DNA of 64,000 nucleotides, taken from contig WHVA01000043.1 in the NCBI GenBank assembly GCA_015179125.1, positions 1 to 64,000 on the forward strand, read 5' to 3'. The number at the start of each line of letters is the position of its first letter. The first letter of the stretch is position 1. The stretch is from Gautieria morchelliformis (lineage: Eukaryota; Basidiomycota; Agaricomycetes; Gomphales; Gomphaceae). Below are positions 1 to 64,000 of this stretch, piece by piece. The notes under the pieces are model-generated. The model did no database searches. It saw nothing but the letters and a program-made list of their open reading frames with translations, and had not been told where the DNA came from. The position numbers were made by a program, and so were the translations under genes.

Positions 1-636
1 AAAGACACTCATAAGATAGCTAAATATATCGTCACGTTTCAGCAGCTCGCTCCTCGAGTCCAATGGGGAGAAGCCGCACTCCGACGCCAGTTTTACATGG
101 GCTTGCCATCCCGCATCAAGGATGAAATTGCCCGCGTCGGAAAACCCGCCACCCTTACCGACCTCCGCAACCTCGCCCAATCCATCGATTCGCGCTACTG
201 GGAAAGACACTCCGAGATTCTCGGAAACTTCCGCCCGAGCAAGAACGACAAGTCTTCCGACAAGAAGTCTGATAAAGACAAGAAGAAGACCAATTCCGGA
301 AACAAACTCCGGAAACAACAACAACAACAGTTCCGGATCCAACTCCGGCAACCGGAACAACAACAACACCCCTCGGAACAACCAGGCCTCTGGTTCTAAC
401 ACCAACGCCCGGAAGAGCACCCCGGATCTTTCCGACAAACTTGGGAAGGACGGAAAACTAACCCCTGTAGAACGCCAGCGTCGCATGGACAACAACCTTT
501 GCCTCTTCTGCGGCAAAGGAGGTCACGTCGCTCGCGACTGCACTCGCGCTTCCGCCTCCGCTGCTAAGGCCAAGGCCGCGCAGCAAAGACGGAAGAGAAA
601 TCCGAAGCGGTTCCCGCTGCGGATTCAAAAAAATAG
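1..636 (+). pseudogene. F1 copy A gag fragment (frameshifted)
   Basis: C-terminal half of the F1 Gag capsid/nucleocapsid protein. The conserved stretch around MGLPSRIKDEIA (from 97) lies in frame 1; the part around the CCHC zinc knuckle CLFCGKGGHVARDC (about 500-541) lies in frame 2. Small indels near 215-235 (GAGATTCTCGG against the longer copy D sequence), in the Asn/Gln-rich tract at 300-370 and near 570 break the frame. The natural gag stop TAG is at 634-636, directly after seven A residues. The 5' half lies outside the window. The Asn/Ser-rich segment before the knuckle is shared with F3. Confidence 0.9.
627..636 (+). promoter_or_regulatory. -1 ribosomal frameshift site, gag-pol junction (F1-A)
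   Basis: Seven A residues (627-633) read A-AAA-AAA in the gag frame and are followed at once by the TAG gag stop. The pol frame is the -1 frame here and stays open through the linker to the protease. The same arrangement is present in copy B and in family F3, so it is conserved rather than chance. Function is inferred from the classical X-XXY-YYZ rule. Confidence 0.75.
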
Positions 637-3600
637 TCAGCAGTCCTCCGGCCTCCGCACGAGCTGAGGGCTGTGTTGACCCCATTCGTGCGACAAACGA
701 GGTTAAACTCAACGCATCCGCTCTTTCGTCCTCCGACTCTCTCTCTGTTCCGCTCACTTCCGACACCATTTCCGCACCCCCGTTTACAGCATTGGTCGAC
801 TCCGGTTCGACTCATTGTTTCCTCGATTCCGACTTTGTTTTGAAACATAAACTTCCGACCCGCAACATTCCGACTATTCCGCTCCGCCTTTTCGACGGGT
901 CTTCCAACACGGGAATTTCCCAAGTTGTGGATCTGTCTATCCGTTTCGCTACTGGGGACAACCATGAAGTTACGTTTTACGTTACTCCGCTAGATGCTAG
1001 CTGTTCCGTTGTACTAGGACATCAATTTGGCTCACCTGATCATAATCCGTCGATTAACTGGCATTGGGTCAAATACAGTTCCGTATCCCGGATCAACTTC
1101 CGTCTATTCCAACGTCGTCCGCAAAGATGGCTCAAGCCTCTTCTGCAACTCCGCTTGTGATTCAGTTCCGCACTCCGGTCCCGCTTTAGCACCTCCAGTC
1201 CCTCAAAGCTCCTCAAATTGCGCTCGTTTCTGCCACCGCTTTCCGCGTATTGCAACGGCAAGAAGATACGACCGTTTTCCAGCTTCACCTTTCCGACTCG
1301 GCTTCAGTCAAGGCTCATTCCACCTCGACTTCCGCTCCGGTCGACATGAGCTCAGTTCCGGAAGAATATCGTGACTTCCCTGACGTGTTCAATAAGGCCA
1401 AAGCCGATAGACCTGCTGAACATCGACCTTACGATTTGAAAATAGATTTGGAAGAAGGAGCATCTCCACCCCTTGGACCGATCTACTCTCTTTCGCAAAG
1501 TGAACTCCAAACTCTCCGCGAGTTTGTCGATGAACACCTCAACATGGGCTTCATCCGCCCCTTCGCTGTCTCCGCACGGCGCTCCGGTCCTTTTCATCAA
1601 GAGGAAGAATGGATCTCTCCGCCTCTGCATCGATTTCCATGGACTCAACGCCCTCCCTAAGAAGGACAAATATCCGCTTCCGCATATTTCCGACCTACTC
1701 GACACTCCCCGCAGGGTGAAGATCTACACCAAAATTGACCTCCAGCATGCTTATCACCTTGTCCACATCTGGGAAGGTGACGAGTGGAAAACCACTTTTC
1801 GCACCCGCTACGGTGCTTTTGAGTGGGTTGTCATGCCTTTCGGTCTAACCAATGCTTCCGCCGCTTTTCAGCGATCATGAACGACATATTTTCCGACCTT
1901 CTCGATGTATGCGTCCTAGTCTACATTGACGACATCCTCATCTATTCCGACACACCGGAAAAACATCGGGAACATGTCCGCGAAGTACTCCGCCGCCTAC
2001 GCAAACACCACCTCTACGCAAAAGCAGAGAAATGCGAATGGCATCGCGACACGGTCGAATACCTCGGCTACATCCTCTCTCCAACAGGTCTTACCATGGC
2101 AGAGGACAAAGTCAAGGCAATTCAAGAATGGCCGGAACCCCGACGTGTTAAGGATGTACAGTCTTTCCTTGGCTTCGCCAACTTTTACCGGCGTTTCATT
2201 TACAATTTTTCCGACATTACTGTTCCGCTCACGCATCTCACCAGGAAGGGTGCCCCATGGAATTTCACTCCGGAATGCCGTTCCACATTTGAAGCCCTCA
2301 AATCGGCCTTTACTACGGCTCCTATACTCGGTTTCTGGATTCCAGATGCCCAACTTGTACTCGAAACCGACGCTTCCGACTATGCGCTAGCCGCCATTCT
2401 TTCCATCATTTCCCCCGACAATGGAGAAATTCATCCAATCGCTTTTCCTTCCCGCACCTTTTCCACCCCGGAACTCAACTACGACGTCCACGATAAGGAA
2501 CTACTTGCGATTTTCGAAGCCTTCAAATTTTGGCGACACTACCTTGAAGGTCCAACTTATCCGATTGACGTTGTAATGGATCATAAGAACCTTGAGTATT
2601 TCACGACTACTAAGATTTGACTCGCCGCCAAGTCCGCTGGTCTGAATATCTCTCACAGTTCAACATGGTGATCCGCTTCCACCCCGGAAAGCTCGGAGCA
2701 AAACCCGACGCACTCACTAGACATTGGGACGTCTACCCAAAAGAGGGAAGTAGCGACTATGCCAGCGTTAATCCGCACAACTTCCGCCCAGTATTCTCCA
2801 CTGAGCAACTGGCATTGTCCTTGCGTGCCACAGCATTGCAGTTTCCGCTACTCCGCACCTCAATCATTATGGACATCGAGTCTCTCCATTCTGACATCCG
2901 TTCCGCACTTCGTTCTGACCCCATCTCCGCAGCCCACCTCAGTGACCCCACCAGTCCTGGATGGTCCCTTGATTCTGACGGATTTCTCCGGTACAAGTCC
3001 CGGATTTACGTCCTGGATGCCAACGATCTACGACTTCGCGTACTCCAGCAAAGCCACGATCATCCGCTCTCAGGACACCAAGGCCAGAACAAAACCCTCG
3101 ACATAATCCGATGTACCTATACTTGGCCTCTCCTCCACACGATGGTCCAAGACTATTGCAAGTCATGCACCACCTGTATGCGAGCCAAGCCTCAACGTCA
3201 CAAACCCTATGGCCTCCTGAAGCAACTTCCGATCCCGGAACAACCGTGGAATTCGATATCCATGGATTTCATTGAGAAACTTCCTAAGTCATCTGGCTAT
3301 GATACCATTCTAGTTATCGTTGACCGCCTCACAAAGCAGTCCATCTTTATTCCGACCTACGACACCATCACTTCCGCCCAGCTCGCACAGCTCTTCGTGC
3401 TCCACGTCTTTTCCAAACACGGAATCCCTTCCCATGTGACTTCCGACCGTGGATCAGAATTCGTGTCCTCCTTTTTCCGCACACTCGGCAAGGCTCTCGA
3501 CATGAAGCTCCACTTCACTTCCGGTTATCATCCCGAAGGAGACGGACAAATGGAACGTACTAATCAGACCCTTGAGCAGTATCTCCGTGTCTATTGCAAT

Positions 3601-4340
3601 TACCAACACAGCAACTGGTCCGACCTCCTTCCCCTTGCGGAATTTGCTTACAACAATGCGCCTTCCACCACCACCGGAATTTCACCCTTTACGCCAACAA
3701 GGGCTACCACCCGAATCTCGCCATCCACCCTGAACACGACCTCGCCTCTGCAAGAGCCCGAGATTTCGTTGTGGAACTCGATGACCTTCACCAACACCTC
3801 CGAGAGAACATCTCCGCTGCCCAAAAGAGATACCAAACCTCCGCCGATCGGAAATGACTTCCGCAACCGGCATTCGAGATAGGCGACAAAGTCTTTGTCA
3901 AAGCTGAAAACTTCTGCACCACTTGCCCCTCGAAGAAACTCTCTGAAAAATACCTTGGACCTTACGAGATCATCGCTAAGGCCGGCAGTCGTTCTTTCAC
4001 CCTCAGACTTCCTGACAATATGCGTGCAGTACACCCGGTATTCCATGTCTCCATGCTTGAGCCAGCAGTTCCGAATACAATTCCGAATCGAGAACAACCT
4101 CCGCCTCTGCCAGTGATCATCGACGGAGAACCGGAATATGAGATCTCGGAAATTCTCAACTCCAAGCTAGACAGACGATACCGCTGCCAACTCCAGTACC
4201 TAGTCAAGTGGGCAGGCTATGAAAACACCGACGAAGAGACTTCCTGGATTTCCGCCACGGAACTAGACCATGCCTCTGACCTCGTCTCTGATTTTCACAA
4301 GTCATATCCCGATAAGCCTGGCCCCATTTCCGCGCCCTAG
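634..4340 (+). pseudogene. pol: F1 copy A pol (protease-RT-RNase H-integrase-chromodomain), multiply frameshifted
   Basis: Pol of a Tf2-type chromovirus-like element. Protease motif DSGSTHCFLDSD near 795-830; RT with the catalytic YIDD at about 1921-1932; RNase H region 2350-2620; integrase zinc finger with CKSCTTCMRAK near 3160-3190 and the D..D..E core spanning 3250-3600; C-terminal chromodomain (LVKWAGYENTDEETSW) near 4200-4250; stop 4338-4340. Compared with copy D it has indels near 1023, 1195, 1560, 1878, 2616, 3690 and 3857. RT residues after FGLTNA are altered (SAAFQRS). Pol stops 130 bp before the convergent antisense gene ends. Confidence 0.93.
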
Positions 4341-4470
4341 TCATTTCCGATTCCACTTCCGATGCCCTCATTTATTCTTACAGATCTCAAGTTACATGTC
4401 AAAATCCGATTAATATCCGTTACGCTATTTTCCGACACTTCAAGAAATTATTTACAAGTCTCTTAGACCC

Positions 4471-6264
4471 CTACTCCTCCCTCATTGTCTCCGCCTCAAC
4501 CTCTTCTTCTGCTTCCGGCTCTTTTTCCGCCTCTCCTACCTCGACACTCACCAACTCCATTTCCACCCTTTCCCTCATTTCCGCCCTCCCGCTCGGACAC
4601 GCTTCCGCCCCAATTCCCTGCTCCTGCAGCCGCGTGTCCATTCGGTCCCGGACCAAATCATTCCGCCACCGCATTTCCTGCGTCAACCATTCCAGGACTG
4701 TGGACATAACAGTCATCTGGTTCTGAATTGACAGAACCTGATGCTGCTGAACCTCTGCCATTTCGATCATGATGTCCCGGATTTTGCGCTGCTGTTTCCG
4801 CATGGCCCTTAGCGACCCGGCAATGTCAAGGAGGGGATAAGACATTGAAAACCGGTTCAACACCGCCTGTCCCGATTTTCCGGTCACCGGAAACGATTCC
4901 TCGAACCTCCCTCCGCTCGGTCCCGGTTCCGACTTCGGAATCGACTCCTCAACCTTCTGTTTTTTTCGCTCCACCCTTGAGGCACACCCGTCCACGACAC
5001 AGCATTTTTTCTTGTCACGGCACTGATCGCACGAAGTTTCCCGTGGATTACTCGACCACGTGCAATCCAGCCCCCTAGACTCGCATGGATCGCAAGGAGC
5101 CTTCTCCTCTTCATCGCCGTCCCGCGTTTTCCACTTCTTAGTCGCGGGATTTTCCGGTCCTAGCTCACGCAGCTCCAGCATCCGATTTAACATGCTCTTT
5201 TGAGCCTTCTGGAATTTGTCCGCCCGCCGTTTCCGTTCCACCACAAGGTTCACCAAAGGAGCGGTTTCCTTTTGTTTCTCTTTTCCTTCGGGAGACGGTG
5301 TACTTTCCGCCGAACCTTCCGAGTCTGACTCAGACTCATCCTGAACAATTTTCTAGAAGGATTTTTCAGTTAATACAAGGACCTTTCCGCCGGACATTCA
5401 CGACTCACCTGTAGGGATGCACACCGTGCCGTACATCCACGGCTGTACGGTGCTGTATTACGGCCACGGCACCCGTACCGTCAAGGCTCGGTGTGCTGTG
5501 CCGACGGTACGGTATACGGTACGGTTTGATACCGTATATACCATACAAATACGGCCGTGTACGGTATGTACAGTATGTATACGGCATGCATCGGTAAATG
5601 CCGAAAACGTGTTAGCCGAGCCAAAAACACAGCGCCTGACGGGCGCTACTGCTGGCACGTACACATCGGGCATGCCTAATTAGTCTGCATAGGCTGATAT
5701 AAAGCGCAGCTACCTGTGTAGGCCGCATAGGCGAGCATACTAATATAATGAAACATCATAGTCTACGCAGATCGGTCACTAACCGATCTTCCAATAGCCC
5801 CACCATATAATATTGCCGCCAACCGTAATACGGCCGGTACGGTGCCGTACCGTACTGTCAGAGGGGAGAGGTCTTGATCATACGGACGGCATACGGTCTG
5901 CCGTATCCGTCAACCCACTGTACATTATACGGCCGTGGCCGTAATACGGACGGTGTGCATCCCTACTCACCTGTTCCTTTTCCGCCTTCTCTGCAGCAGC
6001 CTTCTCCGCAGCAGCCTTGTCCTCAGCAGCTCTCTTCGCCGCATTCCGTTTCCGTTTCTCTTCACGGACGCGCTCCCCCTCCTCGCGGCGCTCGCGGTCC
6101 TTCCTCTCCTGTTCTTTCCGCTCTTTCTCCCGACGTTCCTTCTCTTTCCACGCAGCTTCCTCGGCCTCACGTTTTTCGGCCAGTTCCTTTTGCGCGAGCA
6201 TGTCAGCGAAATGCTGTTTCATCTCGGCACTCGTCATCTTGGAGAAATCGATTGGAGCACTCAT
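4471..6264 (-). CDS. antisense Zn2Cys6 zinc-cluster protein of F1-A (two exons, MITE in intron)
   Basis: Gene carried by the retrotransposon on the strand opposite to gag-pol. Exon 1 6264-5971 (98 codons) is a Glu/Lys/Arg-rich coiled coil starting MSAPIDFSKMTSAEMKQHF. Exon 2 5340-4471 (870 nt) is open from DESESDSEG onward and holds CDPC, six residues, C, ten residues, CDQC, six residues, C: an exact Zn2Cys6 spacing. After it come basic residues, a helical region with IQNQMTVMSTVLEWL and an acidic tail ending MREE. A 554-bp MITE lies exactly at the splice donor; its 8-bp duplication restores CAG/GTGAG at both sides, so the reading frame can survive splicing. A DNA-binding role is inferred from the motif only. 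Confidence 0.8.
5412..5965. mobile_element. hAT-like MITE, copy 1
   Basis: 554 bp with perfect terminal inverted repeats TAGGGATGCACACCG at 5412 and its complement ending at 5965. Flanked by the 8-bp direct duplication CTCACCTG at 5404-5411 and 5966-5973. TIR sequence, 8-bp duplication and lack of a coding region fit a non-autonomous hAT element. The interior is packed with ACGGTAC, TACGGC and complements, which could be subterminal transposase sites. Part of the interior is duplicated in inverted form (TATTACGGCCACGGC near each end). Confidence 0.93.
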
Positions 6265-6385
6265 GTTGGATTGGGAAGAAGACGCGTTTGTTCCTCAGCC
6301 TATTTTTTAAACTCCGATGTGTTTGTTCACAGGTCACGTGATCCGACCTGTGGTCTCGCGGGGCTCGACCTTAGAAGGGAGATAC

Positions 6386-7039
6386 TGTTACGACCGTTCA
6401 TTTCCGACTTCCGACCTTCAGTTCCGCAACACTTTCCGCCCCTCTGATATTTCCGACATTCCGCCCATTGTTCTATTCCCTTGTTCTTTCGACTCTATTA
6501 CTCGGACTCTCCGGACCCGCTTCATCGTTCATCAAGATCATATATCCGGCCCTCCTTGTGTTTCGTTGTCAGACATGTTTTCCCGACCCTTTGTCCTTTG
6601 CCATTGTTTTACCTTACCCTGAACCCCCCTTGTAGTCCCATTGTTCCCAATTAGTTAGTTCCCACACATTGTCTACTCGACTTCCGCTTCCCCCGGAATT
6701 TGCTTAGTACCATATCATTACCTGTTGTCTCAGCTCTTTGTATAAAAGCCTGTCATGTATGTCTCTTATTCTGCAATCAATTAATCACCTTCGATACTTG
6801 ATTTCCTTCGCTCCATCTCCTGTTCTTAGCACAGCGAGTCTAGCAAGACCTCAGTCTCTCTGCCTTCCGTCTTCCGCCTCAATTCCGCCTCACGTTCTGA
6901 CCAACCTTCAGTTCAGTACATTCCGACTTCCGACCCATTTCCAAAATCCCTAGGACGATAGTTCATTGGGGGCGCAACCTACAAGTTGAAGCCGCTGTCC
7001 TTTCCAGTTCCAACTTAGTGGAAATCTTGATACGTAACA
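6386..7039 (+). repeat. F1 3' LTR of copy A (654 bp)
   Basis: Starts TGTTACGACCG, ends GATACGTAACA, preceded by the purine tract AGAAGGGAGATAC. TATA box in TTTGTATAAAAGCC near 6738. It matches the LTRs of copies B and D. The self-primer region here reads CAATCAATTAATC and is mutated relative to copy D. TTCCG occurs many times. No matching upstream LTR is available because the element runs off the window. Confidence 0.95.
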
Positions 7040-7358
7040 TCATAGTCTGGTACTCTTCACCAGCTATGTCGTTGATTCGCACAGGGACCTCTTGGTCCAT
7101 TGCCCTTGGATGTCTCAGATTCATCGACACCCGCTATTAAACCTTAGGCAAACCAATTCTGACATAGATGCAAGTTTGTGAGAAGTACATGGTGCCCAAG
7201 GCTATTGAGTCAGCTTTCTGTAGGTGCTGGATTTGGCCATTTGACCCTGATATATTCTCTGCTGCTGACTTTGTCCCAGTCAATTCTCATCCATTTGCCA
7301 TCCTGATCACCACTCCACCCTGAATGCTATGCATCCTCCCTCTTTTGGCCAATGACTA
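7040..7358. other. 319 bp without recognisable gene
   Basis: Sequence between the F1-A LTR and the first recognisable F4 pol codons. No convincing ORF, repeat or RNA signal. It may be badly decayed F4 pol upstream of the RNase H end. Confidence 0.6.
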
Positions 7359-8725
7359 CAGCTCAGTCAACCTGCAGAACTTCTGACCGATTTTCAGTAA
7401 TCAACAACTGTCAGAATCCCTCCCAGCAACTTGCTTGCTTGCACCCGTTCTCTGGTCAAGCACTGTGATGGACGCTGAGAAGCTTCATGCCAACATATTA
7501 GCTACCCTGGCATTCGATCCCATAGCCACTAAGCATCTCAGTGATAGTTCTGACCTGAGATGCACGCAAACTGAGAACGGCTTTCTCCGCCTCAATGACC
7601 GCATATATGTTCTCGATGCCAACGATCTCTGGCTCCGAGTACTTCGATACAAACACAACCACATACTCTCAGGGCATTTCAGTCAAAACAAGACCTTAGA
7701 ACCCATTAGATGGGAATACACATGGCCCACACTTCGGTCTTTCCTCATCAACTTTTGCAAGTCCTGCACTACTTGCTTGCATTTGAAAGTCACAGCGTCA
7801 TTGGCCTTATGGCTCCCTGCAGCAGCTTCCAATACCCGAGCAACCTTGGAATTCCATCTCCATGGATTTCATTGAGCAGTTGCCCACGTCTTCGGGATTC
7901 ACTGCAATCCTTGTAGTTGTTTGCCGCTTAACCAAACAGAGCATATTCATCCCGACCTACAACATGGTCACATCCGCAGACCTCACCTGCCTGTTCATCT
8001 TGCATGTTTTCTTGAAGCACGGTGTCCCTAGCCATGTGACATCCAACTGAGGTTCAGAATTCGTCTCGCACTTTTTCCATTCCCTTGGTAAGGCTCTCGA
8101 CATGAAACTGCATCCCACCCTGGGATATCACCCCGAAGGCAATGGTCAAACCGAATGTGTCAACCAAACTCTGGAACGGTATCTTCATGTGTATTGCAAT
8201 TATCAACAGGACAATTGGTCTGAGTTGCTACCACTCGCCAAGTTTGCGTACAACAATGCTCCCAGTGCAACTACCGGCATATCACCTTTCTTTGCCAACA
8301 AGGGATACAACCCAAACCTCATGGTTCACCCCAAACTGGACCTCACATCCTCCCGAGCCCAAGACTTCGCAGTTGACCTTGACCAGCTTCACGCTGCCTT
8401 GAAAGAGCAAATCAAATCCACTCAATCTTGGTATCAGGTCTCAGCCGATGCACGTCGTGCTCCCACTCCTGAGTTCCCGATAGGAGCCTCAGCATTTGTA
8501 AAAGTGCAGTTCTTCCGGACAACACGGCCCTCAAAGAAGCTGGCTGAGAAGTACCTGGGTCCCTTTGAGGTTATTGGCCAGGCCAGATCCCGAGCTTACA
8601 TTCTACACCTGCTGGATAGCCTTTGGGCAGTCCACCTGGTCTTCCATGTCTCTATGCTCGAACCCGCAATCCTGAACACCATTCTGAATCGGGTTCAGTC
8701 TCCGCCACTTCCAGTTGACATCGAC
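7359..8725 (+). pseudogene. F4 gypsy pol remnant (RNase H end to integrase C-terminal domain)
   Basis: Old Tf2-type pol, family F4. Homology begins at NDYSSVNLQNF (from about 7359) and continues through the integrase zinc finger (CKSCTTCLHLK near 7760), the catalytic region (SMDFIEQLP... near 7860; GYHPEGNGQTE near 8127) and the C-terminal VFHVSMLEPA near 8640. In-frame TGA stops at 7384-7386 and 8048-8050, both where relatives have CGA (Arg), plus a frameshift near 7870. The element is split at 8725 by insertion of F2; the remaining chromodomain lies at 14867-15087. Confidence 0.9.
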
Positions 8726-9202
8726 TGTCAGGGGACACCCTGTTTTCCATTTCCAGTTCCGACACCACACCCAGTTCTGGCTCCATTTCCGACTCCACTT
8801 CTGGTTCCGATTCCATCTCCGCTTTCGGAAATGATTCCGCTTCTGGGAGAACTTCCACCAGTTCTGTTCACTTTGCCAATTCCACTCCAATTTCCGACTT
8901 CCACTCCCAGAACAGTGTCGGAAGTCAAGCGACTCGCGTAGTGGGTGGTGTCAAGGGTCGATCAGGGGAGTCAGGGGGATGCAGGGTTGATGGTGGGTGC
9001 CAAGTGTCGTCCCTGGCTGTGCAGCATAGTATAATGTGGGCTCGCTGACATTGGGGGTCCTTAGACTTTTCTCTTTGGATTTCCCCTTGTCAGGTGAGAA
9101 TCCCCTCTCTTGTATACTCTGTTGATTTATACATACTTTGGATTTCCCCTTGTCAGTTGGGTGGTAGTGTGATCTCCACAGCCAGCTAGGGTTGCCGTTA
9201 CA
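8726..9202 (+). repeat. F2 5' LTR (477 bp)
   Basis: TGTCAGGGGACACC to GGTTGCCGTTACA. The first 200 bp are a degenerate hexamer array of TTCCGA/TTCCAC/TTCTGG type. TATAATG at 9030; GACTTTTCT at 9064-9072 lies 34 bp further on and is complementary to the primer site after the LTR. Confidence 0.93.
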
Positions 9203-9204
9203 GC

Positions 9205-9213
9205 AGAAAAGTC
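9205..9213 (+). promoter_or_regulatory. F2 self-primer binding site
   Basis: AGAAAAGTC starts 3 bp after the 5' LTR and is the perfect complement of GACTTTTCT at 9064-9072 in the LTR, at the expected transcript start 34 bp after TATAATG. This is Tf1-type self-priming geometry. No tRNA 3'-end match (TGG) is seen at the LTR edge. Confidence 0.65.
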
Positions 9214-9389
9214 GCTCCCCTAGAGGACCGGCGGTCATACTGCGTGTTGCATTCGCCATAGGTGCGTTTGGAATCGGAGACAGTGACTTGGAGATCGCAA
9301 CCTCTTCCGCGCACACGGCATACGACAGCCCCTCTTCTCACGTCGAGCTCCCAACCCCAGAAATCCCGTCCCATATTTCTCCTTCTGAC

Positions 9390-10565
9390 ATGGATCCGGA
9401 CGATCGTCTTCGGAATATGGAGGAGGAATTGACGTGGAACCGGATGAAGACCGACGCGATTGAAACAGCCTTACAAATGATTTTGGCTAAGTTAGATATT
9501 CCACAAAGTGGTGGAAATGCAATGCTGGATGAGCCGGATTTCGGAAAAGCGGAAGTAGCGGAAGAGAGGATGTCCGCGAAGTTGGCAAAGGTCAAACCCG
9601 CAACTCCGGCAGACTTTGACAGAGATTGGGAGAAGGGACGCGCATTTTTCAACACATGCAGCATCTACTTCGCAATTGTCAGAGACCTCTTTCTGAAGGA
9701 CCAGGCTCGGATTCACTGGGCACTGTCCTTTTTCAAGTTGGACCGCGCAGCCCGTTTTGCAAACAAGGTGATCTGACATGAAGCAAAGGGAAAGGGGAAC
9801 TACTTCCGGGACTGGGACGCCTTCGAGAAAACATTTTCCGACCAGTTCTTCCCAAAAAATGAGCAGCTCACAGCCCTTATGAAGCTCAAGGGGACCAGCT
9901 GGTACCAGGCCAAGGATCCAGTCGATGACTACATCGATCGCTTCCAGGAGCTCATTGACCTTGTGGAGTATGACGATGACAAGACGATCGTCATCAAATT
10001 CCGACGAGGACTTGATCCAACACTCCAGAACCAAGTCGTGCTGCTTGGGGATGGAGCTCCGGATGTCAATGACCCAGAAGGGTGGTACCAAACTGCGCAG
10101 AGGGTGTCCCAAAACAGGGAGGCAAATGAGGCCTTCATGGAGACAAACTGGAACATGACACGCAGTTCCGCTCGTCCTACTCCACCTGTGCCAAAACCCA
10201 GAAGTGCATTCATTCCCACACGGAAAATAGTTCCGATGGTTGCTCCGCCTGCTCCTATTAGGAACCCTAGTCCCCCTCCCTGGAAGAGTGGCCCTGCCCC
10301 GATGGATGTTGACCGCATGTGCGGAAAAGGCAACGGAACCATCACCTGCTTCCGATGCCGACAACCAGGCCACTATGCCCGTGAGTGCCCCCAAGCCTTT
10401 GACATCTGGCTTATGACCACAGAGGAGAAACTTGAGCTCCTTCCAGAGTTCCTTGCACTCGTAGACATAAGCAGAGTGCACACTGCGGAAGAAATCTCCG
10501 AAAATGTGGAACATGGCGTGTCAGGAGTGGAAGATGCGTCGGATTTTGTGATGCGCAGCGGGTGA
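9390..10565 (+). pseudogene. gag: F2 gag (one internal TGA)
   Basis: Gag capsid/nucleocapsid protein starting MDPDDRLRNMEEELT at 9390. A single frame runs to the stop at 10563-10565 and is broken only by TGA at 9774-9776. Capsid homology around FRDWDAFEKTFSDQFFPKN and GTSWYQAKDPVDDYIDRFQ (9800-9960); CCHC knuckle CFRCRQPGHYAREC near 10349-10390. The open frame extends upstream of 9390 without an ATG. Pol follows in the -1 frame. Confidence 0.88.
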
Positions 10566-13500
10566 GATGTGTGCCCCTGCTGCCTGTACATAACCGGTTT
10601 TCCTGTCTTGAAGTAGAGAATGAAAAGCCCCCACTCCCCTCACTTCGTACAGACCCACTGGATAAAGTCACACAAAAACCAAATCCGACACCCCATCCAT
10701 CCCGCATCCGCCCTTGGGAGAGATGCCTCCCGAAGCGCTATGTTGTTGCTGCCACCCCTGGCCCCAAGTCACTAGTCATTAAGGTGGAGATCCAGATGAC
10801 AGATATGGCGAAAGTCAAATCCGGACCCGCCCTTGTCGATTGTGGGGCCACTGGTCAGTTTATAGACGGGGACTATGTGGAACGGAACCAACTGACCACC
10901 CGGAAGTTGCAATGTGCAATCCCAGTGTTCAATGTGGATGGAAGCCCCAATGAGGCAGGGTCCATCACGGAGATAGTAGACACAATTCTCCGCTATGATG
11001 GGCACACGGAACATACTTCCTTTGCAGTCACCAGCATGGGGAAGCAAGACATCATCCTTGGGTTTACCTGGTTGCAGGAGCACAACCCGGAGATCAACTG
11101 GCAGACTCGGAAGGTGCTGATGAGTCGATGCCCAGCCAAGTGTCACATGTGCCGGGCGGAAGTGCGGGAGGAGTGCCAGGAGCAGCGGAAGACATGTTGT
11201 TCTGGCCCCCATCCACTGCTTGTGGAAGAAGACTTGGAAGCGGAATTTGAACCAGTTCCCACTTCCAATTCTGATTCTGATTCTGACTCCAATGTCGTCC
11301 AACTCAGCCTGGAAGACACTCTGGCGGAGGGGGAGCGCTTGCTGTACGTAAACCTTCCACTGGAAATATCTCGCAACGCCTCGCTGAAGCCTCCAGGAAG
11401 CATGATAAAGTGGAGGCAGAAATTCCGGAGTACCTGTGGGAGTTCAAGGACGTCTTTGCCAAGGAGTCATTTGATGCCCTGCCTCCACGGAAGCTGTGGG
11501 ACCATGCCATCGAGTTGGAGCCTGGGTCAAAGCCCACCAACTGCAAGGTCTACCCGCTGTCACCCAAGGAGCAGGTAGAGCTCGATGTATTCATTGCGGA
11601 AAACCTCCGTAGGGGGAGGATCCACCCCTCCAAGTCACCCATGGCATCCCCGGTGTTCTTCATCAAGAAGAAGGATGGCTCGCTCAGACTTGTGCAGGAT
11701 TACCGGGCTTTGAATGCGATCACAATCAAGAACCAGTACCCCATTCCACTCATTTCCAAACTGATCACACAACTCCACGGGGCAAGGTACTTCACTAAGC
11801 TGGATGTCCGTTGGGGCTTCAATAATGTTCGGATCCGTGAGGGAGACAAGTGGAAAGCCGCATTCCACACCAACCGAGGACTCTATGAGCCACAGGTCAT
11901 GTTCTTCTGCCTCACCAACAGTCCTGCCACGTTCCAGATGATGATGGATGCCATCTTCCGTGACATGATAGCAAAAGGGGTTGTCTGCGTCTACCTCGAT
12001 GACATCCTCATCTTCACGAAAACAATGTCGGAACACCGGGAGGTCATGCAGAGAGTGCTGGAACGGCTCCGGGAGTACAACCTGTGTCTCAAGCCGGAAA
12101 AGTGCGAATTTGAGCGGACACAGATAGAGTATCTTGGGGCCACGGAACAAGAAGGAGGTCCAGTCCTTCGTTGGGTTTGTCAATTTCTACCGGCGGTTCA
12201 TCAAGGACTTCTCCTGCGATGCCCGTGCCCTCTTAGACCTCACCAAGAAGGAGGTTGGATGGTGGTGGGGGGAGCTGGAACAGGCCTCCTTTGACAAACT
12301 CAAGGAGCTGATCACTTCTGCCCCGGTCCTGATCTTTCTCGACGACTCTCGTCCTTATTGAGTTGAGGCGGATTCTTCCAACACAGCTACTGGAGCGGTC
12401 TTGTCACAGCAGTCATCGGAAGATGGTGGGGGGTGGCATCCGATTGCCCTCTTCTCTAAAAGCCTTAGTCCAGTCGAGTGGAACTATGAGATCCATGACA
12501 AGGAGATGCTGGCAATCATCCGAGCACTGCAGGAGTGGCGACACTTCCTTGAGGGTGATCTATGCCCGTTTGAGATCTGGACAGACCACAAGAACCTTGA
12601 GTACTTCCGCACGTCTAAGAAGTTGAACCGATGACAAGCACAGTGGTCCCTACACCTGTCCCGGTTTGACTTCATGCTCCACCACCGCCCCGGCCGCACC
12701 ATGGGCAAGCCCTATGCCCTATCCCGCTGTGCAGATCATGGAAGCAGAAGCGGAGACAACACCGAAATGACACTGCTCTGCCCAAGTCTCTTTGCAATCT
12801 ATGCCCCCGAAGAAGTGACTGCAGTTGGGGCGGAAGCAGAAATGCTCCGGGACATCCAGAGGCAGTACCAGAATGGAGAGAAGGAGGAATCGGTGGTGAA
12901 GGTGGTGGAGGAACTGTGGAAAGGGCACTCACGGTCTGTACGGGCAGCGGAGTGGTCAGAACATGATGGGCTGCTCCACTTCAGAGGCAAGGTCTATGTT
13001 CCAGGCAGGGTGGACCTCCGCCGCCGCATCGTGTCCCAGCACCATGACACCCAGGTCGCTGGGCATGCTGGCAGGTGGAAGACGCTAGAGTTAGTGGCTT
13101 GGAACTACTGGTGGCCTCAGATGTCCCGCTACATTGGACAGTACGTAAAGACGTGTGACCTTTGTCTCCGGACCAAAGCACAGCGACATCCGCCCGTTGG
13201 AGAACTTGTTCCACTCCCAATTCCAGAATCCCGCTGGGACACCATCAGTGTTGACTTCATCATTGAACTCCCAGAGTCTCATGGCTACGACGCAATCATG
13301 AACGTCGTGGACTCGGTAAGCAAGGTGTCCCACTTCATTCTGATGCACATGACGATCACAGCCCTCGGAGAGGCCTGCCTGTTCCTTGCGCATGTCTGGA
13401 AGTTGCATGGGCTCCCAAAGCAAGTCATTTCCGACCAAGGTCCGCAGTTTGTCGTGGAACTGACTCGGGAGCTCTACCGCCTGCTCGGCATAAAGCTGGC

Positions 13501-14369
13501 CACCACCACAGCATACCATCCACAGGGTGATGGACAGACGGAATGGGGAAATCAGGAGCTGGAGCAATATCTCTGCCTCTTTGTCAATGAGAGGCAGGAT
13601 GACTGGGACGAGTTGCTTCCACTGGCAGAATTCCAATACAACAACCATGTACATTCCGCCACACAACAGACTCCCTTCATGCTCGACTCCAGATGACACC
13701 CGGGGATGGGCCTCGAGCCACGCCAGGCAGAGACCCGACTCGAGACAGTCAATGAGTTCCGAGACTGCATGGACTCCACCCTTTCGGAAGCCAAGTCTAC
13801 CCTTGCAAAGGCCAAGGATGACATGGCAAGGTACTACAACCAACACCGGGTTCCTGCCACGGAGTACCAAGTTGGAGACAAGGTGTATCTAGATGCAAGT
13901 GACATCCACACCACACGCCCTTCACAGAAGCTTGCCCACCGCTACCTTGGGCCCTTCACAGTGATGCGGAGGGTATCGAATGCGTATCACCTCCAACTTC
14001 CGATGCCCATGTCCCACCTCCACCCCATCTTCAACGTGGTGAAGTTACTCCCTGCGCTTGAGGACCCCATTCCAGGTCGGAATGCTCGTCTGCCACCTCC
14101 ACCAGAAATTGTAGATGGGGAAGAGCACTATGTGGTGGAATGGATCCTGGACAGCCGGTTTGTGCGAGGACGACTCCAAGTCCTTGTGAAATGGGAAGGG
14201 TATGGGTATGAGGAGAATTTGTGGGTCTCAGAGCAAGATGTCTCTGCTCCAGACAAACTCCATGAGTTCTATAGGACACACCCTGGTGCCCCTTGCCGAA
14301 TCCGCTCACTGGCCTTTCAATCCTTCATGTCCTGTGCTTCGAGGACGCAGCATGCTAGAGGGGGGGTGA
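10562..14369 (+). pseudogene. pol: F2 pol (protease, RT, RNase H, integrase, chromodomain), decayed
   Basis: Protease DCGATGQFIDGDY near 10839-10877 and an acidic Ser/Asp run (NSDSDSDSN) near 11270. RT lies in another frame (11410-12150) with SLRLVQDYRALN and the catalytic YLDD near 11992-12003. The frame returns near 12140 and then stays single to the LTR apart from TGA at 12359-12361, 12632-12634 and 13694-13696. RNase H has [10 protein letters not shown]; integrase has CDLCLRTKAQRH, DQGPQF and AYHPQGDGQTE; chromodomain YVVEWILDSR...LVKWEGYG near 14130-14210. The two frameshifts (about 11395 and 12140) cancel. Pol has no stop before the 3' LTR and reads into it. Confidence 0.92.
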
Positions 14370-14866
14370 TGTCAGGGGACACCCTGTTTTCCATTTCCAG
14401 TTCCGACACCACACCCAGTTCCAACTCCATTTCCAACTCCGGTTCCGGTTCCGATTCCATCTCCGCTCTTAGAAATGATTCCGCTTCTGGCAGAACTTCC
14501 ACCAGTTCTGTTCGCTTTGCCAATTCCACTCCAATTTCCAACTTCTGCTCTTGGAACAGTGTCGGAAGTCAAGCGACTTGCGTAGTAGGTGGCATCAAGG
14601 GTCGATCAAGGGTCAGGGAGGTCAGGGGGATGCAGGGTTGATGGGGAGTGCCAAGTGTTGTCCCTGGCTGTGCAGCGTAGTATAATACGGGCTCGCTGAC
14701 ATTGGGGGTCCTTAGACATTTCTCTTCGGATTTCCCCTTGTCAGGTGAGAATCCCCTCTCTTGTATACTCTGTTCATTTATACATACTTTGTATTTCCCC
14801 TTGTCAGTTGTGTGGTAGTGTGATCTCCACAACCAGCCAGGGTTGCCCTTACAGGTTGCCCTTACA
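14370..14866 (+). repeat. F2 3' LTR (497 bp)
   Basis: Pairs with 8726-9202. The end carries a 13-bp tandem duplication (GGTTGCCCTTACA twice), which explains most of the extra length. The self-primer region here reads GACATTTCT, one change from the 5' copy. Confidence 0.93.
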
Positions 14867-15087
14867 TCGACGGTGAGACAGAGTACGAGATTTCCGAGAT
14901 TCTTGATTCCAAGATCGACCAATGCCGTAGACCCTGTAACCTCCTGTACCTCGTCTGTTGGGCTGGTTATGAAGGTACCGATGAAGAGATGTCATGGGTC
15001 CTTGTGACTGAGCTCGGCCACATGGCCGAGATCGTGACCAACTTTCATTTGGCCTACCCTGCCAAGCCTGGACCATGGGTTCCTTGA
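14867..15087 (+). pseudogene. F4 pol C-terminus (chromodomain), displaced by F2
   Basis: Continuation of the pol interrupted at 8725: ISEILDSKIDQ, LVCWAGYEGTDEEMSW and the end KPGPWVP, stop at 15085-15087. The first five bases are the F2 target duplication. The chromodomain matches those of F1 and F3 closely. Confidence 0.9.
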
Positions 15088-15331
15088 ACCCAAGCTTCGG
15101 CTCTCCCATTTCCTTTCACTCATTTGACAGTCAATTTCTTAGTTAGACACAACACTCTTTGCTATGTTTTATCTCGGCTGTTTTGCCGAATAGCTACGCT
15201 TGTAGTTCTTCGCTTTTCCTCTCTCTCTGTCTGTTCATTTCACTTCCGTTCCCGATCCTGATTCCAAAACAAAAAAGCACCAAGAAAAAAGATTCACATT
15301 AAGATAGAAAACCCAAAAAAAAACCGGTAGT

Positions 15332-16526
15332 TTAGTTATCTTCCATAGTGGCATCCTCATCCACATCCTTTCCCCCATCATCCCACTCATCCTCCTCGTC
15401 CCCGTCATCCAAACCCAAACCCAAACCCCAACCCAAACCTGCACCCACTTCCACTTTTTCCTCTGTCTGTTTCTCTTTTCCCTTGTCTTTTTCCTCTGTT
15501 CCCTTTTCCCCTTCCACACTACCTGAACCCAAACCACCAGCCAAATCAAACCCGCCCCAATCTGAACCCGAACCCAACCACAAGGCCACGTTCTCAGCCA
15601 CTGCAGTCCACAATTGCAGCCGCTTGTTTCACCAGGAGTTGTGCCGCTCAATCCGCTGCACAAAGTCCAAAACTCCCCGGAGCAAATGATTACTCCGCTC
15701 CAGTTGCTTGCTCTGCCGGAACAACAAGTCCCTCACCATCATGGAGACCTCGGCCCCAGTAAACCCGTCGGGTTTTAGGCCCTTTATCCCTGCTCCTGAT
15801 GGCCCAGTACAGATGTCTACCGTCGGTATGACTCCCGACGGCTTGACTGAAGTCATCTTGGCCTTCTTCAGCCCTGGCCCCTCGGTCACCTCCTCATCCT
15901 TCTGTTTCCGATTCCTGTCCAGGAAACTGCACTGGACCTTTCAGTCCATGCACTGCTGGCAGGCGGTTTTCTTCCCACTCAGACACCAAGTTTGGCCATG
16001 CCTGCAAGTGTCACAAGGTTCACACTGAAAACAAAAACATAGTAAAGCCGAACCGACCCAACCCGAGGACTTACCTCCTCATCTGACTCCTCTTTGTCTG
16101 ACTCCTCAGTGATTTCCCTCTTTTTCGATCCTGAGGCTTTCAACTTCGCCTTAGCTGCATCTCACGTTCGAATGCCAGCCCCATTGCCTTCCAAGCCTCG
16201 TCGGCTTTCGCCTTCAAGGCCTTCTTTTCAGCCTCCCACACTTCCTCTGCTTTCCGAGCTTCTCCCACTTTCCGAGCCTCTTCGGCTTTTTGTGCCTCTT
16301 TGGCTAGTCAAGCGGCCTTGGCCTGCACCTCCCGCTCCTTCCGTTCCACCTCAGCTTTTTCTTCGTCCTCCCACCGTTTCTTCTCTGCAGCTTCCCTGTG
16401 CTCTTGTGCAAGTTGTCATTTCTCTTGCAGTGCCTTCATCTGCTCTGCAGATTCATGCTCTGCTTGCGTGAGCTCCACGTCGAGTTCCTCGATCTCGTCA
16501 ATGTTTGCTCCAGGAACGTCTGACAT
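15332..16526 (-). pseudogene. F4 antisense Zn2Cys6 gene (decayed)
   Basis: Counterpart of the F1 and F3 antisense genes, in the same place between pol and 3' LTR. ATG at 16526 (MSDVPGANIDEIEELDVEL) opens a Glu/Lys/Ala-rich coiled-coil exon. A canonical intron (GAG/GTAAGTCC to TTTGTTTTCAG/TG, about 16075-16027) leads straight into CDTC, six residues, C, seven residues, CQQC, six positions, C. TGA codons at 16416-16418, 16308-16310 and 15941-15943 (the last inside the zinc cluster) and a frameshift near 15625 disable it; the end is acidic (DEEDEWDDG...MEDN), stop at 15332. Found by translating the minus strand through the stops. Confidence 0.78.
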
Positions 16527-16660
16527 GATCCGCTGCAGTTTGATGATGATGGGAGAAGGCAAGAAGCAGAACGTGAAACAAAGCTTACATAACCCCCCAA
16601 CCCGGTGATCTCCGGGATCTCACTTATGGCCTCATGGGTTCGGCCATAAGGGGGAGGTAC

Positions 16661-18137
16661 TGTTACAATCCATTCCCGAATCCAGACTGAAGCCTTGGCT
16701 TCGGCTCTCGGTTGGGAACCTCAGGTTATTCTCGGCTTTCCTTCAGGTTTCCCTTCGCACTTCCCATCACCCCTGATTCCCTTATCTAGTTAGTACCCCG
16801 TTTGCCTGACCCTTTGTTCCCCTGTGTCATGACCTGTCTATTTCTCTTACCCCACTGCCTCGGCGTGCCCCCTCATCACTCCCTAGCATCTTCGCCAGAG
16901 TTCGCCTCACCCTCTGACCACTCCTCCTCTACGTCCACTCTATTCACTGTTCGCCCCATTCTCCGAAACCGCTATTCGCTGCTCGCACATTTCGCCAGCA
17001 GGCATGCCATCAAATACGATCAATACCATTTACCTGGCATGATGGTTTATCACTAACCCCATCATCTTCTTAATCCAAACCCTTTGGGTGTTCATATGGC
17101 CAAAGTGTGTTCGCGTGACGTCCCTTCCATAGGTCGTGTGGGATCAACCCAGTAGACGAAGAGTCCATGCAGGGTAGCATGTATGCGGGTCCCAAGACAT
17201 GGTTTTGTACATAAGTGCCTTCGCCACCTTTACTCCCTGTCATTTCATGTTTGCACTCTTCCCTCACTCTATTGTATGTTTATTCCATCTACTTAGTATC
17301 ATGACTGTGCACCCCTATCCAACCCTGACTCATGACGGCCTCTTCCCTATTCGCTGATACCTTACAAGCATTCGATATAAGTAGTTTACATTCGCATGTA
17401 TATTCTCCAGTTCAATTATCATACGTCGTCCATCTTGTGCAAACTTGACCTCGCTGTGATCATCGTCTTGAGCCTTCTCTTCGAGATTTCTATCTTCGAC
17501 CAGAAGAGGACTTAGGCATCACTGGTGAGTTCTCATACTTCATTTCGTTACCTTAGCCTTCGAACTATTTTCTGTGCTGTCGGCGAAGGGTTCCGAAGGA
17601 GCACCTTCACCGGCGAAGGGATTGTCGCTACTCAGATGGCCCTTCTGTGACACCTTGCACGTTACATCGTCAAGTGCCACGGGCTATTTCGCTACGACTG
17701 TAGATAGGGCGAGCTCCGTTCGGGCAACCCTCTTATCTTGTGAACATTTATTGGTTCACCCATTCGCCGAACGGCATACTTATTCACACAAGTTATTCGG
17801 GCATTCTCTGTGTTCACTAATACACAATATTAACGCCTAAAAACAATCTTGACACCCTGACCATTGATCCGATCATGTTCTCTTCGTGACCCTGCACGCT
17901 ACTTTACTATATAGACCTCCAGTCCATGTATCGTAGTTCCTCAATTCAGATATCGAATTAGCTTATCGTACTTAAGACCTCTCTGCTTGATATCAAAACC
18001 CACTTCTCAGCTTATAGCCGAGACTGCTTCCAAAATTAGGGCGGAACACTGAGTGGGTGCAACCCACGAGGTTGAAGCCAAGCCCTCTAACCAAAGACCA
18101 GAGTTCAGCTTTGGTAAAGCCGAACTACAGTACAACA
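16661..18137 (+). repeat. F4 3' LTR, split by an F5 solo LTR (right end uncertain)
   Basis: Begins TGTTACAATCC after the purine tract AAGGGGGAGGTAC, which resembles that of F3. Runs to 16824, is interrupted by the F5 solo LTR, and resumes at 17860, ending probably near ACAGTACAACA at 18137. Rich in TTCGGCT and AGCCGA. The last about 145 bp before 18282 show nothing recognisable. Confidence 0.7.
16825..17854 (+). repeat. F5 solo LTR (1030 bp) with 5-bp TSD
   Basis: TGTCATGACCTG to CAATCTTGACA, flanked by CCCTG at 16820-16824 and 17855-17859. Related copies lie at 47594 and 49234. GATATAAGTAG near 17375 could be its TATA region. Very rich in TTCGC. No internal F5 region exists in the window, so its superfamily is unproven; a 5-bp duplication and TG/CA ends fit an LTR element. 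Confidence 0.88.
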
Positions 18138-18281
18138 CACAACCTTAACACATGTGCAGGATGCTAATCCCATATCAACTCCATTCAATGTGTCTACCAA
18201 GCTCAACCACTCAAAACAAGTGACAGGCCAAGGATTGAAGCCCCTTATGCCCAAGCAATTGGGTCACCTATGTATGCGGCA

Positions 18282-18928
18282 TGTTACGTATCGAGATTTC
18301 CACTAAGTCGGAACTGGAAAGGACAGCTGCTTCAACTTATAGGTTGCGCCCCCAATGAACTATCATCCTAAGTATTTCGGAAATGAGTCGGAAGTCGGAA
18401 AGTAATGAACTAGAGGTTGGTCGGGACTTGAGTCGGAACTGAGGCGGAAGGCGGAGAGACTGAGGTCTTGCTAGACTCGCTGTGCTAAGAACAGGAGATA
18501 GAGCGAAGGAAATCAAGTATCGAAGGTAATTATCTGATTTCAGAATAACAGACATACATGACAGGCTTTTATACAAAGAGCTGAGACAACAGGTAATGGG
18601 GTAGTACTAAGCAAATTCCGGGGGAAGCGGAAGTCGAGTAGACAATGCGTGGGAACTAACTAATTGGGAACAATGGGACTACAAGGGGGGTTCAGGGTAA
18701 GGTAAAACAATGGCAAAGGACAAGGGGTCGGGAAAACATGTCTGACAATGAACTACAAGGGTGACCGGATATATGATCTTGATGAACGATGAAGCGGGTC
18801 CGGTGGGTCCGAGTAATAGAGTCGAAAGAACAAGGTAATAGAACAATGGGCGGAATGTTGGAAATATCGGAGGGGCGGAAAGTGTTGCGGAACTGAAGGT
18901 CGGAAGTCGGAAATGAATGGTCGTAACA
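18282..18928 (-). repeat. F1 3' LTR of copy B (647 bp)
   Basis: Complement of the F1 LTR: starts TGTTACGTATCGAG, ends GGTCGTAACA. Adjacent internal sequence is displaced about 2 kb to the right by the DNA element inserted at the LTR/internal junction. Confidence 0.93.
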
Positions 18929-18930
18929 GT

Positions 18931-20963
18931 CACCGCGTTTTATGGGTTAGTATTTGTAGTCCGAATATGTGCAAATAGCTCAGTTACTGCGGGCGTTCGG
19001 GAGTATTCTGAGTTCAACAATGGCGGGTAAACTGACGCCTCTAACGCGTGCAGTTTGGATTAGTCTGCGGATGCACAAAGAAATATGATTTTGATTGTCA
19101 CTCCAAATGATATATATATTTTATGGCATGAATTCATGAACTCCTCATCCTATGGGCCATACACCTATTCAGATCCAAGTTACAGCAAACCTATACATGC
19201 AAACATTATACTCACAATACAATTGCCACAGTACACATATACACAACCATTTTCATCATAGTCAGAATGTGCTCATGCTATTGAAAGCTCATATACTAAT
19301 TAGAGTACAAATCCTCGCATACATACACACGCGATATAATATAAACGCGCTGCGTCATCCAAAAAAAAGAAAAACAGGTCCACAAGAAATTAATCCTTCA
19401 CCTTGCACTGCACCTGCACCACCGCCACTAGAGCTCATGCGGGCGAGTCATCCCTTCCCACCCGACCCATACGGGCAGCCGCCACCATCCCTGAAGAGCT
19501 CTCAAACCGAGTCTGAGAGCGGTTGCAACGTAATCAGCTCTAAGCTTCTGAGAACTTCCGAATAAAGTACCCCACGCCGCCCCGGTGGAGGAAGAGAGTA
19601 CGAAGCCCGTCCCTTCTAAGCCCACTAGTGTATCTGGTAAGTGACATATGATCCAATGAACTTATTATGACGCACTTGTTGTCTCCTCTCTTAGTCGGCT
19701 TTGGCTAAGACCGCTAAGAGCTCAAAATCAGCCGATACTAAGTCCCAACGTAGGCCCTAATTTAATTGAAATACACTTACAGACTGGCTTTATAAATGGA
19801 CGCCCCGAGATCAGAGTCATGGACTGAATGCTGTGTAACAACGCGCATATAGTCAACAGACCGAGTCCGAGAAACATGATGACACGGCACTTACATGGGC
19901 TCAAGTACCACCTCGCGCACGGCGTGTGCTGTTTCGCGCCGTGCGACCCTGCGGTGGAAGCGCTGAGGAGGGCGAGTGGGAGCACGTGGAAAGGTCGTGG
20001 ATGTGTGCGGTGGACGGGGACGTCGGTGGGGGAGAGCAGGAGGGGCGGGGAGGAGAAGAAAGGCTGCGAGAGGTGGTAAGATTTTAACAGACTGCGTGAG
20101 CGGAACAGGGGAAGATGCAGACTCAATAGACTCAGGTGCAGCAGGTGCAGGGCCCTCCATGTCAGAGGCCCGGTGGGAACCGCGACTGCTCCCCACACAA
20201 GCAGCGGCAGCACGCGGCCCCTGTGCTGTCCGCGCTGTCGCCGTGGGCACATGCACCCGAACCCGGACACGGTGGTGCACACGCACACGGCCCTGCACAT
20301 GCCCGCGCTCTTCCCTGCGCTGTCGCCACTCTCGCCGTTCCCCCGCGCACCATGGTTCGTGGAGGGCCCTGTCGTGCGTGCGTGCTGCGGGGCATGAAAA
20401 GCGAAAAGCTGACATGTCCATGACCGTGATGTGTCCGCCCAGTGCTACTGGCCCACACGGGGCGAACGCATCACGGTCATGGTGGTGGTGGTGAGAGAGG
20501 AAGAACGAGTGTACTCTAATTACATAAGGGTCGGGATCCGAAAGGACTTCAGAGAATACTAGTACTTAGCTTACTGTATTAAAACTTTGTTCTATATGTT
20601 GCAGGCATATAAGCCCTTGGAAGGGCATGGTGTTGCTTTAGGATGAATATATGTGCTCGCAGCAATGTTATGTTATTATGGGGTGTTCGAAGACCGATCT
20701 GTGATAAGTGCTTGGCTAATTTAGAGATATTTAGAGATATTTAGACGACTGACCTCGTTGGGGATTCTCGATGCGATCCACTGGCCCAAGTACCGACATT
20801 CAGTCAGATTCTGGTTCGGTCTGGGGTATTCAGACGTTCAACTGTGCTGACATATGCAAACCAGAGACTATACAAGAATACCTTCAATTATGTGTAGATA
20901 ATGCTACATTCTTATGGGTTCATGAGGACTTGATCTACAAATACTAACCCATAAAACACGGTG
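18931..20963. mobile_element. TIR DNA transposon, probably non-autonomous (2033 bp)
   Basis: Termini form a 29-bp inverted repeat with one mismatch: CACCGCGTTTTATGGG at the left, complement of CCCATAAAACACGGTG at the right. The 3-bp duplication AGT (18928-18930 and 20964-20966) lets the host F1 sequence close exactly (GTAACA-GT-ATCTCCC). CAC ends and a 3-bp duplication resemble CMC/EnSpm-type elements. No transposase is recognised; internal ORFs are GC-rich Arg/Pro/His shadows. Confidence 0.85.
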
Positions 20964-21982
20964 AGTATCTCCCTTCTAAGGCCGAGCCCTGTGAGACCAC
21001 AGGTCGGATCACGTGACCTGTGAACAAACGCGTCGGAGTTTGAAATATAGGCGGGAAGCAAACACGTCTTTGTCCCAGACACCATGAACTCTCAACCTGA
21101 CCTCTCAAAAATGTCCAGCACTGAAATGGTGAAGTACTTCGACGATCTTCTTGCACAGAAGAAGCTGGCGGAAAAGCAAGCAGCCGAGGAAGCTGCGCGG
21201 AGAGAGAAAGATCGGTTGAAGGAGAAGCGCAGGGAGAAGGAGCGCAAAGAACAGGAGCGGAAGGACCAGGAGCGGAAGGAAAAGGAGGAAAGGGACCGTA
21301 AACGCCGCAAGGAGGAGTCGCGCCTCTGCGAGGAACAGCGGAAACGGGACGCGGCCACAAAAGCTGCGGAAGACAAGGCCGCAGTGGAAAAGGTGGGAAA
21401 ACAACAGGTGAGTCGGAAGTTTTGTGTGCGTAATTCCGAGGCTGACAGGAAGACTGTCAGAAAATTGTTGAATCCAAATCCAAGGCAGAATCGGAAAGCA
21501 CCACGGAGAGTACGCCATCCCCTGAGGGGAAGGGGAAGCAAAAGGAAGTCGTTCCTGTGCTGAACCTTGTGGCGGAGCGGAAACGGAGGGCGGATGAATT
21601 CCAGCAGGCCATGAAGAACAAACTGGCCTGCATGGTGGATTTGCGGGAATTGGGACCGGAGAATCCTGCAACGCGGAAACGGAAAACGAGGGACGGTGAA
21701 GAGGAGAAAGCCCCTTGTGACACGTGTGAGGTCAAGGGCTTGGAATGCGTATGGTCGGAAAATCTGCGAGAAACAGCCTGCGAACGGTGCCGCGACAAGA
21801 AAAGGTGCTGTGTTGTGGATGGGTGTTCCACGAGGTGGAGCGGAAAAGGCGAAAGGTCGAGACCGAGGGGCCAGAAACCCCCAAGTCGAAACCGGGACCG
21901 AGTGGTAAAAAGGCGGCGGAAGGATTTCCGGTGACCAGAAATTCAGACACAGCAGTGCTTAACCGCTTTAGCATGGTGTCGC

Positions 21983-22207
21983 TGTGGAACGAAGGAGTAA
22001 AATAGTAAAATGTTATACTACAATCTACTTGAGATCGTTCTGCCTTTATATACAAAATATGAAGTCTATTGTATTATCAATCTCTTCGAGCTGCTGTGCT
22101 GATGCGATGCCGGCGCACCAGCACCCCGGGGTCGAGAGCGATCTCGAACTTCCGGCTAAGTGCGTTCCGGCTCTGCCTCGGCCGTATCATCGTCCCAATT
22201 ACTAACA
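21983..22207 (-). repeat. C1 3' LTR (225 bp)
   Basis: TGTGGAACGAAGG to CCAATTACTAACA on the plus strand. Contains TATATAAAGG read on the minus strand, a likely TATA box. Confidence 0.93.
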
Positions 22208-25200
22208 CTCCCCCTCAGCGAGAAGTCCCTTCGGTAAAATCCTAATTTCCCTAATAGATACCTATGTTGGTGCAAGTCCAATCCCTTTGTAAATATGTCC
22301 GCTACGTTCTCCTTCGTCGGTACGTACGTAAGTGATGCCTCGTGAGAGGCCACTTTCTCACGGATGAAGTGATATGCGACATTGATGTGTTTGGTACGCG
22401 CATGATACGTTGCGTCATGCGATAGTGTAATGGCGCCTAGATTGTCTGATCGAAGTGACGTGGGCTGGGCTTGATCTATTCCTAGCTCCTCGATGAAGCG
22501 CCTCAGCCAGATCAATTGCTTGGCGCCCTCGGTAAGTGCCATGTATTCGGCCTCCGTAGTAGATAGCGCGATCATTCGCTGCTTCTTCGAGCTCCATGCA
22601 ATGGCTCCCCCTCCTAGTATAGCTACATAGCCGCTAATAGACAGTGCGTCGTTTCTATTAGCATAATCCGAGTCGACAAATATTTCGAGGTCGAGACCAG
22701 CGTCTCGTCGGAAGGTTATGCCGTCATCACGTGACCCCTTGAGGTACCTGAGCGCGTGCTTGATTGCCGTCCAGTGCTCGGCTCCGTAGGTAGTAGTGGA
22801 TTGGCTCAGGTGTTGTACGGTAGGGGCCAAATCAGGTCGCGTGCTGAGTGCTGCATACATTAGTGATCCGATCGCTTTAGCATAGGGTACTTCGGCAGTT
22901 GGACCTGTTGAGTCCATAGGTGTCGTGAGTTTGATCATTTTGTGCAGAGGTGTAGATACGGAATGTGCTGTAGCCATGTTGAATCGATCGAGTATGATGT
23001 CGATGTAATGTCCTTGCGACATGACCAGTGTTCCCTCATCCCTATTCCTCTCAACTCTAATTCCCAAGATTTTCTTCATTTCTCCTAAATCTGTTAAAGG
23101 GAATTTTCCATGAAGCTCCCCCTTGAGCTTAATCATCCCTCCTTTGGAATCAGCAAATAGTCTGAAGTCGTCCACATATACTGATATGACTTCGATTGAG
23201 TCCTTATCTTGTCTGATGTAGACACATTCATCGGCTGTGCTTTGATGGAAGCCGAGATCGAGTAGTAATTTGCATAAGCGCTGATGCCAAGCTCGTCCCG
23301 ATTGCTTGAGTCCGTAGAGCGCTCTGTATATTCTTAGACGCGTCCAGATCCATCATCAAAACCGTCGGGCTGGCGCATGTAGATCTCCTCATCTATGGTT
23401 GAATTGAGGTAGGCACCTTTGACATCCATCATTTCGATTTCCCAATCGAGTGTGTTTGCAATGGCTAATAGAACGCGTAGTGAATCGAATTTGACCACGG
23501 GTGAAGTTATTTTGTAGTAATCCATCCCTGGCCTCTGTGTGAATCCTTGAGCCACAACCCTTGCTTTAGCCTTATCGAATTGCCCGTCTGGTTGCGTTTT
23601 GACAGCATATACCCATCGGCAACCGATAGCTACTCGTCCGGGTGGTAGTTCTGTTAATTCCCATGTTCCTAACGTCTTGTGTTGATCCATTTCAATTTCC
23701 ATCGCTTTCTCCCAGATCGGCGCATCATCACGTGATACCGCCGCTCTGTAATTCTCAGGTTCAGTGATGATTTCTCTCATTATGTAAACCTACTCGGTGC
23801 GTCCTGAATCATTCAGCTTCCGGTAATCCGGTCTTTGAGTGATACGTGCGCTCCGTCGAATCTGTGGAGCTGGCGCTTGTTCAGGTGGATCAGGAACGGG
23901 CATCGTCTGGGGTGATGACATCTGCGGGGTAGATGGGATCGGGTCCGGCACATGCTCGCGTGGTGAGTGCTCCCCCTCGAGCGGTGCCGTGTCGTCATCG
24001 TCGTTATCTGGGATAAGGTAGAGTCTGTTGTCGTTTTCATCAAATGTAATATTTCTCGAAATTTGAACATGCTTTGAGGCTTTATTGTAATACCTCCAGG
24101 CTTTTGCATGTTCAGCTACTCCGATGAATATGTGTTCTTCTGCTTTTGGATCAAGTTTGGCTCGACGTTGATCTGGCACCATAACCCAGCAATTTGTTCC
24201 GAATTCCTCTAGACGTGCTATGTTCGGCTTCTTGCCGAATAGTGCCTGGAACGGCGTTGCGTCATCTCCAAGCGCTTGCGTGGGTGATCGATTTTTGATA
24301 TAACACGCGTAAGCCACGGCCTCGGGCCAGAGTATTTTTGGCAGGTTCTTGGCAAATATCATTGCCCGTGCGTGCTCGAGTAAGGTCCGGTTGAGTCATT
24401 CGGCGATTCCATTCTGGGCTGGGGAGTATGGAGCTGTGGTCTCCATGATAATGCCATATTTTGCACAAAATTCCTTGAAATTTTTATTGACATATCTCCT
24501 CCATTATCTGAGCGAAACCTCTTCAGTTTCTGACCTGTTTGGGTCTCGAGGAATGCCTTGTACGTCTCGAAGTGTTTGAGCGCTTCATCTTTGGTGCTCC
24601 CAAAATAGATTGTAGTGTACCTCGATTTGATGTCCGTGAAAGAATAAAAGTATTTTTCACGTGATGGTCCCTCGGTCTGGGCAGGCCCCCATACATCGGA
24701 TACTGTTAGGTCACCGACTTGTTTTACAGTGTCCTCGGCTCTTTTGGGGAACGGCTCTACATGCCGTTTGCCTTGTATGCATGCCTTGCACTGGCTTGGC
24801 TCTTTTGACTCGTCGATCTCGAGTCCAGTAACTAGGTCGTTAGATTTCAACAATTTTATAGAGTTTATGTTGACGTGCCCTAGTATCCTGTGCCATTTGT
24901 CCCATGACCGTCCCTTTGCCACTGCGGCAAATTCCCGTGCCTCGATTGATCGAGTGACCCGTGCCTTCATACAGAATAGCCTCCCGCACTTCTGTCCCTG
25001 TGCGAAGGTAACTCCGGCGCATGATTTGAATTCGACGCCGGTGCCTGAAAATGTGGCCGTGTTGCCCTTATCAGTTAGACGCCCTACGCTGATAAGGTTG
25101 TTCAGCGCATCCGGTGCATGCTTGACATCACGTAGTTCGATCGTGTTCGTCTTGGCGCCGATCTTGAATTCCATGTGTATAGTGCCTCGGCCTTGTGTAT

Positions 25201-26176
25201 GTAGTACCGCACTGGGTGAAATTCCTTCAATTTCTGATGGTTCCTCGGCATAGCTAGCGAAATCGTTTCGGCTTCGAGCTATATGTGTTGTTGCCGCTGA
25301 ATCGGCTAGCCAGTCGGATGCAGATATAGCACTGTATGCTACCTCCTTAGATACAAACGCGAAGTCCTTTTCTTCCGCTTGTTTGACTGTTTCTTTATTC
25401 CCTGATTTGAACCATTTTGGTGCTTGGCCCTCCTTGCCGCCACCTTTCACCCAACAGTCCTTCACGTAATGACCCTTCTTGCCGCAATTTCGGCATTTTC
25501 CCTTTGTTGCTCCTGAGTCATCTTTCTTGGGCCTGTGATGTTGTTGCGCCTTAAGCGCCGTCTGCCGTGCCGATCCAGCTTTCCGTGCTCGATCCTCATC
25601 GAGGACTCGAGCTATTAATATATCAGCTGTCGTCCCGGCTCCACTGGCGTTTACTGCCGTAATAAACGCCGACCAAGAATCTGGTAATGATGTCAGCAAC
25701 GTGTTCGAGAACTCGGTGTCACTGATGTAATGTCCCCACGCATTCAGTTCCTGTTGAATGCCGCGGAGCTTGTGTACGTGCTCCTCCATGTTCGCGCCGT
25801 CCTTGGCAAGCATCCGGAAGAAATCTCTTCGGAGATTTACAATCCCCACTGCTCCCTTAGATTTGAATATAGCTTGTAAACTAGTCCATACAGCAAATGC
25901 AGACATCGTCTGATTGATGTAAACTAGTTGTTCATCGGTGACTCTGAGGCAAATCTCTTTTCTAGCTTTCTTGTCCTTCCTTCTCCAATCGTCAATCTCC
26001 TGCTGCTCGGTCGCAGTGATGTTGTCGGCATCTGCCGGTCTCGGTTCCATCTCCCTGCCGATAGCCACGTCCCACAGATCTAAGTCATCGAGTATCCACT
26101 CGAGCCGCCGGCGCCACGCCGTGTAATTATCCCCATTCAAGGGGTCGATCTTGTACGTGTTGTTGCTACTCGACAT
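22156..26176 (-). pseudogene. C1 gag-pol, frameshifted
   Basis: Copia polyprotein starting MSSSNNTYKIDPLNGDNYTA at 26176. CCHC knuckle CRNCGKKGHYVKDC; protease-like WLADSAATTH; GAG-pre-integrase HRILGHVNINS with CKACIQGK; integrase SDNGG; RT with YVDD (about 23163-23200 on the minus strand); RNase H SSKKQRMIALSTTEAEYMAL, ending DIFTKGL. Breaks: frameshift near 24480, TGA at 24396-24398 where relatives have Arg in AERLNRT, TAG near 23790, frameshift near 23335. Pol runs into the LTR at its end. Confidence 0.92.
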
Positions 26177-26250
26177 CGTCGATTGGTATTGAGTCGGTGG
26201 TGTATAGAGCGTAGTTGGAGTAAGTTAGATGTGTAATAGTTTAGTTATGG

Positions 26251-26265
26251 CCGGGGCCCATAACC
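26251..26265 (-). promoter_or_regulatory. C1 primer binding site (initiator tRNA-Met half)
   Basis: On the minus strand GGTTATGGGCCCCGG follows the 5' LTR directly. It is complementary to the iMet anticodon arm (GGGCCCAUAACC), the primer type known from Drosophila copia. Confidence 0.8.
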
Positions 26266-26471
26266 TGTGGAACGAAGGAGTAAAATAGTAAAATGTTATA
26301 CTACGATCTACTTGAGATCGTTCTGCCTTTATATACAAAATATGAAGTCTATTGTATTATCAATCTCTTCGAGCTGCTGTGCCGATGCGAGGCCGGCGCA
26401 CCCACAGCCCGGGGTCAAGAGCGATCTCGAACTTCCGGCTAAGTGCGTGCCGGCTCTGCCTCGGCCGTATC

Positions 26472-26960
26472 TGTTGGGTGCATTTATGCTCCTGCACCAA
26501 AATCAAGCATAATATATTCAATTTATTGTGTGGTGTTTCAATATTTTCTCATACTGTTCTTGTACTATGCATCCACTTCTCTGCTTATTTTCGAAAATTT
26601 CTAGTCACTCCCTATCTCTCCATTCCATTCTGTTATTTCTATTTTCATAGGCGGCTGCACCCAGCGGAGTTTGAAATGACTTCGACGCGCGAGCCCTTGG
26701 GCGCTAAAGGGCCGGGTGCAAGTATATGCCTTCTGAGACAGGATTACACTCCTCTCTCAGTGACAATAAATTCACTGAGAGAGGCGAGTAGTATCTTTCA
26801 TATTTACATAGCATGTTGACTGAAAATCATGTAGTATATTTGATTCTAGGTATTGTATTAATATATCAGTGACAATAAATTCACTGAGAGAGTATATTTG
26901 ATTCTAGCTTTCTAAGAACTCTACCGAACCTTCCCTGCCATAGCCCCTTAGTTGCTAACA
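26472..26960 (+). repeat. C2 5' LTR (489 bp)
   Basis: TGTTGGGTGCATTTATG to TTAGTTGCTAACA. Holds a 13-bp perfect hairpin stem with the loop CAATAAAT at 26751-26784 and a shorter second copy near 26870. Confidence 0.95.
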
Positions 26961-26961
26961 A

Positions 26962-26974
26962 GGGTTATGGGCCC
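26962..26974 (+). promoter_or_regulatory. C2 primer binding site overlapping the gag start codon
   Basis: GGGTTATGGGCCC is the complement of the initiator tRNA-Met anticodon arm. The ATG inside it (26967-26969) is the complement of the CAU anticodon and is also the first ATG of the polyprotein. Confidence 0.8.
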
Positions 26975-29900
26975 CGCAGACACTTCGCAGAAGCTTTTGG
27001 GTGTGGAGAAGCTTGCAACAGATGGAAGTAATTGGCCTCTGTGGCGAGCTACTCTCACAAGTTATTTTGAGTCCAAAAATCTACTCAGGCATATAGAAGG
27101 GAGAGCCATTCGACCTCCTGATCCTCCAGTCATGCCCCCAGGCCATATTCTCACAGAAGCTGAGGAAACTCAGATTGAGAAGGCTGAGGAGAAGCTGGAG
27201 AAGTATCTTGCCAGAGAAGGACAGGCCAAAACCCAAATAATCGTCTCAGTGTCAGAGTCACTAGCTCTGATGCTACAGAAGAGACATACAGCAAAAGAAG
27301 TCTGGGATGCATTGGTCAATGAGATGACCAAAAAGCCCAAGATGGTCCTCACCAACCTACAGAGACAGCTTCGCAGTATGAGGTGTCCTGAGGATGGAGA
27401 CTTGAGAGATCACTTGGACAAGGCCCAAGACCTCTATGCTCGTCTCAATGAGATGGGAGCCAGAATTTCTGAAGGAGAGTTCACCGACATTATCCTTGCA
27501 TCACTTCCACCCTCCTATGAGGCAGTTATGAATGCCCTTACCACGTCGCTCGAAGAATGTGGAATGCCCTTAGTGCCTGATGATATTATCAGAGTACTAA
27601 AGGCTCAATACGACAGGAGAAAGACCCTCAATATTTCACAAGAAGAGCAGGCATTTATTGGTTCATCTACGAAAGGGCAGAAGGGCCGGAAAGACCCGAA
27701 GGTGCCTGCATGCACTAATTGCCACAAGCCTGGACATGCTATAGAGAGTTGCTGGGCTAAAGGAGGTGGTAAAGAAGGCCAGGGGCCACGTCAGAAGAAG
27801 AAAGCGAAAGCCAAAAAGAAGAAGGGCAAAGCCAAGGCGAATGTTACCGAAGAAGTGTCCTCTGAGGAGGATGAGAGTGGCAGTCCAGCCGCTTTCGCCA
27901 ACTTCGACTGCTCTAATTTGAGTAGTTTATCTCTGGACACTGTTGTTATCCTCGACACTGGAACGACCGCACATATGACCCCTCACAAGAATTTATTGAG
28001 GGATTACAGTCCATTCTCACAGCCGCGCACAATTCGTGCAGCCAACAAAGGCACTTTTGATGCCTTCGGTTCAGGCTCACTCGTGCTATCTAACAAGGTT
28101 GGAGATAAGACTGTGAACATTACATTGAAGGATACGTTCTATGCGCCCAAAATGGCTGTTACCCTGATCTCGATCGGCCGGTGCGATGATGCAGGCTATA
28201 ACACACAAATAGCTGATCAGAAATGCACAATATCCAATCGTAAAGGCAGGATATTGATGCAAGCACCGAAGCTGAATGGCTTATATCGATTTGATTTACA
28301 ACACACAAGTGCCGAAGCGCATGTATGCGCATCAGCCATGGAAATACATCAAAAAATGGGGCACATTTCACAAAAATCCCTACAGCATTTGCTCAACCGT
28401 GGCATGATATTAGGCATTGAATTGAGCTCAAAAGGTGACAAGGTTGTTTGCGATGCGTGCATTCAGGTGAAGATTGCACGCAAATCACTTCCTCAGGAAC
28501 CCAGAAGCCGATCATCAAAATTCGGTGACAGAATTTATTCTGATGTCTGGGGACCAGCGAGACACTCCACAATTGACAAGAAATCCTATTATGTGTCTTT
28601 CATCGACGACTACTCAAGAGAATCGGTTATCTATTTGATGGCAAACAAATTGGAAGCATTTTCAAAATACAAACTCTACGAGGCCTTGATGCTTCGACAG
28701 AGGAACGTGCACATCAAAGCACTTGTTTCTGACAGAGGGGGCAAATATACAAGCTCGGAATTTGAACAGCATTTAGCCAAGCAAGGCACGAAGCATTGGT
28801 TAACCGTGCACGACACCCCAGAGTCAAATGGTGTTGCTGAACGTTTAAACCGAACTCTAGTTGAAAGAGCTCGTGCCATGCTATTGGAATCAAGTCTTCC
28901 TAAGACTCTATGGGGGCATGCAATTTTGCATGCCAACTATCTTAGGAATCGGACACACACAAGAGCTTTGCCAGACAAAACCCCTTTTGAAATGATCCAT
29001 CACGAGAAACCGAACCTGAAAGACATACACGTGTGGGGAATTGAAGTCTACGTTAAAGTCAAAGAGGGAAACAAACTAGCAGCCCGTGCCAAAAGAGCTC
29101 GGTGGATAGGAATCTCTGGACAGAGCCATGGTCACTGCATCTACTGGCCTGACTCTCAGAAGGTTTCTGTCGAGCGGAATATTATATTTGACTCAGAGAT
29201 GAAGGGGGGCAAAGCTCCAATCATTTCTATTGAAGAGTCACAGCTACCTACGTCCAGAAAAATGGTACAGGCCATCTCGGCGCCAGCACCTATGCCTAGT
29301 CGCTTAGTCAGCGAGGAGGCAAAGATCGAGGAAATTGATGATAATGAACCAGAGGAACGTCTGAAAGAGCTGCAACCCAGTCAGACTGTTGATGTCAGAC
29401 CTAAAGAAGCTGCTCCAATAAGGAGAAGTGAAAGGATCCGTCAGCAACAGGTGCAGCCGGCCCCAAGTGGTCCCATAACAAGATCTCAAACTAAGAGACA
29501 TGCTGGTGCAGATATCACTACACTAGCTTACGAGGACATTGAGGACCATCAAGACAAATTATTCGAACAAGATTTATCCTCTGAAACTGACGGCATCAGT
29601 GATTATAACCTTGCCATCAGTACACTTTCGACCTCCGATCAAAACAAAGATAAGGTGCTGCCGGATTTGAATCAGACTGAGCCTAGCAATGCAGATGAAG
29701 CCTTAAATGATCCTATATGGAAAGCATCGATGGATAAAGAGTACAAGGTGCTACTCGACAAAGGTGTATGGGAAGTGGTTAAACCACCTCCTGGGGCAAA
29801 TATTGTCGGAAATAGATGGGTATTCCTCTGGAAACGCAATCCAGAAGGTGAACCCATCACACCTAGATCGAGGATGGTCGCCCAAGGCTTTACACAAAGT

Positions 29901-31217
29901 TTTGGAGTCGACTACAATGAAACCTATGCACCTGTTGCTCGGATGACTTCCTTACGGATTATATGTGCCATTGCTGCCAGGAACAACTGGCCTATTCACC
30001 AAATGGATGTGGACAGTGCGTATTTGAATGCTACACTGCCAGAACCTATTTACATGAGACAGCCGTATGGATATGAGACCGGAGACAAAGATGATGTCCT
30101 CCTGCTGAAGAAAGCACTTTACGGCCTCAAACAATCTGGAAGGGAATGGTACAAACGTCTGAGTGGTGAATTTCTCAAGTTAGGATTCACTAAATCAGCT
30201 TCGGATGGAGCTGTATTTTGCAGACGTGGACCGAGAGGGCATGCGATTATTGCGACGGCAGTAGACGACCTCACTATCACAGCTGAGAGTCAACCAATCC
30301 TCTATGGGGTAAAGCATGATCTTGCCCAGATCTTCAGTATGAAAGATCTAGGCGAGATTCATTGGCTTTTGAACCTCAAAATCGAAAGAGATTGGAATAA
30401 CAAATCGATTGCAATATCACAAGCTGCATATATTCAAAAAATCATCAAAAAATTCAATCTGGATGATGCCAAAACATTTTCCACGCCTCTCGACCCAGCC
30501 GTTAAATTATCCAGAGACCAATGCCCTTCTACAGATGAAGACAAACAGAAGATGTCAAGAATTCCATACAGACAAGCGATAGGATCATTGATGTGGGCAG
30601 TAGTAGCCACTCGACCGGACATTGCGTTCGCAGTGTCATTACTTTCTCAATTCCTCGAAAACCCAGGTCCAACACATTGGCATGCAGTCAAACGTGTCTT
30701 TAAATATCTAAAAGGCACGATGGACTACAAATTGACACTTGGGAAAAATCGAGACGGCCTCATTGGGTATTCAGATGCGGATTGGGCTTCTCAAGAGCAC
30801 AGGCACTCATACTCAGCTTATATTTTTCAGATTGATGGAGGGACAGTATCATGGAGTTGTCAAAAACAATCCATAGTAGCCCTATCATCAACTGAAGCCG
30901 AATTCGTTGCTCTGACTCATGCGAGCAAAGAAGCCTTATGGATGCGCCACTTTATTTCTGAAGTATTCCAACCGCTGAATTGTCCCATCAAACTTTATTC
31001 AGACAATCAATCAGCCATTGCCATCGTCTATGGCACTCAACAACACATGAGGACCAAGCATTTCGACATTAGATTATATTTCATCCGAGATATAGTCGAA
31101 GATGAAGAAATTAAGCTTGTGTACCTACCAACGGAACACATGCTAGCCGATCTTCTCACTAAAGGACTTCCTAGTCCTAGAGTGAGAATCCTCAACGAGA
31201 AAATCGGAATATATTAA
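26967..31217 (+). CDS. C2 copia gag-pol polyprotein (1416 aa)
   Basis: Single ORF encoding Gag, protease, integrase, RT and RNase H. Start taken as ATG 26967, since upstream codons in frame belong to the LTR. Gag domain with LWRATLTSYFESKN; CCHC knuckle CTNCHKPGHAIESC; protease ILDTGTTAHMT; GAG-pre-integrase HQKMGHISQKSL with CDACIQVK; integrase SDVWGPA, SDRGG and the Glu region in ESNGVAERLNRT; RT WVFLWKRNPEG, MDVDSAYLNA and the catalytic VDD; RNase H SSTEAEFVALT and TKHFDIRLYFIRD, ending ADLLTKGLP. A single frame implies that Gag excess must be set by processing or another route, as in Drosophila copia splicing. No inactivating change is visible. Confidence 0.96.
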   Translation: MGPADTSQKLLGVEKLATDGSNWPLWRATLTSYFESKNLLRHIEGRAIRPPDPPVMPPGHILTEAEETQIEKAEEKLEKYLAREGQAKTQIIVSVSESLALMLQKRHTAKEVWDALVNEMTKKPKMVLTNLQRQLRSMRCPEDGDLRDHLDKAQDLYARLNEMGARISEGEFTDIILASLPPSYEAVMNALTTSLEECGMPLVPDDIIRVLKAQYDRRKTLNISQEEQAFIGSSTKGQKGRKDPKVPACTNCHKPGHAIESCWAKGGGKEGQGPRQKKKAKAKKKKGKAKANVTEEVSSEEDESGSPAAFANFDCSNLSSLSLDTVVILDTGTTAHMTPHKNLLRDYSPFSQPRTIRAANKGTFDAFGSGSLVLSNKVGDKTVNITLKDTFYAPKMAVTLISIGRCDDAGYNTQIADQKCTISNRKGRILMQAPKLNGLYRFDLQHTSAEAHVCASAMEIHQKMGHISQKSLQHLLNRGMILGIELSSKGDKVVCDACIQVKIARKSLPQEPRSRSSKFGDRIYSDVWGPARHSTIDKKSYYVSFIDDYSRESVIYLMANKLEAFSKYKLYEALMLRQRNVHIKALVSDRGGKYTSSEFEQHLAKQGTKHWLTVHDTPESNGVAERLNRTLVERARAMLLESSLPKTLWGHAILHANYLRNRTHTRALPDKTPFEMIHHEKPNLKDIHVWGIEVYVKVKEGNKLAARAKRARWIGISGQSHGHCIYWPDSQKVSVERNIIFDSEMKGGKAPIISIEESQLPTSRKMVQAISAPAPMPSRLVSEEAKIEEIDDNEPEERLKELQPSQTVDVRPKEAAPIRRSERIRQQQVQPAPSGPITRSQTKRHAGADITTLAYEDIEDHQDKLFEQDLSSETDGISDYNLAISTLSTSDQNKDKVLPDLNQTEPSNADEALNDPIWKASMDKEYKVLLDKGVWEVVKPPPGANIVGNRWVFLWKRNPEGEPITPRSRMVAQGFTQSFGVDYNETYAPVARMTSLRIICAIAARNNWPIHQMDVDSAYLNATLPEPIYMRQPYGYETGDKDDVLLLKKALYGLKQSGREWYKRLSGEFLKLGFTKSASDGAVFCRRGPRGHAIIATAVDDLTITAESQPILYGVKHDLAQIFSMKDLGEIHWLLNLKIERDWNNKSIAISQAAYIQKIIKKFNLDDAKTFSTPLDPAVKLSRDQCPSTDEDKQKMSRIPYRQAIGSLMWAVVATRPDIAFAVSLLSQFLENPGPTHWHAVKRVFKYLKGTMDYKLTLGKNRDGLIGYSDADWASQEHRHSYSAYIFQIDGGTVSWSCQKQSIVALSSTEAEFVALTHASKEALWMRHFISEVFQPLNCPIKLYSDNQSAIAIVYGTQQHMRTKHFDIRLYFIRDIVEDEEIKLVYLPTEHMLADLLTKGLPSPRVRILNEKIGIY

Positions 31218-31230
31218 GCTTGAGGGGGCG

Positions 31231-31719
31231 TGTTGGGTGCATTTATGCTCCTGCACCAAAATCAAGCATAATATATTCAATTTATTGTGTGGTGTTTCAA
31301 TATTTTCTCATACTGTTCTTGTACTATGCATCCACTTCTCTGCTTATTTTCGAAAATTTCTAGTCACTCCCTATCTCTCCATTCCATTCTGTTATTTCTA
31401 TTTTCATAGGCGGCTGCACCCAGCGGAGTTTGAAATGACTTCGACGCGCGAGCCCTTGGGCGCTAAAGGGCCGGGTGCAAGTATATGCCTTCTGAGACAG
31501 GATTACACTCCTCTCTCAGTGACAATAAATTCACTGAGAGAGGCGAGTAGTATCTTTCATATTTACATAGCATGTTGACTGAAAATCATGTAGTATATTT
31601 GATTCTAGGTATTGTATTAATATATCAGTGACAATAAATTCACTGAGAGAGTATATTTGATTCTAGCTTTCTAAGAACTCTACCGAACCTTCCCTGCCAT
31701 AACCCCTTAGTTGCTAACA
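31231..31719 (+). repeat. C2 3' LTR (489 bp)
   Basis: Nearly identical to 26472-26960; the only difference I find is near position 470 of the LTR. Confidence 0.95.
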
Positions 31720-32233
31720 GTATCATCGTCCCGATTACTAACAGTCGCCACTATTCGACATTGCTGACTCGTTGAGGGGTATCCGGAAAACCCAGCGCGG
31801 GATCCGGAACCTTCTTGCGGAGATGGCGGTGGTTCAGGCACAACAGTTGTTGTCGCTCCAGAACCAGATGACCGTCATGTCAGCGGTGTTAGAGCAGTTC
31901 AAGTGGGAGTACCGGTGGCGGAACAACATGCTCCGGGAACGAATGGAACTGTGGACGCAGGAGCAGGGGAATGGGGCGGAAGCGGGGCTGAGCGAAAGGG
32001 AGGAAACGAGGGTGGAGACCGAGCTGGTGAACGTGGAGATAGGGCGTGCAGAAGAGGGTGCGGAAGCGGAGAACAAGGGCGAGGGGGAAACGATGAGGGA
32101 GGAGTAGAGGTGGAAAATCTTGTAACATAATTTCTTGAAGTGTCGGAAATATCATAACGGAAATTAATCGGAATTGTTGTGTGACTTGAGAACTGTAAGA
32201 TTCAATGGGTATCGGAAATGTGGTCGGAACTGA

Positions 32234-35200
32234 CTATAGCGCGGAAATGGGGCCAGGCTTATCAGGATAAGACTTGTGGAAATCAGAGACGAGGTCAGAG
32301 GCATGGTCTAGTTCCGTGGTGGAAATCCACGAGGTCTCTTCGTCGGTGTTTTCGTAGCCTGCCCACTTGACTAGGTACTGGAGTTGGCAGCGGTATCGTC
32401 TGTCGAGTTTTGAGTTGAGAATTTCCGAGATCTCATATTCCGGTTCTCCGTCGATGATGACTGGCGGAGGCGGAGGTTGTTCTAGATTCGGAATTGTATT
32501 TGGAACTGCTGGCTCAAGCATGGAGACATGGAATACCGGATGTACTGCGCGCATATTGTCAGGGAGTCTGAGAGTGAAAGAACGACTGCCGGCCTTAGCG
32601 ATGATCTCGTAAGGGCCAAGGTATTTTTTCGGAGAGCTTCTTCGAGGGACGAGTGGTGCGGAAGTTTTCAGCTTTGACAAAAACTTTGTTGCCTATCTCG
32701 AATGCCGGTTGCGGAAGTCGTTTCCGATCGGCGGAAGTTTGGTATCTCTTCTGGGCAGCGATAATGTTCTCTTGGAGGTGCTGGTGAAGGTCGTCGACTT
32801 CCACAACGAAATCTCGAGCTCTTGCAGAGGCGAGGTCGCGTTCAGGGTGGATGGCGAGATTCGGGTGGTAGCCCTTGTTGGCGTAAAAGGGTGAAATTCC
32901 GGTGGTGGCGGAAGGCGCATTGTTGTAGGCAAATTCCACGAGCGGAAGAAGATCGGACCAATTGCTGTGTTGGTAGTTGCAATAGACACGGAGATACTGC
33001 TCAAGGGTCTGATTAGTACGTTCCATCTGTCCGTCTCCTTTGGGATGATAACCGGAAGTGAAGTGGAGCTTCATGTCGATGGCCTTGCCGAGCGTGGGGA
33101 AAAAGGATGACACGAATTCTGATCCATGGTCGGAAGTGACATGGGAAGGGATTCCGTGCTTGGAAAAGACGTGGAGCACGAAGAGCTGTGCGAGCTGGGT
33201 GGAAGTGATGGTGTTGTAGGTTGGAATAAAGATGGACTGCTTTGTGAGGCGGTCAACGATCACTAGAATGGTATCATAGCCGGATGACTTAGGAAGTTTC
33301 TCAATGAAATCCATGGATATCGAATTCCACGGTTGTTCCGGGATCGGAAGTTGCTTCAGGAGGCCGTAGGGTTTGTGATGTTGAGGCTTGGCTCGCATAC
33401 AGGTGGTGCATGACTTGCAATAGGCTTGGACCATTGTGCGGAGAAGAGGCCAAGTGTATGTGCGTCGGATGATGTCGAGGGTTTTGTTTTGGCCTTGGTG
33501 TCCTAAGAGCAGATGATCATGGCTTTGCTGGAGCACGCGAAGTCGTAGATCGTTGATGTCTGGAACATAGATCCGGGACTTGTACTGGAAAAATCCATCG
33601 GAATCGAGGGACCATCCAGGACTGGTTGGGTCATCGAGGTGGGTTGCGGAGATGGGGTCGGAACGGATGTCGGAATGGAGAGACTCGGTGTCCATAATAA
33701 TTGAGGCGCGGAGTAGCGGAAACTGCAATGCTGTGGCACGCAGGGACGATGCCAGTTGCTCAGTAGAGAATACTGGGCGGAAGTTGTGTGGATTAACACT
33801 GGCATAGTCGCTACTTCCCTCTTTTGGGTAGACGTCCCAACGTCTAGTGAGTGCGTCGGGTTTTGCTCCGAGCGTTCCGGGGTGGAAGCGGATCACCATG
33901 TTGAACTGTGAGAGATATTCAGACCAGCGGACTTGACGGCGAGTCAAAATCTTCATAGTTGCAAAATATTCAAGGTTCTTATGATCCATTACAACGTCAA
34001 TCGTATAAGTTGGACCTTCGAGGTAGTGTCGCCAAATTTTGAAGGCTTCGAAAATCGCAAGTAGTTCCTTATCGTGGACGTCATAGTTGAGTTCCAGGGT
34101 GGAAAAGGTGTGGGAAGGAAAAGCGATCGGATGAATTTCTCCGTCGTCGGGGGAAATGATGGAAAGGATGGCGGCTAGCGCGTAGTCGGAAGCGTTGGTT
34201 TCGAGTACAAGTTGGGCATCTGGAATCCAGAAACCGAGTATAGGAGCCGTAGTGAAGGCCGCTTTGAGGGCTTCAAATGCGGAACGGCATTCCGGAGTGA
34301 AATTCCATGGCGTACCCTTCCTGGTGAGACACGTGAGCAGAACAGTAATGTCGGAAAAATTATAAATGAAACGCCAGTAAAAGTTGGCGAAGCCAAGGAA
34401 AGACTGTACATCCTTAACACGTCGGGGTTCCGGCCATTCTTGAATTGCCTTGACTTTGTCCTCTGCCATGGTTGGAGAGAGGATGTAGCCGAGGTATTCG
34501 ACTGTGTCGCGATGCCATTCGCATTTCTCTGCTTTTGCGTAGAGGTGGTGTTTCTGTAGGCGGCGGAGTACTTTGCGGACATGTTCCCGATGTTTTTCCG
34601 GTGTGTCGGAATAGATGAGGATGTCGTCAATGTAGACTAGGATGCATACGTCGAGAAGGTCGGAAAATACGTCGTTCATGAATCGCTGAAAAGCGGCGGG
34701 AGCATTGGTTAGACCAAAAGGCATGACAACCCACTCAAAAGCACCGTAGCGGGTGCGGAAAGTGGTTTTCCACTCGTCACCTTCCTGGATGCGGACAAGG
34801 TGATAAGCGTGCTGGAGGTCAATTTTGGTGTAGATCTTTGCCCTGCGGGGAGTGTCGAGTAGATCGGAAATGCGTGGAAGCGGATATTTGTCCTTCTTAG
34901 TGAGGGCGTTAAGTCCGTGGAAATCGACGCAGAGGCGGAGAGATCCATCCTTGTTCTTGACGAAAAGGACTGGAGCACCGTGCGGAGACAGCAAAGGGCG
35001 GATAAAGCCCATGTTGAGGTGTTCATCAATGAACTCTTGGAGAGTTTGGAGTTCACTTTGTGAAAGGGAGTAGATCGGTCCAAGGGGCGGAGATGCTCCT
35101 TCTTCCAATTCAAATCGTAAGGTCGATGTTCAGCAGGTTTATCGGCTTTGGCCTTATTGAACACATCCAGGAAGTCACGATATTCTTCCGGAACTGAGCT

Positions 35201-35913
35201 CATGTCGACCGGAGCGGAAGTCGAGGCGGAACAAGCCTTGACTGAAGCCGAATCAGATAGGTGAAGCTGGAAAACGGTCGTATCTTCTTGCCGTTGCAAT
35301 ACACGGAAAGCGGTGGTGGAAATGAGCGCAATTCAAGGAGCTTCGAGGGACGGAGGTGCTAAAGCGGGACCGGAGTGCGGAACTGAATCCACGAGTGGAG
35401 TTGCAGAAGAGGCTTGAACCATCTTTGCGGACGATGTCAGAATAGACGGAAGTTGATCCGGGGTACCGAACTGTATCTGACCCAATGCCCAGTTAATCGA
35501 CGGATTATATCGGGTGAGCCAATTGTGTCCTAGTACAACAGAACAGCTAGCATCTAGCGGAGTAACGTAAAACGTAACTTCATGGTTGTCCCCAGTAGCG
35601 AAATGGATAGACAGGTCCACGACTTGGGAAATTGCCGTGTTGGAAGACCCGTCGAAAAGGCGGAGCGGAATTGTTGGAATGTTGCAGGCCAGAAGTTTAT
35701 GTTTCAAAATGAAGTCGGAATCAAGGAAACAATGAGTCGAACCAGAGTCGATCAATGCTGTAAACAGGGGTGCGGAAATGGTGTCGGAAGTGAGCGGAAC
35801 AGAGAGGGTCTCGGAGGACGAAAGAGCGGATGCATTGAGTTTAACCTCGTTTGTCGCACGAATGGGTTCAACACAGCCCTCAGCTTGTGTGGAGGCCAGA
35901 GGACTGCTGACTA
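32234..35913 (-). pseudogene. pol: F1-B pol, largely open but frameshifted
   Basis: Pol of the reverse element. Protease DSGSTHCFLDSD near 35755-35720; an 837-codon open stretch from 35108 to 32595 covers RT (YIDDILIYS near 34640-34610), RNase H (LETNASDYALAAI) and integrase (CKSCTTCMRAK; SDHGSEF; YHPKGDGQMERTNQTLEQYL). The chromodomain is in another frame (32680-32234). Frame breaks near 35330, 35110 and 32620. Integrase has DRG changed to DHG and EGD to KGD relative to copy D. Stop faces the antisense gene end (32107) at 126 bp. Confidence 0.92.
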
Positions 35914-35920
35914 TTTTTTT
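35911..35920 (-). promoter_or_regulatory. -1 frameshift site, gag-pol junction (F1-B)
   Basis: Minus strand AAAAAAA then TAG. The pol frame is -1 and remains open past the gag stop. Confidence 0.72.
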
Positions 35921-36155
35921 GCATCTGTAGCGGGAGCCGCTTCGGATTTCTCTTCCGTCTTCGCCGCGCGGCCCTTGGCCTTAGCAGCGGAAGTGGCAGC
36001 TCGGGTGCAGTCACGCACAATGTGGCCGCCTTTGCTGCAGAAGAGGCAAAGGTTGTTGTCCATGCGACGCTGGCGTTCTACAGGGGTTAGTTTTCCATCC
36101 TTCCCAAGTTTGTCGGAAAGGTCTGGAGTGCTCTTCCGGGCGTTGGTGTTGGAAA

Positions 36156-37185
36156 TAGGGATGTGTAGAGGACAGGAATTATAGGCAGTAGGTATGGACT
36201 TGTTATTCAAAAGAATAGACTAGAAATCAATTCACTCTCTCAGTGAATTTAGTGGTCACTGTAAATATATTATACACTACCTAGAAATCAATTCACTATA
36301 GAGGATTTCTAGGTCAATAAATGCAAAGACTACTAGACTAATTTACTTGCCTCTCTCAGTGAATTTAGTGGTCACTGAGAGAGGGGGAAATGTGTTCCAC
36401 TGCGCATGTACTACTACCCGGCCCTTTAGCGCCCAAGAGCTCGCGCGTCGAAGTCATTTCAGACTCCGCTGGGTGCAGCCGCTTGTGAAAGTAGGAATAA
36501 CAAGATGAAATAGAGAGATAAGGAATGAGTGGAAAATTTCGAAAATAACCAGAGAAATGGATGCATAATACAAGAACAATGTGAGAAGAAATTGGAAGGC
36601 CTCACAACAAATTGGATATATTATGCTTGATTTTGGTGCAGGAGCATAAATGCACCCAACAGGATGCACACCGTCCGTATTACGGCCACGGCCATATAAT
36701 GTACGGCGGGTTGACGTATACAGCAGACCATATGCCGTCCGTATGGTCAAGACCTCTCCCCTCTGACGGTATGGTACGGCACCGTACCGGCCATATTATG
36801 GTTGACGGCAATATTATATGGTGGGGCTATTGGAAGATCGGTTAGTGACCGATCCGCGTAGACTATGACGTTGCATTATATTAGTATGCTCGCCTATGCG
36901 GCCTACACAGGTAGCTGCACTTTATGTCAGCCTATGCAGACTAATTAGGCATGCCCGATGTGTACATGCCAGAAGTAGCGCCCGTCAGGCGCTGTGTTTT
37001 TGGCTCGGCTAACACATTTTCGGTGTTTACCGATGCATGCTGTATACATACCATACATACCATACATGGCCGTATTTGTGCGGTATATACAGTGTCACGT
37101 ACCGTATACCGTACCGTCGGCACAGCACACCGAGCCTTGACGGTACGGGTGCCGTGGCCATAATACGGCATGGTGTGCATCCCTA
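36156..37185. mobile_element. hAT-like MITE, copy 2, with solo copia LTR inside its left TIR
   Basis: TAGGGATG at 36156-36163, interrupted, then CACACCG from 36667; right end GGTGTGCATCCCTA at 37185. Flanks GTTGGAAA (36148-36155) and GTTGGAAC (37186-37193) form an 8-bp duplication with one mismatch. The interior matches copy 1 in inverted orientation. Inserted in F1-B gag. Confidence 0.9.
36164..36661 (-). repeat. solo LTR related to C2 (498 bp) with 5-bp TSD
   Basis: Plus strand TGTAGAGGACAGG to GCACCCAACA, the complement of a C2-like LTR with clear divergence. Flanked by GGATG at 36159-36163 and 36662-36666. It shares the CTCTCAGTGA hairpins. Confidence 0.9.
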
Positions 37186-38420
37186 GTTGGAACCAGAGGC
37201 CTGGTTGTTGTGAGGGGAGGAGTTGTTGTTCCGGTTGCCAGAGTTGGATCCGGAACTGTTGTTGTTGTTGTTGTTTCTGGAGTTGTTGTTTCTGGAATTG
37301 GTCTTCTTTTGTCTTTATCAGACTTCTTGTTGGAAGACTTGTCGTTCTTGCTCTGGCCAGAAGTTTCGCGAGCGATCTCAGAGTGTCTTTCCCAGTAGCG
37401 CGAATCGATGGATTGGGCTAGGTTGCGGAGATCGGTAAGGGTGGCGGGTTTTCTGATGCAGGCGATTTCATCCTTGATCGGGGATGGGAGGCCCATATAA
37501 AACTGGCGTCGGAGTGTGGCTTCTCCCCATTGGACTCGAGGAGCGAGCTGCTGGAATGTGACGATATATATTTAGCTATCTTATGAGTGTCTTTCATACG
37601 AAGCTTATCGAGTTCATTTTCTGCATCGGCTTCCATGTCAAATGGTCCAAAGTTGCTGCGGAGTTCGGAAACGAAGTTGTGGTAATCGTCAGCCCAGTCA
37701 ACAAGGGCGAATGGATCCATGAGGGCGGGTTCGAAGTAGTCGAGAGCCGTGCCTCGGAGATAGGAAAGGGTGTAGTTGACCTTTCGTTCGTCGTCGGGAA
37801 AGGCGTCAGGACGATCGCGGAAATTGAGTTGAAGCTGGACCAAAAATGGCTGGAGCTTCTTGGGGTTGGAACTGGCGAACTGATCTGGTTCACGGACTTT
37901 GGTCTTGGGGCGTGGTGGTGCTTGGGCCGGACGCTGAAGTTGACCGGCTAGCATGGCGATGGCTTGTGGGAGATCCGGAACTGGTGCGGGCGGAACTGGG
38001 TTGGCAGGAATCTGAGGTGGGATTGGAGGTGGAGGACCGCCGGGAGGACCGCCTGGGGGACCACTGGGTGGGCTGCCATGAGGGCCGCCTGGGGGGGCCG
38101 CTGGGAGGTGGTCCTGGTGGAGGTGGTGGAGCTGGGTGTCGGAATGACGCTGCTGTTTGTTCGCCGCTGCTACTCGTCGAATTCCCATCATAGTCGGGAT
38201 TCTCGTCGGGATTAGCGTCGGGAACTTCTTCAAAACGTGGCGGAATGGCGTCAGAAAACCCATCGTCTGCACGAGAGCTACCTGAAGGTTCCGCGTGCCT
38301 TGGTGCTGCGGATCTGAGACTGCCAAAATAAGAGAGAGCTTCGACAGCTCCTGCTCGAGCTGAAGTAGCTGTGGTACGAGGAGGCATAGCGATAGTTATC
38401 GGGTGGGGATCAGATAATAC

Positions 38421-39080
38421 TATTACGTATCGAGATTTCCACTAAGTCGGAACTGGAAAGGACAGCGGCTTCAACTTATAGGTTGCGCCCCCAATGAACT
38501 ATCATCCTAAGTATTTCGGAAATGAGTCGGAAGTCGGAAAGTACTGAACTAAAGGTTGGTTGGAACTTGAGTCGGAACTGAGGCGGAAGGCGGAAGGCGG
38601 AAGGTGGAGAGACGGAGGTCTTGCTAAACTCGCTGTGCTAAGAACAGGAGATGGAGCAAAGGAAATCAAGTATTGAAGGTGATTATCTGATTGCAGAATA
38701 ACAGACATACATGAGAGGCTTTTATACAAAGAGCTGAGACAACAGGTAATGGGATGGTACTAAGCAAATTCAGGAGGAAGCGGAAGTCAAGTAGACAATG
38801 CGTGGGAACTAACTAATTGGGAACAATGGGACTACAAGGGGGGTTCAGGGTAAGGTAGAACAATGGCAAAGAACAAGGGGTAGGGAAAACATATCTGACA
38901 ACGAAGCACAAGGAGGGCCGGACATATGGTCTTGATGAACAATGATGTGGGTCCGGTGGGTACGAGTAATAGAGTCGAAAGAACAAGGGAATAGAACAAT
39001 GGGTGGAATGTCGGAAATGTCGGAGGGGCGGAAAGGTTGCGGAACTGAAGGTTGGAAGTAGGAAATGAATGGTCGTAACA
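38421..39080 (-). repeat. F1 5' LTR of copy B (660 bp)
   Basis: Complement of the F1 LTR; the terminal TG is mutated (TATTACGTATC). The primer site next to it (GATCAGATAATAC on the plus strand) pairs with the LTR start region over ten bases. Confidence 0.92.
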
Positions 39081-39396
39081 GCTAACAAGAACTCTTGTAA
39101 TATATGTCAGAAATATATAAGTTGATATTAATGATTGGACACTCAATGACGAGTGTATCCTAATATCCCTCATTGTCTGAATATATGTGGTGTCTGACTA
39201 AGCTCAGGGCGAGTGCCCTGATGATGATCCAAGTCAGTCATGTGACACAGCTGGTGAGAAAAGGTTGTTGAACAAGATAATGAGAACTTTGAGGCTTTAG
39301 ATCTCAGAGCAGTAGATAGTATATGGTTGTGTTGTAATATCAACCAAGAACTAAAGGAAATCAATGGAAGATAGACCACACAGTGATCACACATGC
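39081..39396. other. 316 bp spacer between F1-B and F1-D
   Basis: No gene, RNA or repeat recognised. Moderately AT-rich; ends with CATGC, the target duplication of copy D. Confidence 0.6.
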
Positions 39397-40045
39397 TGTC
39401 ACGACCGCTCATTTCCGACTTCCAATCTTCAGTTCCACAACACTTTCCACCCCTCCGATATTTCCGACATTCCACCCCTTGTTCTATTCCCTTGTTCTTT
39501 CGACTCTATTACTCGGACCCACCGGACCCTTTTCATCGTTCATCAAAACCACATATCCGGTCACCTTTGTAATTCATTGTCAGATATGTTTTCCCGACCC
39601 CTTGTTCTTTGCCATTGTTCTACCTTATCCTGAACCCCCCTTGTAGTCCCATTGTTCCCAATAGTTAGTTCCCACGCATTGTCTACTCGACTTCCGCTTC
39701 CCCCAGAATTTGCTTAGTACCACCCCATTACCTGTTGACTCAGCTCTTTGTATAAAAGCCTGTCATGTATGTCTCTTATTCTGAAATCAGATAATCACCT
39801 TCGATACTTGATTTCCTTCACTCCATCTCCTGTTCTTAGCACAGCGAGTCTAGCAAGATCTCAGTCCCTCCGCCTTCCGTCTTCCGCTTTCCGACCCAAG
39901 TTCCGACCAACCTTTGGTTCAGTACTTTCCGAATTCCGACTCAGTTCCAAAATACTTAGGACGATAGTTCATCGGGGGCGCAACCTATAAGTTGAAGCCG
40001 CCGTCCTTTCCAGTTCCGACTTAGTGGAAATCTCAATACGTAACA
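39397..40045 (+). repeat. F1 5' LTR of copy D (649 bp)
   Basis: TGTCACGACCGCTC to CAATACGTAACA. TATAAAAG at 39751-39758; AATCAGATAAT at 39785-39795, 34 bp further on, pairs with the primer site after the LTR. Confidence 0.95.
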
Positions 40046-40047
40046 GT

Positions 40048-40058
40048 ATTATCTGATT
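40048..40058 (+). promoter_or_regulatory. F1 self-primer binding site
   Basis: ATTATCTGATT begins 3 bp after the LTR and is the perfect 11-nt complement of AATCAGATAAT (39785-39795) at the predicted transcript start. Eleven nucleotides is the primer length known for S. pombe Tf1. Confidence 0.8.
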
Positions 40059-40078
40059 CCCACCCGATAACTATCACT

Positions 40079-41692
40079 ATGCCTCATACCACAGCTACTT
40101 CAGCTCAAGCAGGAGCTGTCGAAGCTCTCTCTTATTTTGGCAGTCTTAGATCCGCAGCACCAAGGCACGCGGAACCCTCCGGCAGCTCTCGTGCCGACGA
40201 TGAGCTCTCCGATGCTATTCCGCAACGATTCGAAGAAGTTCCCGACCCTAATCCCGACGACAATCCCGACTATGATGGAAACTCGACGAGTAGCAGCGGC
40301 GAACAAACAGCAGCGTCATTCCGACGCTCAGCTCCACCACCACCACCTCCACCAGGACCCCCTCCAGGCGGTCCACCTGGTGGTCCCCCAGGTGGTCCTC
40401 CACCCCCAATTCCACCTCAGATTCCCGCCAACCCAGTTCCACCTGCGCCAGTTCCGGATCTTGCACAAGCTATCGCCATGCTAGCCGGACAACTTCAGCG
40501 CCCGGTCCAAGCACCACCACGCCCCAAGACAAAGGTCCGCGAACCAGATCAGTTTGACGGTTCCGACCCCAAGAAGCTCCAGCCATTTCTGGTCCAGCTT
40601 CAACTCAATTTCCGCGATCGTCCCGACGCCTTTCCCGACGACGAACGAAAGGTCAATTACGCCCTTTCCTACCTCCGAGGCACGGCTCTCAACTACTTCG
40701 AGCCCGCCCTCATGGACCCATTCGCTCTCATCGACTGGGCCGACGATTACCACAACTTTGTTTCCGAACTCCGCAGCAACTTCGGACCATTTGATATGGA
40801 AGCCGATGCAGAAAATGAACTCGATAAGCTTCGCATGAAAGACACTCATAAGATAGCTAAATATATCGTCACGTTTCAGCAGCTTGCTCCTCGAGTCCAA
40901 TGGGGAGAAGCCGCACTCCGACGCCAGTTTTACATGGGCCTGCCATCCCGGATCAAGGATGAAATTGCCCGCGTCGGAAAACCCGCCACCTTTACCGACC
41001 TCCGCAACCTCGCCCAATCCATCGATTCGCACTACTGGGAAAGACACTCCGAGATTGCTCGCGAAACTTCCGCCCAGAGCAAGAACGACAAGTCTTCGGA
41101 CAAGAAGTCTGATAAAGACAAGAAGAAGACCAATTCCGGAAACAACAACTCCGGAAACAACAACAACAACAACAGTTCCGGATCCAACTCCGGCAACCGG
41201 AACAACAACTCCACCCCTCGCAATAACCAGGCCTCTGGTTCCAACACCAACACCCGGAAGAGCACTCCGGACCTTTCCGACAAACTTGGGAAGGACGGAA
41301 AACTAACCCCTGTAGAACACCAGCGTCGCATGGACAACAACCTTTGCCTTTTCTGTGGCAAAGGCGGTCACGTCGCTCGCGATTGCACCCGAGCTTCCGC
41401 TTCCGCTGCAAAGGCCAAGGGCTGTGCAGCGAAGACGGAAGAGAAATCCGAAGCGGCTCCCGCTGCGGATTCAAAAAAATGGTCAGCAGTCCTCCGGCCT
41501 CTGCACGAGCTGAGGGCTGTGTTGACCCCATTCGTGCGCCAAACGAGGTTAAACTCAACGCATCCGCTCTTTCGTCCTCCGACTCTCTGTTCCGCTCACC
41601 TCCGACACAATTTCCGCACCCCCGTTCACAGCATTGATCGACTCCGGTTCGACTCATTGTTTCCTCGATTCCGACTTTGTTTTGAAACATAA
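40079..41692 (+). CDS. gag: F1-D Gag (537 aa open frame; natural stop lost)
   Basis: Structural Gag. Starts MPHTTATSAQAGAVEALSYF; Pro/Gly run near residues 90-120; capsid domain with FRDRPDAFPDDERKVNYALSYL and NFVSELRSNFGPF; DTHKIAKYIVTFQQLAPRVQW; Lys-rich then Asn/Ser-rich spacer; CCHC knuckle CLFCGKGGHVARDC near residue 425. In copies A and B gag ends at TAG after seven A; here that codon is TGG (41480-41482), so the 0 frame reads on for about 70 foreign residues. Probably the true product was 467 aa. Confidence 0.9.
   Translation: MPHTTATSAQAGAVEALSYFGSLRSAAPRHAEPSGSSRADDELSDAIPQRFEEVPDPNPDDNPDYDGNSTSSSGEQTAASFRRSAPPPPPPPGPPPGGPPGGPPGGPPPPIPPQIPANPVPPAPVPDLAQAIAMLAGQLQRPVQAPPRPKTKVREPDQFDGSDPKKLQPFLVQLQLNFRDRPDAFPDDERKVNYALSYLRGTALNYFEPALMDPFALIDWADDYHNFVSELRSNFGPFDMEADAENELDKLRMKDTHKIAKYIVTFQQLAPRVQWGEAALRRQFYMGLPSRIKDEIARVGKPATFTDLRNLAQSIDSHYWERHSEIARETSAQSKNDKSSDKKSDKDKKKTNSGNNNSGNNNNNNSSGSNSGNRNNNSTPRNNQASGSNTNTRKSTPDLSDKLGKDGKLTPVEHQRRMDNNLCLFCGKGGHVARDCTRASASAAKAKGCAAKTEEKSEAAPAADSKKWSAVLRPLHELRAVLTPFVRQTRLNSTHPLFRPPTLCSAHLRHNFRTPVHSIDRLRFDSLFPRFRLCFET
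41473..41482 (+). promoter_or_regulatory. -1 frameshift site with mutated stop (F1-D)
   Basis: Seven A (41473-41479) followed by TGG instead of TAG. The slippery run is preserved while the stop after it is lost. Confidence 0.7.
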
Positions 41693-44600
41693 ACTTCCGA
41701 CATGCAACATTCCGACAATTCCGCTCCGCCTTTTCGACGGGTCTTCCAACACGGCAATTTCCCAAGTCGTGGACCTGTCTATCCATTTCGCTACTGGGGA
41801 CAACCATGAAGTTACGTTTTACGTTACTCCGCTAGATGCTAGCTGTTCCGTTGTACTAGGACACAATTGGCTCACCCGATATAATCCGTCGATTAACTGG
41901 GCATTGGGTCAGATACAGTTCGGTACCCCGGATCAACTTCCGTCTATTCCAACGTCGTCCGCAAAGATGGCTCAGGCCTCTTCTGCATCTCCGCTCGTGG
42001 ATTCAGTTCCGCACTCCGGTCCCGCTTTAGCACCTCCGTCCCTCGAAGCTCCTCAAATTGCGCTCGTTTCCGCCACCGCTTTCCGCGTATTGCAACGGCA
42101 AGAAGACACGACCGTTTTCCAGCTTCACCTTTCCGATTCAGCTTCAGTCAAGGCTCGTTCCGCCTCGACTTCCACTCCGGTCGACATGAGCTCAGTTCCG
42201 GAAGAATATCGTGACTTACCGGACGTGTTCAACAAGGCCAAAGCTGACAAACCTGCTGAACATCGACCTTACGATTTGAAGATAGATTTGGAAGAAGGAG
42301 CATCTCCGCCCCTTGGACCGATCTACTCCCTTTCGCAAAGTGAACTCCAAACTCTCCACGAGTTCGTCGATGAACATCTCAACATGGGCTTTATCTGCCC
42401 TTCGCTGTCTCCGCACGGCGCTCCGGTCCTTTTCGTCAAGAACAAGGATGGATCTCTCCGCCTCTGCGTCAATTTCCGCGGACTCAATGCCCTCACTAAG
42501 AAGGACAAATATCCGCTTCCGCGCATTTCCGACCTCCTCGACACCCCCCGCAGGGCGAAGATCTACACCAAAATCGACCTCCGGCACGCTTATCACCTTG
42601 TCCGCATCCGGAAAGGTGACGAGTGGAAAACCACTTTCCGCACCCGCTACGGTGCTTTTGAGTGGGTTGTCATGCCTTTTGGTCTAACCAATGCTCCCGC
42701 CGTTTGTCAGCGATTCATGAACGACATATTTTCCGACCTCCTCGACGTATGCGTCCTAGTCTACATTGATGACATCCTCATCTATTGCGACACACCGGAA
42801 AAACATCGGGAACATGTCCGCGAAGTACTCCGCCGTCTCGGCAAACACCATCTCTACGCAAAAGCAGAGAAATGCGAATGGCACCGCGACACGGTCGAAT
42901 ACCTCGGCTACATCCTCTCTCCAACAGGTCTTACCATGGCAGAGGACAAAGTCAAGGCAATTCATGAATGGCCGGAACCCCGACGTGTTAAGGATGTGCA
43001 GTCCTTCCTTGGCTTCGCCAATTTTTACCGACGTTTCATTTATAACTTTTCCGACATTACTGTTCCGCTCACGCGTCTCACCAGGAAGGGTGCCCCATGG
43101 AATTTCACTCCGGAATGCCGTTCCGCATTTGAAGCCCTCAAAGCGGCCTTCACTACGGCTCCTATACTCGGTTTCTGGATTCCAGATGCCCAACTTGTAC
43201 TCGAAACCGACGCTTCCGACTATGCGCTAGCCGCCATTCTTTCCATCATTTCCCCTGACGACGGAGAAATTAATCCGATCGCCTTTCATTCCCGCACCTT
43301 TTCCGCCCCGGAACTCAACTACGACATCCACGATAAGGAACTACTTGCGATTTTCGAAGCCTTCAAAATTTGGAGACACTACCTTGAAGGTCCAACCTAT
43401 CCGATCGACGTTGTAACGGATCATAAGAACCTTGAGTCTTTTGCAACTACTAAGATTTTGACTCGCCGTCAAGTCTGCTGGTCCGAATACCTCTCACAGT
43501 TCAACATGGTGATCCGCTTCCGCCCCGGAAAGCTTGGAGCAAAACCCGACGCGCTCACTAGACGTTGGGACGTCTACCCAAAAGAGGGAAGTAGCGACTA
43601 TGCCAGCGTTAATCCACACAATTTCCGCCCAGTATTCTCTACTGAGCAACTGGCATCGTCCCTGCATGCCACAGCATTGCAGTTTCCGCTACTCCGCGCC
43701 ACAATCATTACGGACACCGAGTCTCTCCATTCCGACATCTGTTCCGCACTCCGTTCCGACCCCATCTCCGTAGCCCACCTCAATGACCCCATCAGTCCTG
43801 GATGGTCCCTCGATTCTGACGGATTTCTCCGGTACAAGTCCCGGATTTACGTTCCGGATACCAACGATCTACGACTTCGCGTACTCCAGCAAAGCCACGA
43901 TCATCCGCTCTCAGGACACCAAGGCCAGAACAAAACCCTCGACATAATCCGACGTACCTATACTTGGCCTCTCCTCCGCACGATGGTCCAAGACTACTGC
44001 AAGTCATGCACCACCTGTATGCGAGCCAAGCCTCAACGTCACAACCCTACGGCCTCTTGAAGCAACTTCCGATCCTGGAACAACCGTGGAATTCGATATC
44101 CATGGATTTCATTGAGAAACTTCCTAAGTCATCTGGCACGATACCATTCTAGTAATCGTTGAACGCCTTACAAAGCAGTCCATCTTTATTCCGACATACG
44201 ACACCATCACTTCCACCCAACTCGCACAACTCTTCGTACTCCACGTCTTTTCCAAGCACGGAATTCCTTCCCATGTCACTTCCGACCGTGGATCAGAATT
44301 CGTGTCCTCCTTTTTCCACACGCTCGGCAAGGCTCTCGACATGAAGCTCCACTTCACTTCCAGTTATCACCCCGAAGGAGACGGACAAACGGAATGTACT
44401 AATCAGACCCTTGAACAGTATCTCCGCGTCTATTGCAACTACCAACATAGCAATTGGTCCGACCTTCTTCCACTCGCGGAATTTGCCTACAACAATGCGC
44501 CTTCTGCGACCACCGGAATTTCACCCTTTTACGCCAACAAGGGCTACCACCCGAATCTCGCCATCCACCCTGAACACGACCTCGCCTCTGCCAGAGCCCG

Positions 44601-45180
44601 AGATTTCGTTGTGGAACTTGACGACCTTCACCAGCACCTCCGAGAGAACATTACCGCTGCCCAGAAGAGATATCAAACTTCCGCCGATCGGAAACGCCTT
44701 CCGCAACCGGCATTCGAGATTGGCGACAAAGTCTTTGTCAAAGCTGAAAACTTCCGCACCACTCGCCCCTTGAAGAAGCTCTCTGAAAAATACCTTGGTC
44801 CTTACGAGATCATCGCTAAGGCCGGCAGTCGTTCTTTCACTCTCAGACTTCCTGACAATATGCGCGCAGTACACCCGGTATTCCATGTCTCCATGCTTGA
44901 GCCAGCAGTTCCGAATACAATTCCGAATCGAGAACAACCTCCACCTCCGCCAGTCGTCATCGACGGAGAACCGGAATATGAGATCTCGGAAATTCTCAAC
45001 TCCAAGCTCGACAGACGATACCGCTGCCAACTCCAGTACCTAGTCAAGTGGGCAGGCTATGAAAACACCGATGAAGAGACCTCGTGGATTTCCGCCACGG
45101 AACTAGACCACGCCTCTGACCTCGTCGCTGATTTCCACAAGTCATACCCTGATAAGCCTGGCCCCATTTCCGCGCCTTAG
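41480..45180 (+). pseudogene. pol: F1-D pol, broken by three small deletions
   Basis: Linker, protease DSGSTHCFLDSD (41640-41675), RT with YIDDILIYC (about 42763-42790), RNase H DASDYALAAI and DHKNLESF, integrase CKSCTTCMRAK, SDRGSEF and YHPEGDGQTE, C-terminal chromodomain LVKWAGYENTDEETSW, stop 45178-45180. Against copy A there is a 4-nt deletion near 41585 (TCTCTCTCTG shortened) between the frameshift site and protease, and single or double deletions near 44044 and 44137 in integrase. The long open part is 41553-44060; the end reopens at 44302. Confidence 0.93.
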
Positions 45181-45310
45181 TCATTTCCGACCTCTTTTCC
45201 GACACCCATTCCTTTCTTACAGTTCTCAAATCATTGTTAAAATCCGATTACATTTCCGTTATGCTAATTTCCGACACTTCAAGAAAAATATTACAAGTCA
45301 CCCTGACACC

Positions 45311-46556
45311 CTACTCCTCCCTCATTGTCTCCGCCTCAACCTCTTCTTCCGCTTCCGGCTCTTTTTCCGCCTCTCCTACCTCCACACTCACCAACTCCGT
45401 TTCCACCCTTTCCCTCCTTTCCGTCCCCCCACTCGGACCCGCTTCCGCCCCAATTCCCTGCTCCCGCAGCCGCACGTCCATTCGGTCCCGGACCAGGTCA
45501 TTCCGCCACCGCATTTCCCGCGTTAACTGTTCCAGGACTGTGGACATAACAGTCATCTGGTTCTGAATCGATAGAACCTGATGCTGCTGAACCTCGGCCA
45601 TATCAATCATTATGTCCCGGATCTCGCGTTGCTGTTCCCGCATGGCCCTCAGCGACCCGGAAATGTCAAGGAGCGGATAGGACATTGTAAAACGGTTCAA
45701 AACCGCCTGTCCCGATTTCCCGGTCACCGGAAAAGATTCCTCGGCCCTCCCTCTGCTCAGTCCCGGTTCCGACTTCGGATTCGACTCCTCAACCTTCTGT
45801 TTCTTTCGCTCCAGCCTCGAAGCACACCCGTCCACAACGCAGCGTCTCTTCTTGTCACGGCACTGATCGCACGAAGTTTCCCGTGGGTTACTCGACCACG
45901 TGCAATCCAACCCCTTAGACTCGCATGGGTCGCAAGGAGCCTTTTCCTCCTCATCGCCGTCCCACATTTTCTGCTTCTTAGTCGCGGGATTTTCCGGTCC
46001 TAGTTCACGCAGCTCCAACATCCGATTCAACTTGTCCTTTCGAGCCTTCTGGAATGCGTCCGCCCGACGTTTCCGTTCCGCCACAAGGTTCACCGGAGTA
46101 GCAATTTCCTTTTGTTTCCCTTTTCCTTCGGGAGACAGTGTACTTTCCGCCAAACTTTCCGAGTCTGATTCTGACTCATCCTGAACATTATTCTGGAAGA
46201 ACTTTTAGTTGATTCAAGAACTTTTCCACCGGACATTCCCGACTCACCTGGTCCTTTTCCGCCTTCTCCGCAGCAGCTTTCTCCACAGCAGCCTTCTCTG
46301 CAGCAGCCTTGTCCGCAGCAGCTTTCCGTGCCGCGTTCCGTCTCCATTTCTCTTCACGAACGCGCTCCTCCTCCTCACAGCGCTCGCATTCCTTCCTCTC
46401 CTGTTCCTTCCGCTCCTTCTCCCGACGTTCCTTCTCTTTCCGTGCAGTTTCCTCAGCCTCGCATTTTTCGGCCAGTTCCTTTTGCGTGAGCATATCAGCG
46501 AAATGCTGTTTCATCTCGGCACTCGTCATCTTGGAGAAGTCGATTGGAGCACTCAT
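45311..46556 (-). CDS. antisense Zn2Cys6 zinc-cluster protein of F1-D, intact (392 aa)
   Basis: Best copy of the extra gene. Exon 1 46556-46248 (103 codons): MSAPIDFSKMTSAEMKQHF then about 75 residues of E/K/R/A coiled coil. Intron 46247-46181, 67 nt, CAG/GTGAGTCGG to TGTTCAG/GAT, phase 0. Exon 2 46180-45311: acidic-Ser start DESESDSES, basic stretch AERKRR, then Cys at residues 186, 189, 196, 207, 210, 217 with RDKKRR before the last Cys, as in fungal Zn2Cys6 DNA-binding domains. Then KKQKVEE, a helical region IQNQMTVMSTVLEQL and an acidic tail ending MREE. It has no role in any known gypsy cycle. Convergent with pol (130 bp between stops); its start lies 123 bp inside the 3' LTR, which may supply an antisense promoter. 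Confidence 0.85.
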
Positions 46557-46679
46557 GTTGGATTGGAAAGAAGACGTGTTTGTTCCTCAGCCTATTTTTT
46601 TTAGACTCCGACGTGTCTGTTCACAGGTCACGTGATCCGACCTGTGGTCTCGCGGGGCTCGACCTTAGAAGGGAGATAC

Positions 46680-47328
46680 TGTCACGACCGCTCATTTCCG
46701 ACTTCCGATCTTCAGTTCCGCGACACTTTCCGCCCCTCCAATATTTCCAACATTCCGCCCATTGTTCTATTCCCTTGTTCTTTCGACTCTATTACTCGGA
46801 CCCACCGGACCCGTTTCATCGTTCATCAAAACCACATATCCGGTCACCCTTGTAATTCGTTGTCAGATATGTTTTCCCGACCCCTTGTTCTTTGCCATTG
46901 TTCTACCTTACCCTGAACCCCCCTTGTAGTCCCATTGTTCCCAATAGTTAGTTCCCACGCATTGTCTACTCGACTTCCGCTTCCCCCGGAATTTGCTTAG
47001 TACTACCCCATTACCTGTTGACTCAGCTCTTTGTATAAAAGCCTGTCATGTATGTCTCTTATTCTGAAATCAGATAATCACCTTCGATACTTGATTTCCT
47101 TCGCTCCATCTCCTGTTCTTAGCACAGCGAGTCTAGCAAGATCTCAGTCCCTCTGCCTTCCGTCTTCCGCTTTCTGACCCAAGTTCCGACCAACCTTTGG
47201 TTCAGTACTTTCCGAATTCCGACTCAGTTCCGAAATACTTAGGACAATAGTTCATCGGGGGCGCAACCTACAAGTTGAAGCCGCCGTCCTTTCCAGTTCC
47301 GACTTAGTGGAAATCTCAATATGTAACA
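46680..47328 (+). repeat. F1 3' LTR of copy D (649 bp)
   Basis: Same length as the 5' LTR. TATAAAA at 47034-47040. Preceded by AGAAGGGAGATAC. Confidence 0.95.
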
Positions 47329-47333
47329 CATGC

Positions 47334-47593
47334 ATAGAAGGAACGTTCAAGTGATAACAGATGTTTTCTGGCTACCGTAACATACATGCGGTGCTAGCTA
47401 CTTATACTATAATGTCAATGAGTACCAGGATTCAAGATAATAGAGAAATGGGTTGAAACATTGCATGTAGACAAGGGGAAGGCTACATGCAGCTATTGTG
47501 GAGTATTAGTGATGTAGATGGTGTTTTCAGCAACAAGTATTCAAGCTACAATTATGGGAGACCATACAAAGCACCTGTCAATAAGATGGGGGG
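47334..47593. other. 260 bp without recognisable gene
   Basis: Flank between F1-D and an F5 LTR. Nothing recognised. Confidence 0.6.
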
Positions 47594-48477
47594 TGTCATG
47601 ACCGGTTTATTTCTCCTACCGCGCTACCTCCATGTTCCCCCTCGTCACTCCCTAGCATCTTCGTCAGAGTTCGCCGCACCTACCGACCACTCCTCCTCTA
47701 CGTCCACTCTACTCGCTGTTCGCCCCATCCTCTGAACCGCTATTCACTGCTCGCGCATTTCGCCAGCAGGCATGCCATCAAATATGATCGATACCATTCA
47801 CCCAGCATGATGGTTCATCATTAGCTCCATCATCTTCTTAATCCAACCCCATTGGGTGTTCATATGGCCAATGTGTGTTCGCAGGGCGTCCCTTCCATAG
47901 GTCGTGCGGGATCAACCCAGTAGACAAAGAGTCCGTGCAGGGTAGCATGTATGCGGGTCCCAAGACATGGTTTTGTCCATAAGTGACTTCGCCCCCTTTT
48001 ACTCTCCGTCGTTGCATGTTCGCATTCTTCCCTCACTCTATTGTATGTTTATTCCATCTAATTAGTATCATGACCGCACACCCCTATCCGACCCTAACTC
48101 ACGACGGCCTCTTTCCTATTCGCTAATACCTTGTGAGCATTCGATATAAGTAGTTTACATTCGCATGTATATTCTCCAGTTCAATTATCATACGTCGTTT
48201 ATCTTGTGCAGCTTTGACCTCGCCGTGGTCATCATCTTAAGCCTTCTCTTGGAGATTCCCATCTTCGACCAGCAGAGGACTTAGGCATCACTGGTGAGTT
48301 CTCATACTTCATCTTCGTTACCTTAGCCTTCGAACCATTTTCTGTGCTGTTGGTGAAGGGCTCCGAAGGAGCACCTTCGCCAGTGAAGGGATTGTCGACA
48401 CCTCTGTGTTCGTTCCGATCGCCCTTGCCGTGTTTGGCAACCGATCTTCGCTGTTCGCGCCATGTACCATAGCCATG
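47594..48477 (+). repeat. F5 LTR, right part missing or diverged
   Basis: Starts TGTCATGACCGG and follows the F5 LTR at 16825 through the CATTCGATATAAGTAG region to about 48390, then diverges before the F1 solo LTR. Rich in TTCGC. Confidence 0.75.
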
Positions 48478-49125
48478 TGTTACGTATCGAGATTTCCACT
48501 AAGTCAGAACTGGAAAGGACAGCGGCTTCAACTTGTAAGTTGCGCCCCCAATGAACTATTGTCCTAAGTATTTCGGAACTGAGTCGGAAGTCGGAAAGTA
48601 CTGAACTAGAGGTTGGTCGGAACTTGAGTCGGAACTGAGGCGGAAGGCGGAGAGACTGAGGTCTTGCTAGACTCGCTGTACTAAGACCAGGAGATGGAGC
48701 GAAGGAAATCAAGTATCGAAGGTGATTATCTGATTGCAGAATAACAGACATACATGAGAGGCTTTTATACAAAGAGCTGAGACAACAGGTAATGGGGTAG
48801 TGCTAAGCAAATTCCGGGGGAAGCGGAAGTTGAGTAGACAATGCCTGGGAACTAACTAATTGGGAACAATGGGACTACAAGGGGGGTTCAGGGTAAGGTA
48901 GAACAATGGCAAAGAACAAGGGGTCGGGGAAAACATGTCTGACAATGAACTACAAGGGTGACCGGATATGTGATCTTGATAAACGATGAGGCGGGTCTGG
49001 TGGGTCCGAGTAATAGAGTCGAAAGAACAAGGGAATAGAACAATGGGCGGAATGTCAGAAATATCAGAGGGGCGGAAAGTGTCGCGGAACTGAAGGTCAG
49101 AAGTCGGAAATGAACGGTCGTAACA
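48478..49125 (-). repeat. F1 solo LTR (648 bp) with 5-bp TSD
   Basis: TGTTACGTATCGAG to GGTCGTAACA, flanked by CCATG at 48473-48477 and 49126-49130. Product of LTR-LTR recombination. Confidence 0.95.
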
Positions 49126-49233
49126 CCATGCCGTCAAAGCACGATCGACGTCTTTGGACCAACTTGGCTGTCATCTCTGGGCCTATCACCTCCTCTGCTC
49201 AACCCTCTTTCAATGATGTTCCTATGATCAGAT

Positions 49234-50804
49234 TGTCATGACTTGTGTATTTCCTGCACCTGTTACGATACGATCCGTCGTAAGGTTGACCGAGGTCGGG
49301 AGCGAAGCCCAAGGTAAGGTCCGAGGTCACGAGGCGAGGTTTGGATGGGGAAGTCGGAGAGGGACTTGGCTTCAGCTTATGTGCTGCGCCGACCCTACGC
49401 ACGAGTCCCAACTTTGGAGGCAAACGAATAAGAGGCGAGGTTTGGCTTTAAGAGGCGAGGCATAGAAACTAGCTAAGGATCGAAGGGATACGATAGTTGA
49501 TTTTCAGACTGAGGAGTAGGAATGCATACAAGGGGGTTATATACAGGCGAGGGTGCGAGTCAGGGGCGAACATATTAGTGGAGGTCAGGGCGAGGTCAGG
49601 AGGCCGAGGTCAGGGCGAGGTAATATACGAATGATGCGTGATGGAGCGGAATCAGTAACTAAGGGGATACGGGCATGGGATCAAGGTCGGATATGAACTC
49701 AAGCTCGGGCTCGGGCTCAGGCGCGGATATGGATCATATGTACTTGGGCACGAATATCACACGGCTCGGGCTCGGAAGAAGGTTTTACCGGTAAGTAACC
49801 GGCCAAAGGCCGGGTTCTTACAGCACCTTGTTATCCCTGTTTCCCCTTTCGCCACTCCTCCCCCATGTTTGCTCGGCTTCACCCTCCACCTCGACCACTC
49901 CTCCCCTATTTCATCTCTGTTCACCCTTCCTCACATTTCGCCGAACAGCCATGGGCTGCTCGCATCATGCACCAGCAGGCACACCATCAAAACACGATCG
50001 ACATCCCTACCCGGCATAATGGCTCGTCAGTAGCTCCATCAGCTTCTCGATCCAACCCCCTTTTGGTGTTCATATGAGCAGGGTGCGTTCGCAGGATGTC
50101 CTACCCATAGGTCATGTGGGATCAACCCAGTAGATGAAGAACCCGTGCAGGGCGGTGTATATGTGGGCCCCAAGACATGATTTCATACATAGGTGCCTTC
50201 ACCACCTTTACTCTCCGTCATTTCATGTTCTCCCTCTTCTCTCACTCTATTGTATGTTTATTTCATCTATGTTGTATCACGACTGCGCACCCCTATCCAA
50301 CCCTGACTCGTGACGGCCTCTTTCCTATTCACTGATACCTTACAAGCATTCGATATAAGTAGTTTGCATTCACATGTATATTCCCCAGTTCAATTATCAT
50401 ACGTCGTCCATCTTGTGCAAATTTGACCTCACTGTGATCATCGTCTTGAGCCTTCTCTTGGAGATTTCTATCTTCGACCAGAAGAGGACTTAGGCATCAC
50501 TGGTGAGTTCTCATACTTCAACTTTGTTACCTTAGCCTTCAAACTATTTTCTGCGCTGTCGGCGAAGGGATTGTCAATACTTAGACAGCCCTTCCGTGAC
50601 ACCTTGCACGTTACATCGTCAAGTGCCACGGGCTATTTTGCTACGACTGTAGACAGGGTGAGCTCCGTTCGGGCAACCCTCTTATCTTGTGAACATTTAT
50701 TGGTTCACCTATTCGCCAAACGGCATACTTATTCGCACAAGTTATTCGGGCATTCGCTGCGTTCACTAATGCACAATATTAACGCCTAAAAATCAATCTT
50801 GACA
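49234..50804 (+). repeat. F5 LTR split by an F3 solo LTR
   Basis: TGTCATGACTTG (49234) up to 49260, then resuming at 49828 and ending CAATCTTGACA at 50804. Matches the F5 LTR at 16825 along most of its length. No target duplication (CAGAT against CATAC). Confidence 0.82.
49261..49822 (-). repeat. F3 solo LTR (562 bp) with 5-bp TSD
   Basis: TGTTACGATACGATCC to CCGGGTTCTTACA, complement of the F3 LTR; flanked by GCACC at 49256-49260 and 49823-49827. Holds CGAGG and GGCTCGGGCTCGGG repeats. Confidence 0.95.
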
Positions 50805-51177
50805 CATACCACATGACGTGCCAGCAACGACACAGAATTTTGGCCTAGGATATTTCCAAGGTGCATTGCTTCTTCGAAGCAACCACCACCACCATCATCT
50901 TTTAATGAAGATAATGCCAGCCAAAGAGGGCATGGACATTGATCAACATCTGCAGCACAGTTGACAGCCCGCAAGCAGGGGGCTACGGACATCCTCCAAG
51001 CACTGGCCACCACGTCCACTGGGTGATCCTAGAGTGGGAGGATGGCCCGGCAATAATCCACCTAGATGGTTGCAACATATGCACAATGTATGCAGTGCAC
51101 TTGAGGGCTGCAACCAGCACCCATTGAGTGAGGCTGACAGACAAAGATGTGAGTGAGGCCATTCACATGGCCTGGTA
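50805..51177. other. 373 bp without recognised gene
   Basis: Contains a short (CCA)n tract near 50881 but no convincing gene. It may be 5' to the unidentified ORF. Confidence 0.5.
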
Positions 51178-51885
51178 TTGGTTCCCAAGTCGGTCACACA
51201 TGCCAGCAAGGTGGACATCCAGCATGACTTCCATGACCTCAAGAATGATGTCAGAGACATGAAAAACATGGTCAGAGATTGCGACAACATGGTCGACACT
51301 GAGCACACAAAAACAAAGGACCTGGAGGAGCAGCTTCAAGCCCTCCAGTCCACACATGCGGCCTCCAAGAGGCTGCAGCCAGACCCAGCTGCCCAACCAG
51401 CAGGCTGGTTCAGCTGGCCCATCCTCTCACATGATGGTGCCCCTGCCATCACACACCGCCCCAGTGCTGGCCGCTCAGATCTCCACTGTGGGCAACAATG
51501 CTGGGCCTGTGCCAGGCCTCTCAGCCCAGATCACCAGCCCCCCCTCCACGTCAGTGGAGGGGCGGAGCCTGCCACCAGAAGCGATGCACTACAAATGCTC
51601 AGGTGGATGGGGGTCAGACACCTCCACCTTCAGGTTTTATGACCCCGACCAGGCTCAGCATGTCACTGACCAGCCCAAGCAGAAGTGCAAGAAATTGCAT
51701 GGCATTCACAACACCCACAACAGCCTAGCTGTTGCTAAGGAGCACATGACCAATGTGTACCTGGCCGAGTCATTATCACACATGACCAGCGACCCCATGC
51801 TGCGATGGCAGCTGCCCACTGTCAAGGCCCATTACATCGGTCCACATGTGGACTTGCCTCTAGTGGCAGGACCAGTTCATCTTCC

Positions 51886-52446
51886 TGTAAGGACCCGGCC
51901 TTTGGCCGGCTACTTACCGGTAGAACCTTCTTCCGAGCCCGAGCCTTGTGATATTCATGCCCGAGTACATATGATACTTATCCGTGCCCGAGCCCGAGCC
52001 CGAGCTTGAACTCATATCCGACCTTGATCCCATGCCCGTATCCCCCTTAGTTACTGATTCCGCTCCATCACGCATCATTCGTATATTACCTCGCCCTGAC
52101 CTCGGTCTCCTGACCCCGCCCTGACCTCCACTAATCCGTTCGCCCCTGACTCGCACCTCGTCCGTATATAACCCCCTTGTATGCATTCCTACTCCTCAGT
52201 CTGAAAATCAACTATCGTGTCCCTTCGATCCCTAGCTAGTTTCTACGCCTCGCCTCTTAAGCCAGAACCTCGCCTCTTATTCGTTTACCTCCGAAATTGG
52301 GACTCGTGCGTAGGGTCGGCGCAGCACATAAGCTGAAGCCAAGTCCCTCTCCGACTTCCCCATCCAAACCTCGCCCTGTAACCTCGGACCTTGACTCGGG
52401 TTTCGTCCCGACCTCGGTCAACCTTACGACGGATCGTATCGTAACA
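51886..52446 (+). repeat. F3 5' LTR (561 bp)
   Basis: TGTAAGGACCCGGCC to CGTATCGTAACA. GCCCGA hexamer run near 51984-52005; TATATAA at 52165-52171; CAGTCTGAAAAT at 52197-52208 pairs with the primer site. Confidence 0.95.
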
Positions 52447-52448
52447 GT

Positions 52449-52460
52449 ATTTTCAGACTG
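52449..52460 (+). promoter_or_regulatory. F3 self-primer binding site
   Basis: ATTTTCAGACTG starts 3 bp after the LTR and is the perfect 12-nt complement of 52197-52208, 32 bp after the TATA box. Geometry is the same as in F1 although the paired sequence differs. Confidence 0.8.
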
Positions 52461-52490
52461 CTTACACCCTACGTATCCCTTTTCTTCACG

Positions 52491-53723
52491 ATGTCCATGA
52501 TAACTCGTTCTCGCACCCTTCGGGGTATCTCAGAACAGCGACGTTTCTCGGAAGCCCCCGATGACTCACCCCCGTCCCCGGGGATACCCCTCGCAGACCC
52601 CGCCGAGCCTAGTAACAAAGGCAAAGGTAGGGCTAACCTCGGTGACCCTTCAGGTGATCCAGGTGATGGCTCTAGAAGTTCTGACAACGATCGGGACCTC
52701 CCCAACCTTCCGCCCGAGGACCTCGGTGACCTCGAGGACAACGAGCTTATGCGTCGAGTGTTCATCAAACTCACGAAACCTCGCGAATCCGAAGCATGAG
52801 CCAAGGTCAAGGAACCGGATAGTTATGACGGTACTGACCAAGCCAAGCTTCGCACTTTCTTCCTTCAATGTGTACTCAACTTCAGAGATCGCCCCACCGC
52901 GTTCAAGACTGGGGCCTCAACGGTGCAGTATGCTATTTCTTACCTGTCCGGCTCGGCTCTGCAATATTTCGAGCCGGCGATCCTCGGCGAAGTCCAACCC
53001 GAGCCAGATTGGCTCGAGGACTGGGACAGTTTCAAGGCCGAGCTCGAGCTTAACTTCGGCCCATACAACAATGCGGCCCAAGCCGAGATTGACCTCGAGA
53101 AGATCGTTATGAAAGAGCACCACAAGGCCGCGCGATTCTTTATCGATTTCGCCCGAGCTTCGACTCGGACTCAATGGAACGACGCGGCCCTCCGACACTT
53201 TGCCTATAAGGGCTTGGCCAAACGAATCAAGGACGACTTACTTCACTTCCCTCGATTCCGCAGCCTCGCCGAGCTTAGGAACTTCGCGCTGGAATGCGAT
53301 AGCCGTTACTGGGAGCGAAAGGAATACGACGCCATGATCAATGGTCGTAGCTCCCAGCCTGCACGCACCACTAATCAGTCCAGTAGCAATGCCACTAACA
53401 ACCACCAGTCTTCCAGTGGTTCCAATAACAATAAGAACCGCAACAAGACTAACAACAGCGGCAAGGGTTCCAACAACAACAACTCTTCGAACAACAAGAG
53501 CCAGCCCGACATTTCGAGCAAACTCGGGAAGGATGGCAAACTGCTTCCCGAGGAGCGCCAACGTCGGGTCGACCAAGGCCTTTGTCTGCTTTGCGGCACC
53601 AAAGGTCACGTCGTCAAGGACTGCCCGAAGAACAAGTCTACCAATAGTAGCGGTTCTAAAGGTCGGGCAACGAAGACCCCTAACGAGGGGACTTCGGCCT
53701 CCATTACGGAGGTGAAAAAATAG
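52491..53723 (+). pseudogene. gag: F3 gag (one internal TGA)
   Basis: Starts MSMITRSRTLRGISEQRRF. One frame to TAG at 53721-53723, broken by TGA at 52797-52799 (probably a former CGA or TGG before AKVKEPDSYDG). Capsid segment FLQCVLNFRDRPTAF and NFGPYNNAAQAEIDLEKIV; then an Asn/Ser/Lys-rich spacer; CCHC knuckle CLLCGTKGHVVKDC near 53581-53625. The start could alternatively be the ATG at 52497. If the TGA is a real mutation, this copy needs Gag from elsewhere. Confidence 0.88.
53714..53723 (+). promoter_or_regulatory. -1 frameshift site, gag-pol junction (F3)
   Basis: G-AAA-AAA then TAG. The -1 frame runs open through a linker into the protease (VDCGSSDCFI). Confidence 0.75.
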
Positions 53724-56700
53724 GTAGCAACCTCGGAACCACACGATCCGAGGATTGCGGTAACCTCACCCGTGTGCTCAGACTCAGCGCCGCTTCTCAT
53801 TCATTGTCCAAAGATTCCCTTAATGTAGATCTAACCTCGCCTTCGCTGCCCAACGTCGCTTTTGTTGCATTAGTTGACTGCGGGTCCTCAGACTGTTTTA
53901 TTGAATCCAGATTTGTCCAGAAGTACTCCATGCCTGCTTATCCTGTCTCTCCTATACCCTTGAAACTATTTGACGGTAGTACTAACACTACCATTACCCA
54001 AGCTCTAGACCTTGCATTTGCTTTCCGACCGGCGAACAACAATGGGTTACCTTCTACGTAACCTCGCTCGACTCCAGTTGCTCGATGGTACTTGGCCACA
54101 ACTGGCTCACCCGCTACAATCCGTCGATTGACTGGGTATTGGGCAGTATTACTTTCAAGACCATCGACCTAACAACGACTCCAGCGACCCCGGCGACGTC
54201 AGCCCGCTCAGCTTCGGCTACGACTTCGACCTCGCCTACGGCATCTTCGCCCCCGCCTCCGACCTCGCTTCCGAAGTTGCAAGCACCCCTCGTTTCCCTA
54301 ATCAATGCACCCGCTTTCATGCGCGCATCTAGATTGGAAGGGTCCGAAGTGTTTCAGCTCAATTTGGCTTCGCCTGAGCTCCTCGCCAGAGGGGCAACAT
54401 CGGGAGGAAGCTCTTCCGAGCTTCCTGAGAACATTAAGAAACATGTTCCCGAAGTATATCACGAATTTGCAGATGTGTTCAGCAAAGCACGCGCTGACAC
54501 TCTAGCTCCCCACCGACCTCACGATATCAAAATCAACCTCGAAGAAGGGACCTCGCCACCAATCGGTCCCATCTACTCTCTCTCAGCTTCCGAACTCAAA
54601 GCACTTCGCGAGTTCATCGACGAGCATTTAAACATCGGTTTCATCCGACCTTCACGCTCGCCTCATGGTGCACCGGTATTGTTCGTTCGCAAAAAAGATG
54701 GCTCACTTCGGTTGTGTGTCGACTTCCGAGGTTTGAACAAAATCTCAAAAAAAGATCGGTATCCATTGCCATTGATTGCTGACTTACTTGATGCTCCAAA
54801 GAATGCTCGCATCTATACGAAAATTGACCTTCGTCACGCTTACCACCTCGTACGGGTGGCCGAGGGTGACGAATGGAAGACCGCCTTCAGGACTCGCTAT
54901 GGGTCTTTCGAATGGTTGGTCATGCCATTTGGTCTCACTAATGGCCCTGCTGCCTTCCAGAGATTCATGAACGAGGTGTTCGCCGACCTTTTGGACGTTT
55001 GTGTGGTGGTATACTTGGATGACATTCTAATCTACTCCAGTGACCCCTCCAAACATGTTGAACATGTCAAGGAAGTCTTGCGACGACTACGACTCAACAA
55101 CCTCTTCGCCAAAGAAGACAAATGCGAGTTCCATCGCGACTCGGTTGAATTCCTCGGCTACATACTCTCTCCCGAGGGCCTCACTATGGCGGATGACAAG
55201 GTAAAGGTCATTCAAGACTGGCCTGAACCTCGCAAAGTTCGCGACATCCAATCCTTCCTCGGCTTCGCCAACTTCTACCGACGTTTCATTCACAACTACT
55301 CCGACATCACCATTCCTCTCACCCGACTTACCCGCAAGGGTACCCCTTGGAATTTTTCCGAGGATTGTCGACGGGCTTTCAACCTGTTGAAGAGGGCGTT
55401 CACTACCGCCCCTATCCTTACTCACTGGATTCCTGACCTTCCACTGATCGTAGAGACTGATGCATCAGATTATGCCTTAGCGGCAATCTTATCACTACGA
55501 ACCTCGGAAGGCGAACTTCATCCCGTCGCTTTCCACTCCCGCACATTCACCTCTACCGAGCTCAACTACGATGTTCACGACAAGGAGCTCCTCGCCATTT
55601 TTGAAGCCTTTCAACGCTGGCGACACTACCTAGAGGGCTCTGGCGAACCAGTTGACGTTATCACCGATCACAAGAACCTCGAATACTTTTCAACTACGAA
55701 GCTCTTGACCCGTCGACAAGCTCGGTGGTGGAATACCTTTCCCAGTTCAACCTCGCCATACGCTTCCGACCAGGTCGCCTCGGAACGAAGCCTGACTCTC
55801 TCACTAGACGATGGGACGTCTACCTTAAAGAGGGGAATAGCGACTATGCCACCATAAACCCGCAGAACCTACGGCCAGTGTTTACTCAGCACCAGCTGGC
55901 ATCGTCCCTTAGAGCTACTAACCTCGCTCCCATCGTACTCCGAGCCGCTTCACTGCTTGATACCGAGCAGATCCGAGCTGACATACTAGCAAACCTCCCC
56001 TCGGACCCCATAGCCAAGTCGCACCTTGGCTTGGTTAATGAACCGAGGTGGACCACAGACCCAGAGGGTTTTCTCAAGCTTGACAACCGAACCTATGTTC
56101 CAGTGGCCCAAGACCTTCGACTTCGCATCCTGCAATACAAGCACGATCACATCCTCTCGGGACACTTCGGGGTCAACAAGACCTTGGAGCTGATCCGACG
56201 AGACTATACTTGGCCGGGGATTAGATCCTTTGTCAAGGATTATTGCAAGACGTGTACCACTTGTATGCGAAGCAAGCCACAACGTCACAAACCCTATGGT
56301 CTCCTCAAGCAACTTCCTGTTCCCGAGAAACCTTGGAATTCCATCTCTATGGATTTCATTGAGCAACTCCCCCCTTCATCCGAGTTCACCTCCATCCTAG
56401 TGATTGTTGACCGCTTCACTAAGCAGGTTATCTTCATTCCAACCACAGACAAGATAACCTCGCAAGAGCTCGCTCACCTCTTCGTTCTTCATGTCTTTTC
56501 AAAGCATGGAGTCCCCTCGCACGTCACCTCGGACAGGGGTTCCGAGTTTGTTTCGCGCTTCTGGCGTTCCCTAGGGAAAGCTTTGGACATGCGGTTGCAT
56601 TTCACCTCGGGATATCATCCCGAGGGTGACGGTCAGACCGAGCGTGCTAACCAAACTTTGGAACAGTACCTCAGGATCTATTGCAACTATCAGCAGTCCA

Positions 56701-57431
56701 ATTGGGCTTCGCTCCTTCCCCTAGCCGAGTTCGCCTACAACAACGCGCCTAGCGCAACCACCGGCGTCTCCCCATTCTTTGCCAATAAAGGCTACCATCC
56801 GAACCTCGCAGTTCACCCCGAGCGCGACCTCGCCTCGGCACGAGCCCGAGACTTCGTGGTTGACCTGGACGAGCTTCACCAAGAACTTCGCCACGCCATC
56901 CTCGAGGCTCAGAAAACTTACCAAGCCTCGGCCGATGTTCGTCGCAAGCCCGCTCCTGATTTCCAAGTAGGATCCCTCGCCTTTGTAAAGGCACAGTACT
57001 TTCGAACAACTCGGCCTACCAAGAAGCTCGCCGAGAAGTTCTTGGGTCCTTTTGAGATCATTTCCTGAGCGGGTACTCACTCCTTCACCCTTCGACTTCC
57101 AGAACACATGCATTCAGTCCATCCGGTCTTCCACGTATCTATGCTCGAACCAGCCTCGCCCAACACCATACCAAACCGAGTTCAGCCGCCTCCGCCCCCA
57201 GTCGTTATCGACGGCGAACCCGAGTTCGAGGTTTCCGAAATCCTCGACTCGAAGATCGATAATAGACGCAAGAGCTGCAAATTACTCTACCTTGTTAGGT
57301 GGACTGGTTACGAAGGTACCGACGAAGAAACCTCGTGGATCCTCGCTTCCGAGCTTGATCATGCCTCGGAGCTGGTCACAGATTTCCACGACTCTTACCC
57401 GGGCAAGCCGGGCCCTTTGACTGCTCTATGA
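53721..57431 (+). pseudogene. pol: F3 pol (protease-RT-RNase H-integrase-chromodomain), two frameshifts and one TGA
   Basis: Protease VDCGSSDCFIESRF near 53873-53915; frameshift near 54030; RT and RNase H in one frame 54085-55725 with YLDDILIYS near 55012-55040, [17 protein letters not shown] and ETDASDYALAAIL; frameshift near 55728 at RWW; integrase 55725-57065 with CKTCTTCMRSK, SDRGSEF and YHPEGDGQTERANQTLEQYL; TGA 57066-57068 (CGA in relatives); chromodomain LVRWTGYEGTDEETSW, stop 57429-57431. Closely collinear with F1 pol, but synonymous positions differ so that CCTCG replaces TTCCG-type triplets. Convergent with the antisense gene (115 bp between stops). Confidence 0.93.
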
Positions 57432-57546
57432 TCGTTTTCCTTTGTTAACCCCCATGACCCCAGTAGTTAGATAACAATATCCCCTCGCAATCGAACAAAA
57501 CAAAAATCAATAAAATCCAAGAAAATTCCATTATTCCAATTACTAG

Positions 57547-58669
57547 TTATTCCACCATCCTCATATCCTCTCCCTCGCTCTCCTCGCTCCCCTCGCCTGA
57601 CTCCTCCTCATTACTGCTACTACTTCGCTCCACCAGACCCCCATGTCCCCCATAATCCGCCAAGTCTCTCGCCCCCTGCATCCGCTTCAAATAATTCCGC
57701 CTCCTCCTTATCCTCATGAGCTCCACATCCGCCCTGTTCATCCTGTCATTCGCAGCCCTAAACTCCCCTAGCAACTCGCACACCCTCTCCCCAACCTCGC
57801 CAACCTTCTGTCCCACATCCCTCACCGCCGCTATCAACTCCCTCATCTCCGCACTTCGCTCCGATCTTTTCGTCTTCTTGTCCTTCTTCGCCCTCCGACC
57901 TTCCACCTCGGTTTCCTCCACGTCAGTTTCCTTCCCCTCACTCTGCCTCACTCCGTCTGTTCCCTTTCCCTTCCCCTCGCTCAGCCTCGCTTCCATCTTC
58001 TCCACCCTCGTCTCGAGGTTACGCTCGACCCAGTCGCTCGAGTCGTTGTCATCCTCAACCTCGTCCTGAACCTTGGCCCCCTTCCTCGGCCTCGGCCCAT
58101 CCTCGGCCTCCTCGCTCCTCGCTCGCTTCTTGCTCGCTGTACCCGCCTGACCCTTGCCTGGGGTTGCCTTGCTGTGGCGACCTTGGGCGATGCTACAGCC
58201 CAAGGAACGGGTCCTGCACCACACGCAGGCACCCTGGTCGGCGAGGCCGAAGTCGAGACTAACGGCCCGAAGGCACGTATAGTCGCGCTCTTCGCAGCGC
58301 GCGCACCTCGCCTCGGCCTTGGTCGCGAGCTGCCACTCGCGAGGTCCCCCGTCGGCGAGCTTGTACCCGTATAGGGACAAGTCGGTCGGGTGGTAGGAGA
58401 ATAACATGCGTTTATACTAGACAAATCAGCAGCGCCCATGATTAGACAACTACGGTACTCACCTTCTTTCCACTCGGTCCTTCCTGCCACGGCTGCCGCA
58501 TGTCGATGGCCCCCGTCTCGTCAATTAGCAATGCGCCAACCTCGGGCCTATCCTCGGGCATAACCTCACCCGAGGCTTCGTTCTCCTCAGACAGTAGTGT
58601 CTGGTCGAACGCGTTGCTCGCGCTGTGCTTGTCGACGGCTGAGCTGAAGAGGGCTTGAGGGCGCACCAT
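57547..58669 (-). CDS. antisense Zn2Cys6 zinc-cluster protein of F3, intact (358 aa)
   Basis: Exon 1 58669-58463 (69 codons, MVRPQALFSSAVDKHSAS...). Intron 58462-58417, 46 nt, AAG/GTGAGTACC to GTCTAG/TAT, phase 0. Exon 2 58416-57547 (870 nt). Cys at residues 107, 110, 117, 133, 136, 143 give CX2CX6CX15CX2CX6C, the F1 topology with a longer middle loop. Then a basic patch KKRARSEE, acidic-Ser segment DDNDSSDW, Lys-rich helix, heptad region (VRDVGQKVGEVGERVCELL), Arg-rich RIRRRRNYLKR and an acidic Ser/Glu tail. Sequence identity to F1 is low outside the Cys pattern; position, orientation, exon plan and tail are conserved. Uninterrupted while gag and pol are not. Role unknown; DNA binding is inferred. 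Confidence 0.82.
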
Positions 58670-58840
58670 ATTAGTTGGCAATGGGGTTCGCTGCCTCCTA
58701 CCCACCCTTTTATCCAACCTCGGCTACGATTTAAGCTTCGCCTTTCCGGCTACTTAACATCGGACTGAGATCTAGATTCAAGGATAGGCGAACCCTGTTC
58801 ACATTACGGCCTCGAGGGTCTCGGCCATGAGGGGGAATAC

Positions 58841-59400
58841 TGTAAGGACCCGGCCTTTGGCCGGCTACTTACCGGTAGAACCTTCTTCCGAGCCCGAGCC
58901 TTGTGATATTCATGCCCGAGTACATATGATACTTATCCGTGCCCAAGCCCGAGCCCGAGCTTGAACTCATATCCGACCTTGATCCCATGCCCGTATCCCC
59001 CTTAGTTACTGATTCCGCTCCATCACGCATCATTCGTATATTACCTCGCCCTGACCTCGGTCTCCTGACCCCGCCCTGACCTCCACTAATCCGTTCGCCC
59101 CTGACTCGCACCTCGTCCGTATATAACCCCTTGTATGCATTCCTACTCCTCAGTCTGAAAATCAACTATCGTGTCCCTTCGATCCCTAGCTAGTTTCTAC
59201 GCCTCGCCTCTTAAGCCAGAACCTCGCCTCTTATTCGTTTACCTCCGAAATTGGGACTCGTGCGTAGGGTCGGCGCAGCACATAAGCTGAAGCCAAGTCC
59301 CTCTCCGACTTCCCCATCCAAACCTCGCCCTGTAACCTCGGACCTTGACTCGGGTTTCGTCCCGACCTCGGTCAACCTTACGACGGATCGTATCGTAACA
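58841..59400 (+). repeat. F3 3' LTR (560 bp)
   Basis: I find two differences from the 5' LTR (one C fewer after TATATAA, and GCCCAAGC for GCCCGAGC). Confidence 0.95.
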
Positions 59401-59849
59401 CTTCCCTACCTGGGGGAAGGGGGAAATCATACCACTCAGAGACCCACCGAGCTCTGAGATGGGCTTCCTCCCTCATGCTGTAGGCAAAATGCCTCAGTGG
59501 CACACAGCATGGTACAACATCTGTCGGCTTGACAACCAGAGCTTTAACGAGCTCCTGAGACATGTGGAGGACATGCTGCAGAACTTGTGCACGCATGAGA
59601 TGATTGGCGCATTCAGGCGCATTACTGTAAATGCGAACAGCGTAGTCCTATTGGACAGGTCAAAGATGTTACCAACTAGCTATTCCCCACTAATAAGAGG
59701 GACTGGGGTTCTCACCTTTAGGGAAGCAGTTGCTGTTCACGAGTCGAACGAATTACAAGGAATAAAGCTAAGGTCCCTAGAATGTAGACCAGGCTTGCTG
59801 CCTCTTCCATGCCTCAGAGCATTATGAGAGCTAGTGGTATACCTAGAAT

Positions 59850-60060
59850 GGGAGGACAGATCAGAATACTTCGACGAGGATGGTTCACTCACTGGAGACG
59901 GGACGAAGTTACCGCCTAGATCAGGGAAGTTCCTACAGATACCTTCTGGCAGGATGCAAATGGAGGAACTTGAAAAGTCATCCGTATGATGGTCTCGAGG
60001 TTGTACAACTAACACAGCAAAGTTGGATGAAGAGTAGTCATAAAGGATATAGGATGGCAG
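59850..60060 (+). pseudogene. inverted fragment of the SRPK-like kinase gene
   Basis: Translates as EDRSEYFDEDGSLTGDGTK, KFLQIPSGRMQMEELEK and, in another frame, TQQSWMKSSHKG, each matching the C-lobe of the kinase encoded on the minus strand just to the right. Degenerate, frameshifted and in opposite orientation. It lacks the rest of the gene. Confidence 0.85.
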
Positions 60061-60187
60061 AAAGATCAAGTCACACCAATCACTCTTGATTAGGCCGATA
60101 TCTGGTATAGGTAGTGAATAAAATACATTCCTAAAATGGTGAGAATCATGGCCAAAGAGAGTCCATCTAACACATGTGAATTGTATG

Positions 60188-61825
60188 TTATCGCATCACA
60201 TGTCTACCAACCACCGCTGCTCCTGCTGCCAAGGCACCCGGGGGTGCATCCATCACCCCCACGGCACCGCTGCTGTTCACGAAACTGGTACTCCCCAGCT
60301 GCTGACTGGAACCACCACGACCGTTCGAGGTGGCAAGCACAGCGGAATCGATGGTCGCCGTATTCTTCAGAGTGACAGTGGCAGGTGTAGTTGCAAAGGT
60401 TACCTGCGAGTCTCCGTTCGGTGTCGATTCCTGAAGGGGCTGCTGTGCCTTCCAGCATACCGTCCGAACCAAAGACGTCGCCAAATGGCTGCAGTGTGAA
60501 CAATGTCGATGCTGAAGCATATTAAGCTCTTTATGACTGCCCTTCATCCAACTTTGCGGCGTCAGTTGTACAACCTCAGCTGCCGAAATCCGATCCTTTA
60601 CCCCATAAGAGACCATCATACGGAAGAGTTTTTCGAGTCCTTCAAGTTCCTCCGTTTCCATCCTGCCGGAAGGCATCTTCAGGAACTGCCCTGATACACG
60701 CGGGAAGTGCGTCCTGTCCCCAATGAATAAACCATTCTCGTCGAAGTATTCTGATCTGTCCTCCCACTTCGTCCACCATCTATCCGGCAGTTTACCCAAT
60801 GTCAACACCATCTCTCTCAAGACCTCCTTTTTAATCCCGTCAGGTGAAACGAACAACAAGGATCCTCCACTCAGAACCATGTGCATAAGGACAGCCAGTG
60901 CCCATACGTCCACAGCAGGGCTAACGGGATCGTGAAATATGATCTCTGGTGCGGCGTGGACGGAAGGCGTGTGAAGTTGAGTTATCACGGGTTTGCCATC
61001 CCACAGGAAAGCTTCTCCGAAATCGCAAATTTTGACACGTACTGCATCTGGGGAATTTAGGCAGAGCTTGAGAAGTGCCTGCCGTTGGGGTGCCGAAACG
61101 ACATACTTCGGTTGGTGAGGGCTGGATGTAACCGGTTTTCCATCTCTGCGGGAAAGTAGTCGTTTGCGGGGTTCCCCTAGGTACTTCTGTAAATCTTGAT
61201 TAGACATCTGCTCAATCCCAGGTATGCGGAAGAGGATGTTTCCAACGTGAAGGTCTGTAAATAAGATATCAACTAAACCCCCTTAAGGAACACTCCATTT
61301 ACCTCCATGGACAACCCCGCAGCTATGCAGGTACGCGACTCCACGCATTATTTGTGCGACGAGGTTCTTTGCTATTTCTATCGGGTATCGTTCCTCGGGG
61401 CCGTAAATTTCTTCAATATCGGCACCTATGCTGGGTCCAAGCACTTCGGTAACAATACATTGATGCGTGCCATTGGGTCCTTCGACCTTGAAGTCATCCA
61501 AATACTCCACCAGAAATTCCTGACCATCTGAGCCCCCATCATTCAGCTGCCGTTGTTTGAGACGACGAAGGATGGCAACTTCGGAAACTTTAGAGACGTC
61601 GGCAGCAAGGACTTTAAGTGCGGCGAATCTGCCTGAGGCGAGATCGTCAACAAGCCAGATGGTGCCATACGAACCATAGCCAAGCTTATCGACAATGCGA
61701 TAACGGTTGTGCAGAACGTCGTCGATATGGATTGGATGAAACCCCCCTTCACAATAATATGCGATTGATTCTACACAGGGATATTGCCAGTAAGTAAAGA
61801 GTTGAGGTCTCTGTTCGGGGCTCAT
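60188..61825 (-). CDS. SRPK-like protein kinase (two exons, about 529 aa)
   Basis: Ser/Thr kinase of the SR-protein-kinase type abundant in Agaricomycetes. Exon 1 61825-61303: YYCEGGFHPIHIDDVLHNRY leader, Gly loop GYGSYG, Lys in AALKVL, then VTEVLGPSIGADIEEIY. Intron 61302-61255 (48 nt, GTAAAT to TTTACAG) falls inside the catalytic Asp codon; splicing gives VHGDLHVGNILF, so HRD is HGD with Asp and Asn kept. Exon 2 61254-60188: DFG in KICDFGEAF, APE in HAAPEIIF, then VDVWALAVLMHMVLSGGSLLF and SWMKGSH. The last about 90 residues are Ser/Thr/Ala-rich without kinase homology, so the true end may be earlier. Substrate unknown. Confidence 0.82.
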
Positions 61826-62960
61826 GGTAAGAAAACCAGATTTGACAAGGACTTTAGCGCCTATTCCGACAAAACTTGTATTCGACTTGTGTCAACTATT
61901 CTGTGAAACATATGAGATAGACTCTGTGGCGTAATGCTTTAGCTGCTGTGTGTGGAGTATGTCGTCAGATTAGATAAACGCTACTTATGTAACGCATGTG
62001 GGGCCCTTACGCCGTCATTCTTTTTCCAAACGACTCAGCCTGCAGAATCGGACGCCGCATCGATCGTTTGGTAACATCTTCTGCACCAATCACCTGTATG
62101 AGCCGAGCTGCGAAAATCACCCTGATGGGCTCAATTATACTCTCCGCCCTGACCGTGTGGGATGTGCATTTTTTGCAAGAATGGAAAAGAAATGTGTGTA
62201 CTTGTTCATCATATCGTCTTGGGACTACTGTGAAGAGAATGTACCGCGGTATTGCGTGATGACGAGCGACGGCGGGATAAACAGTGGCAGCGGCAGGCGG
62301 TTTACGAGACCTCAAAGGAATCGTGAAGTATTCGAGCACACCAGATGGTTAATGACGCCTTAGAAGCCAATAATGGATTGACAAGTAAGTATACGCCAGG
62401 TTAATATCCATACCTTTCTAGTTGAGTGTCTTCTTAAGGCTGGTGCTATACAATGGTCGCTAATTAATTTCCACGTTGTGGTTAGTAAACCTCAGCCATA
62501 CATATGTCATATGGCACGTTTGTCGTTGTTTCTAAAATAACATGTGGTAAGCACCCTGTCTTGACATCAATCCTTAACCAGAATTGAAGGGATGACTACA
62601 AAAGTAGATAGCGATGCCCAAATACATGATGGCTATATCACCCTGTGCTCTAACAGCTAGAAAACCATTCAACATCTACGCCATTTGTATGCGGTGTCTG
62701 GTTTCGGACGAAAGTGCTTAGACCGATTTGATTCGTGGTCATGCCGCCTTTTGTCCCTCATGGCTTTCACCATCAGACAGGAACAGGCTTCCTGTGGCCC
62801 CATCCTGGAGGATCAATACGATCAAGTTTATATGCAACCCAACTACCACGATTTATATCACTTTGGATAAAGTACGTGCAAGCTTCGGGCGTTCCTAAGC
62901 GCAAGGCGTTGACCGAGTCTACGACTACGTGTTCCTCATCAGACTAGTCTTTTGTGTTGT
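61826..62960. other. 1.1 kb without recognised gene
   Basis: A 121-codon open frame at 61998-62363 (+) has no recognisable domain. No repeat or RNA gene seen. This includes the upstream region of the kinase gene. Confidence 0.55.
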
Positions 62961-62964
62961 TTTG

Positions 62965-63766
62965 CTTTAGGCGAGTTTCCAAAGGAATATGTAAGCCTCC
63001 TTCCACCTCTAGTTATCCAACCTGAGCCTGCTGAGCTTTGTCGTATGTCCTGCGGGTGATGAATACGGAAACCAAGTGGGTGGTGTTCCATTCGTTCTAT
63101 GATAGTTGCTCATATTGACACGTTGCATTGTCAGCAATTTTCGCGAAAATTAGCCTCGATGGAAACCCTGTACAATTAGCGTTATGGGATACAGCATGCG
63201 TGGAATGATAATCGGGTCGCCGTCTGAGATCATTGAGCATGTTCACAGTGTCCAGGAAGAGTACGAGGTCGGCACCCACGCATTTCTCACTGATATCTCT
63301 TACTGATCACACTTCTGTGGCGTCTCAGACCCTTGTCGTATTCAAAATCACATATCCTCATTGCATTCTCCATCGACGCTCCACACTCGCTAGACAACGT
63401 ATCAGTCAAGGTACTCTCGATAGCTACTCCACCACCATCTCATTAACACTATCGCGCATAGTGGATGGAAGAAGTCTGGTCGGTCTGTAGGCAAGCTGTC
63501 CCGATGCTTCTCTAGGCTGCAAGGCTGATCTTCGCGCCTGGTTCTCCCAACTCGGATCAGTGTGTGAGCAGGGAGAAGGCGCAGCGCGTGGCTGCCGAGA
63601 TCGGTGGCCGTGCCTACAAGGAATGTAGTGCGCTCAAGAGTGAAGGCGTAGACGACGTATTTGAGGCCGCGACGCGAGCAAGCATGCTTATGCGCGAAGG
63701 GACCAAGTCGCACGACAGGCGGGAGCCGCAAGAAGACGAGGACGGAAGGTGTTGTGTCATTTGTTA
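62965..63766 (+). pseudogene. Rho-type small GTPase, fragmentary (pseudogene or multi-exon gene)
   Basis: Pieces in order: EFPKEY after an AG at about 62970 and before GTAAGCC; VAHI near 63105; SLDGNPVQLALWDTA near 63152-63200; EEYE near 63258; PLSY and HILIAFSIDAPHSLDNVSVK near 63330-63410 before GTACTC; SREKAQRVAAEIGGRAYKECSALKS...EGVDDVFEAA near 63565-63680; C-terminus CCVIC with a prenylation box, stop 63765-63767. These match Rho switch I, switch II, the insert-proximal and C-terminal regions. The P-loop (GDGAVGKT) is not found upstream, and RLR after EEYE and the VPTVFEN segment are damaged or displaced. A truncated pseudogene is most likely. Confidence 0.65.
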
Positions 63767-63767
63767 A

Positions 63768-64000
63768 GGGGGCAGGCATGTAGTGCCGTAAGGATTCCAG
63801 GTGATGACAATGGGCGAACAGACGGACTGAAGTCTGAGCCTACGGATGGATGGCTGGTTTCTGATTGCACCGAGCTTCCCCTTGGAGCTTTATGTACGTA
63901 ATGTTAAGTATACATGTCACTATTGCCTAAGGACCTTGACCACTGAAGTATCAGCCGTTGCAGTATTACCATCAGGGGGGGAAGGTATATATGGGCCGAT
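63768..64000. other. terminal 233 bp, nothing recognised
   Basis: Downstream of the Rho remnant. No ORF or repeat of note. Confidence 0.5.

Follow-up and report, generated by a model that had tools for sequence, protein, structure and literature searches.

Gypsy retrotransposons of the fungus Gautieria morchelliformis carry, between pol and the 3′ LTR and in antisense orientation, a two-exon gene that is under purifying selection, and the elements of two of the families concerned, F1 and F3, are packed with a short family-specific word lying mostly in one orientation. The window is a stretch of 64,000 nt on contig C482, and the genome-wide counts refer to the assembly behind it (122 Mb in 1113 contigs). 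Judged by these sequence patterns and by analogy with the plant protein VANC, the antisense protein could well be a self-encoded and self-targeted DNA-binding activator or anti-silencer, a reading that is preferred here on a tentative basis. The following features of the window were used in the analysis.

39393..47328, plus strand: F1c Gypsy element, with LTRs at 39393-40045 and 46676-47328 that are 96.6% identical
46248..46556, minus strand: exon 1 of the F1c antisense gene, with ATG at 46556 and a charged, coiled-coil-like N-terminus
46193..46247, minus strand: F1c intron, GTGAGT...CAG, 55 nt
45311..46192, minus strand: exon 2 of the F1c antisense gene, with Cys6 core, helix and acidic tail
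4471..6264, minus strand: F1a antisense gene, its intron holding an insert of about 560 bp
21084..32107, plus strand: F1b antisense gene of the divergent class, with ATG at 21084 and an intron at 21408-21460, split by nested LTR elements
21982-26471 and 26472-31719: the LTR elements nested within the F1b antisense gene
51885..59400, plus strand: F3 Gypsy element, with LTRs at 51885-52446 and 58840-59400 that are 99.6% identical
57547..58669, minus strand: F3 antisense gene, with exon 1 at 58669-58463, a 46-nt intron at 58462-58417 and exon 2 at 58416-57547
15332..16526, minus strand: decayed F4 antisense gene with in-frame stops

The F1c gene encodes a product of 396 aa, and the F3 gene, reading from the ATG at 58669 to the stop at 57547, one of 358 aa. 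Pfam scans of F1c identified Gag, whose CCHC match is sub-threshold, together with protease, RT, RNase H, integrase and a chromodomain. The place of the antisense gene in F1, F3 and decayed F4, as described in the first-pass annotation, was confirmed by the coordinates of F1a, F1b, F1c, F3 and F4, by own-genome matches, by selection and by the splice ends, and the same layout was found in a further family, F5 (locus L071), in which an open antisense gene adjoins the integrase. The own-genome searches yielded 116 matches for F1 (105 of 1043 candidates scored), 143 for F3 (114 of 743) and 150 for a piece of F4 (150 of 232), while the integrase search gave 116 scored matches out of 6169 candidates. 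An antisense gene lay no more than 600 bp downstream of the integrase in at least 43 of these 116 matches, which is a lower bound because just 105 of the 1043 gene candidates were scored. In all 43 pairs the gene and the integrase were on opposite strands, and in 39 of them the gap was 129-157 bp.

Exon 2 of the F1 gene gave dN/dS values of 0.11-0.29 at dS of 0.18-1.4 in 34 comparisons against F1c, and the F3 gene gave 0.04-0.31 in 27 comparisons; the loci were chosen as the best protein matches whose Cys6 frame is open, a choice that pushes dN down. Such a choice cannot account for a gap like that between L063 and L066, with dN 0.16 and dS 1.17. Moreover, the differences between L063 and F1c numbered 58, 50 and 115 at the three codon positions and thus fell mostly in third positions. 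The 276 of 378 F3 pairs that passed the filter (more than 200 codons, dS 0.08-1.2) had a median dN/dS of 0.15, the highest value being 0.39. The set of Cys6 frames did not include L001, L002, L006, L052 and L053, which have no open frame above 150 aa with the Cys6 pattern, nor L008 and L035, which are window copies; L012 was left out due to a missing anchor, and the 34 comparisons are those left after one mis-sorted F3 row of 17 codons was voided. The antisense frame is a gene under purifying selection. The earlier suggestion of an element-encoded, intron-containing antisense gene therefore held, and the dN/dS comparison proposed along with it turned out in its favour.

The intron is kept across the copies. 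GTGAGT...AG was present at the projected intron ends in 30 of the 38 F1-type rows, and in 7 more, where the projection was shifted (F1b and L063-L068), donor and acceptor were found on inspection. In the remaining row, L012, the acceptor is gone through a deletion reaching into exon 2, and L012 was for this reason rejected as a case of clean intron loss. Among the 30 F3 rows the GTGAGT donor was present in 29 (L050 has ATGAGT) and the AG end in all. The intron is 54, 55 or 56 nt long in F1, mostly 55 nt in the F1c class, and 45-48 nt long in F3, and the exon frames hold: indels in the intron are not multiples of three, and the splice ends are kept while the length drifts. Due to this variation in length, an unspliced reading would break the frame. 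In the divergent class the intron was 51 or 54 nt long and free of in-frame stops in all six copies fetched (L063-L068), so that splicing is not forced there and a protein retaining the intron is possible; the class had been considered as intronless, which was rejected as introns are present. No clean intron loss was found among the 68 rows (38 F1-type and 30 F3). This agrees with the earlier proposal that the intron survives retrotransposition and fits the idea, put forward with it, that an antisense intron is not spliced out of the sense RNA. A database protein, P0001, runs directly across the place of the intron as if spliced. Database gene models are unevenly reliable as witnesses of splicing, since P0002 and P0003 miss part of the Cys core. 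The antisense gene is probably spliced in vivo, as the intron pattern and P0001 suggest; the spliced frame of the first-pass annotation stands to this extent, the six divergent-class copies being those in which it is not forced.

The second component of the system is the word. In F1c, TTCCG occurs 97 times on the plus strand and 26 times on the minus strand, with 17.5 expected from dinucleotides, and the longer TTCCGAC occurs 28 times vs 1.7 expected and once in reverse. The corresponding word of F3 is CCTCG, with 81 occurrences on the plus and 20 on the minus strand (17.8 expected), extended to AACCTCG with 24 vs 0.9 expected and 3 in reverse; F3 also holds CCGAG/CTCGG on both strands (43 and 40). 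As read on the gene strand the words are CGGAA (F1) and CGAGG (F3), and as double-stranded DNA the candidate words, or putative targets, are GTCGGAA and GCGAGGTT. The highest 5-mer z-score was 19 in F1 and 15 in F3; in two further elements of the window, one copia and one other LTR element, it was 7.9 and 6.2, and both are without the word. CGG, which lies inside the F1 word, is the half-site of many zinc-cluster proteins.

The words extend through coding DNA. As a null, synonymous codons were shuffled within each frame, with codon-pair and dinucleotide content not fixed. For TTCCG in F1 the observed counts and shuffle means were 31 vs 9.8 in RT-RNase H, 12 vs 3.4 in gag and 9 vs 3.2 in integrase; for CCTCG in F3 they were 13 vs 5.7 in RT and 15 vs 7.5 in integrase; and in exon 2 of the antisense gene they were 12 vs 6.0 for CGGAA (F1) and 16 vs 8.6 for CGAGG (F3), none of 500 shuffles reaching the observed value in each case. 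The excess in F1 exon 1 was weaker (5 vs 2.6; 13 of 500 shuffles). Codon usage alone was rejected by these shuffles as the cause of the words. CpG survival was rejected too, given that CpG is not depleted (observed/expected ratio 1.13 for F1, 1.05 for F3). F3 words were not enriched in F1 frames under the same shuffles. The F3 RT carries F1-type words, namely TTCCG (6 vs 2.7; 11 of 500) and TTCCGA (6 vs 1.1; 0 of 500).

Outside the window the pairing of family and word was the same: TTCCG averaged 13.6 per kb in 28 F1 loci and 2.1 in 27 F3 loci, CCTCG averaged 3.2 and 10.8, and at two loci surrounding other Zn_clus matches the values were 0.6 and 0.3-0.6. The word of F5 is weaker, with CTCGG at 36 vs 7.1 expected in an 8.5-kb stretch, pieces of other elements included, and at 8 vs 2.7 in the integrase frame (0 of 300 shuffles). 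The F4 relatives L070 and L072 showed no strong word. The two F1 gene classes retain the CRDKK half of the Cys core together with the same F1 word, and between F1 and F3 both the Cys core and the word are different. Two arrays were located in the 3′ LTR of F1c.

46696..46757, plus strand: first array, with five TTCCG words, at the beginning of the F1c 3′ LTR, directly upstream of the antisense leader
47158..47232, plus strand: second array, of six TTCCG words, in the downstream part of the F1c 3′ LTR

The antisense leader and the intron of F1c contain no TTCCG site. Conservation of the words in LTRs was assessed by defining the word in one copy and counting differences among the others (leave-one-out) against CpG-matched control windows, in alignments of 27 F1 and 18 F3 rows from which near-duplicates above 99% identity had been removed. 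Relative to control, variation was 0.47 at F1 sites and 0.42, 0.65 and 0.86 at AACCTCG, CCGAG and CCTCG of F3. Among pentamers ranked by variability TTCCG was 5th lowest of 43 in F1, and of the 33 pentamers in F3 CTCGG varied least and CTCGC most, i.e. the F3 words are unevenly conserved. Conservation of the words is suggestive only, because sites within one alignment are not independent. An apparently tenfold slower F1 word, obtained with the window copy as reference, was discarded as biased by reference-private changes.

One element of the window has the F1 word and no gene.

8726-14854: gypsy element nested within F4, with LTRs at 8726-9203 and 14370-14854 that are 91% identical, and no room for an antisense gene

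It contains TTCCG 23 times and CGGAA 28 times, with about 5 expected of each, and is CpG-poor (0.59). When four of its frames were compared with the null, a clear excess was confined to CGGAA in two of them (reached in 3 and 6 of 300 shuffles). This element may parasitise the F1 word, or else it speaks against the pairing of word and gene.

For the antisense protein a mechanism can be proposed in which the gene would be transcribed from the 3′ LTR or the leader, and the Cys6 protein, presumably zinc-binding, would enter the nucleus, dimerise and bind DNA at the family word, whose copies are spread over the protein's own element and its LTRs, for the most part in one orientation. Its effect there would be self-specific activation or anti-silencing, comparable to that of VANC on VANDAL; protein and word would co-evolve within a family, and the gene would move between related elements as a cassette. 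Such self-targeting is supported by the selected codons, the kept splice ends, the antisense orientation in 43 of 43 pairs and the family-specific oriented words, as well as by the CGG within the F1 word and the reduced variation of F1 LTR words. Against it stand the Zn_clus scores of whole exons below cut-off, with F3 unmatched, the F1 word in the gene-less gypsy, the TTCCGA excess in the F3 RT, the weaker or lacking word of F5 and of L070/L072, the uneven conservation of F3 LTR words, and the fact that a single orientation also fits an RNA signal.

The last point leads to the most serious alternative, in which the antisense gene does encode a regulator and the word is an unrelated signal in the sense RNA for packaging, stability or export, read by Gag or a host factor. 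The orientation of the word is constant relative to the element even within the antisense gene, the Gag of F1 has its sub-threshold match to a CCHC knuckle, and the RNA of an LTR element represents the whole element body; the presence of the word in the gene-less gypsy is also in line with such a signal. The word is, however, unoriented in that gypsy, F3 has CCGAG/CTCGG on both strands, and CGG is what would be expected for a zinc-cluster protein. Caution is needed, as a single orientation could reflect binding to direct repeats, a need to avoid hairpins in the element RNA, or an RNA signal. On balance the RNA signal is unlikely, while still deserving consideration beside a self-targeted DNA-binding protein.

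Comparison of the gene with its element indicates exchange. Among the 43 integrase-gene pairs the antisense protein was at least 78% identical to that of F1c in 23 and less so in 20, and both gene classes occur on integrases that are 94-97% identical to that of F1c (F1c itself 100). For an element on contig C163 compared with F1c, dS was 0.97 in the gene and 0.169 in the integrase, and leader and LTR were 90% identical. In 100-bp windows identity was 0.92-0.98 over 44128-45127, 0.88-0.89 in two windows at the pol end and spacer, 0.59-0.83 in the antisense gene and 0.86-0.97 beyond it, in leader and LTR. Among copies of the closer class the gene had about twice the divergence of the integrase (0.39 vs 0.20 for L005, 0.39 vs 0.21 for L007). 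The three open pieces of the F1b gene are nearer to the divergent class (L063, L065 and L066) than to F1c, despite a pol 91% identical to that of F1c. F1a, F1b and F1c all have the antisense gene, as had been stated earlier, but the F1b gene is not an allele of the F1c gene. The antisense gene appears to behave as an exchange cassette between related elements, a pattern seen for F1.

The same pattern could be explained by a repressor exerting copy-number control over its own family (self-exclusion), with cassette exchange reflecting selection for escape from resident copies. Two gene classes on closely similar integrases, with a gene dS far above the integrase dS, are compatible with this, and Ty1 is a retroelement known to be limited by antisense products. 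Both classes, however, share the basic Cys half and the word, so that exclusion specificity would not differ between them; the acidic tail suggests activation, and a repressor gives no clear reason for words throughout pol. Self-exclusion is accordingly regarded as rather improbable, and activation or anti-silencing through the family word is retained as the preferred function.

The protein has a charged N-terminus followed by the Cys6 core, a basic stretch, a coiled coil and an acidic tail; Cys6 spacing, coiled coil and acidic tail are present as had been described, and such a domain order resembles Gal4-type activators. The spacing is CX2CX6CX10CX2CX6C in F1, CX2CX6CX15CX2CX6C in F3 and CX2CX6CX7CX2CX6C in F4 and F5. 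Against Pfam Zn_clus (PF00172), with a curated cut-off of 21 bits, whole exon 2 scored 18.1 (F5), 17.6 (F4 relative L070), 14.9 (F1c) and 10.8 bits (F4 relative L072), and no match was obtained for whole exon 2 of F3 or for the database relatives P0001 and P0004. Pieces covering the Cys region scored 21.6 (F5, 67 residues), 20.6 (L070), 16.5 (F1c) and 13.7 bits (F3), the F5 piece being the sole sequence above the cut-off. F5 and L070 align to profile positions 2-38 in the usual order, and the F1 halves align in swapped order: the first, CDPCESKGLDC, to 15-37 and the second, the basic CDQCRDKKRRC, to 1-13. AlphaFold models of two window rows predicted a helix at exon-2 residues 181-248 (block means 78-97), and confidence was about 50 or less across the Cys core, giving no confident Cys fold. 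The Cys6 core is only zinc-cluster-like: the first-pass assignment to Zn2Cys6 retains the six-Cys spacing, whereas the profile search proposed with it brought no whole exon to the cut-off, none of F3 at all, and only the one F5 piece above it. Its designation as a regulator is made more plausible by the family-specific word.

A protein database search with the F1 protein (3229 candidates) gave none at E ≤ 1e-3, and PDB sequence searches gave no significant match, only Cep3 at the Cys core with E 7.9. For the F5 and F3 antisense proteins, the database relatives found were confined to four hypothetical proteins from Gautieria morchelliformis (P0001-P0004), with 67-76% identity for F5 and 88% across 17% of F3. 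In the gene models P0002 and P0003 the F5-type antisense protein continues into a translation like that of window 14370-14641, an LTR; these models are either annotation chimeras or element fusions.

It is improbable that the protein, as a captured host factor, serves a function unrelated to the DNA of its element, e.g. at host genes or chromatin. Zinc-cluster-like proteins are common host regulators, and in the whole assembly 17 Zn_clus matches were counted exon by exon (90 candidates) vs hundreds of element-borne Cys6 candidates, so that no host parent is visible; against this function speak the place and orientation conserved in several families and the family-specific words in cis. A chance or leftover open frame with no protein function, for which long open frames on both strands of the window and the open intron frame of the divergent class might be cited, is contradicted by dN/dS far below 1 across dS up to 1.4, by an intron accepting frame-breaking indels that the exons do not, and by the same layout in many copies of several families.

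Antisense genes in this place have been described before. In plant Gypsy elements (Grande gene23, RIRE2, Retand) aORFs lie antisense between pol and the 3′ LTR and are kept in most copies, and the Grande antisense protein is nuclear, has its own promoter and carries a TRP28 domain with predicted DNA binding, according to the parts of PMC11963269 and PMC7264820 consulted. The place is that of the fungal genes; the plant families are TRP28 (PF04195) and non-chromovirus, whereas the F1 pol has a chromodomain, and the consulted parts of these two sources describe neither splicing nor an oriented word. TRP28 was not reported in the Pfam scans of the antisense proteins studied here. In fungi, the antisense gene brtn is known from Boty-like Gypsy elements of Botrytis cinerea (Zhao et al. 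2011, Virology 417:248, as cited in PMC7264820, PMC8365987 and PMC4227169); its host is an ascomycete, and the comparison is made with the citing descriptions, in which neither a Cys6 core nor an intron or a matching word is mentioned for BRTN. HBZ of HTLV-1, a nuclear regulator encoded by a retroelement antisense gene (excerpts of PMC11963269), is likewise similar by description, with another domain and another host.

The closest functional parallel is VANC/VANDAL of Arabidopsis, in which a transposon-encoded protein is paired with a family-specific short word in its own elements; the unrelated AT9TSD1 carries the VANC6 word, as the gene-less gypsy carries that of F1 (excerpts of PMC5735166 and PMC10398659). 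By those excerpts VANDAL is a plant DNA transposon and the VANC words are located in non-coding tandem repeats, unlike the present words, which also run through coding DNA mostly in one orientation; VANC binding and demethylation have been demonstrated, while the fungal system is known from its sequence. Enrichment of a word in the own element, the trait shared with VANC, was found for F1 and F3, more weakly for F5, and not for the F4 relatives. To Zn2Cys6 factors (Gal4-type, PF00172) the proteins are alike in the two CX2CX6C halves, coiled coil, acidic tail and the CGG of the F1 word, and unlike in being retrotransposon-borne, in whole exons below the Pfam cut-off and in the swapped F1 halves. 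Fungal DNA transposons carry and pass on TET/JBP dioxygenase genes, proposed as anti-silencing genes and, in the consulted part of PMC12730594, reported from no retrotransposon; these encode an enzyme, unlike the antisense Cys6 protein.

The words "antisense" and "zinc" were absent from the accessible text of two surveys of fungal LTR elements (PMC3248453 and PMC3411680), and a literature search, mostly without subscription papers, returned neither an antisense gene of zinc-cluster type nor a retrotransposon with an oriented word specific to its family. None of 63 stretches in viral contigs that matched the pattern in a search with the F1 RT-RNase H was a relative. Antisense genes between pol and the 3′ LTR are thus already known (plant Grande/Retand, Botrytis brtn), and the oriented family words of F1 and F3 are new here.

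It is conceivable, though less assured than the self-targeted function as such, that fungal Gypsy elements evolved a complete system of self-recognition independently of plants: an antisense, spliced, zinc-cluster-like protein and a family word placed through LTRs and, by synonymous choice, through coding DNA would mark "self" for activation or anti-silencing, with the reader gene exchanged as a cassette and gene-less elements able to parasitise the word. If so, a retrotransposon can saturate its own genome, coding DNA included, with the word that its protein reads, and sequence-specific self-activation or anti-silencing arose in fungi as in plants. Antisense accessory genes of plants and Botrytis, so far without known function, would gain a testable one; natural pairs of protein and target word would become available for the study of specificity change, and the transposon's self-label could be used in silencing research.

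Several further features were observed in and beside these genes. The insert of about 560 bp in the F1a intron (window 5353-5970) lies directly past the donor and leaves the splice ends in place, with an apparently duplicated ACAGGTGAGT on both of its sides. Within the F1b gene, the nested element at 21982-26471 has 207-bp LTRs that are 96% identical, and the one at 26472-31719 is copia-like, with a 1421-aa open frame, and probably recent since its LTRs are 99.8% identical. The DNA beside the F5 element (L071 and L076, C149:405800-414300) includes a portion of another F4-like antisense gene as well as a 0.7-kb stretch repeated in inverted orientation at 77% identity.
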